From Proteromonas lacertae (Eukaryota; Sar; Bigyra; Opalinata; Proteromonadidae), in assembly GCA_002245135.1 (NCBI GenBank), contig NGBS01000589.1:1-64000 (forward strand): a DNA stretch of 64,000 nt. The letters are read 5' to 3'. This document shows positions 1-64,000 of the stretch, piece by piece. The notes beneath the pieces are model-generated. The model searched no databases and was not told where the DNA came from. It saw nothing but the letters and a program-made list of their open reading frames with translations. A program made the position numbers and the translations under genes. Numbering within the stretch: position 1 is the stretch's first letter; each line of letters begins with the position of its first letter.

Positions 1-1125
1 TATTTATTGTTACATAGTGTGAATTCCATCTTCATTTTTTATTAGGCAATAGATTTACAACACTATATTTTTTAGATTTCTTTTGTTTAGATAAATGAAT
101 GGGTAAGAATATTTCTTCTTTATCTTTAGCAATATCAATATAAAATATATTCACATTTAGTCGATTCTTTGTTTCAAACTTATCAATAGATTCATTGTCT
201 GTAGCATCAACAGGGAATGTTAACATACTCCAATCATGTTTCTTTTCATACATTTTGTATTTTTCAGGTTTATCTTTATTACATTGTAGATTATTAGAAT
301 ATAAAAGAGCATAGTACACTCCACTTAAAGCATTCATTATCTTCATTTATTACATTTGTTAAACATCTAAGACCTTGAAGTTTAGCAGGTAAAACAATAA
401 AACTACTTCCACGTATCACTTTAAATTTTGTTACATATAATTCTATAGTATTTACTCTAGCAAAAGTAAGACCACTTTGAGGATGATTTGAATCATCTTC
501 TGATATTTGTGTAAATATATTTTCCAGTATAGTTTGTATTTCACCTACAGTAGACATTTTTGTTATTTCACATAGTCTACTACGACTAAATATAGAAACT
601 TCATCATCACTGTCAGTAGACTCATCAGGTATATAAATTGAACGTACAATAAAGAAAAATTTGATCATATTCATAGTATCAGCTAGTTCATGTAATATAT
701 CTTTGATATCACTATTATTAACAAAATCATGATAACATTGTTGTGGTGTACTGTAATTTCTATTATTATAATTGAAAACCCATTTCCTGGTAACACCTTG
801 AGATGATTTATCAACTTCTCTAGCATCACGTATTCTATCATTAAATCTTTGATTTTGGTTAGGTTTTGGTAGGGAAGAAGGCATTAATCCACCAAAGAAT
901 GTATCACTGATTATTGGTATATCATTATTATATCTTTTTTTATTTTGAATAGCATCTGTACTAAATAATGGCGCTAATCTTCGTTTTGGAGCTTCTTCTG
1001 GTGGTTTCATCTGTATGTTTATGTTTATGATGATGGTGATGCTTATGCTTATGATGTTTATTTTTATTAAAAGTTTGTTCTAGAAGTTTAAAAAATGCTT
1101 TTAAAAGCTTTTTATGTTTGCTCAT
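1..1125 (-). pseudogene. Polinton/Maverick polymerase-type N-terminal protein, frameshifted remnant
   Basis: Read on the minus strand, a His/Lys-rich leader (start near 1125) is followed by an open frame from 1010 to 294. That frame ends in a block containing RGSSFIVLPAKLQG and NEDNECFKWSV. A second frame (about 315 to 32) continues with FPVDATDNESIDKFE and NVNIFYIDIAK. From family knowledge, the order 'RGSSxIxLP - N.D..CFKW - FP....DIDKFE - NVF - VNLL' is the hallmark of the N-terminal part of Polinton/Maverick DNA polymerase proteins and their arthropod and cnidarian relatives. The two frames can only be joined by a +1 shift near 310-316. Past 32 a further shift is needed to keep matching the family. 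No polymerase catalytic domain is visible before the window edge. I read it as a decayed gene, though a sequencing indel could explain one of the shifts. Confidence 0.6.
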
Positions 1126-1285
1126 TATATAGATAGAATTCGCGAAATAAATCAAAAATGGAAATATGAAATTTGATTGGTCGGATGATTTGATTGGTCG
1201 ACTTTAAAAATAAAAAGAAATTTTCATTTTCATTTTTCTTGACATTTTTTAATCATTTTTTATTTTCATCTCTCCCTTATATAAA

Positions 1286-2053
1286 ATGAGTAACGAAACA
1301 CCCTATGAAGCTACAGATGTAGAATTCAGTGATTACTACAAGAATCCAAAGTTATGTAACAAGTGGATTATTAAAGGAACTGTTGAGAGTATTACAGTTA
1401 AGCCTACTAAAACTAGTCAATATGTATTGATTACTTTTGTTCATGATTTGGATCATAAAGTTGTAATTAATAATGGAAGAGATTTTGAAACATATTCAGC
1501 TGATGAAGTGAAATATGTATTGAAACAAATTTATGATAGAAACGAGAATGACTTTATAGAAAAAATCATTCGTGGATATTTGATTAGTGTAGGATGTAGA
1601 GAACCTCAACATGGTATTAAATACTTCCACAATTTCAATTCTATTATGATATGGGATAATAGTAACTATAGAGTTCCATCTGATGTTGATGTTGGTAGTA
1701 AAATTGCTGTAAGTGTTGTTGATAATCAAATCTCTATTAAGAGTAATGGTACTCAAAACTTTGTTAATCATAGAGTTTGTAGTGATATTGTTGGTTATGA
1801 TGAAAATCCTGATTTAGCTACAACTATTAGAAGAAGTAATGAGAAGAAAATTAAGAAAGAACAAGCTAATCAAAACAAATTTGTTTCACCTCCAAGAATT
1901 AAGAGAACTAAGATAGAAGATAGTGATTTAATTAGTACTCGTAGACCATTCCCTGCTAAGAAAGTAATTAGTAATGGTTTTATTAGTGCTGCTAAGTCTA
2001 TTAACTTTGGTAACGCTTTAAGTGATAAGGATTTGGGAGAGGTAGAAGAATGA
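1286..2053 (+). CDS. Hypothetical protein of the Polinton-like block, possible OB-fold N-terminus
   Basis: A 255-aa intronless ORF with an ATG start 8 nt after a TATA-like run. I do not recognise the family. The first ~110 residues alternate beta-strand-like segments (KWIIKGTVESITV, QYVLITFVHD, HKVVINNG), which would suit an OB-like barrel. This is an inference from pattern only. The C-terminal third (about 185-255) is basic and low in hydrophobics, with a cluster PPRIKRTK that could be a nuclear localisation signal. It lies 65 bp upstream of the integrase ORF on the same strand and diverges from the polymerase remnant, so a role in the mobile element (for example single-strand DNA binding) is plausible but unproven. 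Confidence 0.6.
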   Translation: MSNETPYEATDVEFSDYYKNPKLCNKWIIKGTVESITVKPTKTSQYVLITFVHDLDHKVVINNGRDFETYSADEVKYVLKQIYDRNENDFIEKIIRGYLISVGCREPQHGIKYFHNFNSIMIWDNSNYRVPSDVDVGSKIAVSVVDNQISIKSNGTQNFVNHRVCSDIVGYDENPDLATTIRRSNEKKIKKEQANQNKFVSPPRIKRTKIEDSDLISTRRPFPAKKVISNGFISAAKSINFGNALSDKDLGEVEE

Positions 2054-2118
2054 TTTAATTATTTTAATTCATTAATTCTTTAAATATATATCATTCATAT
2101 TTTTTATATATTGTTTGA

Positions 2119-3279
2119 ATGTCACTACAAGATAAAATAAATGAGTTATACAAAACATATGGTTATTTAAACAAACGAGACTTTATTAATTTCTCTGTAA
2201 ATGAACTTGAGAATAACTTTAAAAAATCTGACATTAAAAAAGCTAGTAGTGAACTTGTAGAGTCTAAACCAGATTATCAAATCACTGCAACTAAAAGGAA
2301 TAGAATTAAATATGAAATTGAAAAGTTACCTGGGTCATATCAAATAGATTTGGTGTTTTTCAACAATACAAAAGTTCCATTTTTGTTAATTATAGAAGTT
2401 GTTAGTCGTAAGTGTTGGATATATTATGTTAAATCTAAATCAGAAAATGATGTATATCCAGTGTTTGAAAAATGGTTTTATCAGGGTATGCAACCTAAGG
2501 ATGAAAACGCTCGTTTTGTAGGAAGTATATTGTCAGATGAAGAGTCTGGTATTATCTATGGTAAGAAATTTTTAGATTTGTTTAACAAAAATCATATACG
2601 ATTTATACTTAAAGAACGTAATGAACATAATATAATGAAAATATTGGATCGATGTGTGAGAACTATTAAAGATATGTTTTATAGAAAAATTAATACATTT
2701 TCTGATGAAGAATTTGATAAAATTAACAATATTGAATCATTGTGTAATATAGTATATACTGTTGTAGATGATTACAATGCAAAACCACATTCTGCACTCA
2801 ATAATCTAACTCCAAATGAAGTATTCAATGATTTTGAAGTCCAAGATAGATTGTATAAAGAATCCCATGCTAGAAACTTAAAGAAGCGTAAAAGTGATAC
2901 TCATTTTAAAGCTGATGATTTTGTCAGAATAAAAGAACGTAGAGATAACAAACTTCAAAAAACTACTTATTATACTGATAAAGTATACCAAATACACAAA
3001 GTTGGACCATTTTCATATTCTGTTAAGAACTTGGATGGAACAATACCTAGAGAATTCAATCCTAGAGATATAGGCTCATATAGATTCAAATCTCATGAAA
3101 TAAAAAGAGTACCAGTTAATAGTATTACAACAAATGGTAAGTTTAGATTAAGACAAATTCATAGTATAAATAATGAAGCACAACCTATAGAACCAGATAT
3201 TCAACCAGTACCAGAAGGCAGAAAAAGTAGATATGGTAGAGTATATAAGAAAAATTCGCTATTTAATGATTTCGTATAA
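2119..3279 (+). CDS. rve-type integrase of Polinton-like element
   Basis: A 386-aa intronless ORF. The catalytic core spans about 70-250: first Asp in YQIDLVFF, central strands PFLLIIEVVSRKCWIYYV, second Asp in SDEESG, then HNIMKILDRCVRTIK where families normally show N..VER.NRTLK. The block NAKPHSALNNLTPNEV matches the end of rve cores. The C-terminal part (about 280-345: FKADDFVRIKE, DKVYQIHKVG, YSVKNLDG) resembles the SH3-like barrel that follows the core in Polinton and Ginger integrases. The third acidic residue appears to be Asp rather than Glu, with 36 residues after the second Asp. It may therefore be a DDD variant or inactive. No N-terminal H2C2 zinc finger is visible. It catalyses strand transfer if active. 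Confidence 0.72.
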   Translation: MSLQDKINELYKTYGYLNKRDFINFSVNELENNFKKSDIKKASSELVESKPDYQITATKRNRIKYEIEKLPGSYQIDLVFFNNTKVPFLLIIEVVSRKCWIYYVKSKSENDVYPVFEKWFYQGMQPKDENARFVGSILSDEESGIIYGKKFLDLFNKNHIRFILKERNEHNIMKILDRCVRTIKDMFYRKINTFSDEEFDKINNIESLCNIVYTVVDDYNAKPHSALNNLTPNEVFNDFEVQDRLYKESHARNLKKRKSDTHFKADDFVRIKERRDNKLQKTTYYTDKVYQIHKVGPFSYSVKNLDGTIPREFNPRDIGSYRFKSHEIKRVPVNSITTNGKFRLRQIHSINNEAQPIEPDIQPVPEGRKSRYGRVYKKNSLFNDFV

Positions 3280-3417
3280 TTTTTATGTTTTTTATTTATG
3301 TTATTTTTTACATATAAAACAAACACCAATTTTCATCAAAGTAATGAATTCAAAGTGCTTTTTTCAAGTATATGGATTAAAGCATAAACCAGACAAATTT
3401 AAAGTATATATTAATAC

Positions 3418-4590
3418 TTATAAGTTCTTCATCATCTTCTCAAACTCTTCAGCTTTCTTTCTTTTCTCTTCTTCAATTCTTTTCTTAAACTCTTCTTCCA
3501 TCTTCTTTTCTAATTCATCGTTTTCTTTTTTCATCTTTTCTTCCATTTGTCTCTTTTGTTCTAATACCCATTTCTTTCTTAACTCTTCTTGTTGTCTCAT
3601 ATTCTCTTCTTCTTGAAGCATTCTAATAACCACTAATTCTTCTTTTCTTTTCTTTTCTGCTTCTTCTTGTTTTCTCTTTCTCTCTGCTTCTTCTTGTACT
3701 TTTCTAACTCTTTCTTCTTCTTGTTGTTTTTTCTTTTTTTCTTCATCTTCTTGTTTCTTTCTCTCTGCATCTTGATGCTTAATTTTCTCTTCTATCTCTT
3801 TTTGTTTTTCTTCATCTTTTTTAGTTAATTCAGCATTAAAATATTTCAATTCAGCATCCAGAATATCAATATCAGTAACATCAAGAAGTGTAGTATCAGA
3901 CCTTGGTGACATTGGAGGTGTAAAGGTAGGACTTTGGCTACTTAATAAATCATCAGCAGATGTTCTTGATTCAGTATCTTTCACAATTATACCCACTGGT
4001 TCGTCAACAAAATCAGAATCCTTAACAATCTTTCTTTTCTTTAAATGAATTAATTCATCATCACTATCAATAACTGCTTTTGTTTTAGGTTTCTTTACAG
4101 TATCAGTTCTTCTTTTATAAACTCTTTTAGGTTTTTGAGGTACAGTTGGTGGTGGTGGTTCTTGTTGTGGTTGTTGTTGTTGTTTTAACTGAGGTTGAAT
4201 AAAAGGTTTAATCTGTTTTACATCTGGTTTTACTATACTCTTCATCTCTTCGTCACTAAAGTATAAATTCATATACTCATTTTGATCTAATGTCTCTAGA
4301 TGTTTAATGGGAATTAACTTCTGATTATCAAACTTACATGAAAAGCAATAATAAACTGCTGTAGCTGACTTCTCTAATTCGATATAGTTGAATTGTGGTG
4401 GACTTTGCTTCTTCTTTGATTTTTTGCTGTCATCATAAGCCAAACTTTGAATATACATTTCGTCGCAAAATGTCTTTAAATGCTGGATGTTACGACTCAC
4501 TTTCTGATAGAACTCATAAGCCTGTCCCTTTAATGGAAGCTGGGAGCATAATTCTGAATTGGTTGGTTGTTTGACTCTGTCTGCTGGCAT
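3418..4590 (-). CDS. Coiled-coil, charged protein of the Polinton-like block (unknown function)
   Basis: A 390-aa intronless ORF. Residues 1-110 are globular-looking with aromatic and cysteine residues (AVYYCFSCKF). Residues 135-230 are low-complexity Gln/Pro and basic (QQQQPQQEPPPP, KPKRVYKRR). From about 255 to the end there is one long uninterrupted helix of Glu/Lys/Arg heptads, predicted to form a coiled coil about 135 residues long. I do not recognise a family. It converges with the integrase, with 138 bp between their stops. An internal structural or scaffolding role in a virus-like element would fit but is speculation. Confidence 0.6.
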   Translation of the reverse strand: MPADRVKQPTNSELCSQLPLKGQAYEFYQKVSRNIQHLKTFCDEMYIQSLAYDDSKKSKKKQSPPQFNYIELEKSATAVYYCFSCKFDNQKLIPIKHLETLDQNEYMNLYFSDEEMKSIVKPDVKQIKPFIQPQLKQQQQPQQEPPPPTVPQKPKRVYKRRTDTVKKPKTKAVIDSDDELIHLKKRKIVKDSDFVDEPVGIIVKDTESRTSADDLLSSQSPTFTPPMSPRSDTTLLDVTDIDILDAELKYFNAELTKKDEEKQKEIEEKIKHQDAERKKQEDEEKKKKQQEEERVRKVQEEAERKRKQEEAEKKRKEELVVIRMLQEEENMRQQEELRKKWVLEQKRQMEEKMKKENDELEKKMEEEFKKRIEEEKRKKAEEFEKMMKNL

Positions 4591-4773
4591 TTTTGATTGA
4601 ATGATTGAATAATTAATTTTCTATTAAGGTAAAAAAAAGCAAAAAATAAAATACTGAAAATGAGTAAGAAAAGTGTGAATGAAAAATAAAACGGTTTTTC
4701 TTTATGTAATATTTAAGGGGGTACAAAAAATAACTTTCAAAAATCAAATACGAAAAAAAGACTATATATAAAA

Positions 4774-5157
4774 TTAAATATTTATGATTGGTTTTTGAAT
4801 TTCAATCTCAGGTTTATTAATAGGAATAATTTCTATTTCTGTTTCTAATTGCTCTTCATCTTCATTATCACTAGCATTTCTAGAATTTATTCTACTATTT
4901 TCAGGTGTTAAAGTAAATGGAATAGCAGAAACAATAGTAGATTTTCTTAATGCTAATTGAACAGCAGGTTCTGGCTCAGCTAATATTTCACTTAATTCTG
5001 GAGGACAGGCTTTATGATAACACCATGCACATATTCTCTTGCATTTATAAAGAACCCATAGAACTACACAACCTAATAAAATATACAGTTCTTGTTTCAA
5101 ACCATTTAAAGTATCTTTCATATCACCTAACATAACTAATGATGAATTATATGGCAT
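4774..5157 (-). CDS. Small single-pass membrane protein of the Polinton-like block
   Basis: A 127-aa intronless ORF. Residues about 24-40 (ELYILLGCVVLWVLYK) form one strong transmembrane helix. A Cys-rich basic stretch follows (CKRICAWCYHKAC), then an acidic tail with Ile/Pro-Glu alternation. There is no cleavable signal peptide. By the positive-inside rule the long C-terminal tail would be cytoplasmic. The family is not recognised. It sits in a row of three minus-strand ORFs (5222-5809 and 5938-6279 upstream). Small membrane proteins are common in virus-like elements, but nothing here proves that role. Confidence 0.5.
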   Translation of the reverse strand: MPYNSSLVMLGDMKDTLNGLKQELYILLGCVVLWVLYKCKRICAWCYHKACPPELSEILAEPEPAVQLALRKSTIVSAIPFTLTPENSRINSRNASDNEDEEQLETEIEIIPINKPEIEIQKPIINI

Positions 5158-5221
5158 ATTATGTGAAATTATTTATATATAAAAACGTATAGAAATATAA
5201 AAATGAATTTTAAACCAAAAG

Positions 5222-5809
5222 TTAATTAATTATACAGGTAGGTGATGTAGTTAGATCTACTGTAGCTACCCCCGGGATAGGACTTGTAGAACAATCTACT
5301 TTAGCAATATCTACCTTTGGTCGACCCTCGGCAGTGGAACTATTCTCTACTTTACGCTTCTTATCTTCTCCACTATTATCACTTCCTTTCTTTACTTCTT
5401 CATATCTTCTCTTCTTCTTATTTCTACACTCTGTACAAGATTTATAGAATACACCTTCACTCTTATAACCAAATTCATCATTAGCTTTCTTCTTACCACA
5501 AGTACTACATATCTGTGAATCTGGATCTAACTTTGTTATATCCTTTCTTTTTTTAGGTTTAGATTCGCTTTGTTTTTCTTCCTTCACTTCTTCTTCTTCT
5601 TCCATTGTTATATCAATATCATCACCTGGTTGTTCACTCCATTCTGGATCATCTTCATACTCTTCAATCACAGAATACATACCATCCAACATATCCTTGA
5701 ATACTTTAATAATTAATGATTTTACTTCAGACATATCATTCTCATACATTTCACCTTCTTGTAAGTGTTTTTCAATATTAGCATCTAATTCGTTTTGTAT
5801 ATCACTCAT
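5222..5809 (-). CDS. Zinc-motif (CxxC...CxxC) acidic/basic protein
   Basis: A 195-aa intronless ORF. Residues 1-90 are acidic and probably disordered or helical, with an EEEEEVKEEK run. A basic patch (KPKKRKD) precedes a zinc-binding motif at about 100-130: CSTCGKKK...F...SCTEC. This C-x2-C-x(3)-K-x(n)-F-x(n)-C-x2-C pattern is a widespread small zinc ribbon seen in many viral and mobile-element proteins. A second basic cluster (NKKKRRYEE) follows. Specific function unknown; DNA binding is the simplest guess. The C-terminus is Ser/Thr rich. Confidence 0.6.
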   Translation of the reverse strand: MSDIQNELDANIEKHLQEGEMYENDMSEVKSLIIKVFKDMLDGMYSVIEEYEDDPEWSEQPGDDIDITMEEEEEVKEEKQSESKPKKRKDITKLDPDSQICSTCGKKKANDEFGYKSEGVFYKSCTECRNKKKRRYEEVKKGSDNSGEDKKRKVENSSTAEGRPKVDIAKVDCSTSPIPGVATVDLTTSPTCIIN

Positions 5810-5937
5810 TTTAATTTATGTAGATTATTTCAAAAATCGCAAGAAATTTATGAATGAAAAGAATTATGTAATATTATGTTTATTTCTATTCAGCCAATCA
5901 AATAACAAAAATTCAATTAAAACCAATGATTTAAGAA

Positions 5938-6279
5938 TTAGTTATGAAATCTTAGTCTTTCTTCAATGATGTTCTTTTCATCAATACCATAACGCTTTAA
6001 CATCTTTGTTTTTCTGCGCTCTTCTTCAGGATCAACCCATTTTCTAGGGCGTATGGTTGCTTGTGCTACTCTGGTTGGTTTATGAATTGCACGCCATTCT
6101 TCATACTTTCTGTCATCCTCATCAGCTGTATCAGAAGTATACCACATTACTACTGGAGGTGGCTCAGCTACTATTCTAGCTACTTCACTTTCAATGATTG
6201 CATAGATTCTTTCAAATTCTTCATCTTCACGCTTATTTCTATCTTCTATATTAACATTCTCGATCCAAATTCTTGACAT
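5938..6279 (-). CDS. Hypothetical 113-aa protein
   Basis: The ORF starts at ATG 6279 (MSRIWIENVN). The frame stays open a little upstream but without another ATG. The protein is charged and rich in Arg and Glu, with WYTSDTADEDDRKYEEWR and PRKWVDPEEERRKTKMLKRYG as visible segments. It has no membrane segment and no motif I recognise. It is the first gene of the minus-strand trio and the last ORF before the structured noncoding stretch that leads into the 121-bp array. Confidence 0.45.
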   Translation of the reverse strand: MSRIWIENVNIEDRNKREDEEFERIYAIIESEVARIVAEPPPVVMWYTSDTADEDDRKYEEWRAIHKPTRVAQATIRPRKWVDPEEERRKTKMLKRYGIDEKNIIEERLRFHN

Positions 6280-6423
6280 TTTTTTGAAATTATGATTGAT
6301 AAAAAACAATAAGAAAAAGTTAAATGAAATTATATACAAAAAACAAAAGAAAAATTTTAACCCATAAAATTACTCATACACTAAAATATATAAAGAAATT
6401 TAAACTCACCACTTGCTCCAGTA

Positions 6424-6506
6424 TAACCCGTACCAAAAACTAATTTACACTCAAATCGCTTATTCTTACCTGTAGAAGGCACCTAAGAATAGTCTGGTAC
6501 GGGTTA
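6424..6506. repeat. Nested inverted repeat / potential stem-loop
   Basis: A perfect 12-bp pair TAACCCGTACCA (6424-6435) and TGGTACGGGTTA (6495-6506) encloses a second perfect 7-bp pair ATTCTTA (6462-6468) and TAAGAAT (6484-6490). The GC content is well above the surroundings. It lies between the last Polinton-like ORF and the left 121-bp array, so it could belong to an element terminus or encode a small structured RNA. Confidence 0.6.
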
Positions 6507-6545
6507 CCCACCTACAGTGATATTCTTACGGTTATACATATATTA

Positions 6546-9500
6546 TACATTATACAATAACCATTTTTAACTATCAGTTTACTTCGATTTAGAACAAACT
6601 AACATAATTCTTTCTAATCTTCGATTTTGTACTCATTTCATTCTATATATTATACTCAATTATATATACATTATACAATAACCATTTTTAACTATCAATT
6701 TACTTCGATTTAGAACAAACTAACATAATTCTTTCTAATCTTCGATTTTGTACTCATTTCATTCTATATATTATACTCAATTATATATACATTATACAAT
6801 AACCATTTTTAACTATCAATTTACTTCGATTTAGAACAAACTAACATAATTCTTTCTAATCTTCGATTTTGTACTCATTTCATTCTATATATTATACTCA
6901 ATTATATATACATTATACAATAACCATTTTTAACTATCAATTTACTTCGATTTAGAACAAACTAACATAATTCTTTCTAATCTTCGATTTTGTACTCATT
7001 TCATTCTATATATTATACTCAATTATATATACATTATACAATAACCATTTTTAACTATCAATTTACTTCGATTTAGAACAAACTAACATAATTCTTTCTA
7101 ATCTTCGATTTTGTACTCATTTCATTCTATATATTATACTCAATTATATATACATTATACAATAACCATTTTTAACTATCAATTTACTTCGATTTAGAAC
7201 AAACTAACATAATTCTTTCTAATCTTCGATTTTATACTCATTTCATTCTATATATTATACTCAATTATATATACATTATACAATAACCATTTTTAACTAT
7301 CAATTTACTTCGATTTAGAACAAACTAACATAATTCTTTCTAATCTTCGATTTTGTACTCATTTCATTCTATATATTATACTCAATTATATATACATTAT
7401 ACAATAACCATTTTTAACTATCAATTTACTTCGATTTAGAACAAACTAACATAATTCTTTCTAATCTTCGATTTTGTACTCATTTCATTCTATATATTAT
7501 ACTCAATTATATATACATTATACAATAACCATTTTTAACTATCAATTTACTTCGATTTAGAACAAACTAACATAATTCTTTCTAATCTTCGATTTTGTAC
7601 TCATTTCATTCTATATATTATACTCAATTATATATACATTATACAATAACCATTTTTAACTATCAATTTACTTCGATTTAGAACAAACTAACATAATTCT
7701 TTCTAATCTTCGATTTTGTACTCATTTCATTCTATATATTATACTCAATTATATATACATTATACAATAACCATTTTTAACTATCAATTTACTTCGATTT
7801 AGAACAAACTAACATAATTCTTTCTAATCTTCGATTTTGTACTCATTTCATTCTATATATTATACTCAATTATATATACATTATACAATAACCATTTTTA
7901 ACTATCAATTTACTTCGATTTAGAACAAACTAACATAATTCTTTCTAATCTTCGATTTTGTACTCATTTCATTCTATATATTATACTCAATTATATATAC
8001 ATTATACAATAACCATTTTTAACTATCAATTTACTTCGATTTAGAACAAACTAACATAATTCTTTCTAATCTTCGATTTTGTACTCATTTCATTCTATAT
8101 ATTATACTCAATTATATATACATTATACAATAACCATTTTTAACTATCAATTTACTTTCGATTTAGAACAAACTAACATAATTCTTTCTAATCTTCGATT
8201 TTGTACTCATTTCATTCTATATATTATACTCAATTATATATACATTATACAATAACCATTTTTAACTATCAATTTACTTCGATTTAGAACAAACTAACAT
8301 AATTCTTTCTAATCTTCGATTTTGTACTCATTTCATTCTATATATTATACTCAATTATATATACATTATACAATAACCATTTTTAACTATCAATTTACTT
8401 CGATTTAGAACAAACTAACATAATTCTTTCTAATCTTCGATTTTGTACTCATTTCATTCTATATATTATACTCAATTATATATACATTATACAATAACCA
8501 TTTTTAACTATCAATTTACTTCGATTTAGAACAAACTAACATAATTCTTTCTAATCTTCGATTTTGTACTCATTTCATTCTATATATTATACTCAATTAT
8601 ATATACATTATACAATAACCATTTTTAACTATCAATTTACTTCGATTTAGAACAAACTAACATAATTCTTTCTAATCTTCGATTTTGTACTCATTTCATT
8701 CTATATATTATACTCAATTATATATACATTATACAATAACCATTTTTAACTATCAATTTACTTCGATTTAGAACAAACTAACATAATTCTTTCTAATCTT
8801 CGATTTTGTACTCATTTCATTCTATATATTATACTCAATTATATATACATTATACAATAACCATTTTTAACTATCAATTTACTTCGATTTAGAACAAACT
8901 AACATAATTCTTTCTAATCTTCGATTTTGTACTCATTTCATTCTATATATTATACTCAATTATATATACATTATACAATAACCATTTTTAACTATCAATT
9001 TACTTCGATTTAGAACAAACTAACATAATTCTTTCTAATCTTCGATTTTGTACTCATTTCATTCTATATATTATACTCAATTATATATACATTATACAAT
9101 AACCATTTTTAACTATCAATTTACTTCGATTTAGAACAAACTAACATAATTCTTTCTAATCTTCGATTTTGTACTCATTTCATTCTATATATTATACTCA
9201 ATTATATATACATTATACAATAACCATTTTTAACTATCAGTTTACTTCGATTTAGAACAAACTAACATAATTCTTTCTAATCTTCGATTTTGTACTCATT
9301 TCATTCTATATATTATACTCAATTATATATACATTATACAATAACCATTTTTAACTATCAATTTACTTCGATTTAGAACAAACTAACATAATTCTTTCTA
9401 ATCTTCGATTTTGTACTCATTTCATTCTATATATTATACTCAATTATATATACATTATACAATAACCATTTTTAACTATCAATTTACTTCGATTTAGAAC

Positions 9501-11052
9501 AAACTAACATAATTCTTTCTAATCTTCGATTTTGTACTCATTTCATTCTATATATTATACTCAATTATATATACATTATACAATAACCATTTTTAACTAT
9601 CAATTTACTTCGATTTAGAACAAACTAACATAATTCTTTCTAATCTTCGATTTTATACTCATTTCATTCTATATATTATACTCAATTATATATACATTAT
9701 ACAATAACCATTTTTAACTATCAATTTACTTCGATTTAGAACAAACTAACATAATTCTTTCTAATCTTCGATTTTGTACTCATTTCATTCTATATATTAT
9801 ACTCAATTATATATACATTATACAATAACCATTTTTAACTATCAATTTACTTCGATTTAGAACAAACTAACATAATTCTTTCTAATCTTCGATTTTGTAC
9901 TCATTTCATTCTATATATTATACTCAATTATATATACATTATACAATAACCATTTTTAACTATCAATTTACTTCGATTTAGAACAAACTAACATAATTCT
10001 TTCTAATCTTCGATTTTGTACTCATTTCATTCTATATATTATACTCAATTATATATACATTATACAATAACCATTTTTAACTATCAATTTACTTCGATTT
10101 AGAACAAACTAACATAATTCTTTCTAATCTTCGATTTTGTACTCATTTCATTCTATATATTATACTCAATTATATATACATTATACAATAACCATTTTTA
10201 ACTATCAATTTACTTCGATTTAGAACAAACTAACATAATTCTTTCTAATCTTCGATTTTATACTCATTTCATTCTATATATTATACTCAATTATATATAC
10301 ATTATACAATAACCATTTTTAACTATCAATTTACTTCGATTTAGAACAAACTAACATAATTCTTTCTAATCTTCGATTTTGTACTCATTTCATTCTATAT
10401 ATTATACTCAATTATATATACATTATACAATAACCATTTTTAACTATCAATTTACTTCGATTTAGAACAAACTAACATAATTCTTTCTAATCTTCGATTT
10501 TGTACTCATTTCATTCTATATATTATACTCAATTATATATACATTATACAATAACCATTTTTAACTATCAATTTACTTCGATTTAGAACAAACTAACATA
10601 ATTCTTTCTAATCTTCGATTTTATACTCATTTCATTCTATATATTATACTCAATTATATATACATTATACAATAACCATTTTTAACTATCAATTTACTTC
10701 GATTTAGAACAAACTAACATAATTCTTTCTAATCTTCGATTTTGTACTCATTTCATTCTATATATTATACTCAATTATATATACATTATACAATAACCAT
10801 TTTTAACTATCAATTTACTTCGATTTAGAACAAACTAACATAATTCTTTCTAATCTTCGATTTTGTACTCATTTCATTCTATATATTATACTCAATTATA
10901 TATACATTATACAATAACCATTTTTAACTATCAATTTACTTCGATTTAGAACAAACTAACATAATTCTTTCTAATCTTCGATTTTGTACTCATTTCATTC
11001 TATATATTATACTCAATTATATATACATTATACAATAACCATTTTTAACTAT
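6546..11052. repeat. Left 121-bp tandem array, about 37 copies
   Basis: The anchor CCATTTTT occurs first at 6561 and last at 11039. That distance of 4478 nt equals 37 periods of 121 plus one extra base, which is a T inserted near 8155 (tactttcgat). Units are almost identical. The only variants noticed are CAG for CAA in the first unit and near 9240, and TTTATACTC for TTTGTACTC near 7233, 9653, 10257 and 10620. Each unit contains CTTCGATTT twice, about 40 nt apart. There are no unique spacers and no long ORF. Confidence 0.95.
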
Positions 11053-11141
11053 TATTTTAAAATGAAAAATATCCGTTACTGAATCTTTCTATTTTGTTTT
11101 TTGTACTATCCTTACATCCCTTGTAATTAATATTTTGTTGT
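11053..11141. other. Short AT-rich leader between left array and transposase ORF
   Basis: Unique sequence of about 90 bp with T-rich runs. It presumably contains the transposase promoter, but no defined motif is recognisable. Confidence 0.3.
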
Positions 11142-13790
11142 ATGAATCATGTAAGTATTGAAAATGGATTTGTAAAAATCCTATATAAATTAAATAAAGA
11201 TTCAACTCATTCCATTGTTGATGGAAGAAAAAAGGATTTGAAGAGAATATGCAACAAATATCCACCGTTGGATTCTTTTTCACCTATATCAGAATCAATT
11301 TTTATGTTTAAATTTAAATCGGTTGATGATTTATATTTCTTAATTCATGTGTATGCAGAGCAGTACAATATTAAAATTGAAGCTAAAAGACAAGATCAAG
11401 CTTCAAATAAGAAAATTACATTTAAATGTCATTATAGTGGATGTTCTTTTCGTGTAATCGCTCATTACAATCGTTATTTTGTACAAGTTAAATTATATCC
11501 ACATAATCATCCACTTATTAGGTTAAAAAATTACAAAATAATAAATATATTAACAAATGAAATAAAAGATTTAGTGGAAAGTTTGGTTCGCAATATTAAA
11601 TCGTCATCTCCAGAAATAATTAAGGTAGTGAAGGAAAATTATAATGTAAGTGAAAGTGTATTGAAGAAAATTGAATATGTAATTAGGAGAATAAAAGGCG
11701 AAATGAGAAATGAAATAGATGGTCTATATAATCTATATAATATCATCAAAGATAAATATACATACTACGAGAATAAGAATGCTTTATTGGTTATATTAGA
11801 TAAAAGAATACTCTATACCTATAATACTCTTTTGGCGGATGGGACTTTTGGGGTATTCTTAAATAATAATCAATTGTATCTAGTTTACTCCCAAATTTCC
11901 CCTAAATTGATACTTTTAGTGGCTTTTGCCATAACTAATAAAAGGGATAAAGATACTTACACTTTCATCTATCAACATTTAAATCAGTATAATAATATAA
12001 AATATATAATTCACGATCATGAAGCAGCTGTTGTATATTCATTAAAATCTTTAGGAATTAAATTTGTGAATGACATATATCATCTTTTTATATATATTAA
12101 AGATGAAAGAATAAAAAAGATATTGTATAAATTTATTAAACATCCCCAATGTAGAGATGAAATACTTAAAAATATAAATGAAAACGACCAGAAATACTTC
12201 AACAAGGAGGGGGTAATGGAGTTTGGAATTTTTGGATGTCACTCCACTAGTATGTTGGAATCGTACAACAACATCATAAAGAATAAATTGAAAAAAAGAA
12301 GATCAAGAGAAGATACAGTACTAATAGCTATTGAAGATATATACCAAACACAAAAACGAAGAATAGAAGAAACAATATCTATTCAGAATATAAATAAAAA
12401 TACTAATGATGATATTCTATGGCCTGAATGCAACGAAAATTTACAAAAACAGTTGATTTTATTAGCTACTGAAAACTATGAAGTATATAATAATAATAAT
12501 ATTTATATTATTAATAATACATATACTGTTACCTTAAATGATAATCTATTATTCTGTTCATGCCATTACAGGGAATTTACTGGTATTCCCTGTAGTCACA
12601 TGATTTATATAAATATCAAATACGATATGCATAAAACATTAATAGCAAATGAATGTTTTACTTCTTTCTATTTAGATAATAAACAAAAAACTGATTATTA
12701 TATAAATTTCATTTATCCTAAAGAAATAGAAAATATAACAAATACTACAGAAGATGATGATGATAGAAGTGATGATGCAGTTGATGATTCAGTTGAGTTA
12801 TGTGATAAGCCTATTAACTCTAATAATATTACTTATACTGATAGCTATAAAAAAATACTAGCTATTGTACAAAAGATTTATAAGTCAACAATGCTGGAAG
12901 ATATTTGTCAAGAAACTATAGAATCTGTAAATGATAAATTGATATCATCTTTACGTAATGAATTGGACAACAATAGTTATATGTACTTTTTGCAAAACAA
13001 ATATAATACATTAAATCATTCTATAAAAATAAAGATTATAACATATATATACCTACTTTCATCACCAGCAACAATTATAAATGATACTATATTAAATTAC
13101 ATAAATAATGAAATCACCAGAAGAACCATTAAAATTCCTCCAAGAGTTAAATCTCCATCAGAGTCATATAAACCTAAAAAAAGAATTAATAAAAATTCAA
13201 TATTAATAGAAAATGAATGTTCTACTTCCGTTTTTGTGGATAACAAAAAACAAATTAATGATACATCTGTTGTTCCTAATAACAAAGCTATAATATTAAA
13301 TAATTTTATACAATTTCAAAATATACAACTTACTGTAACTAATTTTAATAAAATTATGCACATATTTAAAGTTGACGAGGTTATGGATCCCTATATATTT
13401 TACAGTTCTATTAAAATAAATATAAACAAATATACATATATACCAATTTGTTACAAAAATCACTGGAGTGTCTTGATCAACAGGAATAGAAACAAAATAA
13501 CCCATTTTGATAGTACTGGTAATCATTTAATTGATGATACATCTGATTTTATCTACAAAAAATTAAACATACAATATACAAATATTAATAAGTATAATTT
13601 GAGCTGTCAATACAGCGATTTCTGTTGTGGTTATTTTGTAATATATATAATATTGTCACTAATGCTCAATGATTCAATACAAGTACTGAAGGATAATGAA
13701 GTTTTAGAATTATTGAAGAATAAAATTATCAATTTATATAACGAGGATTCTGATAGGATAATTAAAATAATCTGTGAAAAATATGTATAA
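11142..13790 (+). CDS. MULE-type transposase fused to C48 (Ulp1-like) cysteine peptidase
   Basis: An 882-aa intronless ORF. Residues about 75-125 form a FAR1/WRKY-GCM1-like DNA-binding zinc fold (CHYSGCSFRV ... HNHPL). The MULE core follows: first Asp in LLADGTFGVF (~232), the long strand region, second acidic site in IIHDHEAAVV (~290) with the family His in YHLF, then SMLESYNNIIK (~373) carrying the likely Glu. A SWIM zinc finger CSC-x9-CSH lies near 470-485. An acidic linker (~540-560) follows. The last ~150 residues carry the C48 triad signature: NHWSV (His ~773), HFDSTG (Asp ~788), then CQYSDFCCGYF (Gln and nucleophile Cys ~822-828). Transposase plus Ulp1-like domain is known from some plant MULEs (KI-MULEs) as neighbouring or fused ORFs. 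A complete single-ORF fusion here looks intact. Confidence 0.88.
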   Translation: MNHVSIENGFVKILYKLNKDSTHSIVDGRKKDLKRICNKYPPLDSFSPISESIFMFKFKSVDDLYFLIHVYAEQYNIKIEAKRQDQASNKKITFKCHYSGCSFRVIAHYNRYFVQVKLYPHNHPLIRLKNYKIINILTNEIKDLVESLVRNIKSSSPEIIKVVKENYNVSESVLKKIEYVIRRIKGEMRNEIDGLYNLYNIIKDKYTYYENKNALLVILDKRILYTYNTLLADGTFGVFLNNNQLYLVYSQISPKLILLVAFAITNKRDKDTYTFIYQHLNQYNNIKYIIHDHEAAVVYSLKSLGIKFVNDIYHLFIYIKDERIKKILYKFIKHPQCRDEILKNINENDQKYFNKEGVMEFGIFGCHSTSMLESYNNIIKNKLKKRRSREDTVLIAIEDIYQTQKRRIEETISIQNINKNTNDDILWPECNENLQKQLILLATENYEVYNNNNIYIINNTYTVTLNDNLLFCSCHYREFTGIPCSHMIYINIKYDMHKTLIANECFTSFYLDNKQKTDYYINFIYPKEIENITNTTEDDDDRSDDAVDDSVELCDKPINSNNITYTDSYKKILAIVQKIYKSTMLEDICQETIESVNDKLISSLRNELDNNSYMYFLQNKYNTLNHSIKIKIITYIYLLSSPATIINDTILNYINNEITRRTIKIPPRVKSPSESYKPKKRINKNSILIENECSTSVFVDNKKQINDTSVVPNNKAIILNNFIQFQNIQLTVTNFNKIMHIFKVDEVMDPYIFYSSIKININKYTYIPICYKNHWSVLINRNRNKITHFDSTGNHLIDDTSDFIYKKLNIQYTNINKYNLSCQYSDFCCGYFVIYIILSLMLNDSIQVLKDNEVLELLKNKIINLYNEDSDRIIKIICEKYV

Positions 13791-14563
13791 CACTTTCATT
13801 ATGTTATTATTTTGTTGATTGATTTCTATATTATTCATTTACCATCGAATATATATTCATTTTTTCAATATCCTCTACAATAAAGAGTATTTTCATACTT
13901 ATATTCACTAAACTTGCTAATCTCCTATACTATTTCATGGTTTTTTACTATTGAAGAATTCCTTAAATGTTTGTTGTAATTTTATAATACGAGATAAAAC
14001 ACCTACTATTACAAAACGTTTCATTTATACCAAAATAATACATTTTAAATGGATGATGAAAACAGCTATGCTATGGTTATTTACTTCCTTCTAAATCTTA
14101 TACAAATTGAAATAATTCAGGCTTCTCTTCTTATTTAACATTACACACTATCCATAAATACAAAAGTCACACAATTTGGTAATTTTTATAAATTCTAGTT
14201 CTTGCATCTATGCATTAATTCTACAACGAAATTACACATATTGACAATTATTCTTGCTTAAATCTATTTATTAATCAATTACTATAATTCTTCCCTAATT
14301 TACTTGTGTATGTCAACTAAGATATTTATAAAATTTTGATATTTTGACTATCACAATTATCTTCCATTATAACAGTCCTGCAGCCTAATGATTAAAATGT
14401 GATGTTCTTCTTATTAAAAAGTATCAATAATCTAAATAAAAAAAATAAATCAGAAGAAATACTTAATTTCATAACTGGTGTAGTAAAGCATTAATACTAA
14501 TCTTATAAAATAAATTGATAAATGTCATTTAAAATGTCAGATTTACTAAGACTATAAAAGAAA
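13791..14563. other. AT-rich noncoding segment inside the element
   Basis: No ORF longer than a few dozen codons and no repeat or RNA motif recognised. It is the 3' flank of the transposase up to the right array. Confidence 0.5.
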
Positions 14564-16998
14564 TAAACTGATAGTTAAAAATGGTTATTGTATAATGTAT
14601 ATATAATTGAGTATAATATATAGAATGAAATGAGTACAAAATCGAAGATTAGAAAGAATTATGTTAGTTTGTTCTAAATCGAAGTAAACTGATAGTTAAA
14701 AATGGTTATTGTATAATGTATATATAATTGAGTATAATATATAGAATGAAATGAGTACAAAATCGAAGATTAGAAAGAATTATGTTAGTTTGTTCTAAAT
14801 CGAAGTAAACTGATAGTTAAAAATGGTTATTGTATAATGTATATATAATTGAGTATAATATATAGAATGAAATGAGTACAAAATCGAAGATTAGAAAGAA
14901 TTATGTTAGTTTGTTCTAAATCGAAGTAAACTGATAGTTAAAAATGGTTATTGTATAATGTATATATAATTGAGTATAATATATAGAATGAAATGAGTAC
15001 AAAATCGAAGATTAGAAAGAATTATGTTAGTTTGTTCTAAATCGAAGTAAATTGATAGTTAAAAATGGTTATTGTATAATGTATATATAATTGAGTATAA
15101 TATATAGAATGAAATGAGTACAAAATCGAAGATTAGAAAGAATTATGTTAGTTTGTTCTAAATCGAAGTAAACTGATAGTTAAAAATGGTTATTGTATAA
15201 TGTATATATAATTGAGTATAATATATAGAATGAAATGAGTACAAAATCGAAGATTAGAAAGAATTATGTTAGTTTGTTCTAAATCGAAGTAAATTGATAG
15301 TTAAAAATGGTTATTGTATAATGTATATATAATTGAGTATAATATATAGAATGAAATGAGTACAAAATCGAAGATTAGAAAGAATTATGTTAGTTTGTTC
15401 TAAATCGAAGTAAACTGATAGTTAAAAATGGTTATTGTATAATGTATATATAATTGAGTATAATATATAGAATGAAATGAGTACAAAATCGAAGATTAGA
15501 AAGAATTATGTTAGTTTGTTCTAAATCGAAGTAAACTGATAGTTAAAAATGGTTATTGTATAATGTATATATAATTGAGTATAATATATAGAATGAAATG
15601 AGTACAAAATCGAAGATTAGAAAGAATTATGTTAGTTTGTTCTAAATCGAAGTAAATTGATAGTTAAAAATGGTTATTGTATAATGTATATATAATTGAG
15701 TATAATATATAGAATGAAATGAGTACAAAATCGAAGATTAGAAAGAATTATGTTAGTTTGTTCTAAATCGAAGTAAATTGATAGTTAAAAATGGTTATTG
15801 TATAATGTATATATAATTGAGTATAATATATAGAATGAAATGAGTACAAAATCGAAGATTAGAAAGAATTATGTTAGTTTGTTCTAAATCGAAGTAAATT
15901 GATAGTTAAAAATGGTTATTGTATAATGTATATATAATTGAGTATAATATATAGAATGAAATGAGTACAAAATCGAAGATTAGAAAGAATTATGTTAGTT
16001 TGTTCTAAATCGAAGTAAATTGATAGTTAAAAATGGTTATTGTATAATGTATATATAATTGAGTATAATATATAGAATGAAATGAGTACAAAATCGAAGA
16101 TTAGAAAGAATTATGTTAGTTTGTTCTAAATCGAAGTAAATTGATAGTTAAAAATGGTTATTGTATAATGTATATATAATTGAGTATAATATATAGAATG
16201 AAATGAGTACAAAATCGAAGATTAGAAAGAATTATGTTAGTTTGTTCTAAATCGAAGTAAACTGATAGTTAAAAATGGTTATTGTATAATGTATATATAA
16301 TTGAGTATAATATATAGAATGAAATGAGTACAAAATCGAAGATTAGAAAGAATTATGTTAGTTTGTTCTAAATCGAAGTAAACTGATAGTTAGAAATGGT
16401 TATTGTATAATGTATATATAATTGAGTATAATATATAGAATGAAATGAGTACAAAATCGAAGATTAGAAAGAATTATGTTAGTTTGTTCTAAATCGAAGT
16501 AAACTGATAGTTAAAAATGGTTATTGTATAATGTATATATAATTGAGTATAATATATAGAATGAAATGAGTACAAAATCGAAGATTAGAAAGAATTATGT
16601 TAGTTTGTTCTAAATCGAAGTAAACTGATAGTTAGAAATGGTTATTGTATAATGTATATATAATTGAGTATAATATATAGAATGAAATGAGTACAAAATC
16701 GAAGATTAGAAAGAATTATGTTAGTTTGTTCTAAATCGAAATAAATTGATAGTTAAAAATGGTTATTGTATAATGTATATATAATTGAGTATAATATATA
16801 GAATGAAATGAGTACAAAATCGAAGATTAGAAAGAATTATGTTAGTTTGTTCTAAATCGAAGTAAATTGATAGTTAAAAATGGTTATTGTATAATGTATA
16901 TATAATTGAGTATAATATATAGAATGAAATGAGTACAAAATCGAAGATTAGAAAGAATTATGTTAGTTTGTTCTAAATCGAAATAAATTGATAGTTAA
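14564..16998. repeat. Right 121-bp tandem array, about 20 copies, inverted relative to the left array
   Basis: The anchor ATGGTTATTG occurs first at 14581 and last at 16880, exactly 19 periods of 121 with no indel. Orientation is the reverse complement of the left array. Variants differ from the left: ACTGATAG is common here, TTAGAAATGG occurs twice exactly two units apart (near 16391 and 16633), and CGAAATAAATTG occurs twice two units apart (near 16738 and 16980). The last pair suggests duplication of two-unit blocks at the outer end. Confidence 0.95.
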
Positions 16999-18121
16999 TA
17001 TTACGTTGTTATTGAGTATTTCGTAATCTCTTCTAATCTTAACGATCTAGATAATTTCTTGTATTACTTGTATTTTTATAGTTTAAATTAACAAATTAAA
17101 ACTTATACATGTCAAATGATTATTAAAATTGAATATTCTCTTCGCATACAAAGAGCGAGTTCAAAATTTAAATAAATTCAAATTTGATCAAGCCAAAGCT
17201 TGTGTCAATATTTCTTTTTTTGAATTTTCTCTTGAACTATCAAAATAATTAGATTTAAAACTGGAGGTCCAGTGTATACATATTATGTACAATAGATTTA
17301 TGTACAAAATTCTAATGATGTTTCTAATGACTAACATTGATGTTGTCCAAATTCAACACGCATTTCAGAATAGTTTAATTTAATTACAAAAGTCAATGAA
17401 ATTTTAATATTAGCGCTGTAAAGTGGCTGGAAGTACCGAGTTCAAATTTTGAACTCGAGTCCAATTCGCAACTTTCCTAAGAATTTGACCCCTTCTGACG
17501 TCATTTCTGTCTCGAGTTTTCTATCAAACTTTTGAAATGTTTTTCTTGATTTTTCTTATTATATAGTGTTTTTTAAATTACTTTACTATAAATATTAGAA
17601 TTAATAATGAACAATTTACCATTTGATATACATAGAAACTAAAATACAATTAAATCTACCTAAATAGCTAATGTTCATATATTTTATAATTTATAAATGA
17701 AATGTTTATTAAACAATTTATAATTATTTATTTTATATAGCTTATTTTAGTTAACTGCTTCTATTTACTAATTACTTAAATATGAGACTACTGCATATTT
17801 CATTTACTCATATTGGATAAGAACCATTATTAGTTGATTATAAATTTAAGTTAATTCTATTCTAAAGTCATCCTATACAGTCATTTAAAAATATATCCGT
17901 TTCCTTTGATATTTGAATTTAATTTTGAAAATGTAAGTGCTATATATATTATTTATATATTATTCTTATATATTATTATTATATTATAAATTATATACTC
18001 ATGTAATCATATTAATATATTTATTACCTGATTTTAGATTTAATATAACAATCATCCTTACAGTACTTGTTTATCAAATGTTGTATATGGTTTTTATACT
18101 TATTACACTTGATTTTTTGTG
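16999..18121. other. Noncoding AT-rich flank
   Basis: No gene recognised. There is a near-palindrome GAGTTCAAATTTTGAACTC at about 17447-17465 (9-bp arms). Otherwise AT-rich sequence with only short open frames. Confidence 0.4.
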
Positions 18122-18562
18122 ATGAGTCATTTTAAACATCGTTATAAGCAGAATATAATTCTAGGTTACAATAATGAGTTTGATAAAGAGTGCATACACT
18201 AGTTATATGATTTTTTAAAGTATTATGGAAATGATATGTCTTACTAGTTTATAAAAGAAGATCCACAAGATTATGAAATTACTGGTTTGTTCGTTAAATT
18301 AAGAAACATAAAAGAAAAAGCAATAATCTATTACAGTGTGAAAGATGAAAAAGTCATAAAAAGATTTGATTATCTTCATACAATTAATTCAAATGATATG
18401 TTTCAAGAAGTGGAGAGAGTAATATGATCTAATATGCTGTTTGTTAAATTAGATGAGATAATAGCTGATTTTGATAGTCCTTCAACAGGAATAGTAGATC
18501 CATCAGTTCCAACCACTACAGCTACAGCAGCACCCCAACAGAAGCTGCTCCAGGAGCAATAA
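18122..18562 (+). pseudogene. Small ORF disabled by three in-frame stops (unknown family)
   Basis: One reading frame runs from ATG 18122 to the TAA at 18560-18562. It is interrupted only by TAG, TAG and TGA. The translation is normal-looking protein (EITGLFVKLRNIKEKAIIYY, RFDYLHTINSNDMFQEVERV) ending in a Pro/Thr/Ala tail (DPSVPTTTATAAPQQ). I do not recognise it. The two TAG and the TGA stops could each arise by a single C-to-T change from Gln or Arg codons. Other genes in the window use all three stops as terminators, so recoding is not the explanation. Confidence 0.45.
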
Positions 18563-18589
18563 CATATTCGATTTATTAGTAATTTCTCA

Positions 18590-20832
18590 ATGTCTTTATT
18601 ATCAAATCATCGAATAATAGAGAATATAAAACTTGCTTATATAGATGGAAGTAGTGAGATGGTAGTAAAAGAAATAATTGAAGTTTCATTTCTTCATTTG
18701 GGAAGTGTAAATGGTGATAATTGTAATGGTAATATATTATACAGTAATGCGATGACATACAGTTTACTTAGTCGAAGTTATCAAAACTTAATGAAAAGTT
18801 ATGAGATAATCACTTCCTTTATAACAAATGAAAGAAATTTAGTATATAAAGGAAGTTATGAAATGAAAGATATAAGCTGCACAGCTGCTTACGATGTAGT
18901 ATCTCAAATCAATACAAATTGTCAAGGAAGTTGTTTAATAATTAGTGTAATAACAATGAATAGTGTGGATTATCCAGTATTGAGTTTCAGTTTAGATGAG
19001 ATAATAATCAATAGTTATTTGAACAGTTATGAAAGTGAAAGTAGTAAATCGTTAAAAGAATCGTTGAAGTTATATATTGATTAACTAATTTTAACATCTA
19101 CAATGTCAATTGGTTATTCAATAATCAAAATATATGTCGATTCAATCAATCCGATAGGTAAAGATGAAACTGAATATAAAAACGATTATACAATAAGTGA
19201 TGAGTTAATAAAAAGTTCAAACAAACGAATAGGTATTTGGCTAAATGAAGAAGATAATGATGTTCGAATTTATTATATTATGAAGCAATATGAGATTTAT
19301 ATAAATTCAAATGATGGCTTTAGAGGTAATTCAATTCAATTATCAATTCTTTATTGTATGAATAATGATGAAGAATTAAGTGAGATGGTGAATAACACAG
19401 AATATGAGATAATAATCAGTAATTGTAATAGAAATATAATTGAAAATCATAAGAATGAGATAGAAGAGAATAATGTGACCATATTTTCAATAAGAAAAGA
19501 AGATTCCAATACATGTGATGATAAAATGTATAAATATATTATTATTGTTATTATTATTATTCTATATTGAATAGAATTCATTCTTCTACTTCTCCATCTC
19601 GAAGAGTCTTGCCAATAGTAGAATATTTGCTATCTAAATCAATATCCAAAATAATCTTAATCTATCCAAAAGGTTTTGAATATGCTTCAGATTATGATTT
19701 ATTAACTAGTTCAATTAATGCATTAGGAGCAACAATATCTAAAGAATATAAAGTGAATGAAACAGATATTAATGACATTATATCAGCAGTTCAAGCAGCA
19801 ATGGCTTCAGTTAGAAAATATATAAATGATGGTGGTTTAATCTTTAATTTATTAGAAACTGAAGCAAGTAATATAATGTATGAGAAACTGTTTAGCATAT
19901 GAGAATAGCTAAGAAATCTCTTCAAAATATCGAATAATCTCCAGAAAGATAGAGAATTTTAAGAAAGTAGATAAGAAATATCGAAAAAGATATGACATCA
20001 TTGTGAAAGTATGTGTTATACATATGATGATAGTTTAATTAGTAAAATAAGAATGTTAATATTTGGAAATGAAAGTATATTATCAGAAAGTGAATCTGTT
20101 GGAATAGCAACAATCGAATATATAAAATCTGATATAAATTCAATCAACTTATTAGAATTTCTTCAATCAAGTTCAATATTTACATCTTTTGGAGATATTT
20201 CAATTGGTTTTGATAATTGCATAAACTTCCCAATGTTTTTATTAACAAGTGTAGATGGTAAAATCGAAGAGAAAGTGATATTATATAAAAAATGGAATAG
20301 TGATACTTATCAAAGCAATTTCAATGAGATTCATTTAAATCGAATAATAATATCTTTAATATTACTATTTCCAAGTACTGGATTATTTGCTTATCGTGGA
20401 GTAGATTTAGTATCAAGTTATTTATCAACAATCGAATATTTAAATGAAGTAGAAAGTGAAAGTGGTTTATTCTATCTACTGAAGATGTTAGAAGTAAAAG
20501 ATCAGTTATTAAGTTATTAAGAATATATTTCATACAGGAATTTCTTTTCCAACAAAATATCCAATAATCTCTTGGATTGGTTCTAATTTAGGTATAAAAG
20601 AACGGCTGACCAAGTTCCAATGATAAACTATAAAATGGAAGATATAGTATCAACATCAAATAGTGAATTAAGTTTGGTTTGGTATAATAATACTAATCAA
20701 ATGAATTATTCTAATCAATTATTATCATGGTTAAATTTGTTACCATTTGTTTTTTGTATTGGTGTTTGGTTTTTTACAGATACAATCAAAAACAAGAATC
20801 AAAAACACAAATTAAAAACACCATATATATGA
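18590..20832 (+). pseudogene. Decayed membrane protein with UrtA-like periplasmic-binding modules
   Basis: A chain of same-strand frames (18590-19084, 19103-19532 joined to 19580-19902, 20011-20520, 20620-20832). The segment SPSRRVLPIVEYLL ... YDLLTSSINALGATI ... DGGLIFNLLETEAS (about 19600-19890) matches the order seen in UrtA/AmiC-type substrate-binding proteins (STPNQQ..PAVEWLL, ...LGG.VVGE, GGIIFN). YPVLSFSLDE (18975-19005) resembles their IPVLSFS motif. A canonical GTA...TAG intron (19533-19579) keeps frame between two pieces. A TAA at 19082 lies in frame between the first two pieces, and no splice rescues 19902-20010. The last piece has a membrane helix (NLLPFVFCIGVWFFT) and a basic stop-transfer tail. 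Most likely a recently decayed receptor-like surface protein. Confidence 0.45.
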
Positions 20833-20924
20833 CTGTTTTATTATCTATATATAATATAATATATACTATCTATTTATATAATCTATTTTATACATAATAT
20901 ATAGCTAATTTATCTTTCATATAG

Positions 20925-23900
20925 GTTATCTGATAAGCACGATATTAGAGATACTCTTGAATATAATCATAAAGCAATCTTTTTTGAGAGTATTGAAGAA
21001 TTAGTGAAAAATAAGAAACGTTCTTCTATTTTTACACAAAAGAAATTTGACGAATACATAAAATGTATTAGAGACTACAAGCATAAAGGTTTTGAATTCA
21101 ATGAAACTGATGGTAAGCTTACATGCAAAGGAAAAGAGATCATAACAATTGATAAAGCTTTTACACTTATTGAGAAATTACATTTGGAGTTTGCTCATCT
21201 TAAATCTGATCCTCTCTTTGATAAGATTCAAGAAATGAATTTATATGGAATAACAAGAAAAGTTGTAGAAATATATGTTAAATTATGCAATGGATGCAAA
21301 GAAACAAAGAAAATAACATTACAGAAACCAGTAAAGCCGATTATATCTCATTATCCTAAAGATCGTGTGGTAATTGATTTAATTGAAATGACAGCATTTA
21401 ATCCACATAAAAAAAGAGGTAAATACAATTATATATTGACAATGATAGATCATTATTCAAATTTTACAATGCTTTACCCACAAAAGACGAAAACAGATAG
21501 AGAAACAGTGAAGAATGTCCAGTCCTATATTAGAATCTTCGGTCCTCCAAGAATAATTCAATCTGATAATGGTGCAGAGTTTAAGAACAAAATGATGAAG
21601 GATTTATTAGAAAAGTACAATATTAAAGAAGTCCACAGCTCTCCAAGACATCCGCAATGCAATGGTAAAGTTGAAAGAATGAATAGATTAGTCAAAGAAA
21701 CAATTACAAGTTATCACAATATTGAACCAAAAGTTTATTGGATAAATTTTATAGAAAGAACAATTGAAAGAATAAACTCATCAAAATGTAGAAGAACAAG
21801 ATGTAAAGCTAGATCATTATTTTTTATGAGTGTTAATGAGATAATGAAACAGAATCCAAAGTTTAAACTTGAAGGAATAGTAGAAGAAGATTATGATGAT
21901 GATAATAATGATGATGATGTTTGTGATTATATTGATGATACTGATAATGAACTTGATGAATTATACTTCGATTATGAAGATAAAGATGATATAGATAACA
22001 ATGAAATGAAGAAAAAGAAAAGAGAAGATGATAATTACAAAAAGAACGAGAAAAAGTTTAAAAAAGAAAATAGCAAGAAGAAAGAAAAAGATGATAATTT
22101 AGATGATAATTTAGATAATAATAGTTTAGAAGAAGACATAGTTGAGAATATAAATGATGATAAAAGTATAGATGAAACACTTTTAGATATTGAGAAGAAT
22201 GAGAAAGAGACAATAGCGAAGAATGAAAAGATAAATAACCATGAAATTAAAGAGTTGAAATCAGTAAAAGATAAGAAGTATATAAAAAATAAAAAGGTCT
22301 ATGAAGATGAAATAGTAGATATTATTAATGAAACTAATGAAGATAATGATGAAGAAGAATCGACAGAAGAGGAAACTGAAAGTAATGAGTTTATTGCTAA
22401 TGTAACAAAGCACTTCAAAGCAGCAAATCAAATATATGATGAAATGAAAACTAGACAATATAAATATAATAATAATATGGTAAATGTTTCCAAAAAGAAA
22501 TTAAAAGGAAAAGAAATAGCTCTTAAAGAGGGAGATGTTGTTGTATATTCTGAAAATAGAAAGAATTATCAAGATAGAAACAAGTTTGCAATAGTTAAAC
22601 AGGATAAGAAGGCGAAGAAAGAAAAGTTATATATAATGTATATTATTATTATATATATATATGTATATATAGAACTGATGATTATAAAACTATTAGAATA
22701 AGACCATCAACGCCTGTACATAAAATACAACTCACAGAGGAAGTAAATGCTGTTACTAAAAGAAAAGCCAGTAAAATATATGTACATATAAATATATATA
22801 CAATATAATATAGATCGATAATACTCCACAAAAGAAGAATAAATATTGTTCAGAATCTGATATTGAAAGAATACACGACATTGTAAGAAATCCTAAGCTT
22901 AATGCTGTTTATGAAACAATAGCTATTCCTTGCAATGATAATATTGAACAAAATCAAGTTGATGAAAGAAAATTAAAATATGTAATAGAATTGATGAATA
23001 GAATAGGTAAAGAACAATTGGATCTTGAAGATTTACAATATTTATTAAAATTATATTATTATAATAATATTTATAAAGATTATGATAATAATTATTTACA
23101 TGATGGAAAGTTTGAAAAGTTTTTAATCAAATCCAATGGCATTTATTACACTATGGTTGTTAACAATAAAAAACAAACAGTTAATATCATAGATCCATCA
23201 GGCGAAGGTAACTATGATGAAGATTTAAAGAAATTATCTACTCATGTTACAAGTACAGATGGAAATGATTATAAAGTAATGTATGATGTCATCGAAGTAA
23301 CCCATCCACAAGCAACAGAAATAATAGCATTAATTACTTTCATGGCAAGTATTAAAAAAACTCAATTTGGATTTATAGACAACGCATTAATGGAAATACT
23401 TTTCAAAGATTATTTAAAAACCTTGGTTAACAATCATTCCAGAATTATAGAGTTAGCATATATAGAAGTTATGCCGATTAAAGAAGATAATGCCAATGAT
23501 CAAAACATCTTGTACGATGAAGTTCAATACAATTCATTAAATTTTTTGGATAAAGTTAGACTCAACTATCAATATAACGATGAAGGAGTAAGATATTATG
23601 GAACAGAAAAGGATTATTTTATTAGAAAAGTAAATGATATAAAGGATGTTTTAGACAAAGATACAATGTTGGATGATGACCAATTCAAGATTCTCCTACA
23701 TTTTATGAATAGTAATAATGATCATGTTGTAGATCCATTACTATTTTATTATCAAGACAAAGCCAAAATCAAAATCAACATAAATGGAATATATTTTTTT
23801 CCAGTTGTTAAAGATTTACATTGGACGTTGTTTGAAGCAGATTATATAATAAACAGATACATCAAAATTACAGTTTATGATTCAATGGGTTATTTTAGAA

Positions 23901-24220
23901 ATAATAATAAAGAAAGAAGTGAAATAGTTAATACAATCTCATCAATATTTGTAATGAACAGTGAAGATTATGAACTTAAAGTGAAGTATCATGAATCCAA
24001 GTTGATGCAAGGTAAGGACAACAGTTGTGGTTATTATGTGTTATTTTTCTTAGCTGCGAGAATCAACTTCTTGGATATTGAAAAGATCCCAAACATTGAA
24101 TCATTTAATATTGACTATTTTATCAAAGATATTAAGAAAGGATTACAGAATTTAGATGATAATGAAAAGGCAAAGATGTATTTCTATGCAAGTAAAAGAC
24201 CAACTTATTACAAGAATTAA
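20925..24220 (+). CDS. Ginger-like DD35E integrase fused to C48 cysteine peptidase
   Basis: Three exons (20925-22637, 22673-22781, 22814-24220) join in frame across GTA...TAG introns of 35 and 32 nt. The 5' exon opens after a TAG acceptor at 20924 and I could not find its start. An H2C2-like finger (HLEFAH ... CNGC) precedes the rve core: Asp in VVIDLIEM, Asp in SDNGAEF, Glu in GKVERMNR, exactly 35 residues apart. A highly charged Asp/Glu/Lys linker follows (about 290-480), then an SH3-like end (EGDVVVYSENR ... KLYI). The last ~130 residues hold a C48 triad: LHWTLF, TVYDSMG, MQGKDNSCGYYV. Ginger elements are cut-and-paste DNA transposons with retroviral-like integrases, and accessory peptidase domains are reported in some. 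It looks intact downstream of the missing start. Confidence 0.82.
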
Positions 24221-25897
24221 TGCACTCATTATTACTTCTATTACTATTATAAACACTATATTTCTTATATTCTATTAATAATTTTTAATTTTTGAGTATA
24301 AATTAAAAAGCAACTGCACAATTTAAAACTATGTATAATTTGAATTACAATATTGTTCAGCTTTATAAATATATAATAAAATATGAAATTATGTAATTTT
24401 GACTTAATCGATTAAGAAAATTTTTGAAATTTTGATATTCATTACATGTGATTATATATAAATGTAAATCACTTAATAAGCATTTGAATTATAATAATTT
24501 TGTTTCATTTCAATATAGATAATGTAGTTAAAAATCGATTCCGCCATATGGGGACTCCAATTTCATTCATCTCCCATATGGCTTTTAGAAGACTTACATT
24601 CATTTCATTTATATGAATGAATTACAATATTGTTCAGCTTTATAAATATATAATAAAATTATATTAAAGTCAAAATTATAGAAATTCGATATTTAATGTA
24701 TCTCATTTTTATAAAATCTTAAAGTATCAGTCTATAATATTGCAGAATATATTATTAAATAATTTTATGACTACTTTAGCATAAAAGAATTAGTAAATGT
24801 TTTAAAAATAGAAAAATTGCACAATTAAGGGGGTGAAAAAATTAAGGAATTTCATTATATTTTTTCGATTATCATAATAACCAGATGGAATTTTTTTATA
24901 ATATTTTATAATATTCTTAGTTAGAATATGTACTAATAGAATATTAAATAATATTAAATATATTGGTGAATTGAGTGATATCGTCTCATGTCTTACATAT
25001 GATAAAGTTTATTATATATTTGTTAATAACTAACTCCGATCATCATGAATATCATATTAGTTTTGATTGAATCACTCTGCAATATAGATTTCCGCCATAC
25101 GGGGAACAACATTAGAAACTAATATCAAATACAATTTTGAAGTATTTCTTAACCTCTAAATGAGACATAATCTACAAAATGGTTTATAACTTCTAGACTG
25201 ATTAGATTGACAGTAATTATATATATCTATATTTTTAAAAATGAAGTTTATCTGTTAAATAACGAGTTTATAACACTTTTTATCAAAAAACAAGTTTGAT
25301 GAGCTTGGCACATTGAATGCCATGATTTGTCATATATCGTGACAGGCTTGAGCAAATAGAACAGCAAAAAGAGTAAAATAAAAAACATCAAGCTTGATGG
25401 TTTGACTAAGTTAAACTTTATTTTTTAGAGGACATTTTTTATAGAACGGCTGTTCAAATTTTTAACATTTCTAGTGGTGTAACAGCTTTTATATTAAATT
25501 TCTTCTAGATATGTTATTGTGAGTCATCATTGAGAAATGGATGAAAATAATAGTAATATAAATAGTGTATCGACTGAAGGTCAAATTTGATATTTGAAAA
25601 ATGATGTATAAATTTTTAATTTTGTATATATGGTTAGATAATATGCTTATTTACTCATGTTCAATAGGAGGTCAACTAATAGTTAGTATAAGGAAGGTAA
25701 AGGTCAAGCTAAAGATATAGGTTTTGACCTATAAGTAAAGCTATATTTTTTGACCGAAAAATACAACACTGATTAAAACATTCACATATTCTTTGTATAA
25801 ATTTGTATGTAATTCTTATGAGTTGTAGAAAATGATAGAAAGGATGACAAAACACGGATAAAACCCTGTTCCCAACAAATAATTTAAAATACACTTG
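24221..25897. other. Noncoding AT-rich region with small repeats
   Basis: No gene seen. A 42-bp direct repeat (TGAATTACAATATTGTTCAG...) occurs at 24341-24382 and 24618-24659. Between them lies a 10-bp inverted repeat GCCATATGGG (24543-24552) / CCCATATGGC (24573-24582). A related CCGCCATACGGGG occurs near 25090. These look like debris of a small inserted element. Confidence 0.5.
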
Positions 25898-28800
25898 TTA
25901 ATTCTTCTTAATATAATAATTATTGTGATAATTATTAAAATGAAGGTTATTAAATGTTGAATATTGTTGTTGTTGTTGTTGTTGTTCATTATTGTCATTA
26001 GAATTTGTTGTTGATTTATAAGAACTGAAAGAAAAATAACTTGATTGATATTGTTGCTGTTGTTGTGGTGGTGATGATTGGTATTGGTGTGTTTGTTGCT
26101 GTGTATATTGAACAGGATGATAAAATGGATTAGAATTATCACATCTCATTCTCTTATTATTATTATTATAATTCACATTGGAATATTCATTTTCTCTTTG
26201 TCTTTTAAAAGCTTCATAATGACTCATATTATTCAATTGTTTCTCACTTATTCGAGGTTCAAAAGTTCCCCAAGATTGATATCCTGCTTTCTATACTCAT
26301 ATAAATAATAATAATAATAATATATATTAATATATTATACCATATTAACTGGAATATTATTAACCCAACTTGGTGGTTTACATAAACCAGCAATACTTAT
26401 TGTTCGAGAGAGTGATGGCTCAGTGATTCTTAAATCTTCAGCTAATAATACACATTGAGGAATATTCACTCCTCTCAATAGTACTGATTTATGATCTTTT
26501 CTTTCTGGTAATATATATCCAACATCACAACATCGTGTGTATAAAATATCATTAAATCGTTTATTAGGAGCATTTATTGAATCACCAACTATATGAGAAT
26601 ATTTATGGGCTGTATAACCTCCAAATATATCTTTCATATCATTAAATGATATAAATCCAAGTGTAATTTTTTGTTTCTTTTTTATTACTTCTGCTAATTC
26701 AAATGATTCGTGAAACTAATTAACATAACAATATAATATAATTATATAATATAAATACAAATAATAAAGGTTTAGAAAATGAATTTCTTTCTTTTTCATC
26801 TTCATTTAATAAGTGATCTAATGGTCGAAGACATTCTAATAATTTCCTTTCTTTGATAAATGGTAAGAGAACAACCCATAACCATTTTTGAGGATGACCA
26901 TTTGGATCAGTTTTAAACTATATAATATAATAACATATATATATATACATCAGTTGGATAATAACTGTATATTGGTGATTTGGGATTTGTCATTAAATCA
27001 GCATAACATTTTGGTAACATACTTGAAGATGCAGGAGGTAATACAGCCATCAATTGTTCTAATGGTTTATAAGGTTCACCTATATTAAATTCAATTTTTA
27101 TATTCTTTATATCAATCAAATCACTTGCACAAGGTGAATAATGATAAGGGAAAAACCATGACCAAGATGGACAACCTTGATAATAATATAATAACACCCA
27201 ACACAAACCATGAATATAAGAACTTACTAACTTTGACTTGAATTGAGGATCTATAGCTAATAATTTGAATTTATTTTTATAATATTTTTCTTTCCATCCA
27301 GGTTCTCCATATTCTATTTCATCTTTTATATCATCTATAGTTTGTTGTTGTTGTATTCTCTCTTGAAGTAGTTTATCATATTCTCTAACCATATTACGTT
27401 GTTTTAAATCATCTATTATCTGTGAAGCAACTCGTTCTTTTTCTTCGTTTTCATAATTTTCATTAAATTCTTTTTTTCTTTTTTCATTTTCTTCTTGTAT
27501 TTGTTGATCACTATAATATATTCCTTCTTTTTTCTTTCTTTCTAATTTCATTTTTCTCTCTATTCTTCTTGATCTCTGATCATCTTCATCTGTCCTTTGG
27601 GCTTTCAATAATGCATCTTCATATTTTGCTACTTCTCTAATAAATTCACTCAATCTTTCTAAATCTATTTTTCCACAATCAGTTAAATATCCATTTAATC
27701 TTGGCCTTATATTCTTATATATATTCATTAATAAACCAATTGCACCTTGACGTAAATCTAAAGCAGGTAAATGAGGTAAAAAATCATTTCCACAGAAAAA
27801 ACACAAAAATACAAAATCATCTAAAATTCTTTCAATTGTATATTTATCATCATTTCTTATTTCATTGCTCATACCATAGAATTCAGCTTCAAAGTATTCT
27901 CGTAATATAGATAAATGAACAAATTGTAGTTTTGAATTTAAATATCTACTATTCCAGTCTAATACTCCATATTGTTTACGATATTTTCCTTTACATTCAT
28001 CAGCTCTATGACCTGTACTTCCACATAAATAACACTGTAATACTTGTTGACCAAATAATACTTCTTCTCTTAAGATGGAGAAATGAACTTCGTGTGTAGC
28101 TAAACCTAACATGATTAAATCAGCATCTAAACCGTGAATAACATGACTATAAAAATAAAAAATATATAGAATATAAAATATAAAATGAATAAAATATACT
28201 GTGTATTTGGATTATAATTCTTTTGTTGCCTTTGTATTCTTATATATTCTATTATCTTATGTTCACCTTCACCTGGTACACTTGAATCTGAGAGTATTAC
28301 TTTTATCTTATCCCAACCTTTATGATTAGTAATTCGATCATGAATATACCATCTCATATGTTCTGATAAAGTCTTCATAAAAGATGTGCCAGGCGTAATT
28401 ATATTAGAATCCCATGAGGATGGGTGTTTCTCTGGTATATATTGATTGTTATTCTTTAATTCTTGTCGGAAGTCACTTTCAATTCGATTACTCTCTTCAG
28501 CTTCTTGTACACTTCTGAAACGACGAGATCTTTGTTGGTTCATTTTAGCTCTTGGTGCAACACCATCAATAGCAATAAACAACAGTTTTCTTGGTCTTAC
28601 TATTGACATTAATCTGTCAACATACCTAGTCACACGATAATTATATCAACAATATACAAAAACATGTTTTGGAACATATCTTCTTCTGTTGCTGGAATTA
28701 CGTCCAAATCAGATGAATGACTACAATTATGCACGATACCATTCATATCTAAATATAGATTATCATACTCTTCTCCATTCGGATTTGGTGCTGCGATGTC

Positions 28801-28908
28801 AATTTCTGTAAATTCTCCACCGATCATGATGGGATGTTCTTCCTGGGCATAGACGATACATTTGGGATACTTCATACTCAGCCATCTGAAGAATGAAGCA
28901 ACTCCCAT
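25898..28908 (-). CDS. XRN2: Nuclear 5'-3' exoribonuclease XRN2/Rat1
   Basis: Six exons on the minus strand (28908-28658, 28625-28200, 28146-26949, 26917-26759, 26715-26341, 26290-25898) give 933 aa with all junctions in frame. The N-terminus MGVASFFRWLSMKYP, LYLDMNGIVH, AIDGVAPRAKMNQQR and the HGLDADLIMLG block hold the acidic Mg-binding residues of the XRN family. A CCHC zinc knuckle (CYLCGSTGHRADEC) favours XRN2/Rat1 over XRN1. A long charged helix lies near 400-500. The C-terminal ~130 residues are Asn/Gln rich (QQQQQQQ, NNNNK) and probably disordered. The enzyme degrades RNA from 5' monophosphate ends in transcription termination and rRNA processing. Expansion of the Gln/Asn tail fits the AT-rich genome. 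Confidence 0.93.
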
Positions 28909-30754
28909 TTTTACTATTCTTCAAGCGATAATCAAGCTTTTATCTTTTCATATTTCAGCGATTATGTATTTAATCATATGTATTTAATATTGTCAAATGA
29001 TAAAACTAATACAAATGCATTAACTGCTTACTCTTGAAATGAAAATCGAGAGAAATTATTTTAAATTAATTTTAGAACAAATGATTCAGCAAATTCCCTT
29101 AAATAATGACATAATTGATAAGTGAAGTAAAAAGAAGTAACATAATAATAAATGAAGTAAATGAAGGAGTTATACAAGATATTCAATATATACTTAGAAA
29201 TATTATGATGAATAAAAGATATAAATAATTTTAAAATATTGCTTCCAAAGTGTGAGTTGGTTATTTGTGTGTATTTTAAGAAAGAAATAATAAAGAAAAT
29301 GATAAAATTGAAAAATGAAGATAGATTGAGTTTAAAAGAGACAAGAAGTGACAAAGATGAGTAAAATAATGAGAAAAGATCAAGATTGTTTAAAAATGAT
29401 CTTATAAAATCATACAATAATAAGCCAAGGAAAGAATATTATTAATATATTGATGATGAAATCAATCCCTCTGATTTGTTCAGCATTTGTCGCAAATGTA
29501 TAAAAACATCTTTCCAATGAATTATGAAAATAGTCGAATAGATATTAAAGATAGTAATTTTTGTTCTTGTAAAGAAGGAGTAAGATTTTTGTTTAGAATA
29601 TTAGAAGTAATCTCAATTAGTATAATATAAATATATTTTAATTTATTTAGATATTTATATGATTGTTGTTATTTAATCAATTTTCTTTAAAACAAACATA
29701 AAACAAAAGAAAACTTATCAATTCGTTAGTTAGTATATATCTTTTCATTTACATTTTGCATATTCTTCTAATATCATTTCTTTATGATTTTGTTTTTATT
29801 TCTACTAAAATACTACTGTGACTAATAAAAACAATAGTAAATTTTATTGCCATTTTAATTCTTTACATCAAAATGATTTATCGAAATGTCCTTCTAATGT
29901 AGTAATATATAGATTATTGTGATGATTGAAAATGTAAATATTTCTATGTAATATTGTTTATTCAATATTATTCTCCATATGAATTATTCACTTTTAAACT
30001 TATATTACCACTTTACTATCACTACTTCATACATACCATTACACTTATATCCTTATAATTAATCCTTCAATTGAGTATTTCATTTAAATATAAAATCTTC
30101 TATTTCACACATAAAAAAATCACAATAATAATTCATCAAATAATAACTTTTATTTTTCAATAATATTACATACAAATCTAGAGATAATATACTTATCATA
30201 ATATAATCTACTACATCTTCTTGAAGATTAAGATATTTTACATCATCATCTCAATAATAGAAACACATAGATCCATACTATTCAAACACTACTTATTTAT
30301 TTCATTAAACTCACATTATCTTACACAAATTAACAAATTCAACAAAGCATAGGATAATAGCTTATTCACATCATCTTTATTTTCTACATCTTTATAACAC
30401 CATCATATTGTTCAAGTTTCAAATGGATTTGAAATCAGTTTCTTTCCTCCTTTAGTCAATCTATTAAAATAAAACAATTATCATACTCCACTAAAATATA
30501 CTAATTTTCATCATAATACATCATTTATACATCAATTTCACAAAAATACTTTTTATATTTATAAATATTTAGCCGTTTCTTTCATCATTTTTCATTTTTT
30601 CTCTTTAAATCATCACTAAGCATAGATATTAATATAATAACATGAATAGATTGATAAATAGTATATTTTCTTTTATTATAACATTATTAGAATGACATTA
30701 ATTGTTTTTAAAAGAGAGTGTGATATATAAGAAAAAAGAGTGAAAAAATAATCA
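28909..30754. other. Long intergenic region
   Basis: AT-rich, with no supported gene. The plus strand around 29060-29620 shows broken open frames that may be decayed coding sequence, but no family is recognisable. 29700-30750 is low-complexity with nothing identified. Confidence 0.4.
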
Positions 30755-30870
30755 GAATCGTTCATATCTACAATAAAGCACCGCATCCCATCAGAACTGC
30801 GAAGTTAAGATTGTACGAGCTATGATAGTAGTACAGTGGGGGACTCTGTGCGAAGTCATAGTAACGATTC
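30755..30870 (+). rRNA. 5S ribosomal RNA
   Basis: About 116 nt. The 5' end GAATCGTT (30755-30762) pairs perfectly with the 3' end AACGATTC (30863-30870) to form helix I. The internal block GCACCGCATCCCATC-AGAACTGCGAAGTTAAG is the conserved loop B/helix III and A-box region. AGTACAGTGGGGGACTCTGTGCGAA matches helices IV/V and the C-box. The gene is single here, not in a tandem array or rDNA unit. It sits between XRN2 and the geranylgeranyltransferase gene. The internal control region would recruit TFIIIA and TFIIIC. Confidence 0.93.
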
Positions 30871-30875
30871 TTTTT
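30871..30875 (+). terminator. Pol III T-run terminator of 5S rRNA
   Basis: TTTTT immediately follows the 3' end of helix I. A second run (TTTTT, from about 30880) follows and could act as backup. Confidence 0.8.
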
Positions 30876-31160
30876 ATTCTTTTTGCTTATTTCTTTTTTC
30901 TTTCCTTTTATTATGATGTAGAGTAGGTATAGAAACTATAAAATATCGCAAACAAATAGAATCTAACTCAATCGAAAATTAATTTGTAAAGAATCATTAT
31001 AAAGATATTTAAAATAGATTAAAAACATGACTTATGCTTGTGGCTATTTTTGTTTATATAATATAAATCACTTTATACAATTACAATGATTAAAGAATAA
31101 ACTAATTAAACGATATTCTATAACACAATCAAATAATTCTAAATCAAGTAATTCATTACT
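30876..31160. other. Intergenic, 5S to PGGT1B 3' end
   Basis: AT-rich, nothing recognised. Confidence 0.4.
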
Positions 31161-32360
31161 TTACACTATTTCATCAAAATATTCACATTTATCAACCAAA
31201 CCATCTGGTAATTTATCAATTCTCAAACCAGTTGGATAATGATATTTATAAAACCCATTATAGTCACATATTGACAATCCATAAGCAGCTAAACCAGTAT
31301 GAACACAATCTGGATATTCACAATCTGGATATTTTGTAAAACCACCAAAATGTTGACAAGATTCTAAAAAATTCAACAGATTCTCTTTATCAATTAAGTT
31401 TATACCTCCCAATATACCTAATGTAGATCCAATCCAATAGGCATAACATACATCATCAGGTTTATTAGTTCTTCCAGCAAATCCATTTGTTTGTCTTTCA
31501 ATACACCATTCTATTATATCTAATCGATCTTCTTCACTTATCACTTCGTGTAGTTTGCCTAAACAACTTAGACTAGCAATTGCACAAAATGTAGCTCCAC
31601 CATGAGCTTCTAGACCTGGTCTTAAACCAAATACTTTCAATGGAGTCTATTAATAATAAAAATAAAATAAATAATTAGAATAAATATACTTGACATTGTT
31701 TTATATAATCAACAGCTTTTTCTATATTAATTCCTGAATAATCATTTAATAAAAAACTAATACAACTTGCACAATACAAGAAACGAAGATCTGATTCAGA
31801 TTCAGATAAATCTCCATAAAAACTATATACAATATAATATGAAATTAAAGAATACTTTCCATTAACAGTTTGATGATATTTTAATGAATTTATTATTCCT
31901 TTTTTATTCACTTTTCCTAAATCATCTCCTAATGTTAAAAGTATTACTAATGCAGAGTATGTGAAGGCTAATCGGGGAGTATCATATTTATCTATTTTGC
32001 TTGGAATCTATTAACTTAAGTGAATAAATCATACAATCTCTGATCTATATGGATTTCCAAACCAAACTGATCCACGAAATCCATAGCAATGAATGTTTAT
32101 ATTTTCATTTATTTCTTTATTTGATCCATCTTTCACTACTTGTAGATTATACACATATTCTTTAATATATTCTGTATCTTCTGGTAAAGCATTCATCATA
32201 TCCAATCCTTGAATCGTCATAAACATCTATTGATTATTAATATTCACTCTAGTCTTACTATTGTGATATGATTAACATCTTCCTCTTCATAATATTCTGG
32301 AAGAGTTTCTAATGACTGAAGTAGACGTCTTTTGTATTTTTCTATGTTTAATTTACTCAT
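31161..32360 (-). CDS. PGGT1B: Geranylgeranyltransferase type I beta subunit
   Basis: Four exons (32360-32259, 32226-32035, 32007-31690, 31646-31161) give 365 aa, close to the usual ~377. The alpha-alpha barrel repeats of protein prenyltransferase beta subunits are clear: GFRGSVWFG, DLRFLYCASCISFLLNDYSG, GLEAHGGATFCAIASL, GFAGRTNKPDDVCYAYWIG and HTGLAAYGL. The zinc ligands fall in DVCY (Asp, Cys) and HTG (His). The 'RFLYCASCI' and 'LEAHGG' wording fits the GGTase-I beta group rather than farnesyltransferase or Rab GGTase. The enzyme attaches geranylgeranyl to CaaL-type Rho/Rac proteins with a shared alpha subunit. Its start is 74 bp from the divergent Maf gene, suggesting a shared promoter. 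Confidence 0.92.
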
Positions 32361-32434
32361 TATAAATCAATATTAGCAAAAAAAGAAATTTAAAATCTGT
32401 AAGAAACGAATAAATTTTTATAAAATATTCAAAA

Positions 32435-33025
32435 ATGCCTATTTCAATACCCAGTAGTTATAATATTGTATTAGGTTCTTCATCTCAATTTAGACAGGAT
32501 GTAATGAAAAGTACAGGGTTGAAATACAAAATAATCAGTCCAGATATTGATGAGAAAGCTATAAGAAATGATAATCCAGAAGAATTAGTACAATTGATAT
32601 GTAGTGCAAAAGGAGAAGAAATTAAAAAACAGAATTTAGAAAATACCATCATTATTACAGGTGATCAAGTTATTTCTTTTCAAAACAGAATAAGAGAAAA
32701 GCCAATTGATAAAATTGAAGCATTTAATTTTATAAAATCATATGCAAATAGTATATTACAAACAGTATCAGGTATAAATGTGATTAACACTTCAAATAAC
32801 AAAAATGCATGTGGAATTGATATTTGTGATATAAAAATATCAGAAATACCAGATGAAGATATTAATAAAATAGTTGAAAATGGTATAGTAATGAAATGCT
32901 GTGGTGCTTTATCAATAGAAGATCCAGTTTATAAAAACTATTGTGAGATAGTTAAAGGTACTAGAGATAGTGTATTTGGATTACCACTTAATCTTTTACA
33001 ATCATTAATTAACAAAATTTTATAA
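32435..33025 (+). CDS. Maf/ASMTL-like nucleotide pyrophosphatase
   Basis: A 196-aa intronless ORF of the size usual for Maf proteins. The N-terminal IVLGSSSQFRQDVM corresponds to the LASSSPRR.ELL substrate loop, and SPDIDEKAIR is a family signature. GDQVI is equivalent to the catalytic ADT/DTVV segment. REKPIDKIEAFNFIKSYANS and GTRDSVFGLPLNLL match the later Maf motifs. These enzymes hydrolyse dTTP/UTP or modified nucleotides to monophosphates, removing non-canonical NTPs. Replacement of RR in the substrate loop by QFR may shift specificity. It is divergent from PGGT1B. Confidence 0.85.
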   Translation: MPISIPSSYNIVLGSSSQFRQDVMKSTGLKYKIISPDIDEKAIRNDNPEELVQLICSAKGEEIKKQNLENTIIITGDQVISFQNRIREKPIDKIEAFNFIKSYANSILQTVSGINVINTSNNKNACGIDICDIKISEIPDEDINKIVENGIVMKCCGALSIEDPVYKNYCEIVKGTRDSVFGLPLNLLQSLINKIL

Positions 33026-33158
33026 TAAATCCCCAATAAACAAAAATGTTTAAAAATTAAGATAATATACATATTTTTATTATATAAAAAACATAATAAT
33101 AGGAAAATTATTCATGTAACTACATCTACAAAAACTAATAATAATAATAATTTAATGA

Positions 33159-33755
33159 TCAAAGAAGATTTTGATCAAATTCACCAAGTTCACCATATGT
33201 ATCATTTAAAAATGATGAATCTTGAATACTATACATACTACTACTATTACTGCTTATATCCATATCTTCACATTCATGGTTTACACAAGAAAGAGCTAAT
33301 CTTCTCAATTCTTCATTTTCTTTCTCGAGTTTCTTGCATTTTTCTGTCAATTGTTTAATTATTAAGTCTTTTTCATCTAATTGCTCTTGCTGTTCCTGTG
33401 GCTCTTCCGGAAGTAACTCGTTGATTGAATTATCAAACTGTTCTAAGTCCATTTCGTGAATAATCTTTCTTTTTATATTCATAACTCGATCTTCATATCC
33501 TCTCCTAAATAATTTGTGTGAAAATTCACAACCTTTCGTTGATTTTGAGATTGGTACTTTCTTAAACCCATAAAAGTTGAGTTGTCTTACAAAGCTGTTG
33601 AACTTCTTTGTTTTGAAGTACTTTGGTAATAAATCTCGTGAAAAACGATTCACATCACAAATCACAATTGCATCACCATTACAGTTCCATCGAATAAGTT
33701 CCTCATTTTCTGGAGTCAACATCTGAACAATCTTTTTTAAGAATGTATCTGCCAT
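33159..33755 (-). CDS. Heat-shock-factor-type transcription factor (copy A)
   Basis: 198 aa, starting at ATG 33755 (MADTFLKKIV), the start shared with the neighbouring paralogue. The HSF DNA-binding domain covers residues 1-95: LIRWNCNGDAIVI, RDLLPKYFKTKKFNSFVRQL with the recognition helix NSFVRQLNFYGF. A short coiled coil (about 125-160, LIIKQLTEKCKKLEKENEEL) replaces a full HR-A/B, so trimerisation may be weak. The C-terminus is Ser/Asp rich. Intronless, unlike most neighbours. It presumably binds nGAAn heat-shock elements. The adjacent gene is a tandem duplicate. Confidence 0.9.
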   Translation of the reverse strand: MADTFLKKIVQMLTPENEELIRWNCNGDAIVICDVNRFSRDLLPKYFKTKKFNSFVRQLNFYGFKKVPISKSTKGCEFSHKLFRRGYEDRVMNIKRKIIHEMDLEQFDNSINELLPEEPQEQQEQLDEKDLIIKQLTEKCKKLEKENEELRRLALSCVNHECEDMDISSNSSSMYSIQDSSFLNDTYGELGEFDQNLL

Positions 33756-34174
33756 GATAGTTAACAATAATATATCAAAAAAACAATTTTAAATACGTGG
33801 GACAGAAATTTCGAGAATGTGGACGAGCCAAGTTTATTTACATATTTCACAACTCTTAATTCCATTTTCTTTTAAAGATAAGGGTTGTTGGGGTAGTTGA
33901 TTTATACTTACTATATGATACTTTATTTTTTATTTTGTGGTTTAAATATCACTCTCAAAGGTGATGCTGATATGTTTTATTTTGTTGTAAAGGTTCAATG
34001 CGATTTATATTATTAGAAAGTCCAACCAAAACACATTATATCATGAACAACAAGTAAAATTAATCTATGACTACAAAACTTATAAATTTAAGGATTTCAA
34101 TATTACATTGAAATAATCACAAAATAAATATATAGAGGAAAAAACGATCTATCTATCAACATTGATATTTCCGA
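33756..34174. other. Spacer between the two HSF genes
   Basis: AT-rich, with a conspicuous GATAAGGGTTGTTGGGG patch near 33878-33894. No gene and no convincing repeated nGAAn element recognised by eye. Confidence 0.35.
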
Positions 34175-34798
34175 TTAAAATGAATTTGGATCAAATTCAT
34201 CTTCAAATTTGAAGTCACCATAGTATTTATCAAGGAAATTACTTTCTTCTACTCCATAAGCTGAATAATTGCTGTAATAATCACGATTTGGATCACTTTC
34301 ACACTCATAATTACAATAGGAACTTGCAATTCTTTTCAATTCTTCATTTTCTTTCTCTAATTTGCTACATCTTTCTTTTAACAACTCAATTTGTTTGTCT
34401 TTATCATCTAGATAGACTTTTGGAGCTGGTTGTTTGTAGTCTTCTTCTTCTTTCTGTTGATCTTCAAACATATACTCAAATTGATCTGTATCCATCTCAT
34501 GAATGGTTTTTCTTTTGATGGTCATGATCTTCTCTTCACAACCCCTCTTGAATAATCTATGAGCGAATTCACAACCCTTTGTAGTTTTGGATGTTGGTAC
34601 TTTTCTAAAACCATAGAAATTTAATTGTCTAACAAAGCTATTGAATTTCTTTGTCTTGAAATATTTCGGTAACAACTCCCGAGCAAAACGATTTGAATCA
34701 ACAATCACAATAGTGTCACCTGAGTTGTTCCAGTGGATTAGTTCTTCATTATCAGAGCCTAACATGTGAACTACTTTAGCCAAGAAGGTATCTGCCAT
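34175..34798 (-). CDS. Heat-shock-factor-type transcription factor (copy B)
   Basis: A 207-aa intronless ORF. The HSF DNA-binding domain is at 1-95 with LIHWNNSGDTIVIVDSNRF and the same recognition segment NSFVRQLNFYGFRKVP. It then has an acidic Gln/Glu linker and a short coiled coil (QIELLKERCSKLEKENEELK). The C-terminus is rich in Tyr, Asp and Ser. It is clearly paralogous to copy A along its whole length, including the C-terminal DP/DQN ending. The small size and tandem arrangement suggest a local HSF duplication with diverged tails. Confidence 0.9.
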   Translation of the reverse strand: MADTFLAKVVHMLGSDNEELIHWNNSGDTIVIVDSNRFARELLPKYFKTKKFNSFVRQLNFYGFRKVPTSKTTKGCEFAHRLFKRGCEEKIMTIKRKTIHEMDTDQFEYMFEDQQKEEEDYKQPAPKVYLDDKDKQIELLKERCSKLEKENEELKRIASSYCNYECESDPNRDYYSNYSAYGVEESNFLDKYYGDFKFEDEFDPNSF

Positions 34799-34998
34799 TT
34801 AAATAACTTTTCTAAAGGTTTAAAAAAATGAATAAACAATAGTTTTTTGTGTGTTTCAACAAAAACTCACAACCTCTGTTTACAATCTAATTTTATTTAA
34901 ATTGTCAATATATATTTTACACAAAGAATATTCTAACAATAATAATAGTAAATTCTAAAGCAAAAAAATAATTATTTTCAGTCATACAACAAAATAAT

Positions 34999-36920
34999 CT
35001 AATCTTTCTTTTGTTTGTTATCCTCCTCTTCATCTGAAGTGTCATCATCATCATCATCATCTTTACTCTTACACCAACATGGACATAAGAAATTCTCAAT
35101 TAAGAATTCAACAAATCCAAAGATAATGGTAGGGACAATAGTTGCTACAAATGGATGGACAATAGCAAAATCTAAGAAGTTTTCTAAATGTAATTGTGCT
35201 CCTTTCAAGTTCTTTGGTCTTTCACTTCTTCTTTTATTCACAAATTGTTCTAACTCAGAAACATATTCTTTATCTACTTTTCTTTGATAAGTATTATCAC
35301 CAAATTCACGAGCTACATTCTCACTACTAGTGATAATGATGTTATCGAATAAAATATTCTTTGAAGTTGTCCAGATTTCTATACCAATTCCGCCTAGTAA
35401 TGGAAATTTATAAGGCTCTTTCTCTTCATAGTAAAATTCATTGGGGATTTGTCTTGGCTTCCATTTGCCTTGGTAATGTGGGTTTTTAATCATTGTTGCT
35501 TCCCATTTGCCTTTATAATCGGGATTCTCAATCTCATTTGGCTTCCAAGGTCCACATCCACTTACATCTTCACATCGTGGGTTTGGAATCTATATATAAA
35601 GTATATATATATATATATATATAATAATATATATTTATCAGACTTATTATTATTTAATATCATCGTATTACAGAAGGAATCCTGCTCCATGGTGGGTTTG
35701 AAGTACCATAGACAAAAGAAACCCTCATAATGAAGTTAATAATAATAATTATACATCATTTAAATATATAATATAATATAATATAATATATATATACTTC
35801 TGGTTGTTCCCATTTACCATCAGCTTCTTCATCCCAATCATCTGGTCTTGTGGCACTTTCATCTTTAATATATTCTGGCTCATCCTCAAGCCAGTCATCA
35901 GGTTTGACTGCATCTGGATCAGGAATCATTTCTGGCGCATTTTCATCCCAATCATCTGGTTTCTTGTCATTTGGATCAGGAATTTCTTCTCTATCATCCC
36001 ATTCATCGGGTTTAGTATCATTTGGATCATCTACATACTTGGGTGGTTGGAATGGAGGTGTAAAATCTGTAAATAAACTACCATCTTTCACTGGTTCATC
36101 ATCTATAGCAATACTATATGTATTATCTTTTCTAATTACTAAGGTATATAAGTGAGTCTTATTATCACCTGGGACTTTTGGAGGTTCATCTAAATGCTTT
36201 TCTTGATATTTTCCAGAGAGTTTATTCTTGTATCTGATGATTAAATGGATCTTATCCTTGTCTGGTTGACATTTATCTGGTCCAAACATGATGATATAAG
36301 GGGAATTAGAACCAAATTTTCTTAAATCAGTTAAATTGGTTGATAAAATTTTGACATAACCACCACCACAATCTAAACCGTCCATTAAACGAGCTTCGTA
36401 CTGTATTACAAGTGTCTTATCTGTATTATTTATGGGTTGTGGGAAAAATGAACCAGCAGCATAATGCTTGTTGGCTGAGCCATAAAATATACCTTTATCA
36501 CCTGGAATAGCTGGTGCTACTTTACCATAACCCCATCTCCAGTCTTGATCTAAGTAACGAGAGACATGAGATTTAACCCATCTTTCACTGGTGAATGGTT
36601 CAGTTTGGAAGGTCTCTACGAATAGTACATCGTGGGCTGGAACGACTGGTGCATAATTCGGCTCCTATAAAATTGTTAATCAGGATATATTTCAAAAATA
36701 TAGATACCTTTCCTTCCGGATATTTGAACTCCTCATCTTCATCTACATCAGGAGCACTGTTATCTGAAGAATCATTGTTTGGTTCTTCTTCTTCATTATT
36801 ATCACCTTCCTCTTCGTCGTTTACTTCAGTATCATCTCCATCATCTTCATTATCCTCACTTCTGACGGTTACTAGCAAAGCAGCGAAAAAACATATAAGA
36901 AAAAGTCTTCTAAGTTTCAT
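34999..36920 (-). CDS. CNX: Calnexin
   Basis: Three exons (36920-36708, 36664-35798, 35589-34999) give 556 aa. A signal peptide (MKLRRLFLICFFAALLVTV) is followed by an acidic region. The lectin domain has DGLDCGGGYVKIL and the MFGPDKC..KIHLI block. The P-domain has four type-1 repeats (KPDEWDD, KPDDWDE, KPDDWLE, RPDDWDE) and type-2 repeats (GPWKPNEI.NPDYKGKW, NPHYQGKWKPRQI). A membrane helix (FVATIVPTIIFGFVEFL) and an acidic cytosolic tail end the protein. It is an ER chaperone for monoglucosylated glycoproteins. The second intron is 208 nt, several times longer than any other intron here, and carries snoRNA-like features. Confidence 0.95.
35628..35770 (-). ncRNA. Candidate C/D-box snoRNA in calnexin intron 2
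   Basis: Within the 208-nt intron (35797-35590, minus), a perfect 10-bp terminal stem TATATATTTA (35770-35761) / TAAATATATA (35637-35628) brackets an ATGATGT C box (35759-35753) and a CTGA D box (35641-35638). Between them CTGT-aatacg-ATGATAT could serve as D' and C'. The middle segment is far less AT-rich than the other introns. The intron has no internal TAG acceptor, so a cassette exon is unlikely. The predicted guide upstream of D' ends GCAGGATTCCTT; I could not match it to rRNA. The AT-rich stem could arise by chance. Confidence 0.42.
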
Positions 36921-37111
36921 CTATTTATAAATAGAATATTGCAAGGCAAATAATGAGAAATGCATTATCTTTCAATATGATAAAAAGTTTATATTCTTAC
37001 CTTTGTCTATTTCAGAAAGGAAAGATTCAAAAATGCAAATTTCTTTTCTAGAAAAATGGACTGACTTCATGTAAGTAAATTACATGTAATTTGTCGTTTT
37101 TTCAAAAAACT

Positions 37112-38483
37112 ATGGATAACAACGAAGATGAAGAAGATATCTTGAGGAAAAAGAAAATTAATATATCTCCCTTCAGTTATGAACATCCTGACAGATTGAT
37201 CTTAGAAACAGCTGGTAGAAATTATGTAAGTCCTTATGTAACATGTATTTTAATAATTGAATTAATTAATTTTAGGCTCATTGTGTAATACAGTTATGTA
37301 TCTAGATGGAAAAACAATAGAACACATGCTCAAATACAGAAAAGCCATAAATCATCTAAAAGAACCAGAATTTTTACTGCCATGTAGTTACTGTGGAAGT
37401 GTAGCAGGATTACGAGTAGGAATGAATGATTATTCCAAAGAAATTGAACAATCCATAAATGAAATGAAAAAGAGATTAGAACGTCAGAATTATGCATGTA
37501 CATTGATGCAGAAACTATTCAGAGGATATATTACACGTAAAAGATTACGATCAATCCAAGAGGAACGAGATAAAATCAAAAATTTACAAATTAAAAGTGC
37601 ATTAACATTAGAATGTTTTTATAGACAAATATTAGCTAAAAGAAGAGTAAATACATTCAAATATTTAAAGAGAATAAGAAATACAAGTCCAATTGTATTA
37701 GAAGATGCTATATCTAGTTCAAATGAATTTCATGTGTTTTGGTATGATAATAAAGAGGATTTGAATTTAATATACAGAGATTATAAACTATTCGTTGAGA
37801 AAACAGGTAATTTCCCACCTTTAAGAGTGGTAGAAGAGAATATTGAAATGATTTATAAACGTGTACATGCGTTAGAATGTAATTATGCAAATCAAATACA
37901 GAAAATATATCGTGGTTTTTTAGGTAGAAGATGTACAAAAATGTTGAAATTAGCAAATGCAAAAATAATGGAAATAAAATTAGATGCAATATTAACTATC
38001 CAAGGATTTGTAAGAAGTTGGTTATGTAAAAGAATAACAAAGAAATTAGAAGTAAAACGAAGAATGAATGAAAGGAAAAAACTATTAAATAGTGAAACAA
38101 AAACGAATAAAAAAATAATTATAAAAAATGGAATTGATTTAGAAACGAAGAAGAAAATAATTGATTTATATAGTAAAGAAAAGAAAGAAGAAATGTCTGG
38201 GGAAATGATAGGGTTATTATGTTATAATGAGAAGAAGATGATTAATTATATGAAGAGTAGTTATGGTAATGAATTGATCAATAAAGAAATGACTAAATTT
38301 GCTAAAGAAAGAAAAAATAGTTTAGAACAGTCCAAGAAGGAGAGAAAAGAGGTAAGAGAGAAATTGAATAAAATTAGAGAAAAGATAAGTGAGAATGGTG
38401 CTTATAAACATTATTATGCTATTGAAAAGGAGGTTGAACTTGAAAAGAAGTATATGGAAGAGTATATAAACTCAATACAATGA
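37112..38483 (+). CDS. IQ-motif protein, probable flagellar/calmodulin-binding
   Basis: Two exons (37112-37214, 37276-38483; intron 61 nt) give 436 aa. Four IQ-like calmodulin-binding motifs are visible: LMQKLFRGYITRKRLR, TLECFYRQILAKRRV, QIQKIYRGFLGRRCTK and TIQGFVRSWLCKRITKK. A Cys pair (LLPCSYCGSV) lies near the N-terminus. The C-terminal 150 residues are Lys/Glu-rich helix. I do not recognise a specific orthologue. The alternative donor at 37229 breaks the frame, which is why I chose GGTAGAA at 37215. The ATG at 37112 is the first in frame. A link to the axoneme or basal body is inferred from motif type only. Confidence 0.75.
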
Positions 38484-38660
38484 AATTCATTTATATATTA
38501 GTTATAATTAGTTTTATTTAAAAATATGTAAATTTTATATTTAATTTGTGTTATATGTTTGATTTGTTAGAGTATAACTGAAAATTAGATTTTGACAATT
38601 TTCGGTGCGTTTTTTTGGTTAACCTAATTCTATAAACTTCTTTCAACATTTTTTTTGAAA

Positions 38661-39810
38661 ATGAAGGTTTCTTCAACTGTTTTAGCCCTATTTTTCACGT
38701 TAGTCTTGTGTATTTTTAGTTTCTCTATAGTATGTAGGTCAGAACGATGGTGGAGGTGGTATGGGAGGTGGAAATGGCATGGGTGGTGGTAATGGCATGG
38801 GTGGTGGTAATGGAAATGGTCGTGGAAACGGTATGGGTGGTGGTAACGGAATGGGAGGTGGTAATGGAATGGGTTTAGGAAATGGAAACGGTATGGGTGG
38901 AAGCAACGGTATGGGAGGAGGCAATGGAATGGGAGGTGGAGGTAGATATGGTAGTTTCTTCAATAGAAATGGATTAAGAAGACATAGTATCTTAGATAGA
39001 GCATTTAAACCATACAGACATTATTCATCCAGCGATTTAGATGATTTATTGGATATGTATCGTATTCCAAAAGATGTTAAACCATTATGTGGTAAATCAA
39101 CTGAATGTGTCAGTATATATGATATTATAATTTCAATATTTTTTATAATTAATTAGATGGTGTAAAAACTGATAAAATATACAACAGAAGTAGATTATTA
39201 ATCAATTACAATTACTATGAAGATAACAGTTGTACTGGTGAATCAATCTTAGCTTTGAATAGTACTTATTTATTAAGATATAGAAGAGAAAATGAAGATA
39301 GTATCTTTTTTTATTTTATTTCAATATTTAGAACATATGGAGATTAGTTTACATATGGTATTAATGCATGCCAAAGCTTTAAACGACAAGGGTGTTACTA
39401 AATTAAAGTCAATGTTAGAACAATACTGTCATAGTGTAATGATATCAGTTGGAGAAACTGTCAATATAATGGATGTATGTCACAAAATGACGATGAGAGA
39501 ATTCAATAGCCATATGAGAGGAGATTATTATTATGAAGAAAGTGGAAATAAGATTAAGATTAAGACAAAATGTAAGAAAGGAATAACTAAAAGTGCTGAT
39601 GTTAATAAAGATGATAGTAGTAGTGATACTAGTGATTATAAGACATTGGAAGCTTTTGAATGTCCAGCACCAAAGTATGTTAATAATGAGCGAGGTTCTT
39701 TGTTCAATATGGGTAATTTAGGTGATAAATTGAGAGGAAGTATTCCTCCAACTAGTTCTAGCTCTGATTCTTCGGAGAAAACTGATGCTCCTACTAAATC
39801 TACTATTTAG
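38661..39810 (+). CDS. Secreted Gly/Met/Asn-repeat protein
   Basis: Four exons (38661-38709, 38738-39112, 39157-39300, 39332-39810) give 348 aa. The first exon encodes a signal peptide (MKVSSTVLALFFTLVLC) that joins to QNDGGGG. Residues about 20-85 are an imperfect repeat of GGGNGM and GNGNGM units. The rest is a Cys-containing domain (KPLCGKSTECV, NSCTGESIL, EQYCHSVMI, MDVCHKM, KTKCKKG, FECPAPK) and a Ser/Thr/Asp tail. No transmembrane segment. Family unknown. It is likely a cell-surface, wall or cyst-matrix protein. The splice sites were chosen because every intron then starts GTA and ends TAG. Confidence 0.65.
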
Positions 39811-39989
39811 ATTTATTAATTTTTGATATTGTTGTGTGTGTTTGTTTTAGATATAAATAATCATAATAAAAACTTTCAAATAACATTATAGATTTATTAG
39901 GTGTAGTTCCTTGTTTTATAATTGAATTAATTAGAAATTTAAAAATATAATAATGGTATATATTGAATATGCTTATTGTATAAACAGCC

Positions 39990-40047
39990 TAAACAAACAC
40001 CATTTCATCTAACTCACAAGTGAGTTAGATGGAATGGTGTTTGTTTA
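39990..40047. repeat. Hairpin-forming inverted repeat
   Basis: TAAACAAACACCATTTCATC (from 39990) is followed by its near-perfect complement ending GGTGTTTGTTTA (about 40047). The arms are about 27 bp with one mismatch and a 1-2 nt loop. It lies about 180 bp after the end of the Gly-repeat gene. Confidence 0.7.
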
Positions 40048-40250
40048 AACATTCATTTACAAACTATATTATATTAAGGACAGTGTTAAATGATATATCA
40101 TTTAACATTGAGTATTATATTATTATCCAGTATATGAATTTATGTTTCTTTTATTAAATAATATCTAGTAGTTATACTACATAACTAGTTCTTATACAAT
40201 AATATTATTTAAATTTACTATTCTATCAAATTTCATCTTTTTATGCTACT

Positions 40251-40830
40251 TGTTGTGCGCCGTTGAGCCGCTCTAACATGCAATTACTTTTAAAACAAAC
40301 TAATACCATTTTTATCTTAGTTATAAAGAGTTATTTACAAATATATAGTTAGTTTGTCATATGCCCTACATCTGTGATACACTTTTTTATATTATCAATA
40401 TTAAACTAATTTTATTATTTTTTCTTTTTTAAGTTTCAGTCACTACTACAGTCTAAAATACATTATTTGATATGAATAAATTACAATAATTTTAATAACA
40501 ACTTATTTAAAAAAGAAATTAAAAAGCTGGCTTGAGTGAGGCTTGAACTCATCTTTTCTTTTTTCTTTTTTCACTACCTTAACATTAAAAATAGTGAATT
40601 CTATTCATATCAAATAATGTATTTTAGACTGTAGTAGTGACTGAAACTTTAAAATAGAAAAAATAATAAAATTAGTTTAATATTGATAATATAAAAAAGT
40701 GTATCACAGATGTAGGGCATATGACAAACTAACTATATATTTGTAAATAACTCTTTATAACTAAGATAAAAATGGTATTAGTTTGTTTTAAAAGTAATTG
40801 CATGTTAGAGCGGCTCAACGGCGCACAACA
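40251..40830. mobile_element. Foldback/MITE-like palindromic element A
   Basis: Nearly the whole 580 bp is one palindrome. The left arm TGTTGTGCGCCGTTGAGCCG (40251) is mirrored by the right end CGGCTCAACGGCGCACAACA (40830). Arms are roughly 250 bp with few mismatches, around a short unpaired centre (about 40500-40610). It is flanked by the direct duplication CTACT (40246-40250 and 40831-40835). It is non-coding. TG...CA ends and a 5-bp duplication are typical of rve-type integrases. Confidence 0.85.
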
Positions 40831-40853
40831 CTACTCAAATAATTAGAAACAAA

Positions 40854-41490
40854 TGTTGTGCGCCGTTTGTCATAGTTGGCCGTTTGTCTACCACACACTT
40901 TTAAAACAAACTAAATGTATATTCTTGCTTGTCTTGATGAAAAATTGTTACTTTTATACTTACTTTGTTATATGACCTACATCTGCACTATACTTTTTTG
41001 TTAATATAAATAGTTTGAATATTTGCGCCGTTTGTTTTCTAGAAATTTTTGAAGCAAACTAAATGCATATTTAGCTAATATAGACTAAAATACATTAGCT
41101 GAAATGATTAGAATATAATAATTATTAAATCTTTCTATATAAAAAAAGAAATGTAAAAATAGGCTTGAGTGAGGCTTGATTCTATATTTTCTTTTTTCAT
41201 TTTCAATGTCACATGATCAACATTAAGTTGTTCTAATCATTTCAGCTAATGTATTTTAGTCTGTATTAGCTAAATATGCATTTAATTTGCTTCAAAAATT
41301 TCTAGAAAACAAACGGCGCAAATATTCAAACTATTTATATTAACAAAAAAGTATACTGCAGATGTAGGTCATATAACAAAGTAAGTATAAAAGTAACAAT
41401 TTTTCATCAAGACAAGTAAGAATATACATTTAGTTTGTTTTAAAAGCGTCTGGTAGACAAACGGCCAACTATGACAAACGGCTCACAACA
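40854..41490. mobile_element. Foldback/MITE-like palindromic element B
   Basis: A second 637-bp palindrome 23 bp after element A. It begins TGTTGTGCGCCGTTTGTC (40854) and ends GACAAACGGCTCACAACA (41490). It is flanked by ACAAA duplications (40849-40853 and 41491-41495). It shares with element A the terminal TGTTGTGCGCCG, the AAAACAAACTAA block, a CCTACATCTG block and the central GGCTTGAGTGAGGCTTGA, but the arms have otherwise diverged. Non-coding. Confidence 0.85.
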
Positions 41491-41599
41491 ACAAATAATT
41501 ACTTATGAAATGAAATTTACAGTTTATAAAACATTTTCAACACTTTAAAAATCTACAATTAAAAAATGTATATAATTATGCTGAAAATCTTCACCTGAA

Positions 41600-41800
41600 T
41601 AAAATTGCTTCGTCACCAAAATATCCACCCTTCATTCTATAATAATTATTATGCTTGTCTTCTCTTCATCTTCTTCTTGGATATTTCTAAAATGTTGATA
41701 TATTTTCTTGCTAGAAAAGAGAAATAGATTTTATTTAATTCGTTACAATTTTTTCAAATAGAAGAAATGCATCAAGCGAAAAATTGGATATGAAATTCAT
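41600..41800. pseudogene. Decayed partial copy of the PKG-RGS divergent locus
   Basis: TGCTTCGTCACCAAAATATCCACCCTT (about 41607-41633) aligns with the PKG fourth cNBD sequence at about 43347-43378. A 22-nt stretch, identical to part of the PKG/RGS intergenic region, starts GATTTTATTTAATTCGTTAC at about 41728. Next comes GAAGAAATGCATCAAGCGAA (about 41761), close to the RGS coding segment near 45834. The order and orientation match the functional locus, so this is a shrunken relic duplication. Confidence 0.55.
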
Positions 41801-42248
41801 CATTTGCTGTAATTACAACCCATTTAATTTTTCTTCTATTAATGTAAAATTATATCATCATTTTCTAAAATGCTGTCATTCTTGTTTTTTTATCTATTTG
41901 GTAGGCTATATTATTGTATAGATGGATTAAAATTTTGCTAGATATATTAACTATCTTTGACAACATAATTGCGCTTCATTATTAACAATTGCTTCTGATG
42001 ATAAGAATATGATATGGATTGAATAAATGTTTAAAAAATTGTGACTTGACTAATCAAACTTTTGTAACGGAAATATTTCTAAAACATTTTTAATTATTTT
42101 ATCATTCATTATTCAATATAAATCCTGAAACAGCCTGCCTTTATTATCGTCACAATATTTTATAGGTAATTAGCCCAAAGGCAGGCTGAAAAAATTCAAT
42201 CAAAGAAATATAGAAAAATTAATATAGTGATATTTATTAGATACTCTA
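41801..42248. repeat. Intergenic with a 12-bp inverted repeat
   Basis: Contains CAGCCTGCCTTT (42131-42142) and AAAGGCAGGCTG (42177-42188), a perfect 12-bp stem with a 34-nt loop, about 60 bp past the PKG stop. It could be a 3' processing structure or element remnant. The rest is AT-rich and unassigned. Confidence 0.5.
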
Positions 42249-45200
42249 TTAGAATCCTTCAATCCATATTTTGTCTTTTAATTGACCATCTACTGTTGCA
42301 GCTTCAATTTCTTGTTCACTTAAAGAATTGAAAGCTTCACAACACTTTTCTAAATAAGCTGGAGATGGAATCTATTTATATTATAAAAGTATATAACATA
42401 CATAAGGAGGTTTTACTTTGTGTGATACTAAATCATTAAAATTAATTCCAGAAAACCACATATGTTCTTTCATTCCAGCTATTCCTTCCTTCATACATCC
42501 AAGTCTTTGTCTAGGTTTTACCTTCAATATTGCTCTTATATAATCTGTTACTTCTGGCGAAAAATGTGATGGGTATGTTACTTGTCCTTTTAATATTCGA
42601 GATATCTGTTCACTTTGTCCACCTTCTTCAGTTAATTCAAATGGAGTTTGACCATTTAATAATTCATAAACTAATACACCATAAGCCCAAATATCACAAG
42701 GTAAACCATGTCCTTTATTCAACCACACTTCAGGTGACATATAATCAGGTGTTCCACATAAACTATATGTTCTTTCTTGTATTTGTTTGGCATTTCCAAA
42801 GTCTGTTATCTTTACATAACCAGAAGCACATAGCAATACATTTTCTGGTTTTAAATCTCTATATACTATCTTCTTACTATGTAAATGTTCTAAGCCTAAC
42901 AAAACTACAGCTGAAAAAAATCTTGCTTCTTTTTCAACTAATCTACCATTTTGTCTGTATAACATTAAGGTTCTTAAATCTCCACCTTCTACAAATTCTT
43001 GTAATATGTAAATTGATTTATCATCTTGAAAAGTAGTAATCATTTTAACTAAGAAAGGATGATTCATTTGTGACATTAAATTCCTTTCCTGTATGATATT
43101 CTGTTGACTACTTGGTGTTAATAGTTTTGTTTTACTTACCATTTTCAATGCAAATTGTGTAGTTTTATTTACAGGATGGACTTTTTTAACAACAGCAAAT
43201 CCACCAAGACCTAAAATACCAGTTGTTTCTAAATCTTCTAATTTATATAATAATGGTTGAATAATATTGGCAAAATTACCAGCATCTAACAATAGTATTC
43301 TAACAGTTGATTTTGCTACATATTTCTTTCTTTGTAACTCACCAGAAAGGATGGCTTCTTCACCGAAATAGCCACCCTTTTCTAGTGTAGATACCACTTT
43401 CTCTTTCTCTATACAATTAACAGAACCAGTTTCAATTATATAAAAGTGCTCTAATAGAATAATATATTATTATGTAATATATACCTGGAGAGCTTCCTGT
43501 GTTTAATATAACTTCATTTGGCTGATAATCTACAACCTTACTATGCTCAATTAACAATTCTTGATTAAGTGGAGATAGTTTTATTTCACCAAAGAAATTC
43601 AATGAATTAATAAAGTCTTCCATTCTCTTTCTTTCCAATAATTCTTCCCAAGGTCCTAAATGCTTTATAAAAGCATCACGGGAGATTGATAACACTGTTA
43701 CTTTTCCTTGAGCTATAATATTTGCGCTTCTAACATCATCCTTAATTAAAGCTCTTTCACCAAAATGATCATTTACAGACATATGTCTCAATTCTTTTGT
43801 TTCACCATTATCATCTTTTGTACAGACGACTTTACCTTCTTGAATTATATAGAATTTATCACCATGATCTCCTTGTTTCACAATATATGAACCATCTTCA
43901 AATGTCTCTATTTCTACAGATTCTAATATTTGATCTCTTTCTTCAGGCTTAAGTGGACTTAACACTGGAGAAGAATCTATAAATCTTCTCTTCATGTTTT
44001 TCTATATACATATATACAGTGTTTATACGTTTAATATATTCTCTAAAGAACCTAATATTTGATCAAATGCTTCTCTTTTCAATACCCAACATTCTGTTTT
44101 ACCATAACTCATTACATCTATTGTTCTAGGTATATCGTGTAATAAAGCAATTTCACCGAAATAATCATTCTCATGAAGTCTACGAATCTCAACACAACCA
44201 TTTGGAGGAGGTGGATCAAGCTATAAATTATATAATTTTTGTTAATTTATATACTTCCACTGCATTTGATATACTATTCTTTCCACCTTTAGAATCAGCA
44301 TCTGCTCCATAACATATAGCTGTACCTGATTTTATTATATAGAATTGAGTTCCTCTTTCACCTTTATGTATAATATATTGACCATTTTTAAATTCACTTG
44401 TTTCTATCATGGATATCATACTATAAAGTTGTTCTGTTGTTAAATTAGATAAAAGCGGAACATCTCTCAATAATGTCATATAATGATCAACTTCATCAGA
44501 TTCATTTTTGATATTTTCTAACTGGAAGTCTTTTCCTGTTATTGTCCATAATCTAACATCCGATTTAGCTGTGACTGTTATTTTAGAAGGACGAGGATTT
44601 AATAAATAAACTATTAATAAAAATGAAAAAATATACTATCACCGTAAGAATCTCCTTTTGTGATTTCTTTTACTTCATTGCCTGTTTTAATTTCTACTTG
44701 TCCCGATTCTATAACTACAAATCCCATAAATATATCATTTTCCTTTAAAATAACATCACCTTCTTCAAACATTTTTAAATACATTTTCGATATTAATGCT
44801 TGTCTCTGATTTTCTCCAAATTCAGATAGAACCTATACTCAATAATTCATAAATATACCGAACTCTTTTGAATAGCATCTTCTATCAACTTTTCTACTTC
44901 TTGAGATTTTTCACATATTTTCTCCTCATCCTCTTCCTGTATATTGCTATTGAAATAATAAAATCACTACAATTTATACGCAAAATGAGATAATCTCCTA
45001 ATATTTGTCTTTCTAACATCTTGTCTTGGATATACTTCTATTTTGATGGAATCATTTGTTCGTGTTTTTTTATCAATGTGTGATGCCATATTATTATTGA
45101 TGGGAGTTGGTGACATGCTTATCTCCCTCTTTACCTCATTGAGGCTTTCTTTGACAACAATTTGCTTATGTTCATTGTTTACTGCATCTTTAGGTGTTTC

Positions 45201-45266
45201 ATTTTGTTTTATTTCTTTCTTTGGCTCTTCTACCTCCTTAATTGGTTTACTTCCTTTACAACCCAT
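42249..45266 (-). CDS. PKG: cGMP-dependent protein kinase with four cyclic-nucleotide-binding domains
   Basis: Eight exons (45266-44980, 44946-44859, 44832-44637, 44610-44255, 44220-44029, 44001-43485, 43450-42402, 42371-42249) give 935 aa. MGCKGSKP fits an N-myristoylation site with Cys3 available for palmitoylation. Four cNBDs follow: A has YGDIYLLNPRP, lacking the canonical Glu and probably weak. B has FGEIALLHDIPRT, C has FGERALIKDDVRS, and D has FGEEAILSGELQR. The AGC kinase domain has GLGGFAVVKKV, FALKMVS, YRDLKPENVLL, TDFGNAK and GTPDYMSPEVW. A four-cNBD plan resembles apicomplexan/ciliate PKGs rather than animal ones. It would transduce cGMP signals at a membrane. It diverges from a five-RGS gene across 157 bp. 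Confidence 0.92.
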
Positions 45267-45423
45267 CCAATATTGCTGCTATTACTAAAATATAACTAAA
45301 TAAAAAATATACACCAATAATTAATCCAATATACTATGTGTGGAAGCTAGAAAAAAAATATAAAAATAATTCAGATTTTATTTAATTCGTTACAAAATAT
45401 TATTTTTTTGATTTTTTGAACGA
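45267..45423. promoter_or_regulatory. Shared intergenic region of PKG and RGS genes
   Basis: A 157-bp gap between two divergent start codons. It contains ATTCGTTACAA (about 45385-45395), whose reverse complement TTGTAACGAAT also lies about 30 bp upstream of the FKBP gene (59109-59119). A 22-nt block including it is preserved in the decayed locus copy. It is a candidate bidirectional promoter. Confidence 0.45.
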
Positions 45424-48254
45424 ATGGGTAATAAACCGAGTGTTCAGAAACAAAAAACGAAGACCAAACGAGCAACCATATGTCCAGATAAATGTATTTA
45501 CTACTCATTGGCTAATTTATATAGTTAACGCTTTACCTGCTCCCAAGAAGAGACATCAAGCTAAAATCAATAAAACCAAACATAAATTCATCGATTCTGA
45601 CGATCAGGAGGAAGAAATAATAGAACCTGATCTAAATCTAAAAAACGCATTGAAAGAGGTGGATAGTGATTCAGAAAATGATACACAAGAAGTACAGAAA
45701 GCTATGGTAAAGCGTCAGACAACAGTACTAAGAATGGATATAACACAGGGACTTATAGGAGTTTTGAAAGTATATTTCACAGAAATTATATTATTAGAAC
45801 ACTCAAATATGTAATAAATTTCGAAAATACCTAGAAGAAATACATGAAGCGAAAAAAGAAAAGAAAGATGATCAAAACATTTTATTGAATAGCTTGTTGT
45901 TTTGGATTGATTGTGAAGGTATTTATTTTGGCAATTTTATGTCTACTAGATTATTCACAACTACCAAAGTCAGAATTTAGAGCTAAGAAAGCGATTGATA
46001 TATATAATCACTATTTTTCACAATTTGCTACTAATCCTGTATTATAAAAAATCTTTAATAGTCATAGATACCCTCTGAACAGTTAGAAAAGGAAGAACTG
46101 AAAGATAATTTAGATGGTGAGGAAATTCCAGAAGCTACAATATTCAATTACTTCCAGCATCAATGCTTTGATGCTTTAGAAGCTGAAGCATATGATGGAT
46201 TCAAAACAAAGTTAGATTGGGAAGTAAAATTAGAAATCGAGAAGAAAGACGCCTTCCAGCACATGGACGATTATCTCACAACAGCACAAAAAATCGAAGC
46301 AGGTAGAAGAAAGTATAATAACTATCAAAATGCTTTTTTTAATGTAATTATTTAGAGCAATGATGGAGAAGATATTGAATAGTAATAAAAAGTGTTTCTA
46401 CTTCACCAAATTCTTAAGAAGCCACCAATGTCCATTACAACATCTCCATTTCTATCAAGATGTGAATGAATTTTACAATATGTTCAATACTATGAGAGAA
46501 GGTATAAATAAATATAATATATAACGTCATTATAATCTTATTAAATAGAAAAAGCAACCAATGAAAACGAAGATGCAGAAATGAAAGCCAAAGAAAAAGC
46601 ATTAAGTCGAGAATTCTTCTTAACCCAAGCCTCTAAGATTTACGATAAATATATTCGTAAAGGAGCATTACAACAAGTAGTAGAAGATCAGGAAATAGCA
46701 AAATCAGTAATTGATCGATTGAGCCATTGGGATGGAGAAGGTCAATATCCATACGATGTGTTTAATTTAGCTAGTGATATGTCGTTAACTCATTTAACAG
46801 ATAATTATTTAGATTATTTTCTAGAATCAGAGGAGTATGAGGAATATGAAAATGAAGCTGAGAATGAAATTACTCACAAGGCGTCTAGAGATGATTTTAC
46901 ACTATTAACAACAGTTTCTACTAAACCCGTCCATACAATAACAGAAATATTATTGAATCAAACTTTATGTCAAATGTTTGAAAATGCTGTAACAAATCCC
47001 ATAAGTTTGAATTTAATTCGTTTTTATAAAGAAGTTCAGGAGTATAAAGCAATCCCAATGACAAGAAAAGACTATATTATGGGAAGAGCAAGAAAAATAT
47101 TTATTAAATACATACAAAGAGGTTCAAAACAAGAGATCAATGTAGATGATTCTGCAAAAGCAGCAGTGAGATCTAAGATTGGATTAGCTTCAGAATGCAA
47201 GCCAACTTTGTTTGATAATTTAATTAATGAAGTAATTCAAGTAATAGAAAATGAAGAATACTTTCCATTTTTACAAAATCCATTATATTTAAAATATTTA
47301 GAAAATGCTGGAGATATTGAAGATACATATTTAACAGGTGCAAAAATAGAATGTCCAATAAGTTTTGATGAAATGTTACACAATAATCAATACTGTAAAT
47401 ATTTTGAAAGATATTTAACAGCTCAATTTTATGATGCTTCTCTTTATTTCCTTATGGATGTTGAAGAGTTTATGAGAATTCCAAAGTCACAATTATTAAC
47501 AATTCGTGGGAAGAAAATATATCAAAAATATTTATCAAAAACAGCTCGACAACAAGTGACAGTATCAAAGAAAGCCTTGGAGAATGTAGAAAGCTATTTA
47601 AATCAAAAAGAACCAAATCCACGAATGTTTCAATGTCCATATGATGAAGTTTATGGATTATTAAAAGATTCAATGTTCCAGCCATTCCTTTCTAGTGATT
47701 TCTGTACAGAAATGATCAAAACAATTAATTTTGATAGAAAACAAAAGAAGTTAAAAAGAAAAGACAGTGGTCAAAAGATGGAATTACCCAAAATGGTTCA
47801 AGTTCATCATATTCAAGATATATTATATGATAGATGGTTGAGTAATTACTTCAGAATGTTTTGTAACCAAGAAAATAGAACGAATGTATTATTCTTCTGG
47901 ATGGAAGTAGAAGAATATAAATTGATTCCAGACTTAGGATTTTTGAAAGTTAAAGCAAATAAAATTTATAATAAATACATTATGGTTGATAGTAAATTAC
48001 ATATACCCTTAGATATTGAAGTAATGGAGAAGATAAGTGACAATTATACAAAACCACATCCTGCACTATTCTTAGCAGCTCAAAAAGAGATAGAAAAATA
48101 TATGGAAAATGAATTATTAGATAAATTCCTAGATTCTGATCAATATAAGTCATATCAAGCTTATATTGAGTCAGTACTTGGTTCTTCTAAGAACAAAGAT
48201 AAACATGACCAGAATAACAATAACATAGGAAACGATGGTGTTACACCAAAGTGA
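45424..48254 (+). CDS. Five-RGS-domain protein
   Basis: Seven exons (45424-45493, 45525-45769, 45798-45918, 45950-46038, 46068-46312, 46356-46501, 46549-48254) give 873 aa. MGNKPSVQ is a likely N-myristoylation signal. Five tandem RGS-like helical bundles can be recognised by the repeating 'FxxF/Y ... LxFWxxxExY ... RAxKIYxKY ... FxxxxxxxxxxLxxxxxxxFLxSxxYxxY' pattern: NKFRKYLEEI..LLFWIDCEDY; CFYFTKFLRS..HFYQDVNEF; QMFENAVTN..IRFYKEVQEY; KYFERYLTAQ..YFLMDVEEF; NYFRMFCNQE..LFFWMEVEEY. RGS domains accelerate GTP hydrolysis on G-alpha subunits. Whether all five are catalytic is unclear. The gene is head-to-head with PKG. Confidence 0.85.
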
Positions 48255-48558
48255 TATATATAGATGAGTAGTGTGAAATATTATGTATTGCGTATATTGT
48301 TTATATTTATGCTTTTAAAAATCGATAATAATATCAGTTTATATTCTATTTAATTTTCAATATGTGTTGTTTTTTGGATTTGGTAAAAATGATGTAATTT
48401 CCACTCCTAATGTATATTTTAAACAAATACATCTATGCTTGCGTTGTTTAGTATGTTATAGAGATATACGCATACTCTTGTTAATGTTTTTCATATTTAA
48501 TGGTGTATGAAAAATTCTAAAATTGGTTATTCTATTTTCGTTAAAATTTAAATTTATA
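48255..48558. other. Intergenic, RGS to POC1
   Basis: AT-rich. TTCGTTAAAATTT near 48538 is a weak relative of the TTCGTTACAA motif. Nothing else seen. Confidence 0.35.
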
Positions 48559-50023
48559 ATGAGAAGCTCAAAATCTCGTGTTCACAAAAGTTTTTCTCCT
48601 CAAAAATTAGTTGCTCCTGATGATCCTTCATTAGAGAGAACATTCAGAGGTCATAAAGTATAAACTCCAATGTTTTTATTTTGATAGGATTCTGTCACTG
48701 CGCTTTCTTTTAATCCAAATATGAAACAACTTGTATCCTCATCAGCAGACAACTGCTTGATGGTATGGAACTTCAAACCACAATTAAGAGCATATCGTTT
48801 TGTAGGTCATAAAGGCCCTGTAAATGATGTTTGTTACAATGATAATGGAACAATGATTGCAAGTGGTTCTAGTGATAACACAATAAGACTGTGGGAAACT
48901 TCTGTTCAAGGAAGAAGTGTTTCCTTCAAAGCTCATAGTGGACCAGTACGAAGCTTAATGTTTGATAAAACTGGTGATTATTTAATATCCAGTGGAGATG
49001 ATAAATGTGTGAAAATTTGGTATGTTCCTCAAAAGAAGTTTTTAAGCAGTTTTCAAGGTCATATGAATTGGGTTAAAACATGTGAATTTAGTCCTGATGC
49101 CAGAATCTGTGGAAGTGGCAGTGATGATAAAACTGTGAAACTATGGGATATAGAAAAGAAAGAATGTTTACATACATTTTATGAACATAGTGGATGTGTG
49201 AATAATGTGAAATTTCATCCAGATGGCACTTGTATATGTAGTTGTGGTAATGACAGGAATATATTGTTGTTTGATATAAGATCCAATGAATTAATTCAAC
49301 ATTATGTATATTTATATAAATAATATTATTTTTTATATATTATAGTCAGCTCATGATGGCAGTATTAACAAAATAGATTTTCATCCTAGTGGAAATTATT
49401 TAATTTCTAGTTCAGATGATTTAACCGTCAAGATATGGGATATTCGAGAAGGTCATTTACTATATACTCTACGAGGACACAGTGAAGGAGTGAAATGTTG
49501 TAAATTCAATAGAAGTGGTGATTATTTTGGTACTGGCAGTGATGATAATATTATAATGGTATGGAAAAGTAACTTTGATAAGAATAATAGTGATATTGTT
49601 TCACCAATAATTGATAATAATCATTGTAATGATAGTATAGATTATTCAACCAATTATATTCCACCACCTCCACTATCTACGACTAATGCAACCACAATTC
49701 CATCATCTTCTAATACTTATACTAATAATCAGTTTAATATTCCTCCAGTTCCAGTACCTACCCCATTAACATCATCAAAAGCAGCACATACTGCAAATAA
49801 TACAACGAATAGCAACAATTATAATAGAAATAATGTAAATAGTGAAATATCAGTTGGAATGAATGAGCCATTAATTATTGATAGAATCAATAAGAGTTTA
49901 GAGAGTATAAGCAGTCAAATGATGGCTATTACTTCTGCCTTAGAGTTGTTTAATGAAAGATTGACTAGTACTGAAGATAAAGTGGATTTATTAATGAATT
50001 TATATAATAGTAATAAGAAGTAG
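48559..50023 (+). CDS. POC1: POC1-like centriolar WD40 protein
   Basis: Three exons (48559-48657, 48688-49305, 49346-50023) give 464 aa. Seven WD40 repeats fill residues about 25-320, each ending in VW/LW/IW-type dipeptides ([72 protein letters not shown]). A Pro/Asn/Thr linker leads to a short C-terminal coiled coil ([26 protein letters not shown]), the conserved POC1 box. POC1 stabilises the inner centriole/basal body, so the organism very probably builds centrioles and flagella. Confidence 0.9.
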
Positions 50024-50148
50024 ATGTTTAATATAAATAGTTAATATAAATATTCTCATTCTTATTTTCAAAATTTTGAATTATAAATACGTTGTGCAAA
50101 ATAGATTCTCAAACATTCAGGCTTGCTGAAAAGATTTATTTTGTTTGA

Positions 50149-53100
50149 ATGAGAAGGTTAAAGGTATTATTATCATTAACGGTGGTAACAGTGATATGCT
50201 TAAGCGCATGTCCTAACAACTGTAACAACCATGGTGTTTGTGAAGGTGGAGTTTGTAAATGTTCCGAAGCAACAGGAGTTGGCGAGAGTGGCTTGATGTA
50301 TGTAGGAGCTGATTGTAGTGAACGTATAAATAGAAGTGAATATATTTTCTAGGTTCTTGTCCTTCTGGTTTTAGTTTTGAAACTCTTGGTCAACCCACCT
50401 CAGTGAATCCTCATGTAGGTGATTCCGGTACAGCTCGAGAACTTTCAGTAGAAGGTGGTAACTCCACTTCTGTTCGAAATTTAGAAGCAGAAGTAGTTAC
50501 AGGAATCTATTTAGTAGGAAGAGATTCGAAAATCGAATCTGTTGATAATAATATAGGTATATTCAAATGTTACGATGAGTTTAACAGTAATATTGGAAGT
50601 TTGAAATTATATGGTCGAAATACTGAGAGTGGTGAATATTATGTTAGTAAAATGTTTGACAATAATGAAATTCCAATGGACAGTGTAATGTGTAAGTTAG
50701 AAATTCCATTTACTGATTTATCATTATATTACGATTTTACATTTGATGGTGCTTGTACAGATCAAGCTGGATCTTGTAGTTTAAAATGGGTTGGAATGGC
50801 TGAAATAGTTGAAAAGACTGGCTTAAAACTAACTGATGGTAGTTATCACATCAATTGTGATGGAACTGCAGTTGAATTTACAAAAAATGTGAAAGGTAAA
50901 GATATTGTATTTGAAATAGCAGCTTCTTCAACTGCAATTACAGCAAAATCAAAATGTTATTTATTAGCAACCATCAATGATAAAGGTGTAATTACTGATG
51001 TCACAGATTCTGCTGTTGTTGATGGTGTATATAATTTATTTCCACAAATAGTTGGTGATGGTATAAAAATAGATGATTCAACAACATTTTATGAATTAAC
51101 ATTTACAAAGCAGGATATTGTTTTAGGTGAAAATAAGTATGGATTATTCGAATGTTACAATAGATTTGATGATAGTGATTTAGGTAAAGTATATATCTAT
51201 CATCAAAAAGTTGGAAGTGATGAAAAGTATTACATTAGATTTGAATTTGAGATGGTTGTTGATGAAGTTAAAGATTATCGATTTGAATTAATTGAAGAAT
51301 ATGGTGATATTAGTTTAATTTACCCATCCAAAGTTAATTCTGAATGTAAAGTTGATGGTTGTACAATCACATGGCCAAATATGAAAACAATTTTAGGAGT
51401 AGCAACAGGAAGTGGATTATCATTTAAATGTATAAATTCAACAAATTATGTAATTAAATATCCATCATGGGCAGCTACAGCTGGTGTTGATAGTAAAGCA
51501 AATGATATTGTATTTACCTTTACAAAAACTGAACAAGCAATTAAAGTACCAAATAAAGATGATGTATGTATGTTATTAGCATCTATAACTGGTGAAACTC
51601 CAGCTATTACCATGATTGATGATGGCACAACATCATTTGAAGAGAAGAATGTAGTAAGTGTTGGTTCAGAGGATGTTGAAATGTATGTAAATGAAACAAC
51701 AAAGATTCAATTCATATTATTGAAAGATAATATTTATTATGCTGAGAATATCAATTATATGACAGGAACAGTAGGTAGTTTATTATTATGTAATAATGGA
51801 AATAGTGAAAGTGAATTAGTATTGATAAAGAAAGAGAATAGTAAGATATATGTTCATGAAAGAAATAATAAAGCATTAATTGGAAGTTATAGTTGTAAAG
51901 TGACAAAATTATTAAATGATTATTCCTTAATAAATCCAATCACTGTAAGTGAAGATTGTAAAGAAGCTTCATGCACATTAAAATGGAAATCAATGAGTTA
52001 TTTCGTTAAAGATAAATTTGATGCTGATAAAGTTGTTACATTAGCATGTGATAAAAATGATGGATTAATAAAACTAATTGAAATGAATGCAAAGATTACA
52101 GGAAATACTGCTCCAACTGAAAGTGGTAAAACAACTGATGTTGAATTAACAAAAGTTACTGATGGTACTATTCCATTAGCTGGTGATATTTGTCATTTTG
52201 TTAGAGTAAATACTAATGGAGAATTGCCAACTGATTTAAAGTCAAGTGATTATGGTAAAGAATTAAAGAAATTTATATTACTATCAGATAATTCTCCAAT
52301 AAAAGTAACTCCAAGAGAAAAACAATCGAATGTTTATGAAGTAGTGAATTATGAAATACATAATAGTAAATCATATGTAGGAAGATTATATTGTCAAAAT
52401 GGAAATGGAAAGAATGGAAATGGCTATTTAATGGGAAAGAATGGTGATAATTTCTATATATTATATGATTTAGATGAAGTAAATAACAATGATAATATAT
52501 GCATATTGGTAGAGAGATATAATGATATGTCATTATTTAATGGAGTGGAAGTATTAGGTCAAGGAAATGGAAATGGAGTTTGTTATAAAGGTAAATGTGA
52601 TATTAAATGGACTGGAATGAACAAATTATTAACTACTGTAACATTAGCAGATGGTAATACTGGAAGTACTTATATTAATGGAATTAAAACTTTAACTTCC
52701 TTTGTTTGTTCTGATAAAAGAAATAATATTAAAGTATATAAAACTTATACAGCTACAGAAGATACTAAAGATTCTAATAGTCTTTTATTCTCAGTAAGTG
52801 GTAATGAATTTCCAACAGTTGGTGATAAATGTTATTCATTAACAGGTTTTGATGGTGCAATACTTCCTGTATTAAAGCTGAGTGATTTTGGAAGAGATTT
52901 AAATGTAGCTTATGTAATGGATGTTAGTGGTTATGGAAAAACTGATCCAAAAATATACAAAGTAAAAGGAATAATATTGAATGATGGTAGTTTTAGTGTT
53001 GGAATATTAAAATGTATAGAAAAAGGAGAGAGTGTAGGATATGCAACAGTTTATAAAAGAGATAAAGAGAATGATGTTGTTTATATAAAATATAACTTCA

Positions 53101-56100
53101 TTAAAACAGCAGAATTACCAAATCCATCTGATTATGTTTATACAATAATTGAGAAATATAATGATTTATCATTATTATTTACTGCTACTGTTGATAGTGG
53201 ATGTGCTGCTGCAAGTTGTGGTTTAACTGTAACTGATTCTTATAGTATTATTGAAGTATTGAAAAAAGAGTTAGTAGCTGAAAACTCTGTTATGAATTTT
53301 GTTTGTTTTGATTCTACATCAATAGAATTGAAAATATTTAAATTTATATCAAAAGAACATAATAATGGTGATAAAGATTTAAAGTTCGTATTACCAACAG
53401 GAAGTACTGAATTCCCATTAGAAAATACAAAATGTTATATGGCTTCTGATTTAAAATTCAATCCAATTGTAAAAGTTGAAGATGTTTATCTTTACAAATC
53501 AAAATCATATGTGTTAAGATCAAAGAAAACTGAAATAAATGATTTTGGTGTATATGAAGTATTGAATATGGATAATTTAATATCAAGTGGATTAGGAACT
53601 TTAAAATGTAATAATAAATATTCAAATGAAAATATAGTTGGTAGAATGTGGGGAATTGATAAATCAAATCCAAAAATTAATTACATTTCATTTGATATTG
53701 TAAATCCAACTCCAGAGATATATAATTGTGTAGTTGATAAAAAATATTCTGATTATTCAATATATCCACCAATTACAACGCCTGCTGATGGTGTTGATTG
53801 TACAACAGGAAAATGTACATTAACTTGGGAAAGAATGAAACCAATTATTGAAGGAATTAAAATTACTAATTCAGATGATATGAGTTTTAAGTGTATTAAA
53901 GATGCTAAAACTGAATATGTGAAATTAACCACAACAAATCCAAGTTCTAGAAGAGAAAGATTATTGGCTGATGGTGATTTGACATTATATTTGAATTCTG
54001 GTCAAGATAATGTAAATATAGCAGGAGGATATAAATGTTATATGCATGTAAAATCAGATGGAACAAATATGAATGAAAATGAAGAAACAGAAAATTATAA
54101 AAATCCTAAGGTTGTATCAGAGAAAGCGACATTAAAAGATAGTAAAAAAGTGTATGAAATATCAAATATTGAATTTCCTGATAGTTATGGAGTAGGAAGT
54201 CAAGATTGTAAATTAAAAGGAGCAGCTAATTCTGAAAAAGTATATTTCATGGGTAAAACAGTAAATAATAAGATTACCAATTATTTTGTTAGATTTGAAA
54301 CTTCAACAGTGAAAGTTGGTGATATTATATCAATGGAATGTAGTAATACCAATTTATTAAATGATTTATCAAATTATTATGATTTAAGTAATGATGCTGC
54401 ATGTACAGATAATACTGCATGTACTTTAACTTGGACAGGAATTGCTCCATTATTAGATAATTTAAAATTTCCAACATCGCAAATACCTAATGAAAATTTA
54501 AAGATTTGGTGTGTTAGTGGTAATGAGGTTATAAAAGTTGATAGTGCAATTACAGCAGCTGTTGAGAATACTAATGATATAAAATTCACTATTACTCCAT
54601 CAGTTGCAATTGCAGAAAAAGCAGAATGTCATTTAATTACATACTTTAATGGAGGCAAAATTGAAAATCCATTAACAAGTGATTTTGGAAGAACATTGGA
54701 TGGTGAAGGAACAATTCCTTCAATAGATTCTAATTCTATTCCATTATATAATGGAAGAAAGATGTATAAAGTATCAAATGTTGAATATAAGGATTTATCA
54801 GAAACAAATATTGGTGAATTGAAATGTTATGATACAGAAACAAATAAAGTGTTAGGAAGTGCTTATGTAATGGGAAAAGATAAAACAACACCAGCAACAC
54901 CATACTATTTGATTGATTATGCATTTGTAAAAACAGATGCTATACCAACTGTTGATAAATACAGATGTGAAGTGCAAAAGAAATACAATGATTTATCATT
55001 ATTGTTTGATATTTATGCACCACCAAATTGTGAAGCATATACTACTCCTGCTCCTGTAAGATCATTAGCAGATAAAGCAACATGCGAAATTACTACTACA
55101 GGATTAGACAGTGTTTTATCAACATTAACTACAAAACCAACTAAGACTGATTTGGTATGTTATAATGGAGTAACTAAAAAATATAAAGTGTATAATTATA
55201 TAATTGAGTCAAATAAACTCAAAATTAAAGAGGATAGTATTTCTGTTCCTGAAGATCATGATAAATGTCAAATGTTATTGAAACATAATGGTACAGAAGT
55301 AAATTTATCAAAAAGTGATTTTGGTATAAAGAATAATATAAAGATTGATAATCCAGATGAAAATACTGAAATTAAAGTGAATGACAATACTCCAAAAGTA
55401 ACATCAAAAGAAGAAGCATCAATTCCTGAAGAAATGCCAGCAACAGGAGGAATAATCAAATGTTATGATAAAGTAAGTGGAGAATATTATGGAACAGCAA
55501 ATGTAATAGGTATAAATGAAGAAGGTAAAACAATAGTGATTTATAATTTTGAAGTTCCTGATGGTGTTGTACATAATCCAGCTGATTATTCAACTGAAAT
55601 ATCTTCAACTCGAAATGATTTCTCAGAAACGAATCCTCCCAAAGTAGAAGAAGGTATTTGTTCAGAGAATATCGGATCTTGTCGATTATTATGGAGAGAA
55701 ATGGGTAATGTTTTAGGAAATAAATTAGGATTAATGCCAAGCAAAATGAGAATGTTAATTGATTATGATATTCCAGTTAGTTGTGCAAATAAAGAATCTG
55801 GAGTAGTTACTGAATATAAAGGTGTTGTTGATGGTCAAAATGAAAATAATGATATAATAATATCATTAAATCCAAATGGAAATTTCCCTTCACCTAATGA
55901 TGTTTGTCATATAATAGTTGATGGTAATGGAAATGGAATTCCAGTATTAGAGAGTGATTTGAGTAGAAGTATAAAAGTGAATGAAAAAGGTGAATTGATA
56001 TTAGTTACAGCAAAAATACCAGAAATAGATGAAAATAAAATTAGTGTTATTAGTGAAGGTAGTAAAAATCCAAAAGGAAATACTGAATATAGTGTTTATA

Positions 56101-56912
56101 TTAAAGGAGAAGGTAATAAACAGTTATTAGGTGATATGAAAGATTATGGTGTATTTGTTATGAATAAACCTGAAGGACAATATGCAAAGAATATATTAAG
56201 TCATTTGGTAGTTGGAAATCATATTACAATAGAATCTGCTGATAGTACCGATTTTTCAACATCTTCAAGTTCTTCACCACCAGTGTCAAAAGATTGTATA
56301 ATTACATCAATAAATAAGAATTATAAATATAAAACACCTGATCCAACACCAAGATTATTAAATGAAAAGAGAGATTTAGCTGTTGGTGATAGTAGTGGTG
56401 ATCTAATTGGATTTACTGTAGTAGATGATAAAGGAAAATCATATTCACTTCTTTCAGGAAATAAATATGTTAGAATTGCATTCAAAGATTGTGATAATTC
56501 TAATCCAGATTTATTCTGTGCTCATGAATATGTTGAATGTAGTGGTGTTGGAAAATGTGACAGAACAAGTGGAGAATGTAAATGTTATAATGGATTTAGT
56601 GGTTCAGCTTGCGAAAGAATGAATTGTCCAAATAACTGTAATAATCATGGAAGATGTATAAAGATAAATGACAAATTATTAAATACTGAATATCCAAGTA
56701 TATTTGGAAGTATAGAAGGAAGTGAGATGATGTTTGGATGTTTATGTGATAGTGGATATAGAGGATCTGATTGTTCTTTAAAAGAATGTCCAAGTACAAA
56801 TCCTGAGAGAGATTGTAGTAATAATGGTATTTGTGATTATTCAGATGGAAATTGTAAATGTTTTGATGGTTATTATGGTGAAGCTTGTCAACACACTGTT
56901 GGAACTACTTAA
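50149..56912 (+). CDS. Giant secreted EGF protein with nine ~205-residue repeats
   Basis: Two exons (50149-50323, 50353-56912) give 2244 aa. A signal peptide (MRRLKVLLSLTVVTVICLSA) is followed by an EGF-like unit (CPNNCNNHGVCEGGVCKC). Then come about nine repeats, each with KCYD/LKCY, an 'xYYVxF' strand, a 'YNDLSLLF' or similar motif, a Cys-x(2-8)-Cys-x-[LI]-x-W box and a closing 'xCYxL'. The C..C.W boxes start near 50753, 51340, 51953, 52577, 53199, 53795, 54399, 55025 and 55655. Boxes 5 and 8 lack the Trp. Three EGF-like units end the protein (CSGVGKCDRTSGECKC, CPNNCNNHGRC, CSNNGICDYSDGNCKC) with no membrane anchor. I do not recognise the repeat family. An extracellular adhesive or coat role is inferred. 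Confidence 0.8.
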
Positions 56913-57110
56913 AATTATTATTGAAATGCTATTCATTATTTAGAAAAGTGAAATTAATAAAAACAAAATAAAAATATAATTCAAAAATTCTTTTCTAATC
57001 TTCTTTTTGTTTTTGATGATTAAATCTTCCCAATAGAAAATAAAAATGAAATAATATTTATTAGATTTTATCATAGAAAATCTTCTTCATTCTTTATTAT
57101 TATCATTTCT
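56913..57110. other. Convergent intergenic region
   Basis: About 200 bp of AT-rich sequence between the 3' ends of the EGF protein and TM9SF genes. It contains AATAAA-like runs on the plus strand near 56960. Confidence 0.35.
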
Positions 57111-58967
57111 TTAATCAAATTTCAAAGAACTATATATATATCTAACAAATCCCCAACTGCTACAAAAACCAATACTCGCTAATAATAAAAATACTCCATA
57201 AGACACTATTCCCATATAACCAAAGAAGAAAACAGCTTGTAAAAATCCATTCATTTGAGTTGAAGTATTATAATAGATTATTGAATATAAATATAAAAAT
57301 AATCCTGTAGCTCCACCACTACTGATAGTTCTCCACCACCATTCATGATTTTCACAAGTTAATAAGAAATAAGTCAAAGAAATTGTTAATAAAGAAGTAA
57401 CTAATAACAATAAGAATAAAGCAATTGTTAAAATTCCAAAGAAGGTATAATACATATGTCCCCACATTGCTCCAAATATATAAAACATTTCTACATAAAT
57501 AGATGAGAATGGAAGAATTCCACCGATTATTATATGGCTAATTGCTTGATGATACCAAGGTAAATGAGGGATTTGTCGTGGAACTTTTCTTACTCTACAA
57601 GGAGGAACATAAACATTTGAATAATTCTTTCCAATTATTCCACCAACTATACAAAGTGGTAAACCAATAAAGAAAAACAAACATCCAATCGCTAAGATTG
57701 TTGTAAATGGCAAAGCAGCTGAAGAATTATTAACATCAGCTACACTATTCATAAATAAAAATGTAATAATAGTTGGAAATGGGAATAAAAATGCACTTGT
57801 TAAAATATTCCAAGCCCAATTTATACCACCTAATTGTTTATATAAAGTAGCACTACAATATCCATTTACAAAGGTAGTTAAACAGTATATTAAGATTAAT
57901 GTAAACACTAAAGCACCTCTTCTATTTGGACCATACATTCCAAATTGGCATACGATAATCATTATTACTGCAGTTACCATTATTTGTAATCCATTTCCTA
58001 TTATTGCAGAGAATAAAGAGATATGATTGGGACTTCTGAATACATCACCATGGATTAATTTCCATCCGATTTCTTCAGTATTTTCACCTTTATTACCACC
58101 ACTTCCATTTTCATCATCTAATAAAACACCAGCTGCAAAATCTTTTCTTAAATTATTAGCTAGAATATACATTATATATAACGCTAATATTATCACTAAT
58201 ATAGCAGAATTAATGATAAAAACCCAATGGATTTCAGTACTTTTAGGTAAAAATCCACTTGTTAAATATTTATCCATTCTTTCTTTATATGGTATTTCAG
58301 ATGGAGTCCATTTAACACTATAAGTAAAAGTGACTAAAAATGGATCTGGTCTTGGTTTATCAGCTTCATCAGAAACATCGATTTTCTTATCAGAAGGAGT
58401 GGTTGCATTGACAAATACAATTTGATTGGCATTATAACCAAATTCAAAGTTGATGTGAGTGTATAAATAATGTTTAGTTTCTTGACGATGTCCGAAAAGT
58501 AAATCTTCATTTTTTGAATCACCAACATATACCCAAAATGGTAAATCATCCAATAAGAATTCGATATAATATTCATCATGAACTGCTTCACTAAATGTGT
58601 TGACTTCTGACTTTGTGAGTGGTTTTTTGCATAATTCGACGTTTTCTACGTTCTGTTTGAAATGTATAGCATATGGAGTTAAATATCTTCTTGAGCCAAC
58701 TAAAACTTCACTCATTTTTGAATGAGCTATTTTTGAATCCTATTGAATAGTATTATATAATATATACCTCTCTTGAACAGAATGGTAACTGCATGTATTG
58801 ATAAGTTTCAGAAGGATTATCAATTGGACCAACCTATTGAGAATTATCCAATAAGAATATAGCAGTTATACTTTACTAGCAATAAGTGGTATAGCTTCAT
58901 TTTCATCATAAACAACTGCACTGACTAAAAAGAATAAACCAACTACAACTAGAAGCTTTATTTGCAT
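57111..58967 (-). CDS. TM9SF: Transmembrane 9 superfamily (EMP70/nonaspanin) protein
   Basis: Three exons (58967-58872, 58833-58768, 58739-57111) give 596 aa, the normal family size. Signal peptide MQIKLLVVVGLFFLVSAVV, then the lumenal domain with YMQLPFCSRE, LVGSRRYLTPYAI and LPFWVYVGD. Nine membrane helices follow, beginning at HWVFIINSAILVIILALYI, with family motifs GWKLIHGDVFRSP, GGINWAWN and PRQIPHLPWY. The C-terminus ends KFD, fitting the KXD/E Golgi-retention signal of TM9SF proteins. The protein acts in endomembrane sorting of membrane cargo and in adhesion. Its 3' end converges with the EGF gene. Confidence 0.93.
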
Positions 58968-59140
58968 TGCTATCTATCTATGACAATTATAAATTAATAA
59001 TAAATAAAATGAGAAGTAGAAAATATTGTTATACAAATTCAAAAACAGGAAGAAAAAATTAATGCAAATTGGGCGGGATATTCATACTAATATTCCTATT
59101 CTTTTGATTTGTAACGAATATTATTTTATTGCATTTTAAA

Positions 59141-60156
59141 ATGACTGATTTTTGGGCAATTAATGTATGAAATCCACATTATTTATAAAATAACAATAGC
59201 TAAAAGAAAATAAAGCTCAATATGACTTTAAAGAACATGCTGTAGCAACTAGAACTGTATTAATCAATGATTTTATATTTAGGTTATTCTTGATGATGCT
59301 TCTAAACTTGGTCCAAAAGACCATGTATCTGTATTCTATGAAAAAGATGGCAAAAAAGCGTTAGTAACAAGATTAAGTCTTCAAACACCTCAATTCCCAT
59401 TACATATGATATTTACACCTGAAGAAGGTGATGATGAAATACCAATAACAGTTGAAGGTAAATGTCATGCTAATTTGTTGGGATATATTTATCCAAGTGT
59501 ATTTCCGTATTAAAATTATAATATAATAGCTTGATGATCAAATAGTAGAAAACCTTCAAGATTTAATGGCTGAAAAAGCAATGCAAGAAGAAGAAGATGA
59601 TGATGATGATGATGAAAATGAAAAAGAAGAAAAACCACAGCCTCAGAAGAGAAAACAAGTTGAAAATAAGACAGAACAACCAAATAAAAAAGAATCTAAA
59701 AAAGTAGAATCAAAGAAAGTAGAAAAGAAAGAAGAAAAAGAAGAAAAGAATGAACCAAAAGTTGATAGAAATAAAAACAGTAAACTCCTTCAAAGATTAC
59801 CTAAAACTATTATTTCTTCAATAATTGAGAAATTTCCTTATGCTATAGGAGGGACAATAAGATACAGAGATTTAAATAAAGATAAAAGTGAGATTGATAT
59901 TGCTAGTAAAACAGTAAAAAATGGAGCAAAAGTGACAATCAAATATGTTTGTAGAACTTATGCAAATAATGCTGTTTTAGATAAAGGAACTGGTTTTTCA
60001 TTTAAAGTTGGTAAAGGTGAGATTATTTCTGGCCTAGAGAAAGGTATAAAAGGATTAAAGAGAGGTGCAATAAGACAATTATTGATTGATCCATCTGAAG
60101 CATATCCAGATAAAGGTGTATTGGTATTTACATGTGAAATTACTAATGTTCAGTAA
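59141..60156 (+). CDS. Nuclear FKBP-type protein (nucleoplasmin-like + FKBP, Fpr3/FKBP39 type)
   Basis: Four exons (59141-59164, 59200-59256, 59283-59498, 59530-60156) give 307 aa. The N-terminal ~100 residues (MTDFWAINLKENKAQY, LSLQTPQFPLHMIF, VEGKCHANLLGYIYPS) match the nucleoplasmin-like fold of fungal Fpr3/4 and insect FKBP39. An acidic run (EEEDDDDDDENEKEE) and a Lys-rich stretch follow. The C-terminal ~105 residues are an FKBP domain (GAKVTIKYVCRTY, GKGEIISGLEKGIKGLKRGA, VLVFTCEITNV). The usual binding-pocket GW is GL and the IPPN loop is shortened, so prolyl isomerase activity may be reduced. Likely a nucleolar histone chaperone. Confidence 0.88.
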
Positions 60157-60408
60157 GTTGGAGGGATATAATATTGATAAAATTTTGTTAATTTTGTTAT
60201 TTTGTTAAAGTTGTGATTGTTGTATTTCATCTATTAAATAAACCAAATAAAAATATATTAAATATGCACATAAGCATATATATAATTAGAATTAGGATAT
60301 ATAAAAAAAGAGAAAATAATAACGAAATGTTGAAAAGATAAGATATTTTCCTTTGTTTTATTATCATTAATATTATTATTATTATTTTATTACATTACAT
60401 ATAGTAAA
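60157..60408. other. Convergent intergenic region
   Basis: AT-rich with ATT repeats near 60370-60390; nothing recognised. Confidence 0.35.
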
Positions 60409-62770
60409 CTAAGTATGAGAAGATTCTTCCATAGATAATTGAATTGAAGTATTGTTGCTATTATCATTGCTTCCTTTAGTTGTGTTACTATTATTATTAT
60501 TATTATTAGCCAATGGATTAGATGGTGAATAAATTGCACTTGAAATTCTCAAAGCTTGATTACCAAACATCGAGCCATTTCCAAAAGCACTAACAACAGG
60601 CTTTGTATTTCCTACATCTCCACCAGTAAAAATTTTAGGTGGATTAAATGGTAATAATGGTGCATTTGCAGAAGATGATGAAGCAGATGACAATATCGAG
60701 GGAGGAGATGGAGGTGGTGGTTGAGATAGAGGGAATGTATTACTATTTTTAAATAACGAATTATAATTAGTGGCATAAGATTCAGACATTGCTCTGAAAT
60801 GCGGCTTCTTCTTGAGGTTGTTGTAGTTATTATTATCTTTCATAGCCATTAATATATTACAAACATCACTTTCTTCATTATTCAAATTCATACTGCTGTT
60901 ACTGTTTTTGCCGATTATTAGATTACTATTAATATTGCTACTATTTCCTTTATATGCTGGAGAAGCAACACACCTTGAATTCCAACAGTATTTATTACCT
61001 TTTGCTATTGGTTTATTACAATATTTACACATTAACTTCATAGATGGATAATTGAAGGAATGATCATAGAAATTTCTATTCCAATTGATTGGTATTTTGG
61101 ATTTATTCATGGAATTATAATTATTTATATATTGTATAGTTTCACTATAAATTGCTTCTTTCTTTAAATCAATATTATTATTATTATTGTTGTTGTTGTT
61201 TTCATCATTACTGGGATAAGGGAGTGGATAACTATTGGATCTATTTCTCTTAACAGTTACATCACATTCTAATGAATTTCTTCTTTTTTGTTTTGGTGTT
61301 GAATTAGATGAATTATTGTTAGAGTTATTGTTATTTAATTCATTCAAAAAATCAGGTGAATTTAATACAAAACTACCATATGGCAAAGATATAATCTCTT
61401 TTGTATCAGGGTTTTGAATGATATATAATTTATCTTTTATATCTGTAACAATACCATTGCATTTTACATCATTTGATTTATATTCTACTAATTCGCCTAT
61501 CATTTCATGATCATTGTTTTTTATATCTTCTTCAGTTAAATCAGTTACTAAATCTATTTCATATCCTCTCTTCGCTATTATTACTTCTGTGAAAAATAAT
61601 TGAATTTGCACCCATCCATTACCTGTTCGCAAAATAATACCTTTTTTGTTCTTGAACTTTCCACTTTTTATTTTTGCGATTTTTCCTTTTATACTGTCAT
61701 TCATTTGACTACTTCCATTGCTGTTGTTATTATTTGAATTATCTATTGCATTTGCTGCTACTGATGCATATGTAAATGGTTGAATATCATTTGCATTATT
61801 TGGATCATGAATTATATCCATATTAGTTGCTTGGATTTTTATAATAACATTGTTACTATTTTTAATCTTAATATGATACCATGTATTTGGATGAATTGGG
61901 ATATTCACAATTTCACCCAAACATCCTATATATTCAGGGTTTCTATGTCTAGAAGTAGGTGTATCTAATATTCTGACCATTGTACCTACTGGAATCATCT
62001 TCTTTACCTGTGGAAGGTTGGTATTTAGTGGTGAACCATTAACAATTGTTGGAGGTACAGTTGATTGAGATGGTAATATATCAGCAGGAGCAGAGTTAGA
62101 ACCACCTAATAATATTCCTGTTGTTCTTTTCATGTTGTTGATACTATATATAGATTAATCAATATTAAAGATAAAGAAATACTGTGGTGAATCAAATATT
62201 TCCCCTTTATCATTGATGCTCATCAATGCAGATGGTCTGAATGTTAATATTTTACCATCACTGAATTGAACTTTATACCAAGTGTTTGGATGAACAGGTA
62301 CATCATAAATAACACCAATTTGACCTATTCTTTCTGGGTATCGCGATTCTACATTATCCGTTCTTACTATACTAACCTTGGCGCCTTTGAATAAATACTA
62401 TTGAATAAAATTATGTGAATTATGTGGTTATTATCAATACTTGAACTGAAGGACTTGAATGTACAGCTGTAGAAGATGTTAAGGACTCTGGAGACAAATC
62501 GATTGTTTTGTCATCAACCTGAACAGAGTATTTATTAGGTGAATTAACAGCATATGACTGTACTATACCATCTCTTGATTTTAATTTCAATGCTCTTACT
62601 TCTTCAGTATCGAGCAATGTTACTTTTGATCCTAGAGGGATTTGTGGTACTACTTGTACTTGAGAAGGATCTGTCGAAGGTTCATCATTGTGAGACGAAC
62701 TTATTGCTAGACTGCTAATATCCGGATGTGAGTCTACAGAAGTAGATGAAGATGTGTCTGGAGTTGTCAT
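60409..62770 (-). CDS. Protein with several SH3-like/KOW-type modules and a CxxC motif
   Basis: Three exons (62770-62441, 62397-62183, 62143-60409) give 759 aa. At least three related barrels are visible: GSKVTLLDTEEV..DGIVQSY, GAKVSIVRTDNV..IGVIYDVPVHPNTWYKV and GTMVRILDTPTS..LGEIVNIPIHPNTWYHI. Two KOW-like stretches follow (GKIAKIKSGKFKNKKGIIL and GELVEYKSNDVKCNGIVTD). A putative zinc motif CKYCNKPIAKGNKYCWNSRC lies near 475-500. Linkers are Asn- and Ser-rich with poly-Pro (QPPPPPSPPS). I do not know the family. KOW/SH3-like barrels suggest binding to RNA, ribosome or transcription machinery, but this is inference. Confidence 0.65.
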
Positions 62771-63434
62771 ATTCGATTACTGATTAAGTTCTATTGATAT
62801 AAATATGAACATATTTGGAAAAATGCAAGATTGGAGCTAAAAGCTAGAGAAGATCTTCTTAATTTTAGAGTAAGTAGTTATATAATGAATATACATGAAA
62901 AATACAAAGACGGAGGATGAACTATAATAAATTGACTGAAAAACAAACTATTGCTAAAGAAATGAATCAAAAATCTGAGATAAAAACACTTCTTTAAAAA
63001 ACTGACAAAATTTTTAAAAAGTCAGGTGACTGATTGTATATTGATTTGTATAGTTTCTTTAGAATTTATAAATGCATTACTCAATTATGTTGCTCCATCT
63101 TATTATAATAACATTAAAAGTTTAGTTCTAAACTCGATCCTTCGTTTTTACAGCAGCAAATATAAAAAATTGTATTAACATAATGCAAATAATCAAACTT
63201 GAGAAATGAGTTCAAAATATTGTGCTTTGATATAAAGATAATTTCAACTTATATAATTTTCTTCATTTTTATTTTATGTTCCTGTTCTGCACTTGAAAGC
63301 ATTTATATCTTATTCACAATATACAGTATGAATTTTTATGGCTAGATGTTGAGATAAAAATACTAAGCTTGATAAAAGGCTTGAACATCAACATATTTCT
63401 TTTTTTCTCTTTTTGTGAATCATAGAAATAATAT
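62771..63434. other. Intergenic region
   Basis: AT-rich upstream flank shared by two divergent genes; no feature recognised. Confidence 0.35.
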
Positions 63435-64000
63435 ATGACTAAATATTCATCGTTTTTTATTTTAACAGTCTTTATTGTTTATTCCAGGCAAGCTTGTAAC
63501 AATAATTGTCAGTATTTATTTAAATGTCTATTTTGGAATAGAAATCTAGGCGTATGTGTTGAAAATAAATGTTATTGCAATGATGGAACAATTGGAGGTG
63601 ATTGTAGTAACTGTATAGCATAAAAGAATTATCTCTTTATAGTAAAATGCCCGACAGGTAAAGAATATGGTGGTGATAAAATTAAAGAATGTAGTGGTCG
63701 TGGTAAATGTGTAAAAGGTCGTTGTCAATGTTTGAGTGGTTTTAGTGGAATTAGTTGTGAAAATTTCAATTGTCCAATTCGAAATAGTAAATTATGTGGT
63801 GGTCATGGTCAATGTTTACCATTAAATGATCAATGGAAAGAAGATGATTTAGATTCAAAAAGTAAAGAATTAAAGAGTCGAATATATGGTTGTGTTTGTG
63901 GATCTGGATATAGTGGATATGATTGTAGCTTTAGTATAAATATAAATATTATTATAAAATAGAGGAATGTACATTAGGAAGATATGATAAAAATGCATTA
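63435..64000 (+). CDS. Secreted EGF-repeat protein, paralogue of the giant EGF protein (partial)
   Basis: Four exons begin in the window (63435-63511, 63542-63612, 63643-63933, 63963 onwards) and the gene runs off the right edge. A signal-like N-terminus (YSSFFILTVFIVYS) is followed by EGF-like Cys patterns: CNNNCQNLGVCVENKCYC, CSGRGKCVKGRCQCLSG and CGGHGQCLPL ... CVCGSGYSGYDC. The spacing of the first EGF and the phrase around GGHGQC/NNHGRC resemble the termini of the 50149-56912 protein, so they likely form a gene family. Whether it contains the same ~205-residue repeats lies outside the window. Confidence 0.75.

What the first reader, a model, noticed from the sequence alone, without database searches (positions are those of the whole stretch)
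6546..16998. MULE-type transposon whose terminal inverted repeats are giant inverted satellite arrays
About 37 copies of a 121-bp unit on the left and 20 copies in opposite orientation on the right bracket a single transposase gene. Both inner edges end at nearly the same point of the unit. This is the architecture of foldback elements such as FB/Galileo, but with a MULE enzyme, and I know of no described element with this exact plan. It could show how a transposon seeds or captures satellite DNA.
Basis: partly seen in the sequence, partly recalled or inferred. Interest (0 to 1): 0.9.

Follow-up and report, generated by a model that had tools for sequence, protein, structure and literature searches.

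The report
Jumping gene with satellite-array arms
This is a foldback-type jumping gene of the Mutator kind whose two end repeats each contain a block of near-identical 121-base units, and its copies indicate that such satellite-sized blocks can be carried whole from one place in the genome to another.

Summary
The arrays and the single transposase gene are real: 37 and 20 units of 121 bp in opposite orientation around an 882-aa ORF. The arrays are not the element's ends. Outside them lies a 479-bp non-repetitive terminal repeat with a 9-bp target duplication. The window's left end was split off by another mobile element and lies on contig C276. I found 14 insertions of this family in the 50.2-Mb assembly: 13 have matching 9-bp duplications, and 6 of 9 tested have a full-length empty site. 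All 376 detectable units lie on 21 contigs that carry this element; none is a free satellite. Arms hold 1 to 38 units. Copies at different sites share arm lengths and the order of unit variants, so arrays transpose intact. Yet the window copy and C312 differ by one base in their 3508-bp cores while having 38/20 and 23/13 units, so length changes faster than sequence. The plan itself is known: Tm1, Muta1 and FARE are MULEs with foldback-like or long repeat ends. New, as far as I saw, are the scale, the 121-bp unit and the unit-by-unit record. Host unidentified; no biochemistry; array lengths not read-verified.

The parts
1..6544 (.). End part of a different, high-copy mobile element that interrupts the 5' array and separates the window's element from its left terminal repeat on contig C276
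   Evidence: Its last 446 bp match 41 listed places, the window's own included (40 of 211 candidates scored, so a lower bound). Its two termini abut array sequence on C633 and C276, with a possible 6-bp duplication ATATAT. The window starts at the contig start.
6545..11059 (+). 5' array: 37 units of 121 bp (one more unit, the outermost, is on C276)
11060..11141 (+). Leader between 5' array and ORF, kept in one class of deletion derivatives
11142..13790 (+). Transposase ORF, 882 aa: N-terminal zinc-finger-like region (HxH at 121-123), MULE catalytic region (D233, D292, E373 inferred), SWIM finger 461-488, C-terminal Ulp1-like cysteine protease match at about residues 762-869
   Evidence: Pfam SWIM 4.2e-5 and MULE 0.022 (below cut-off) for the whole protein; alignment; Peptidase_C48 3.2e-7 when the last 162 residues are scanned alone, not listed in the whole-protein scan
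13791..14560 (+). 3' non-coding part of the core
   Evidence: Found over its full 770 bp in C312, C677, C953, C1104 and C137, 769 bp in C138, in pieces in C163
14561..16998 (-). 3' array: 20 units of 121 bp, inverted relative to the 5' array
16999..17477 (-). Outer terminal inverted repeat, 479 bp, not repetitive; terminus GGAAAGTTGCG read inward
   Evidence: 33 listed places with full-length or nearly full-length matches at 96-100% (40 of 83 candidates scored); 479 of 479 identical to the other end on C276
17478..17486 (.). 9-bp target site duplication taagaattt
   Evidence: Same 9 bp next to the other terminus on C276; single copy in empty sites

Best explanation
It is a cut-and-paste MULE DNA transposon of foldback type. 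The transposase acts on the 479-bp outer repeats and makes 9-bp target duplications (shown: ends, duplications, empty sites; inferred: the enzyme's action). Just inside each outer repeat lies a 121-bp segment bracketed by a short direct repeat (about 19 bp in the 3' arm, 8 bp in the 5' arm). Unequal exchange or slippage between such repeats amplifies the segment into an array, separately in each arm (variation shown; process inferred). The inverted layout follows from the segment being part of an inverted repeat. The arrays travel with the element at transposition. Internal deletions produced short derivatives that moved with the same ends.
For: 14 insertions: 8 with perfect 9-bp duplications on one contig, 5 with matching duplications on two contig ends, 1 (C163/C281) without. 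Full-length empty sites for 6 of 9 joined flanks tested. 376 of 376 detectable units on contigs with the outer repeat. Arms of 1 to 38 units. Shared variant order at different sites: C312 and C874, 23 units with 1 difference (0 of 100,000 shuffles as close); C312 and C677, 13 of 13 (115 of 100,000); C651A and C651B, 10 of 10 (816 of 100,000); C651A and C168, 1 difference in 10 (809 of 100,000); C519 and C1039, no difference at 23 comparable units of 25 (0 of 100,000). Window and C312: 1 difference in 3508 bp of core, arrays 38/20 against 23/13. Among arms read to both edges, single-unit arms occur only in C163, C1104 and C953, the copies nearest the outgroup; bracketing direct repeats. A sister family at 43% protein identity has a 9-bp duplication and 2.34-kb ends without a 121-bp-type array.
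Against: No transposition, binding or amplification was measured. The Pfam MULE hit is below its cut-off and the structure prediction failed (pLDDT 33.6). Five insertions were joined from two contigs by their duplications, so those five are not tests of the duplication. Three of 9 sites gave no full-length empty site. Several contigs end inside arrays and some are noisy: the 5' array of C677 (20 units, cut by the contig end) does not show the order of C874, with which it is joined, and the outer half of C1058 disagrees with C1039 at the same site, in part because the diagnostic base is deleted there. Short arms give the order test no power (651A_3 against 651B_3: 100,000 of 100,000; 519_5 against 1039_5: 49,984 of 100,000). 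For the 5' arms of the window and C312 the test did not show shared order (112 of 300 shuffles as good). Rooting by C985 rests on a very long branch.
Confidence: 0.88

Rival explanations
1. A pre-existing 121-bp satellite was captured by, or invaded by, a MULE, and the inverted layout is coincidence.
For: Units are alike as in a satellite: 99% within the window's arrays, 97-100% in the listed matches (list truncated).
Against: All 376 detectable units are on element-bearing contigs; single-unit arms exist; the layout is inverted in every copy where both arms were read.
Confidence: 0.04
2. The inverted arrays or their lengths are assembly artefacts.
For: Contig ends often fall inside elements (C1045, C231, C605, C1104, C1056, C677, C874, C1058, C169, C138); C651 holds two copies in opposite orientation with the same arm lengths; some contigs carry many small indels.
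Against: 13 sites with 9-bp duplications, 8 of them on one contig; full-length empty sites for 6 of 9; the same variant order recovered on separate contigs. The two C651 copies have different duplications.
Confidence: 0.06
3. The arrays are functional: each unit is a binding site for the transposase or a host factor, and selection favours long arms. This adds to the main explanation and does not replace it.
For: Secondary binding sites are proposed in the literature for tandem repeats in transposon ends (PMC3573991, passages). Each unit contains CTTCGATTT twice.
Against: The outer repeat shares no word longer than 10 bp with the unit. Single-unit arms belong to inserted copies. The sister copy examined has no such array.
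Confidence: 0.3
4. Same-length copies arose by segmental duplication or site-to-site conversion and not by transposition.
For: C163 shows arm-to-arm copying: the same insertion in both arms and 247 bp of mirrored flank.
Against: Copies with the same variant order have different sequence next to their ends and their own 9-bp duplications; conversion would have to span the whole element exactly.
Confidence: 0.07

Closest known systems
Tm1 of Meloidogyne (PMC3169594, passages)
   Same: MULE transposase (Phantom subclass) in foldback-like ends with variable tandem repeats that differ between the two arms; 9-bp duplications; non-autonomous members
   Different: Unit about 14 bp, 1-9 consecutive copies; short asymmetric outer motifs; 496-aa protein; described as inactive and decaying
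Muta1 and Muta5 of Aedes aegypti (PMC5225508, passages)
   Same: MULEs with subterminal tandem repeats in the ends; 8-9-bp duplications; Muta1 is called a type 2 Foldback element and moves in yeast
   Different: 12-bp and 15-bp units, 9 copies, ends of 145-151 bp; FLYWCH finger; 504- and 554-aa proteins; Muta5 did not move in yeast
FARE of Arabidopsis (via passages of PMC4486113, and PMC3169594; original not held)
   Same: Foldback element classed with MULEs
   Different: Unit structure not compared here
Foldback FB4 of Drosophila (PMC8277862, passages)
   Same: Repetitive foldback ends of about 700 bp, 9-10-bp duplications, argued to be a MULE
   Different: Sequence not compared here; described there as nonautonomous with an unknown transposase
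Tetris of Drosophila virilis (PMC4079207, passages)
   Same: About 220-bp tandem units inside long ends, amplified to long arrays; an allele pair differing by one unit
   Different: Apparently nonautonomous. Its authors suggest that larger arrays may have disrupted transposition; here copies with 23-25-unit arms appear to have moved.
Galileo of Drosophila (PMC3573991, passages)
   Same: Tandem repeats of about 210 bp in the ends of one subfamily, arms vary independently
   Different: P-superfamily transposase; up to 3 units

Membership tests
MULE (Mutator-like) superfamily | MULE-type DDE transposase | tested here: inconclusive
   Pfam MULE 0.022 for the window ORF, below cut-off; 3 of 8 aligned sequences at E up to 1, best 0.0039. 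In the 8 aligned sequences (window plus 7) D233 and D292 are invariant and E373 is present in 7 by my reading; SWIM in 8 of 8.
MULE (Mutator-like) superfamily | 8-11 bp, usually 9-bp, target duplication | tested here: met
   8 insertions with both ends on one contig and a perfect 9-bp duplication; 5 more joined from two contigs by the duplication; 1 (C163) with both ends on one contig and no duplication. Sister copy C985 also 9 bp.
MULE (Mutator-like) superfamily | Terminal inverted repeats | tested here: met
   479-bp outer repeats, 0-5 mismatches between arms in the 12 elements compared, small gaps in 3
Phantom subclass of MULEs | N-terminal FLYWCH finger | tested here: inconclusive
   No FLYWCH hit in the 8 aligned sequences at E up to 1; a C..C..HxH-like pattern is seen by eye in the alignment
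Phantom subclass of MULEs | Place in the Phantom clade of a MULE tree | not tested
   No named MULE sequences were brought in; homologue searches returned 2 and 4 unnamed proteins
Foldback-type (type 2) element | Long composite inverted ends with internal tandem repeats of variable number | tested here: met
   Arms of 1-38 units of 121 bp
Foldback-type (type 2) element | Strand can fold back through its arms | not tested
   Expected from the inverted arms but not folded or assayed
Satellite DNA | Long homogeneous arrays independent of a transposon | tested here: not met
   376 of 376 detectable units on element-bearing contigs

The most novel reading that the evidence does not exclude
A MULE is a mobile satellite maker: it keeps a 121-bp segment in its ends, amplifies it to satellite-length arrays on a time scale shorter than one substitution per several kilobases, and carries finished arrays of 23-25 units intact to new sites. 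Amplification may be coupled to the transposition cycle through repair or template switching in the foldback arms. This goes against the suggestion made for Tetris that larger arrays disrupt mobility.
Probability: 0.35. Interest if true: 0.68.

Novelty: new variant of a known kind. Interest (0 to 1): 0.5.

Why it matters
How transposons give rise to satellite DNA is hard to follow when only remnants are left (my judgement). Here near-identical copies, some with an intact transposase ORF, keep a unit-by-unit record of their arrays at different sites. That separates transposition with the array unchanged from change in array length, and makes both measurable with long reads. It also extends MULE end length: a survey gives 14-500 bp (18-613 bp in its Phantom row; PMC6446971, passages), against about 5 kb for the longest arm here (pieced from two contigs) and 2.34 kb for the sister copy.

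Tried and rejected
Rejected: free satellite invaded by a MULE (376 of 376 detectable units on element contigs); arrays as the true termini (479-bp repeat outside them); inverted layout as assembly artefact (duplications and empty sites); plan unknown to science (Tm1, Muta1, FARE).

Led nowhere: structure prediction of the transposase with 3 sequences gave mean pLDDT 33.6 and was not used further. Homologue searches gave 2 and 4 unnamed proteins among 7997 scored candidates each, and one for a host RGS protein gave 1 unnamed protein, so the host was not identified. Two scans of viral contigs found no relatives of the transposase or of the neighbouring ORF. Search of solved structures with the 8-sequence alignment: none up to E 1; with the C-terminal domain: 15 up to E 10, best Sentrin-specific protease 5 at 0.00049. 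The order of units between unrelated length classes is mostly no more alike than shuffles (as good or better: 651A_5 against 519_3, 256 of 300; 519_3 against 312_3, 240 of 300; W_3 against 312_5, 297 of 300; 651A_5 against 312_3, 41 of 300; W_5 against 312_3, 23 of 300). One search assumed a wrong orientation for some loci and misordered C651; corrected.
Full report
OBSERVATION. The window holds a 121-bp tandem array at 6539-11059 (37.3 copies) and another at 14560-16998 (20.2 copies), both 99% matched, in opposite orientation around one 882-aa ORF at 11142-13790. The reversed-pattern control gave 0 against 376 genome-wide.

TRUE ENDS. In the same assembly (G000, 50.2 Mb, 1181 contigs; host not identified, GC of the window 22-30%) the sequence just right of the array, 16999-17477, recurs at 33 listed places with full-length or nearly full-length matches at 96-100%, plus 7 places with an 80% match over part of it; 40 of 83 candidates were scored, so this is a lower bound. 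In every copy read it lies outside the arrays, and it ends in GGAAAGTTGCG read inward, with single-base variants in C1104, C1056 and one end of C137 and C138. This 479-bp repeat is the terminal inverted repeat. Its two copies differ at 0-5 positions in the 12 elements compared, with small gaps in 3. The window's left copy is missing because a different high-copy element, of which 1-6544 is one end, sits in the array. The other side of that break is on contig C276: outer repeat, one array unit, then the other terminus of the intruder. Next to the outer repeat on C276 is taagaattt, the same 9 bp that follows the window's right end.

COPIES. I count 14 insertions. Eight have both ends on one contig with a perfect 9-bp duplication (C312, C953, C519, C168, C651A, C651B, C1039, C137). 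Five were joined from two contig ends by their duplications (C633+C276, C874+C677, C1104+C1056, C1045+C1090, C231+C605); there the duplication is the reason for joining and not a test, though 10 orphan ends fell into exactly 5 pairs. One (C163, with C281, not fetched, as its likely second allele) has no duplication. C1058, C169 and C138 share the right flank of C1039, C168 and C137. Joined flanks of nine sites were searched for empty sites; 40 of 550 candidates were scored. Six sites gave matches of at least 98% across the whole 300 bp with a single duplication: window 12 places, C519 24 places, C312, C651A, C168 and C1039 one each. For C953 two partial matches cross the junction (best 94% over 184 bp), for C137 one match of 80% crosses it, and for C651B none does. 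The window's element and C519 sit in sequences that recur elsewhere, so their empty sites are paralogous.

NO FREE SATELLITE. A 35-base word of the unit, with up to 3 mismatches and no gaps, occurs 376 times in the assembly (222 + 154, which lists only the first places). The stretches I fetched contain 374 of these (221 + 153), and the remaining 2 are the two places listed on C281. All 21 contigs concerned carry the 479-bp repeat.

ARRAY DYNAMICS. Unit numbers (5' arm / 3' arm): window 38/20; C312 23/13; C874 5' arm 23 and C677 3' arm 13; C651A, C651B and C168 10/6; C519 and C1039 3/25; C137 4/4; C953 1/3; C1104 at least 26-30/1; C163 1/1; C1045 at least 24 in the arm seen, C231 at least 7, C605 at least 1 (numbers in noisy contigs can be off). 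Three diagnostic positions classify each unit. With the outermost unit held fixed, C312 and C874 share the order of 23 units with one difference (0 of 100,000 shuffles as close); C312 and C677 share 13 of 13 (115 of 100,000); C651A and C651B share 10 of 10 (816 of 100,000); C651A and C168 differ at 1 of 10 (809 of 100,000). C519 and C1039 agree at all 23 comparable units; I left out the innermost unit and one unit of C1039 with an indel, and counted one unit with a 1-base deletion as its parent type (0 of 100,000). For the short arms the test has no power. Against this: the 5' array of C677 itself, 20 units in a noisy contig cut off by its end, does not show the order of C874, and C1058 disagrees with C1039 in its outer half although it is at the same site; in several C1058 units the diagnostic base is deleted. 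The copies that agree have different sequence next to their ends and their own duplications. Arrays of up to 25 units have therefore, on this evidence, moved as a block. Conversely, the window copy and C312 differ at 1 of 3508 core positions and 0-1 of 479 end positions but by 15 and 7 units. The order of units in their 3' arms is related (2 of 300 shuffles as good) while the 5' arms show no more likeness than shuffles (112 of 300). Length thus changes faster than sequence, and not at every transposition.

ORIGIN OF THE ARRAY. Among arms read to both edges, a single unit occurs only in C163, C1104 and C953, which lie nearest to the outgroup in a tree of the 479-bp repeats (support 0.75-0.97; the outgroup branch is very long, so this is weak). 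In that state the unit is bracketed by a direct repeat of about 19 bp in the 3' arm and 8 bp in the 5' arm, a plausible start for unequal exchange or slippage. A copy of a sister family (C985, 43% protein identity) has 2339-bp ends at 99.7% identity in which only short few-copy repeats (periods 13-17, 2-3 copies) were found, and a 9-bp duplication CTATTATTA. C163 shows arm-to-arm copying: the same inserted MITE-like sequence at the same point in both arms and 247 bp of flank mirrored beyond the ends.

THE PROTEIN. Pfam gives SWIM at 4.2e-5 and MULE at 0.022, below its cut-off. In 8 aligned sequences (the window's, 2 database proteins and 5 from the same genome) SWIM is found in all and D233 and D292 are invariant; E373 is present in 7 by my reading. 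The last 162 residues scanned alone match Peptidase_C48, the Ulp1 family, at 3.2e-7 and Peptidase_C57 at 6.4e-6, both above their cut-offs; C48 matches 2 of the 3 sequences scanned, and it was not listed when the whole protein was scanned. By profile the best solved structure is Sentrin-specific protease 5 at 0.00049. No FLYWCH domain was found. The structure prediction failed. Membership of the MULE superfamily rests on these hits together with 9-bp duplications and long ends; the subclass is open.

DERIVATIVES. C651A, C651B, C168, C169, C519, C1039 and C1058 keep about 190 bp of the 5' core, including the first 100 bp of the ORF, joined to the 3' array; C137 and C138 keep the 3' part of the core. 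They carry the same ends, so they were presumably mobilised in trans (inferred).

WHAT IS KNOWN. Tm1 (PMC3169594, passages read) is a MULE in foldback-like ends with 1-9 units of about 14 bp and 9-bp duplications. Muta1 (PMC5225508, passages) is a type 2 Foldback MULE with nine 12-bp units. FARE is classed with MULEs (PMC4486113 and PMC3169594, passages; the original was not held). FB4 is argued to be a MULE (PMC8277862, passages). Tetris (PMC4079207, passages) has 220-bp units in its ends that grew into satellites, and its authors suggest that larger arrays may have disrupted its transposition. Galileo (PMC3573991, passages) has up to 3 units of about 210 bp. A MULE survey gives ends of 14-500 bp, 18-613 bp in the Phantom row, and notes a minisatellite after the ORF in aphid Phantoms (PMC6446971, passages). 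In nine searches of an open-access library (some searches listed only part of their hits) I saw no listing of a MULE with tens of 100-bp-class units in its ends; most subscription papers are not in that library.

VERDICT. A real foldback-type MULE family whose near-identical copies suggest recent activity. It is a new variant of a known kind. Its value lies in the record of arrays moving whole and changing length.

Noticed in passing
window 1-6544 and C276:6700-7020: One end of a high-copy element (41 listed matches of its last 446 bp, the window's own included) with ORFs on both strands and a weak integrase-core (rve) hit, 0.0057, below cut-off, for 2119-3279. Its two termini flank the break in the 5' array, with a possible 6-bp duplication ATATAT. 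A Maverick/Polinton-like element is my guess from recall.
   Followed up: partly
window 21004-22701 and 22991-24220: An integrase-core (rve) ORF followed by an ORF with a Peptidase_C48 (Ulp1) domain. Ginger1 transposases are described with an integrase core and a C-terminal Ulp1 domain in one protein (PMC2836005, passages). The second ORF also aligns with the MULE's C-terminal domain (hhalign probability 92.7).
   Followed up: partly
L055/L075/L076 (C163:14300-21900): Both arms of this copy carry the same inserted MITE-like sequence at the same point, and 247 bp of flank is mirrored outside the ends, without target duplication: arm-to-arm copying or a mirror-image repair product.
   Followed up: partly
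L056/L057 (C985:11456-18285): Sister MULE copy with 2339-bp terminal inverted repeats at 99.7% identity and no 121-bp-type array, far above the 14-500 bp given for MULEs in a survey (PMC6446971, passages).
   Followed up: partly
L029-L032, L040, L041 (C651:11172-18250): Two derivative elements with identical array patterns inserted about 955 bp apart in opposite orientation, with different 9-bp duplications: perhaps local transposition.
   Followed up: partly
window 50403-56912: A 2169-aa uninterrupted ORF with Teneurin-like EGF domain hits near its C-terminus in an AT-rich genome.
   Followed up: no
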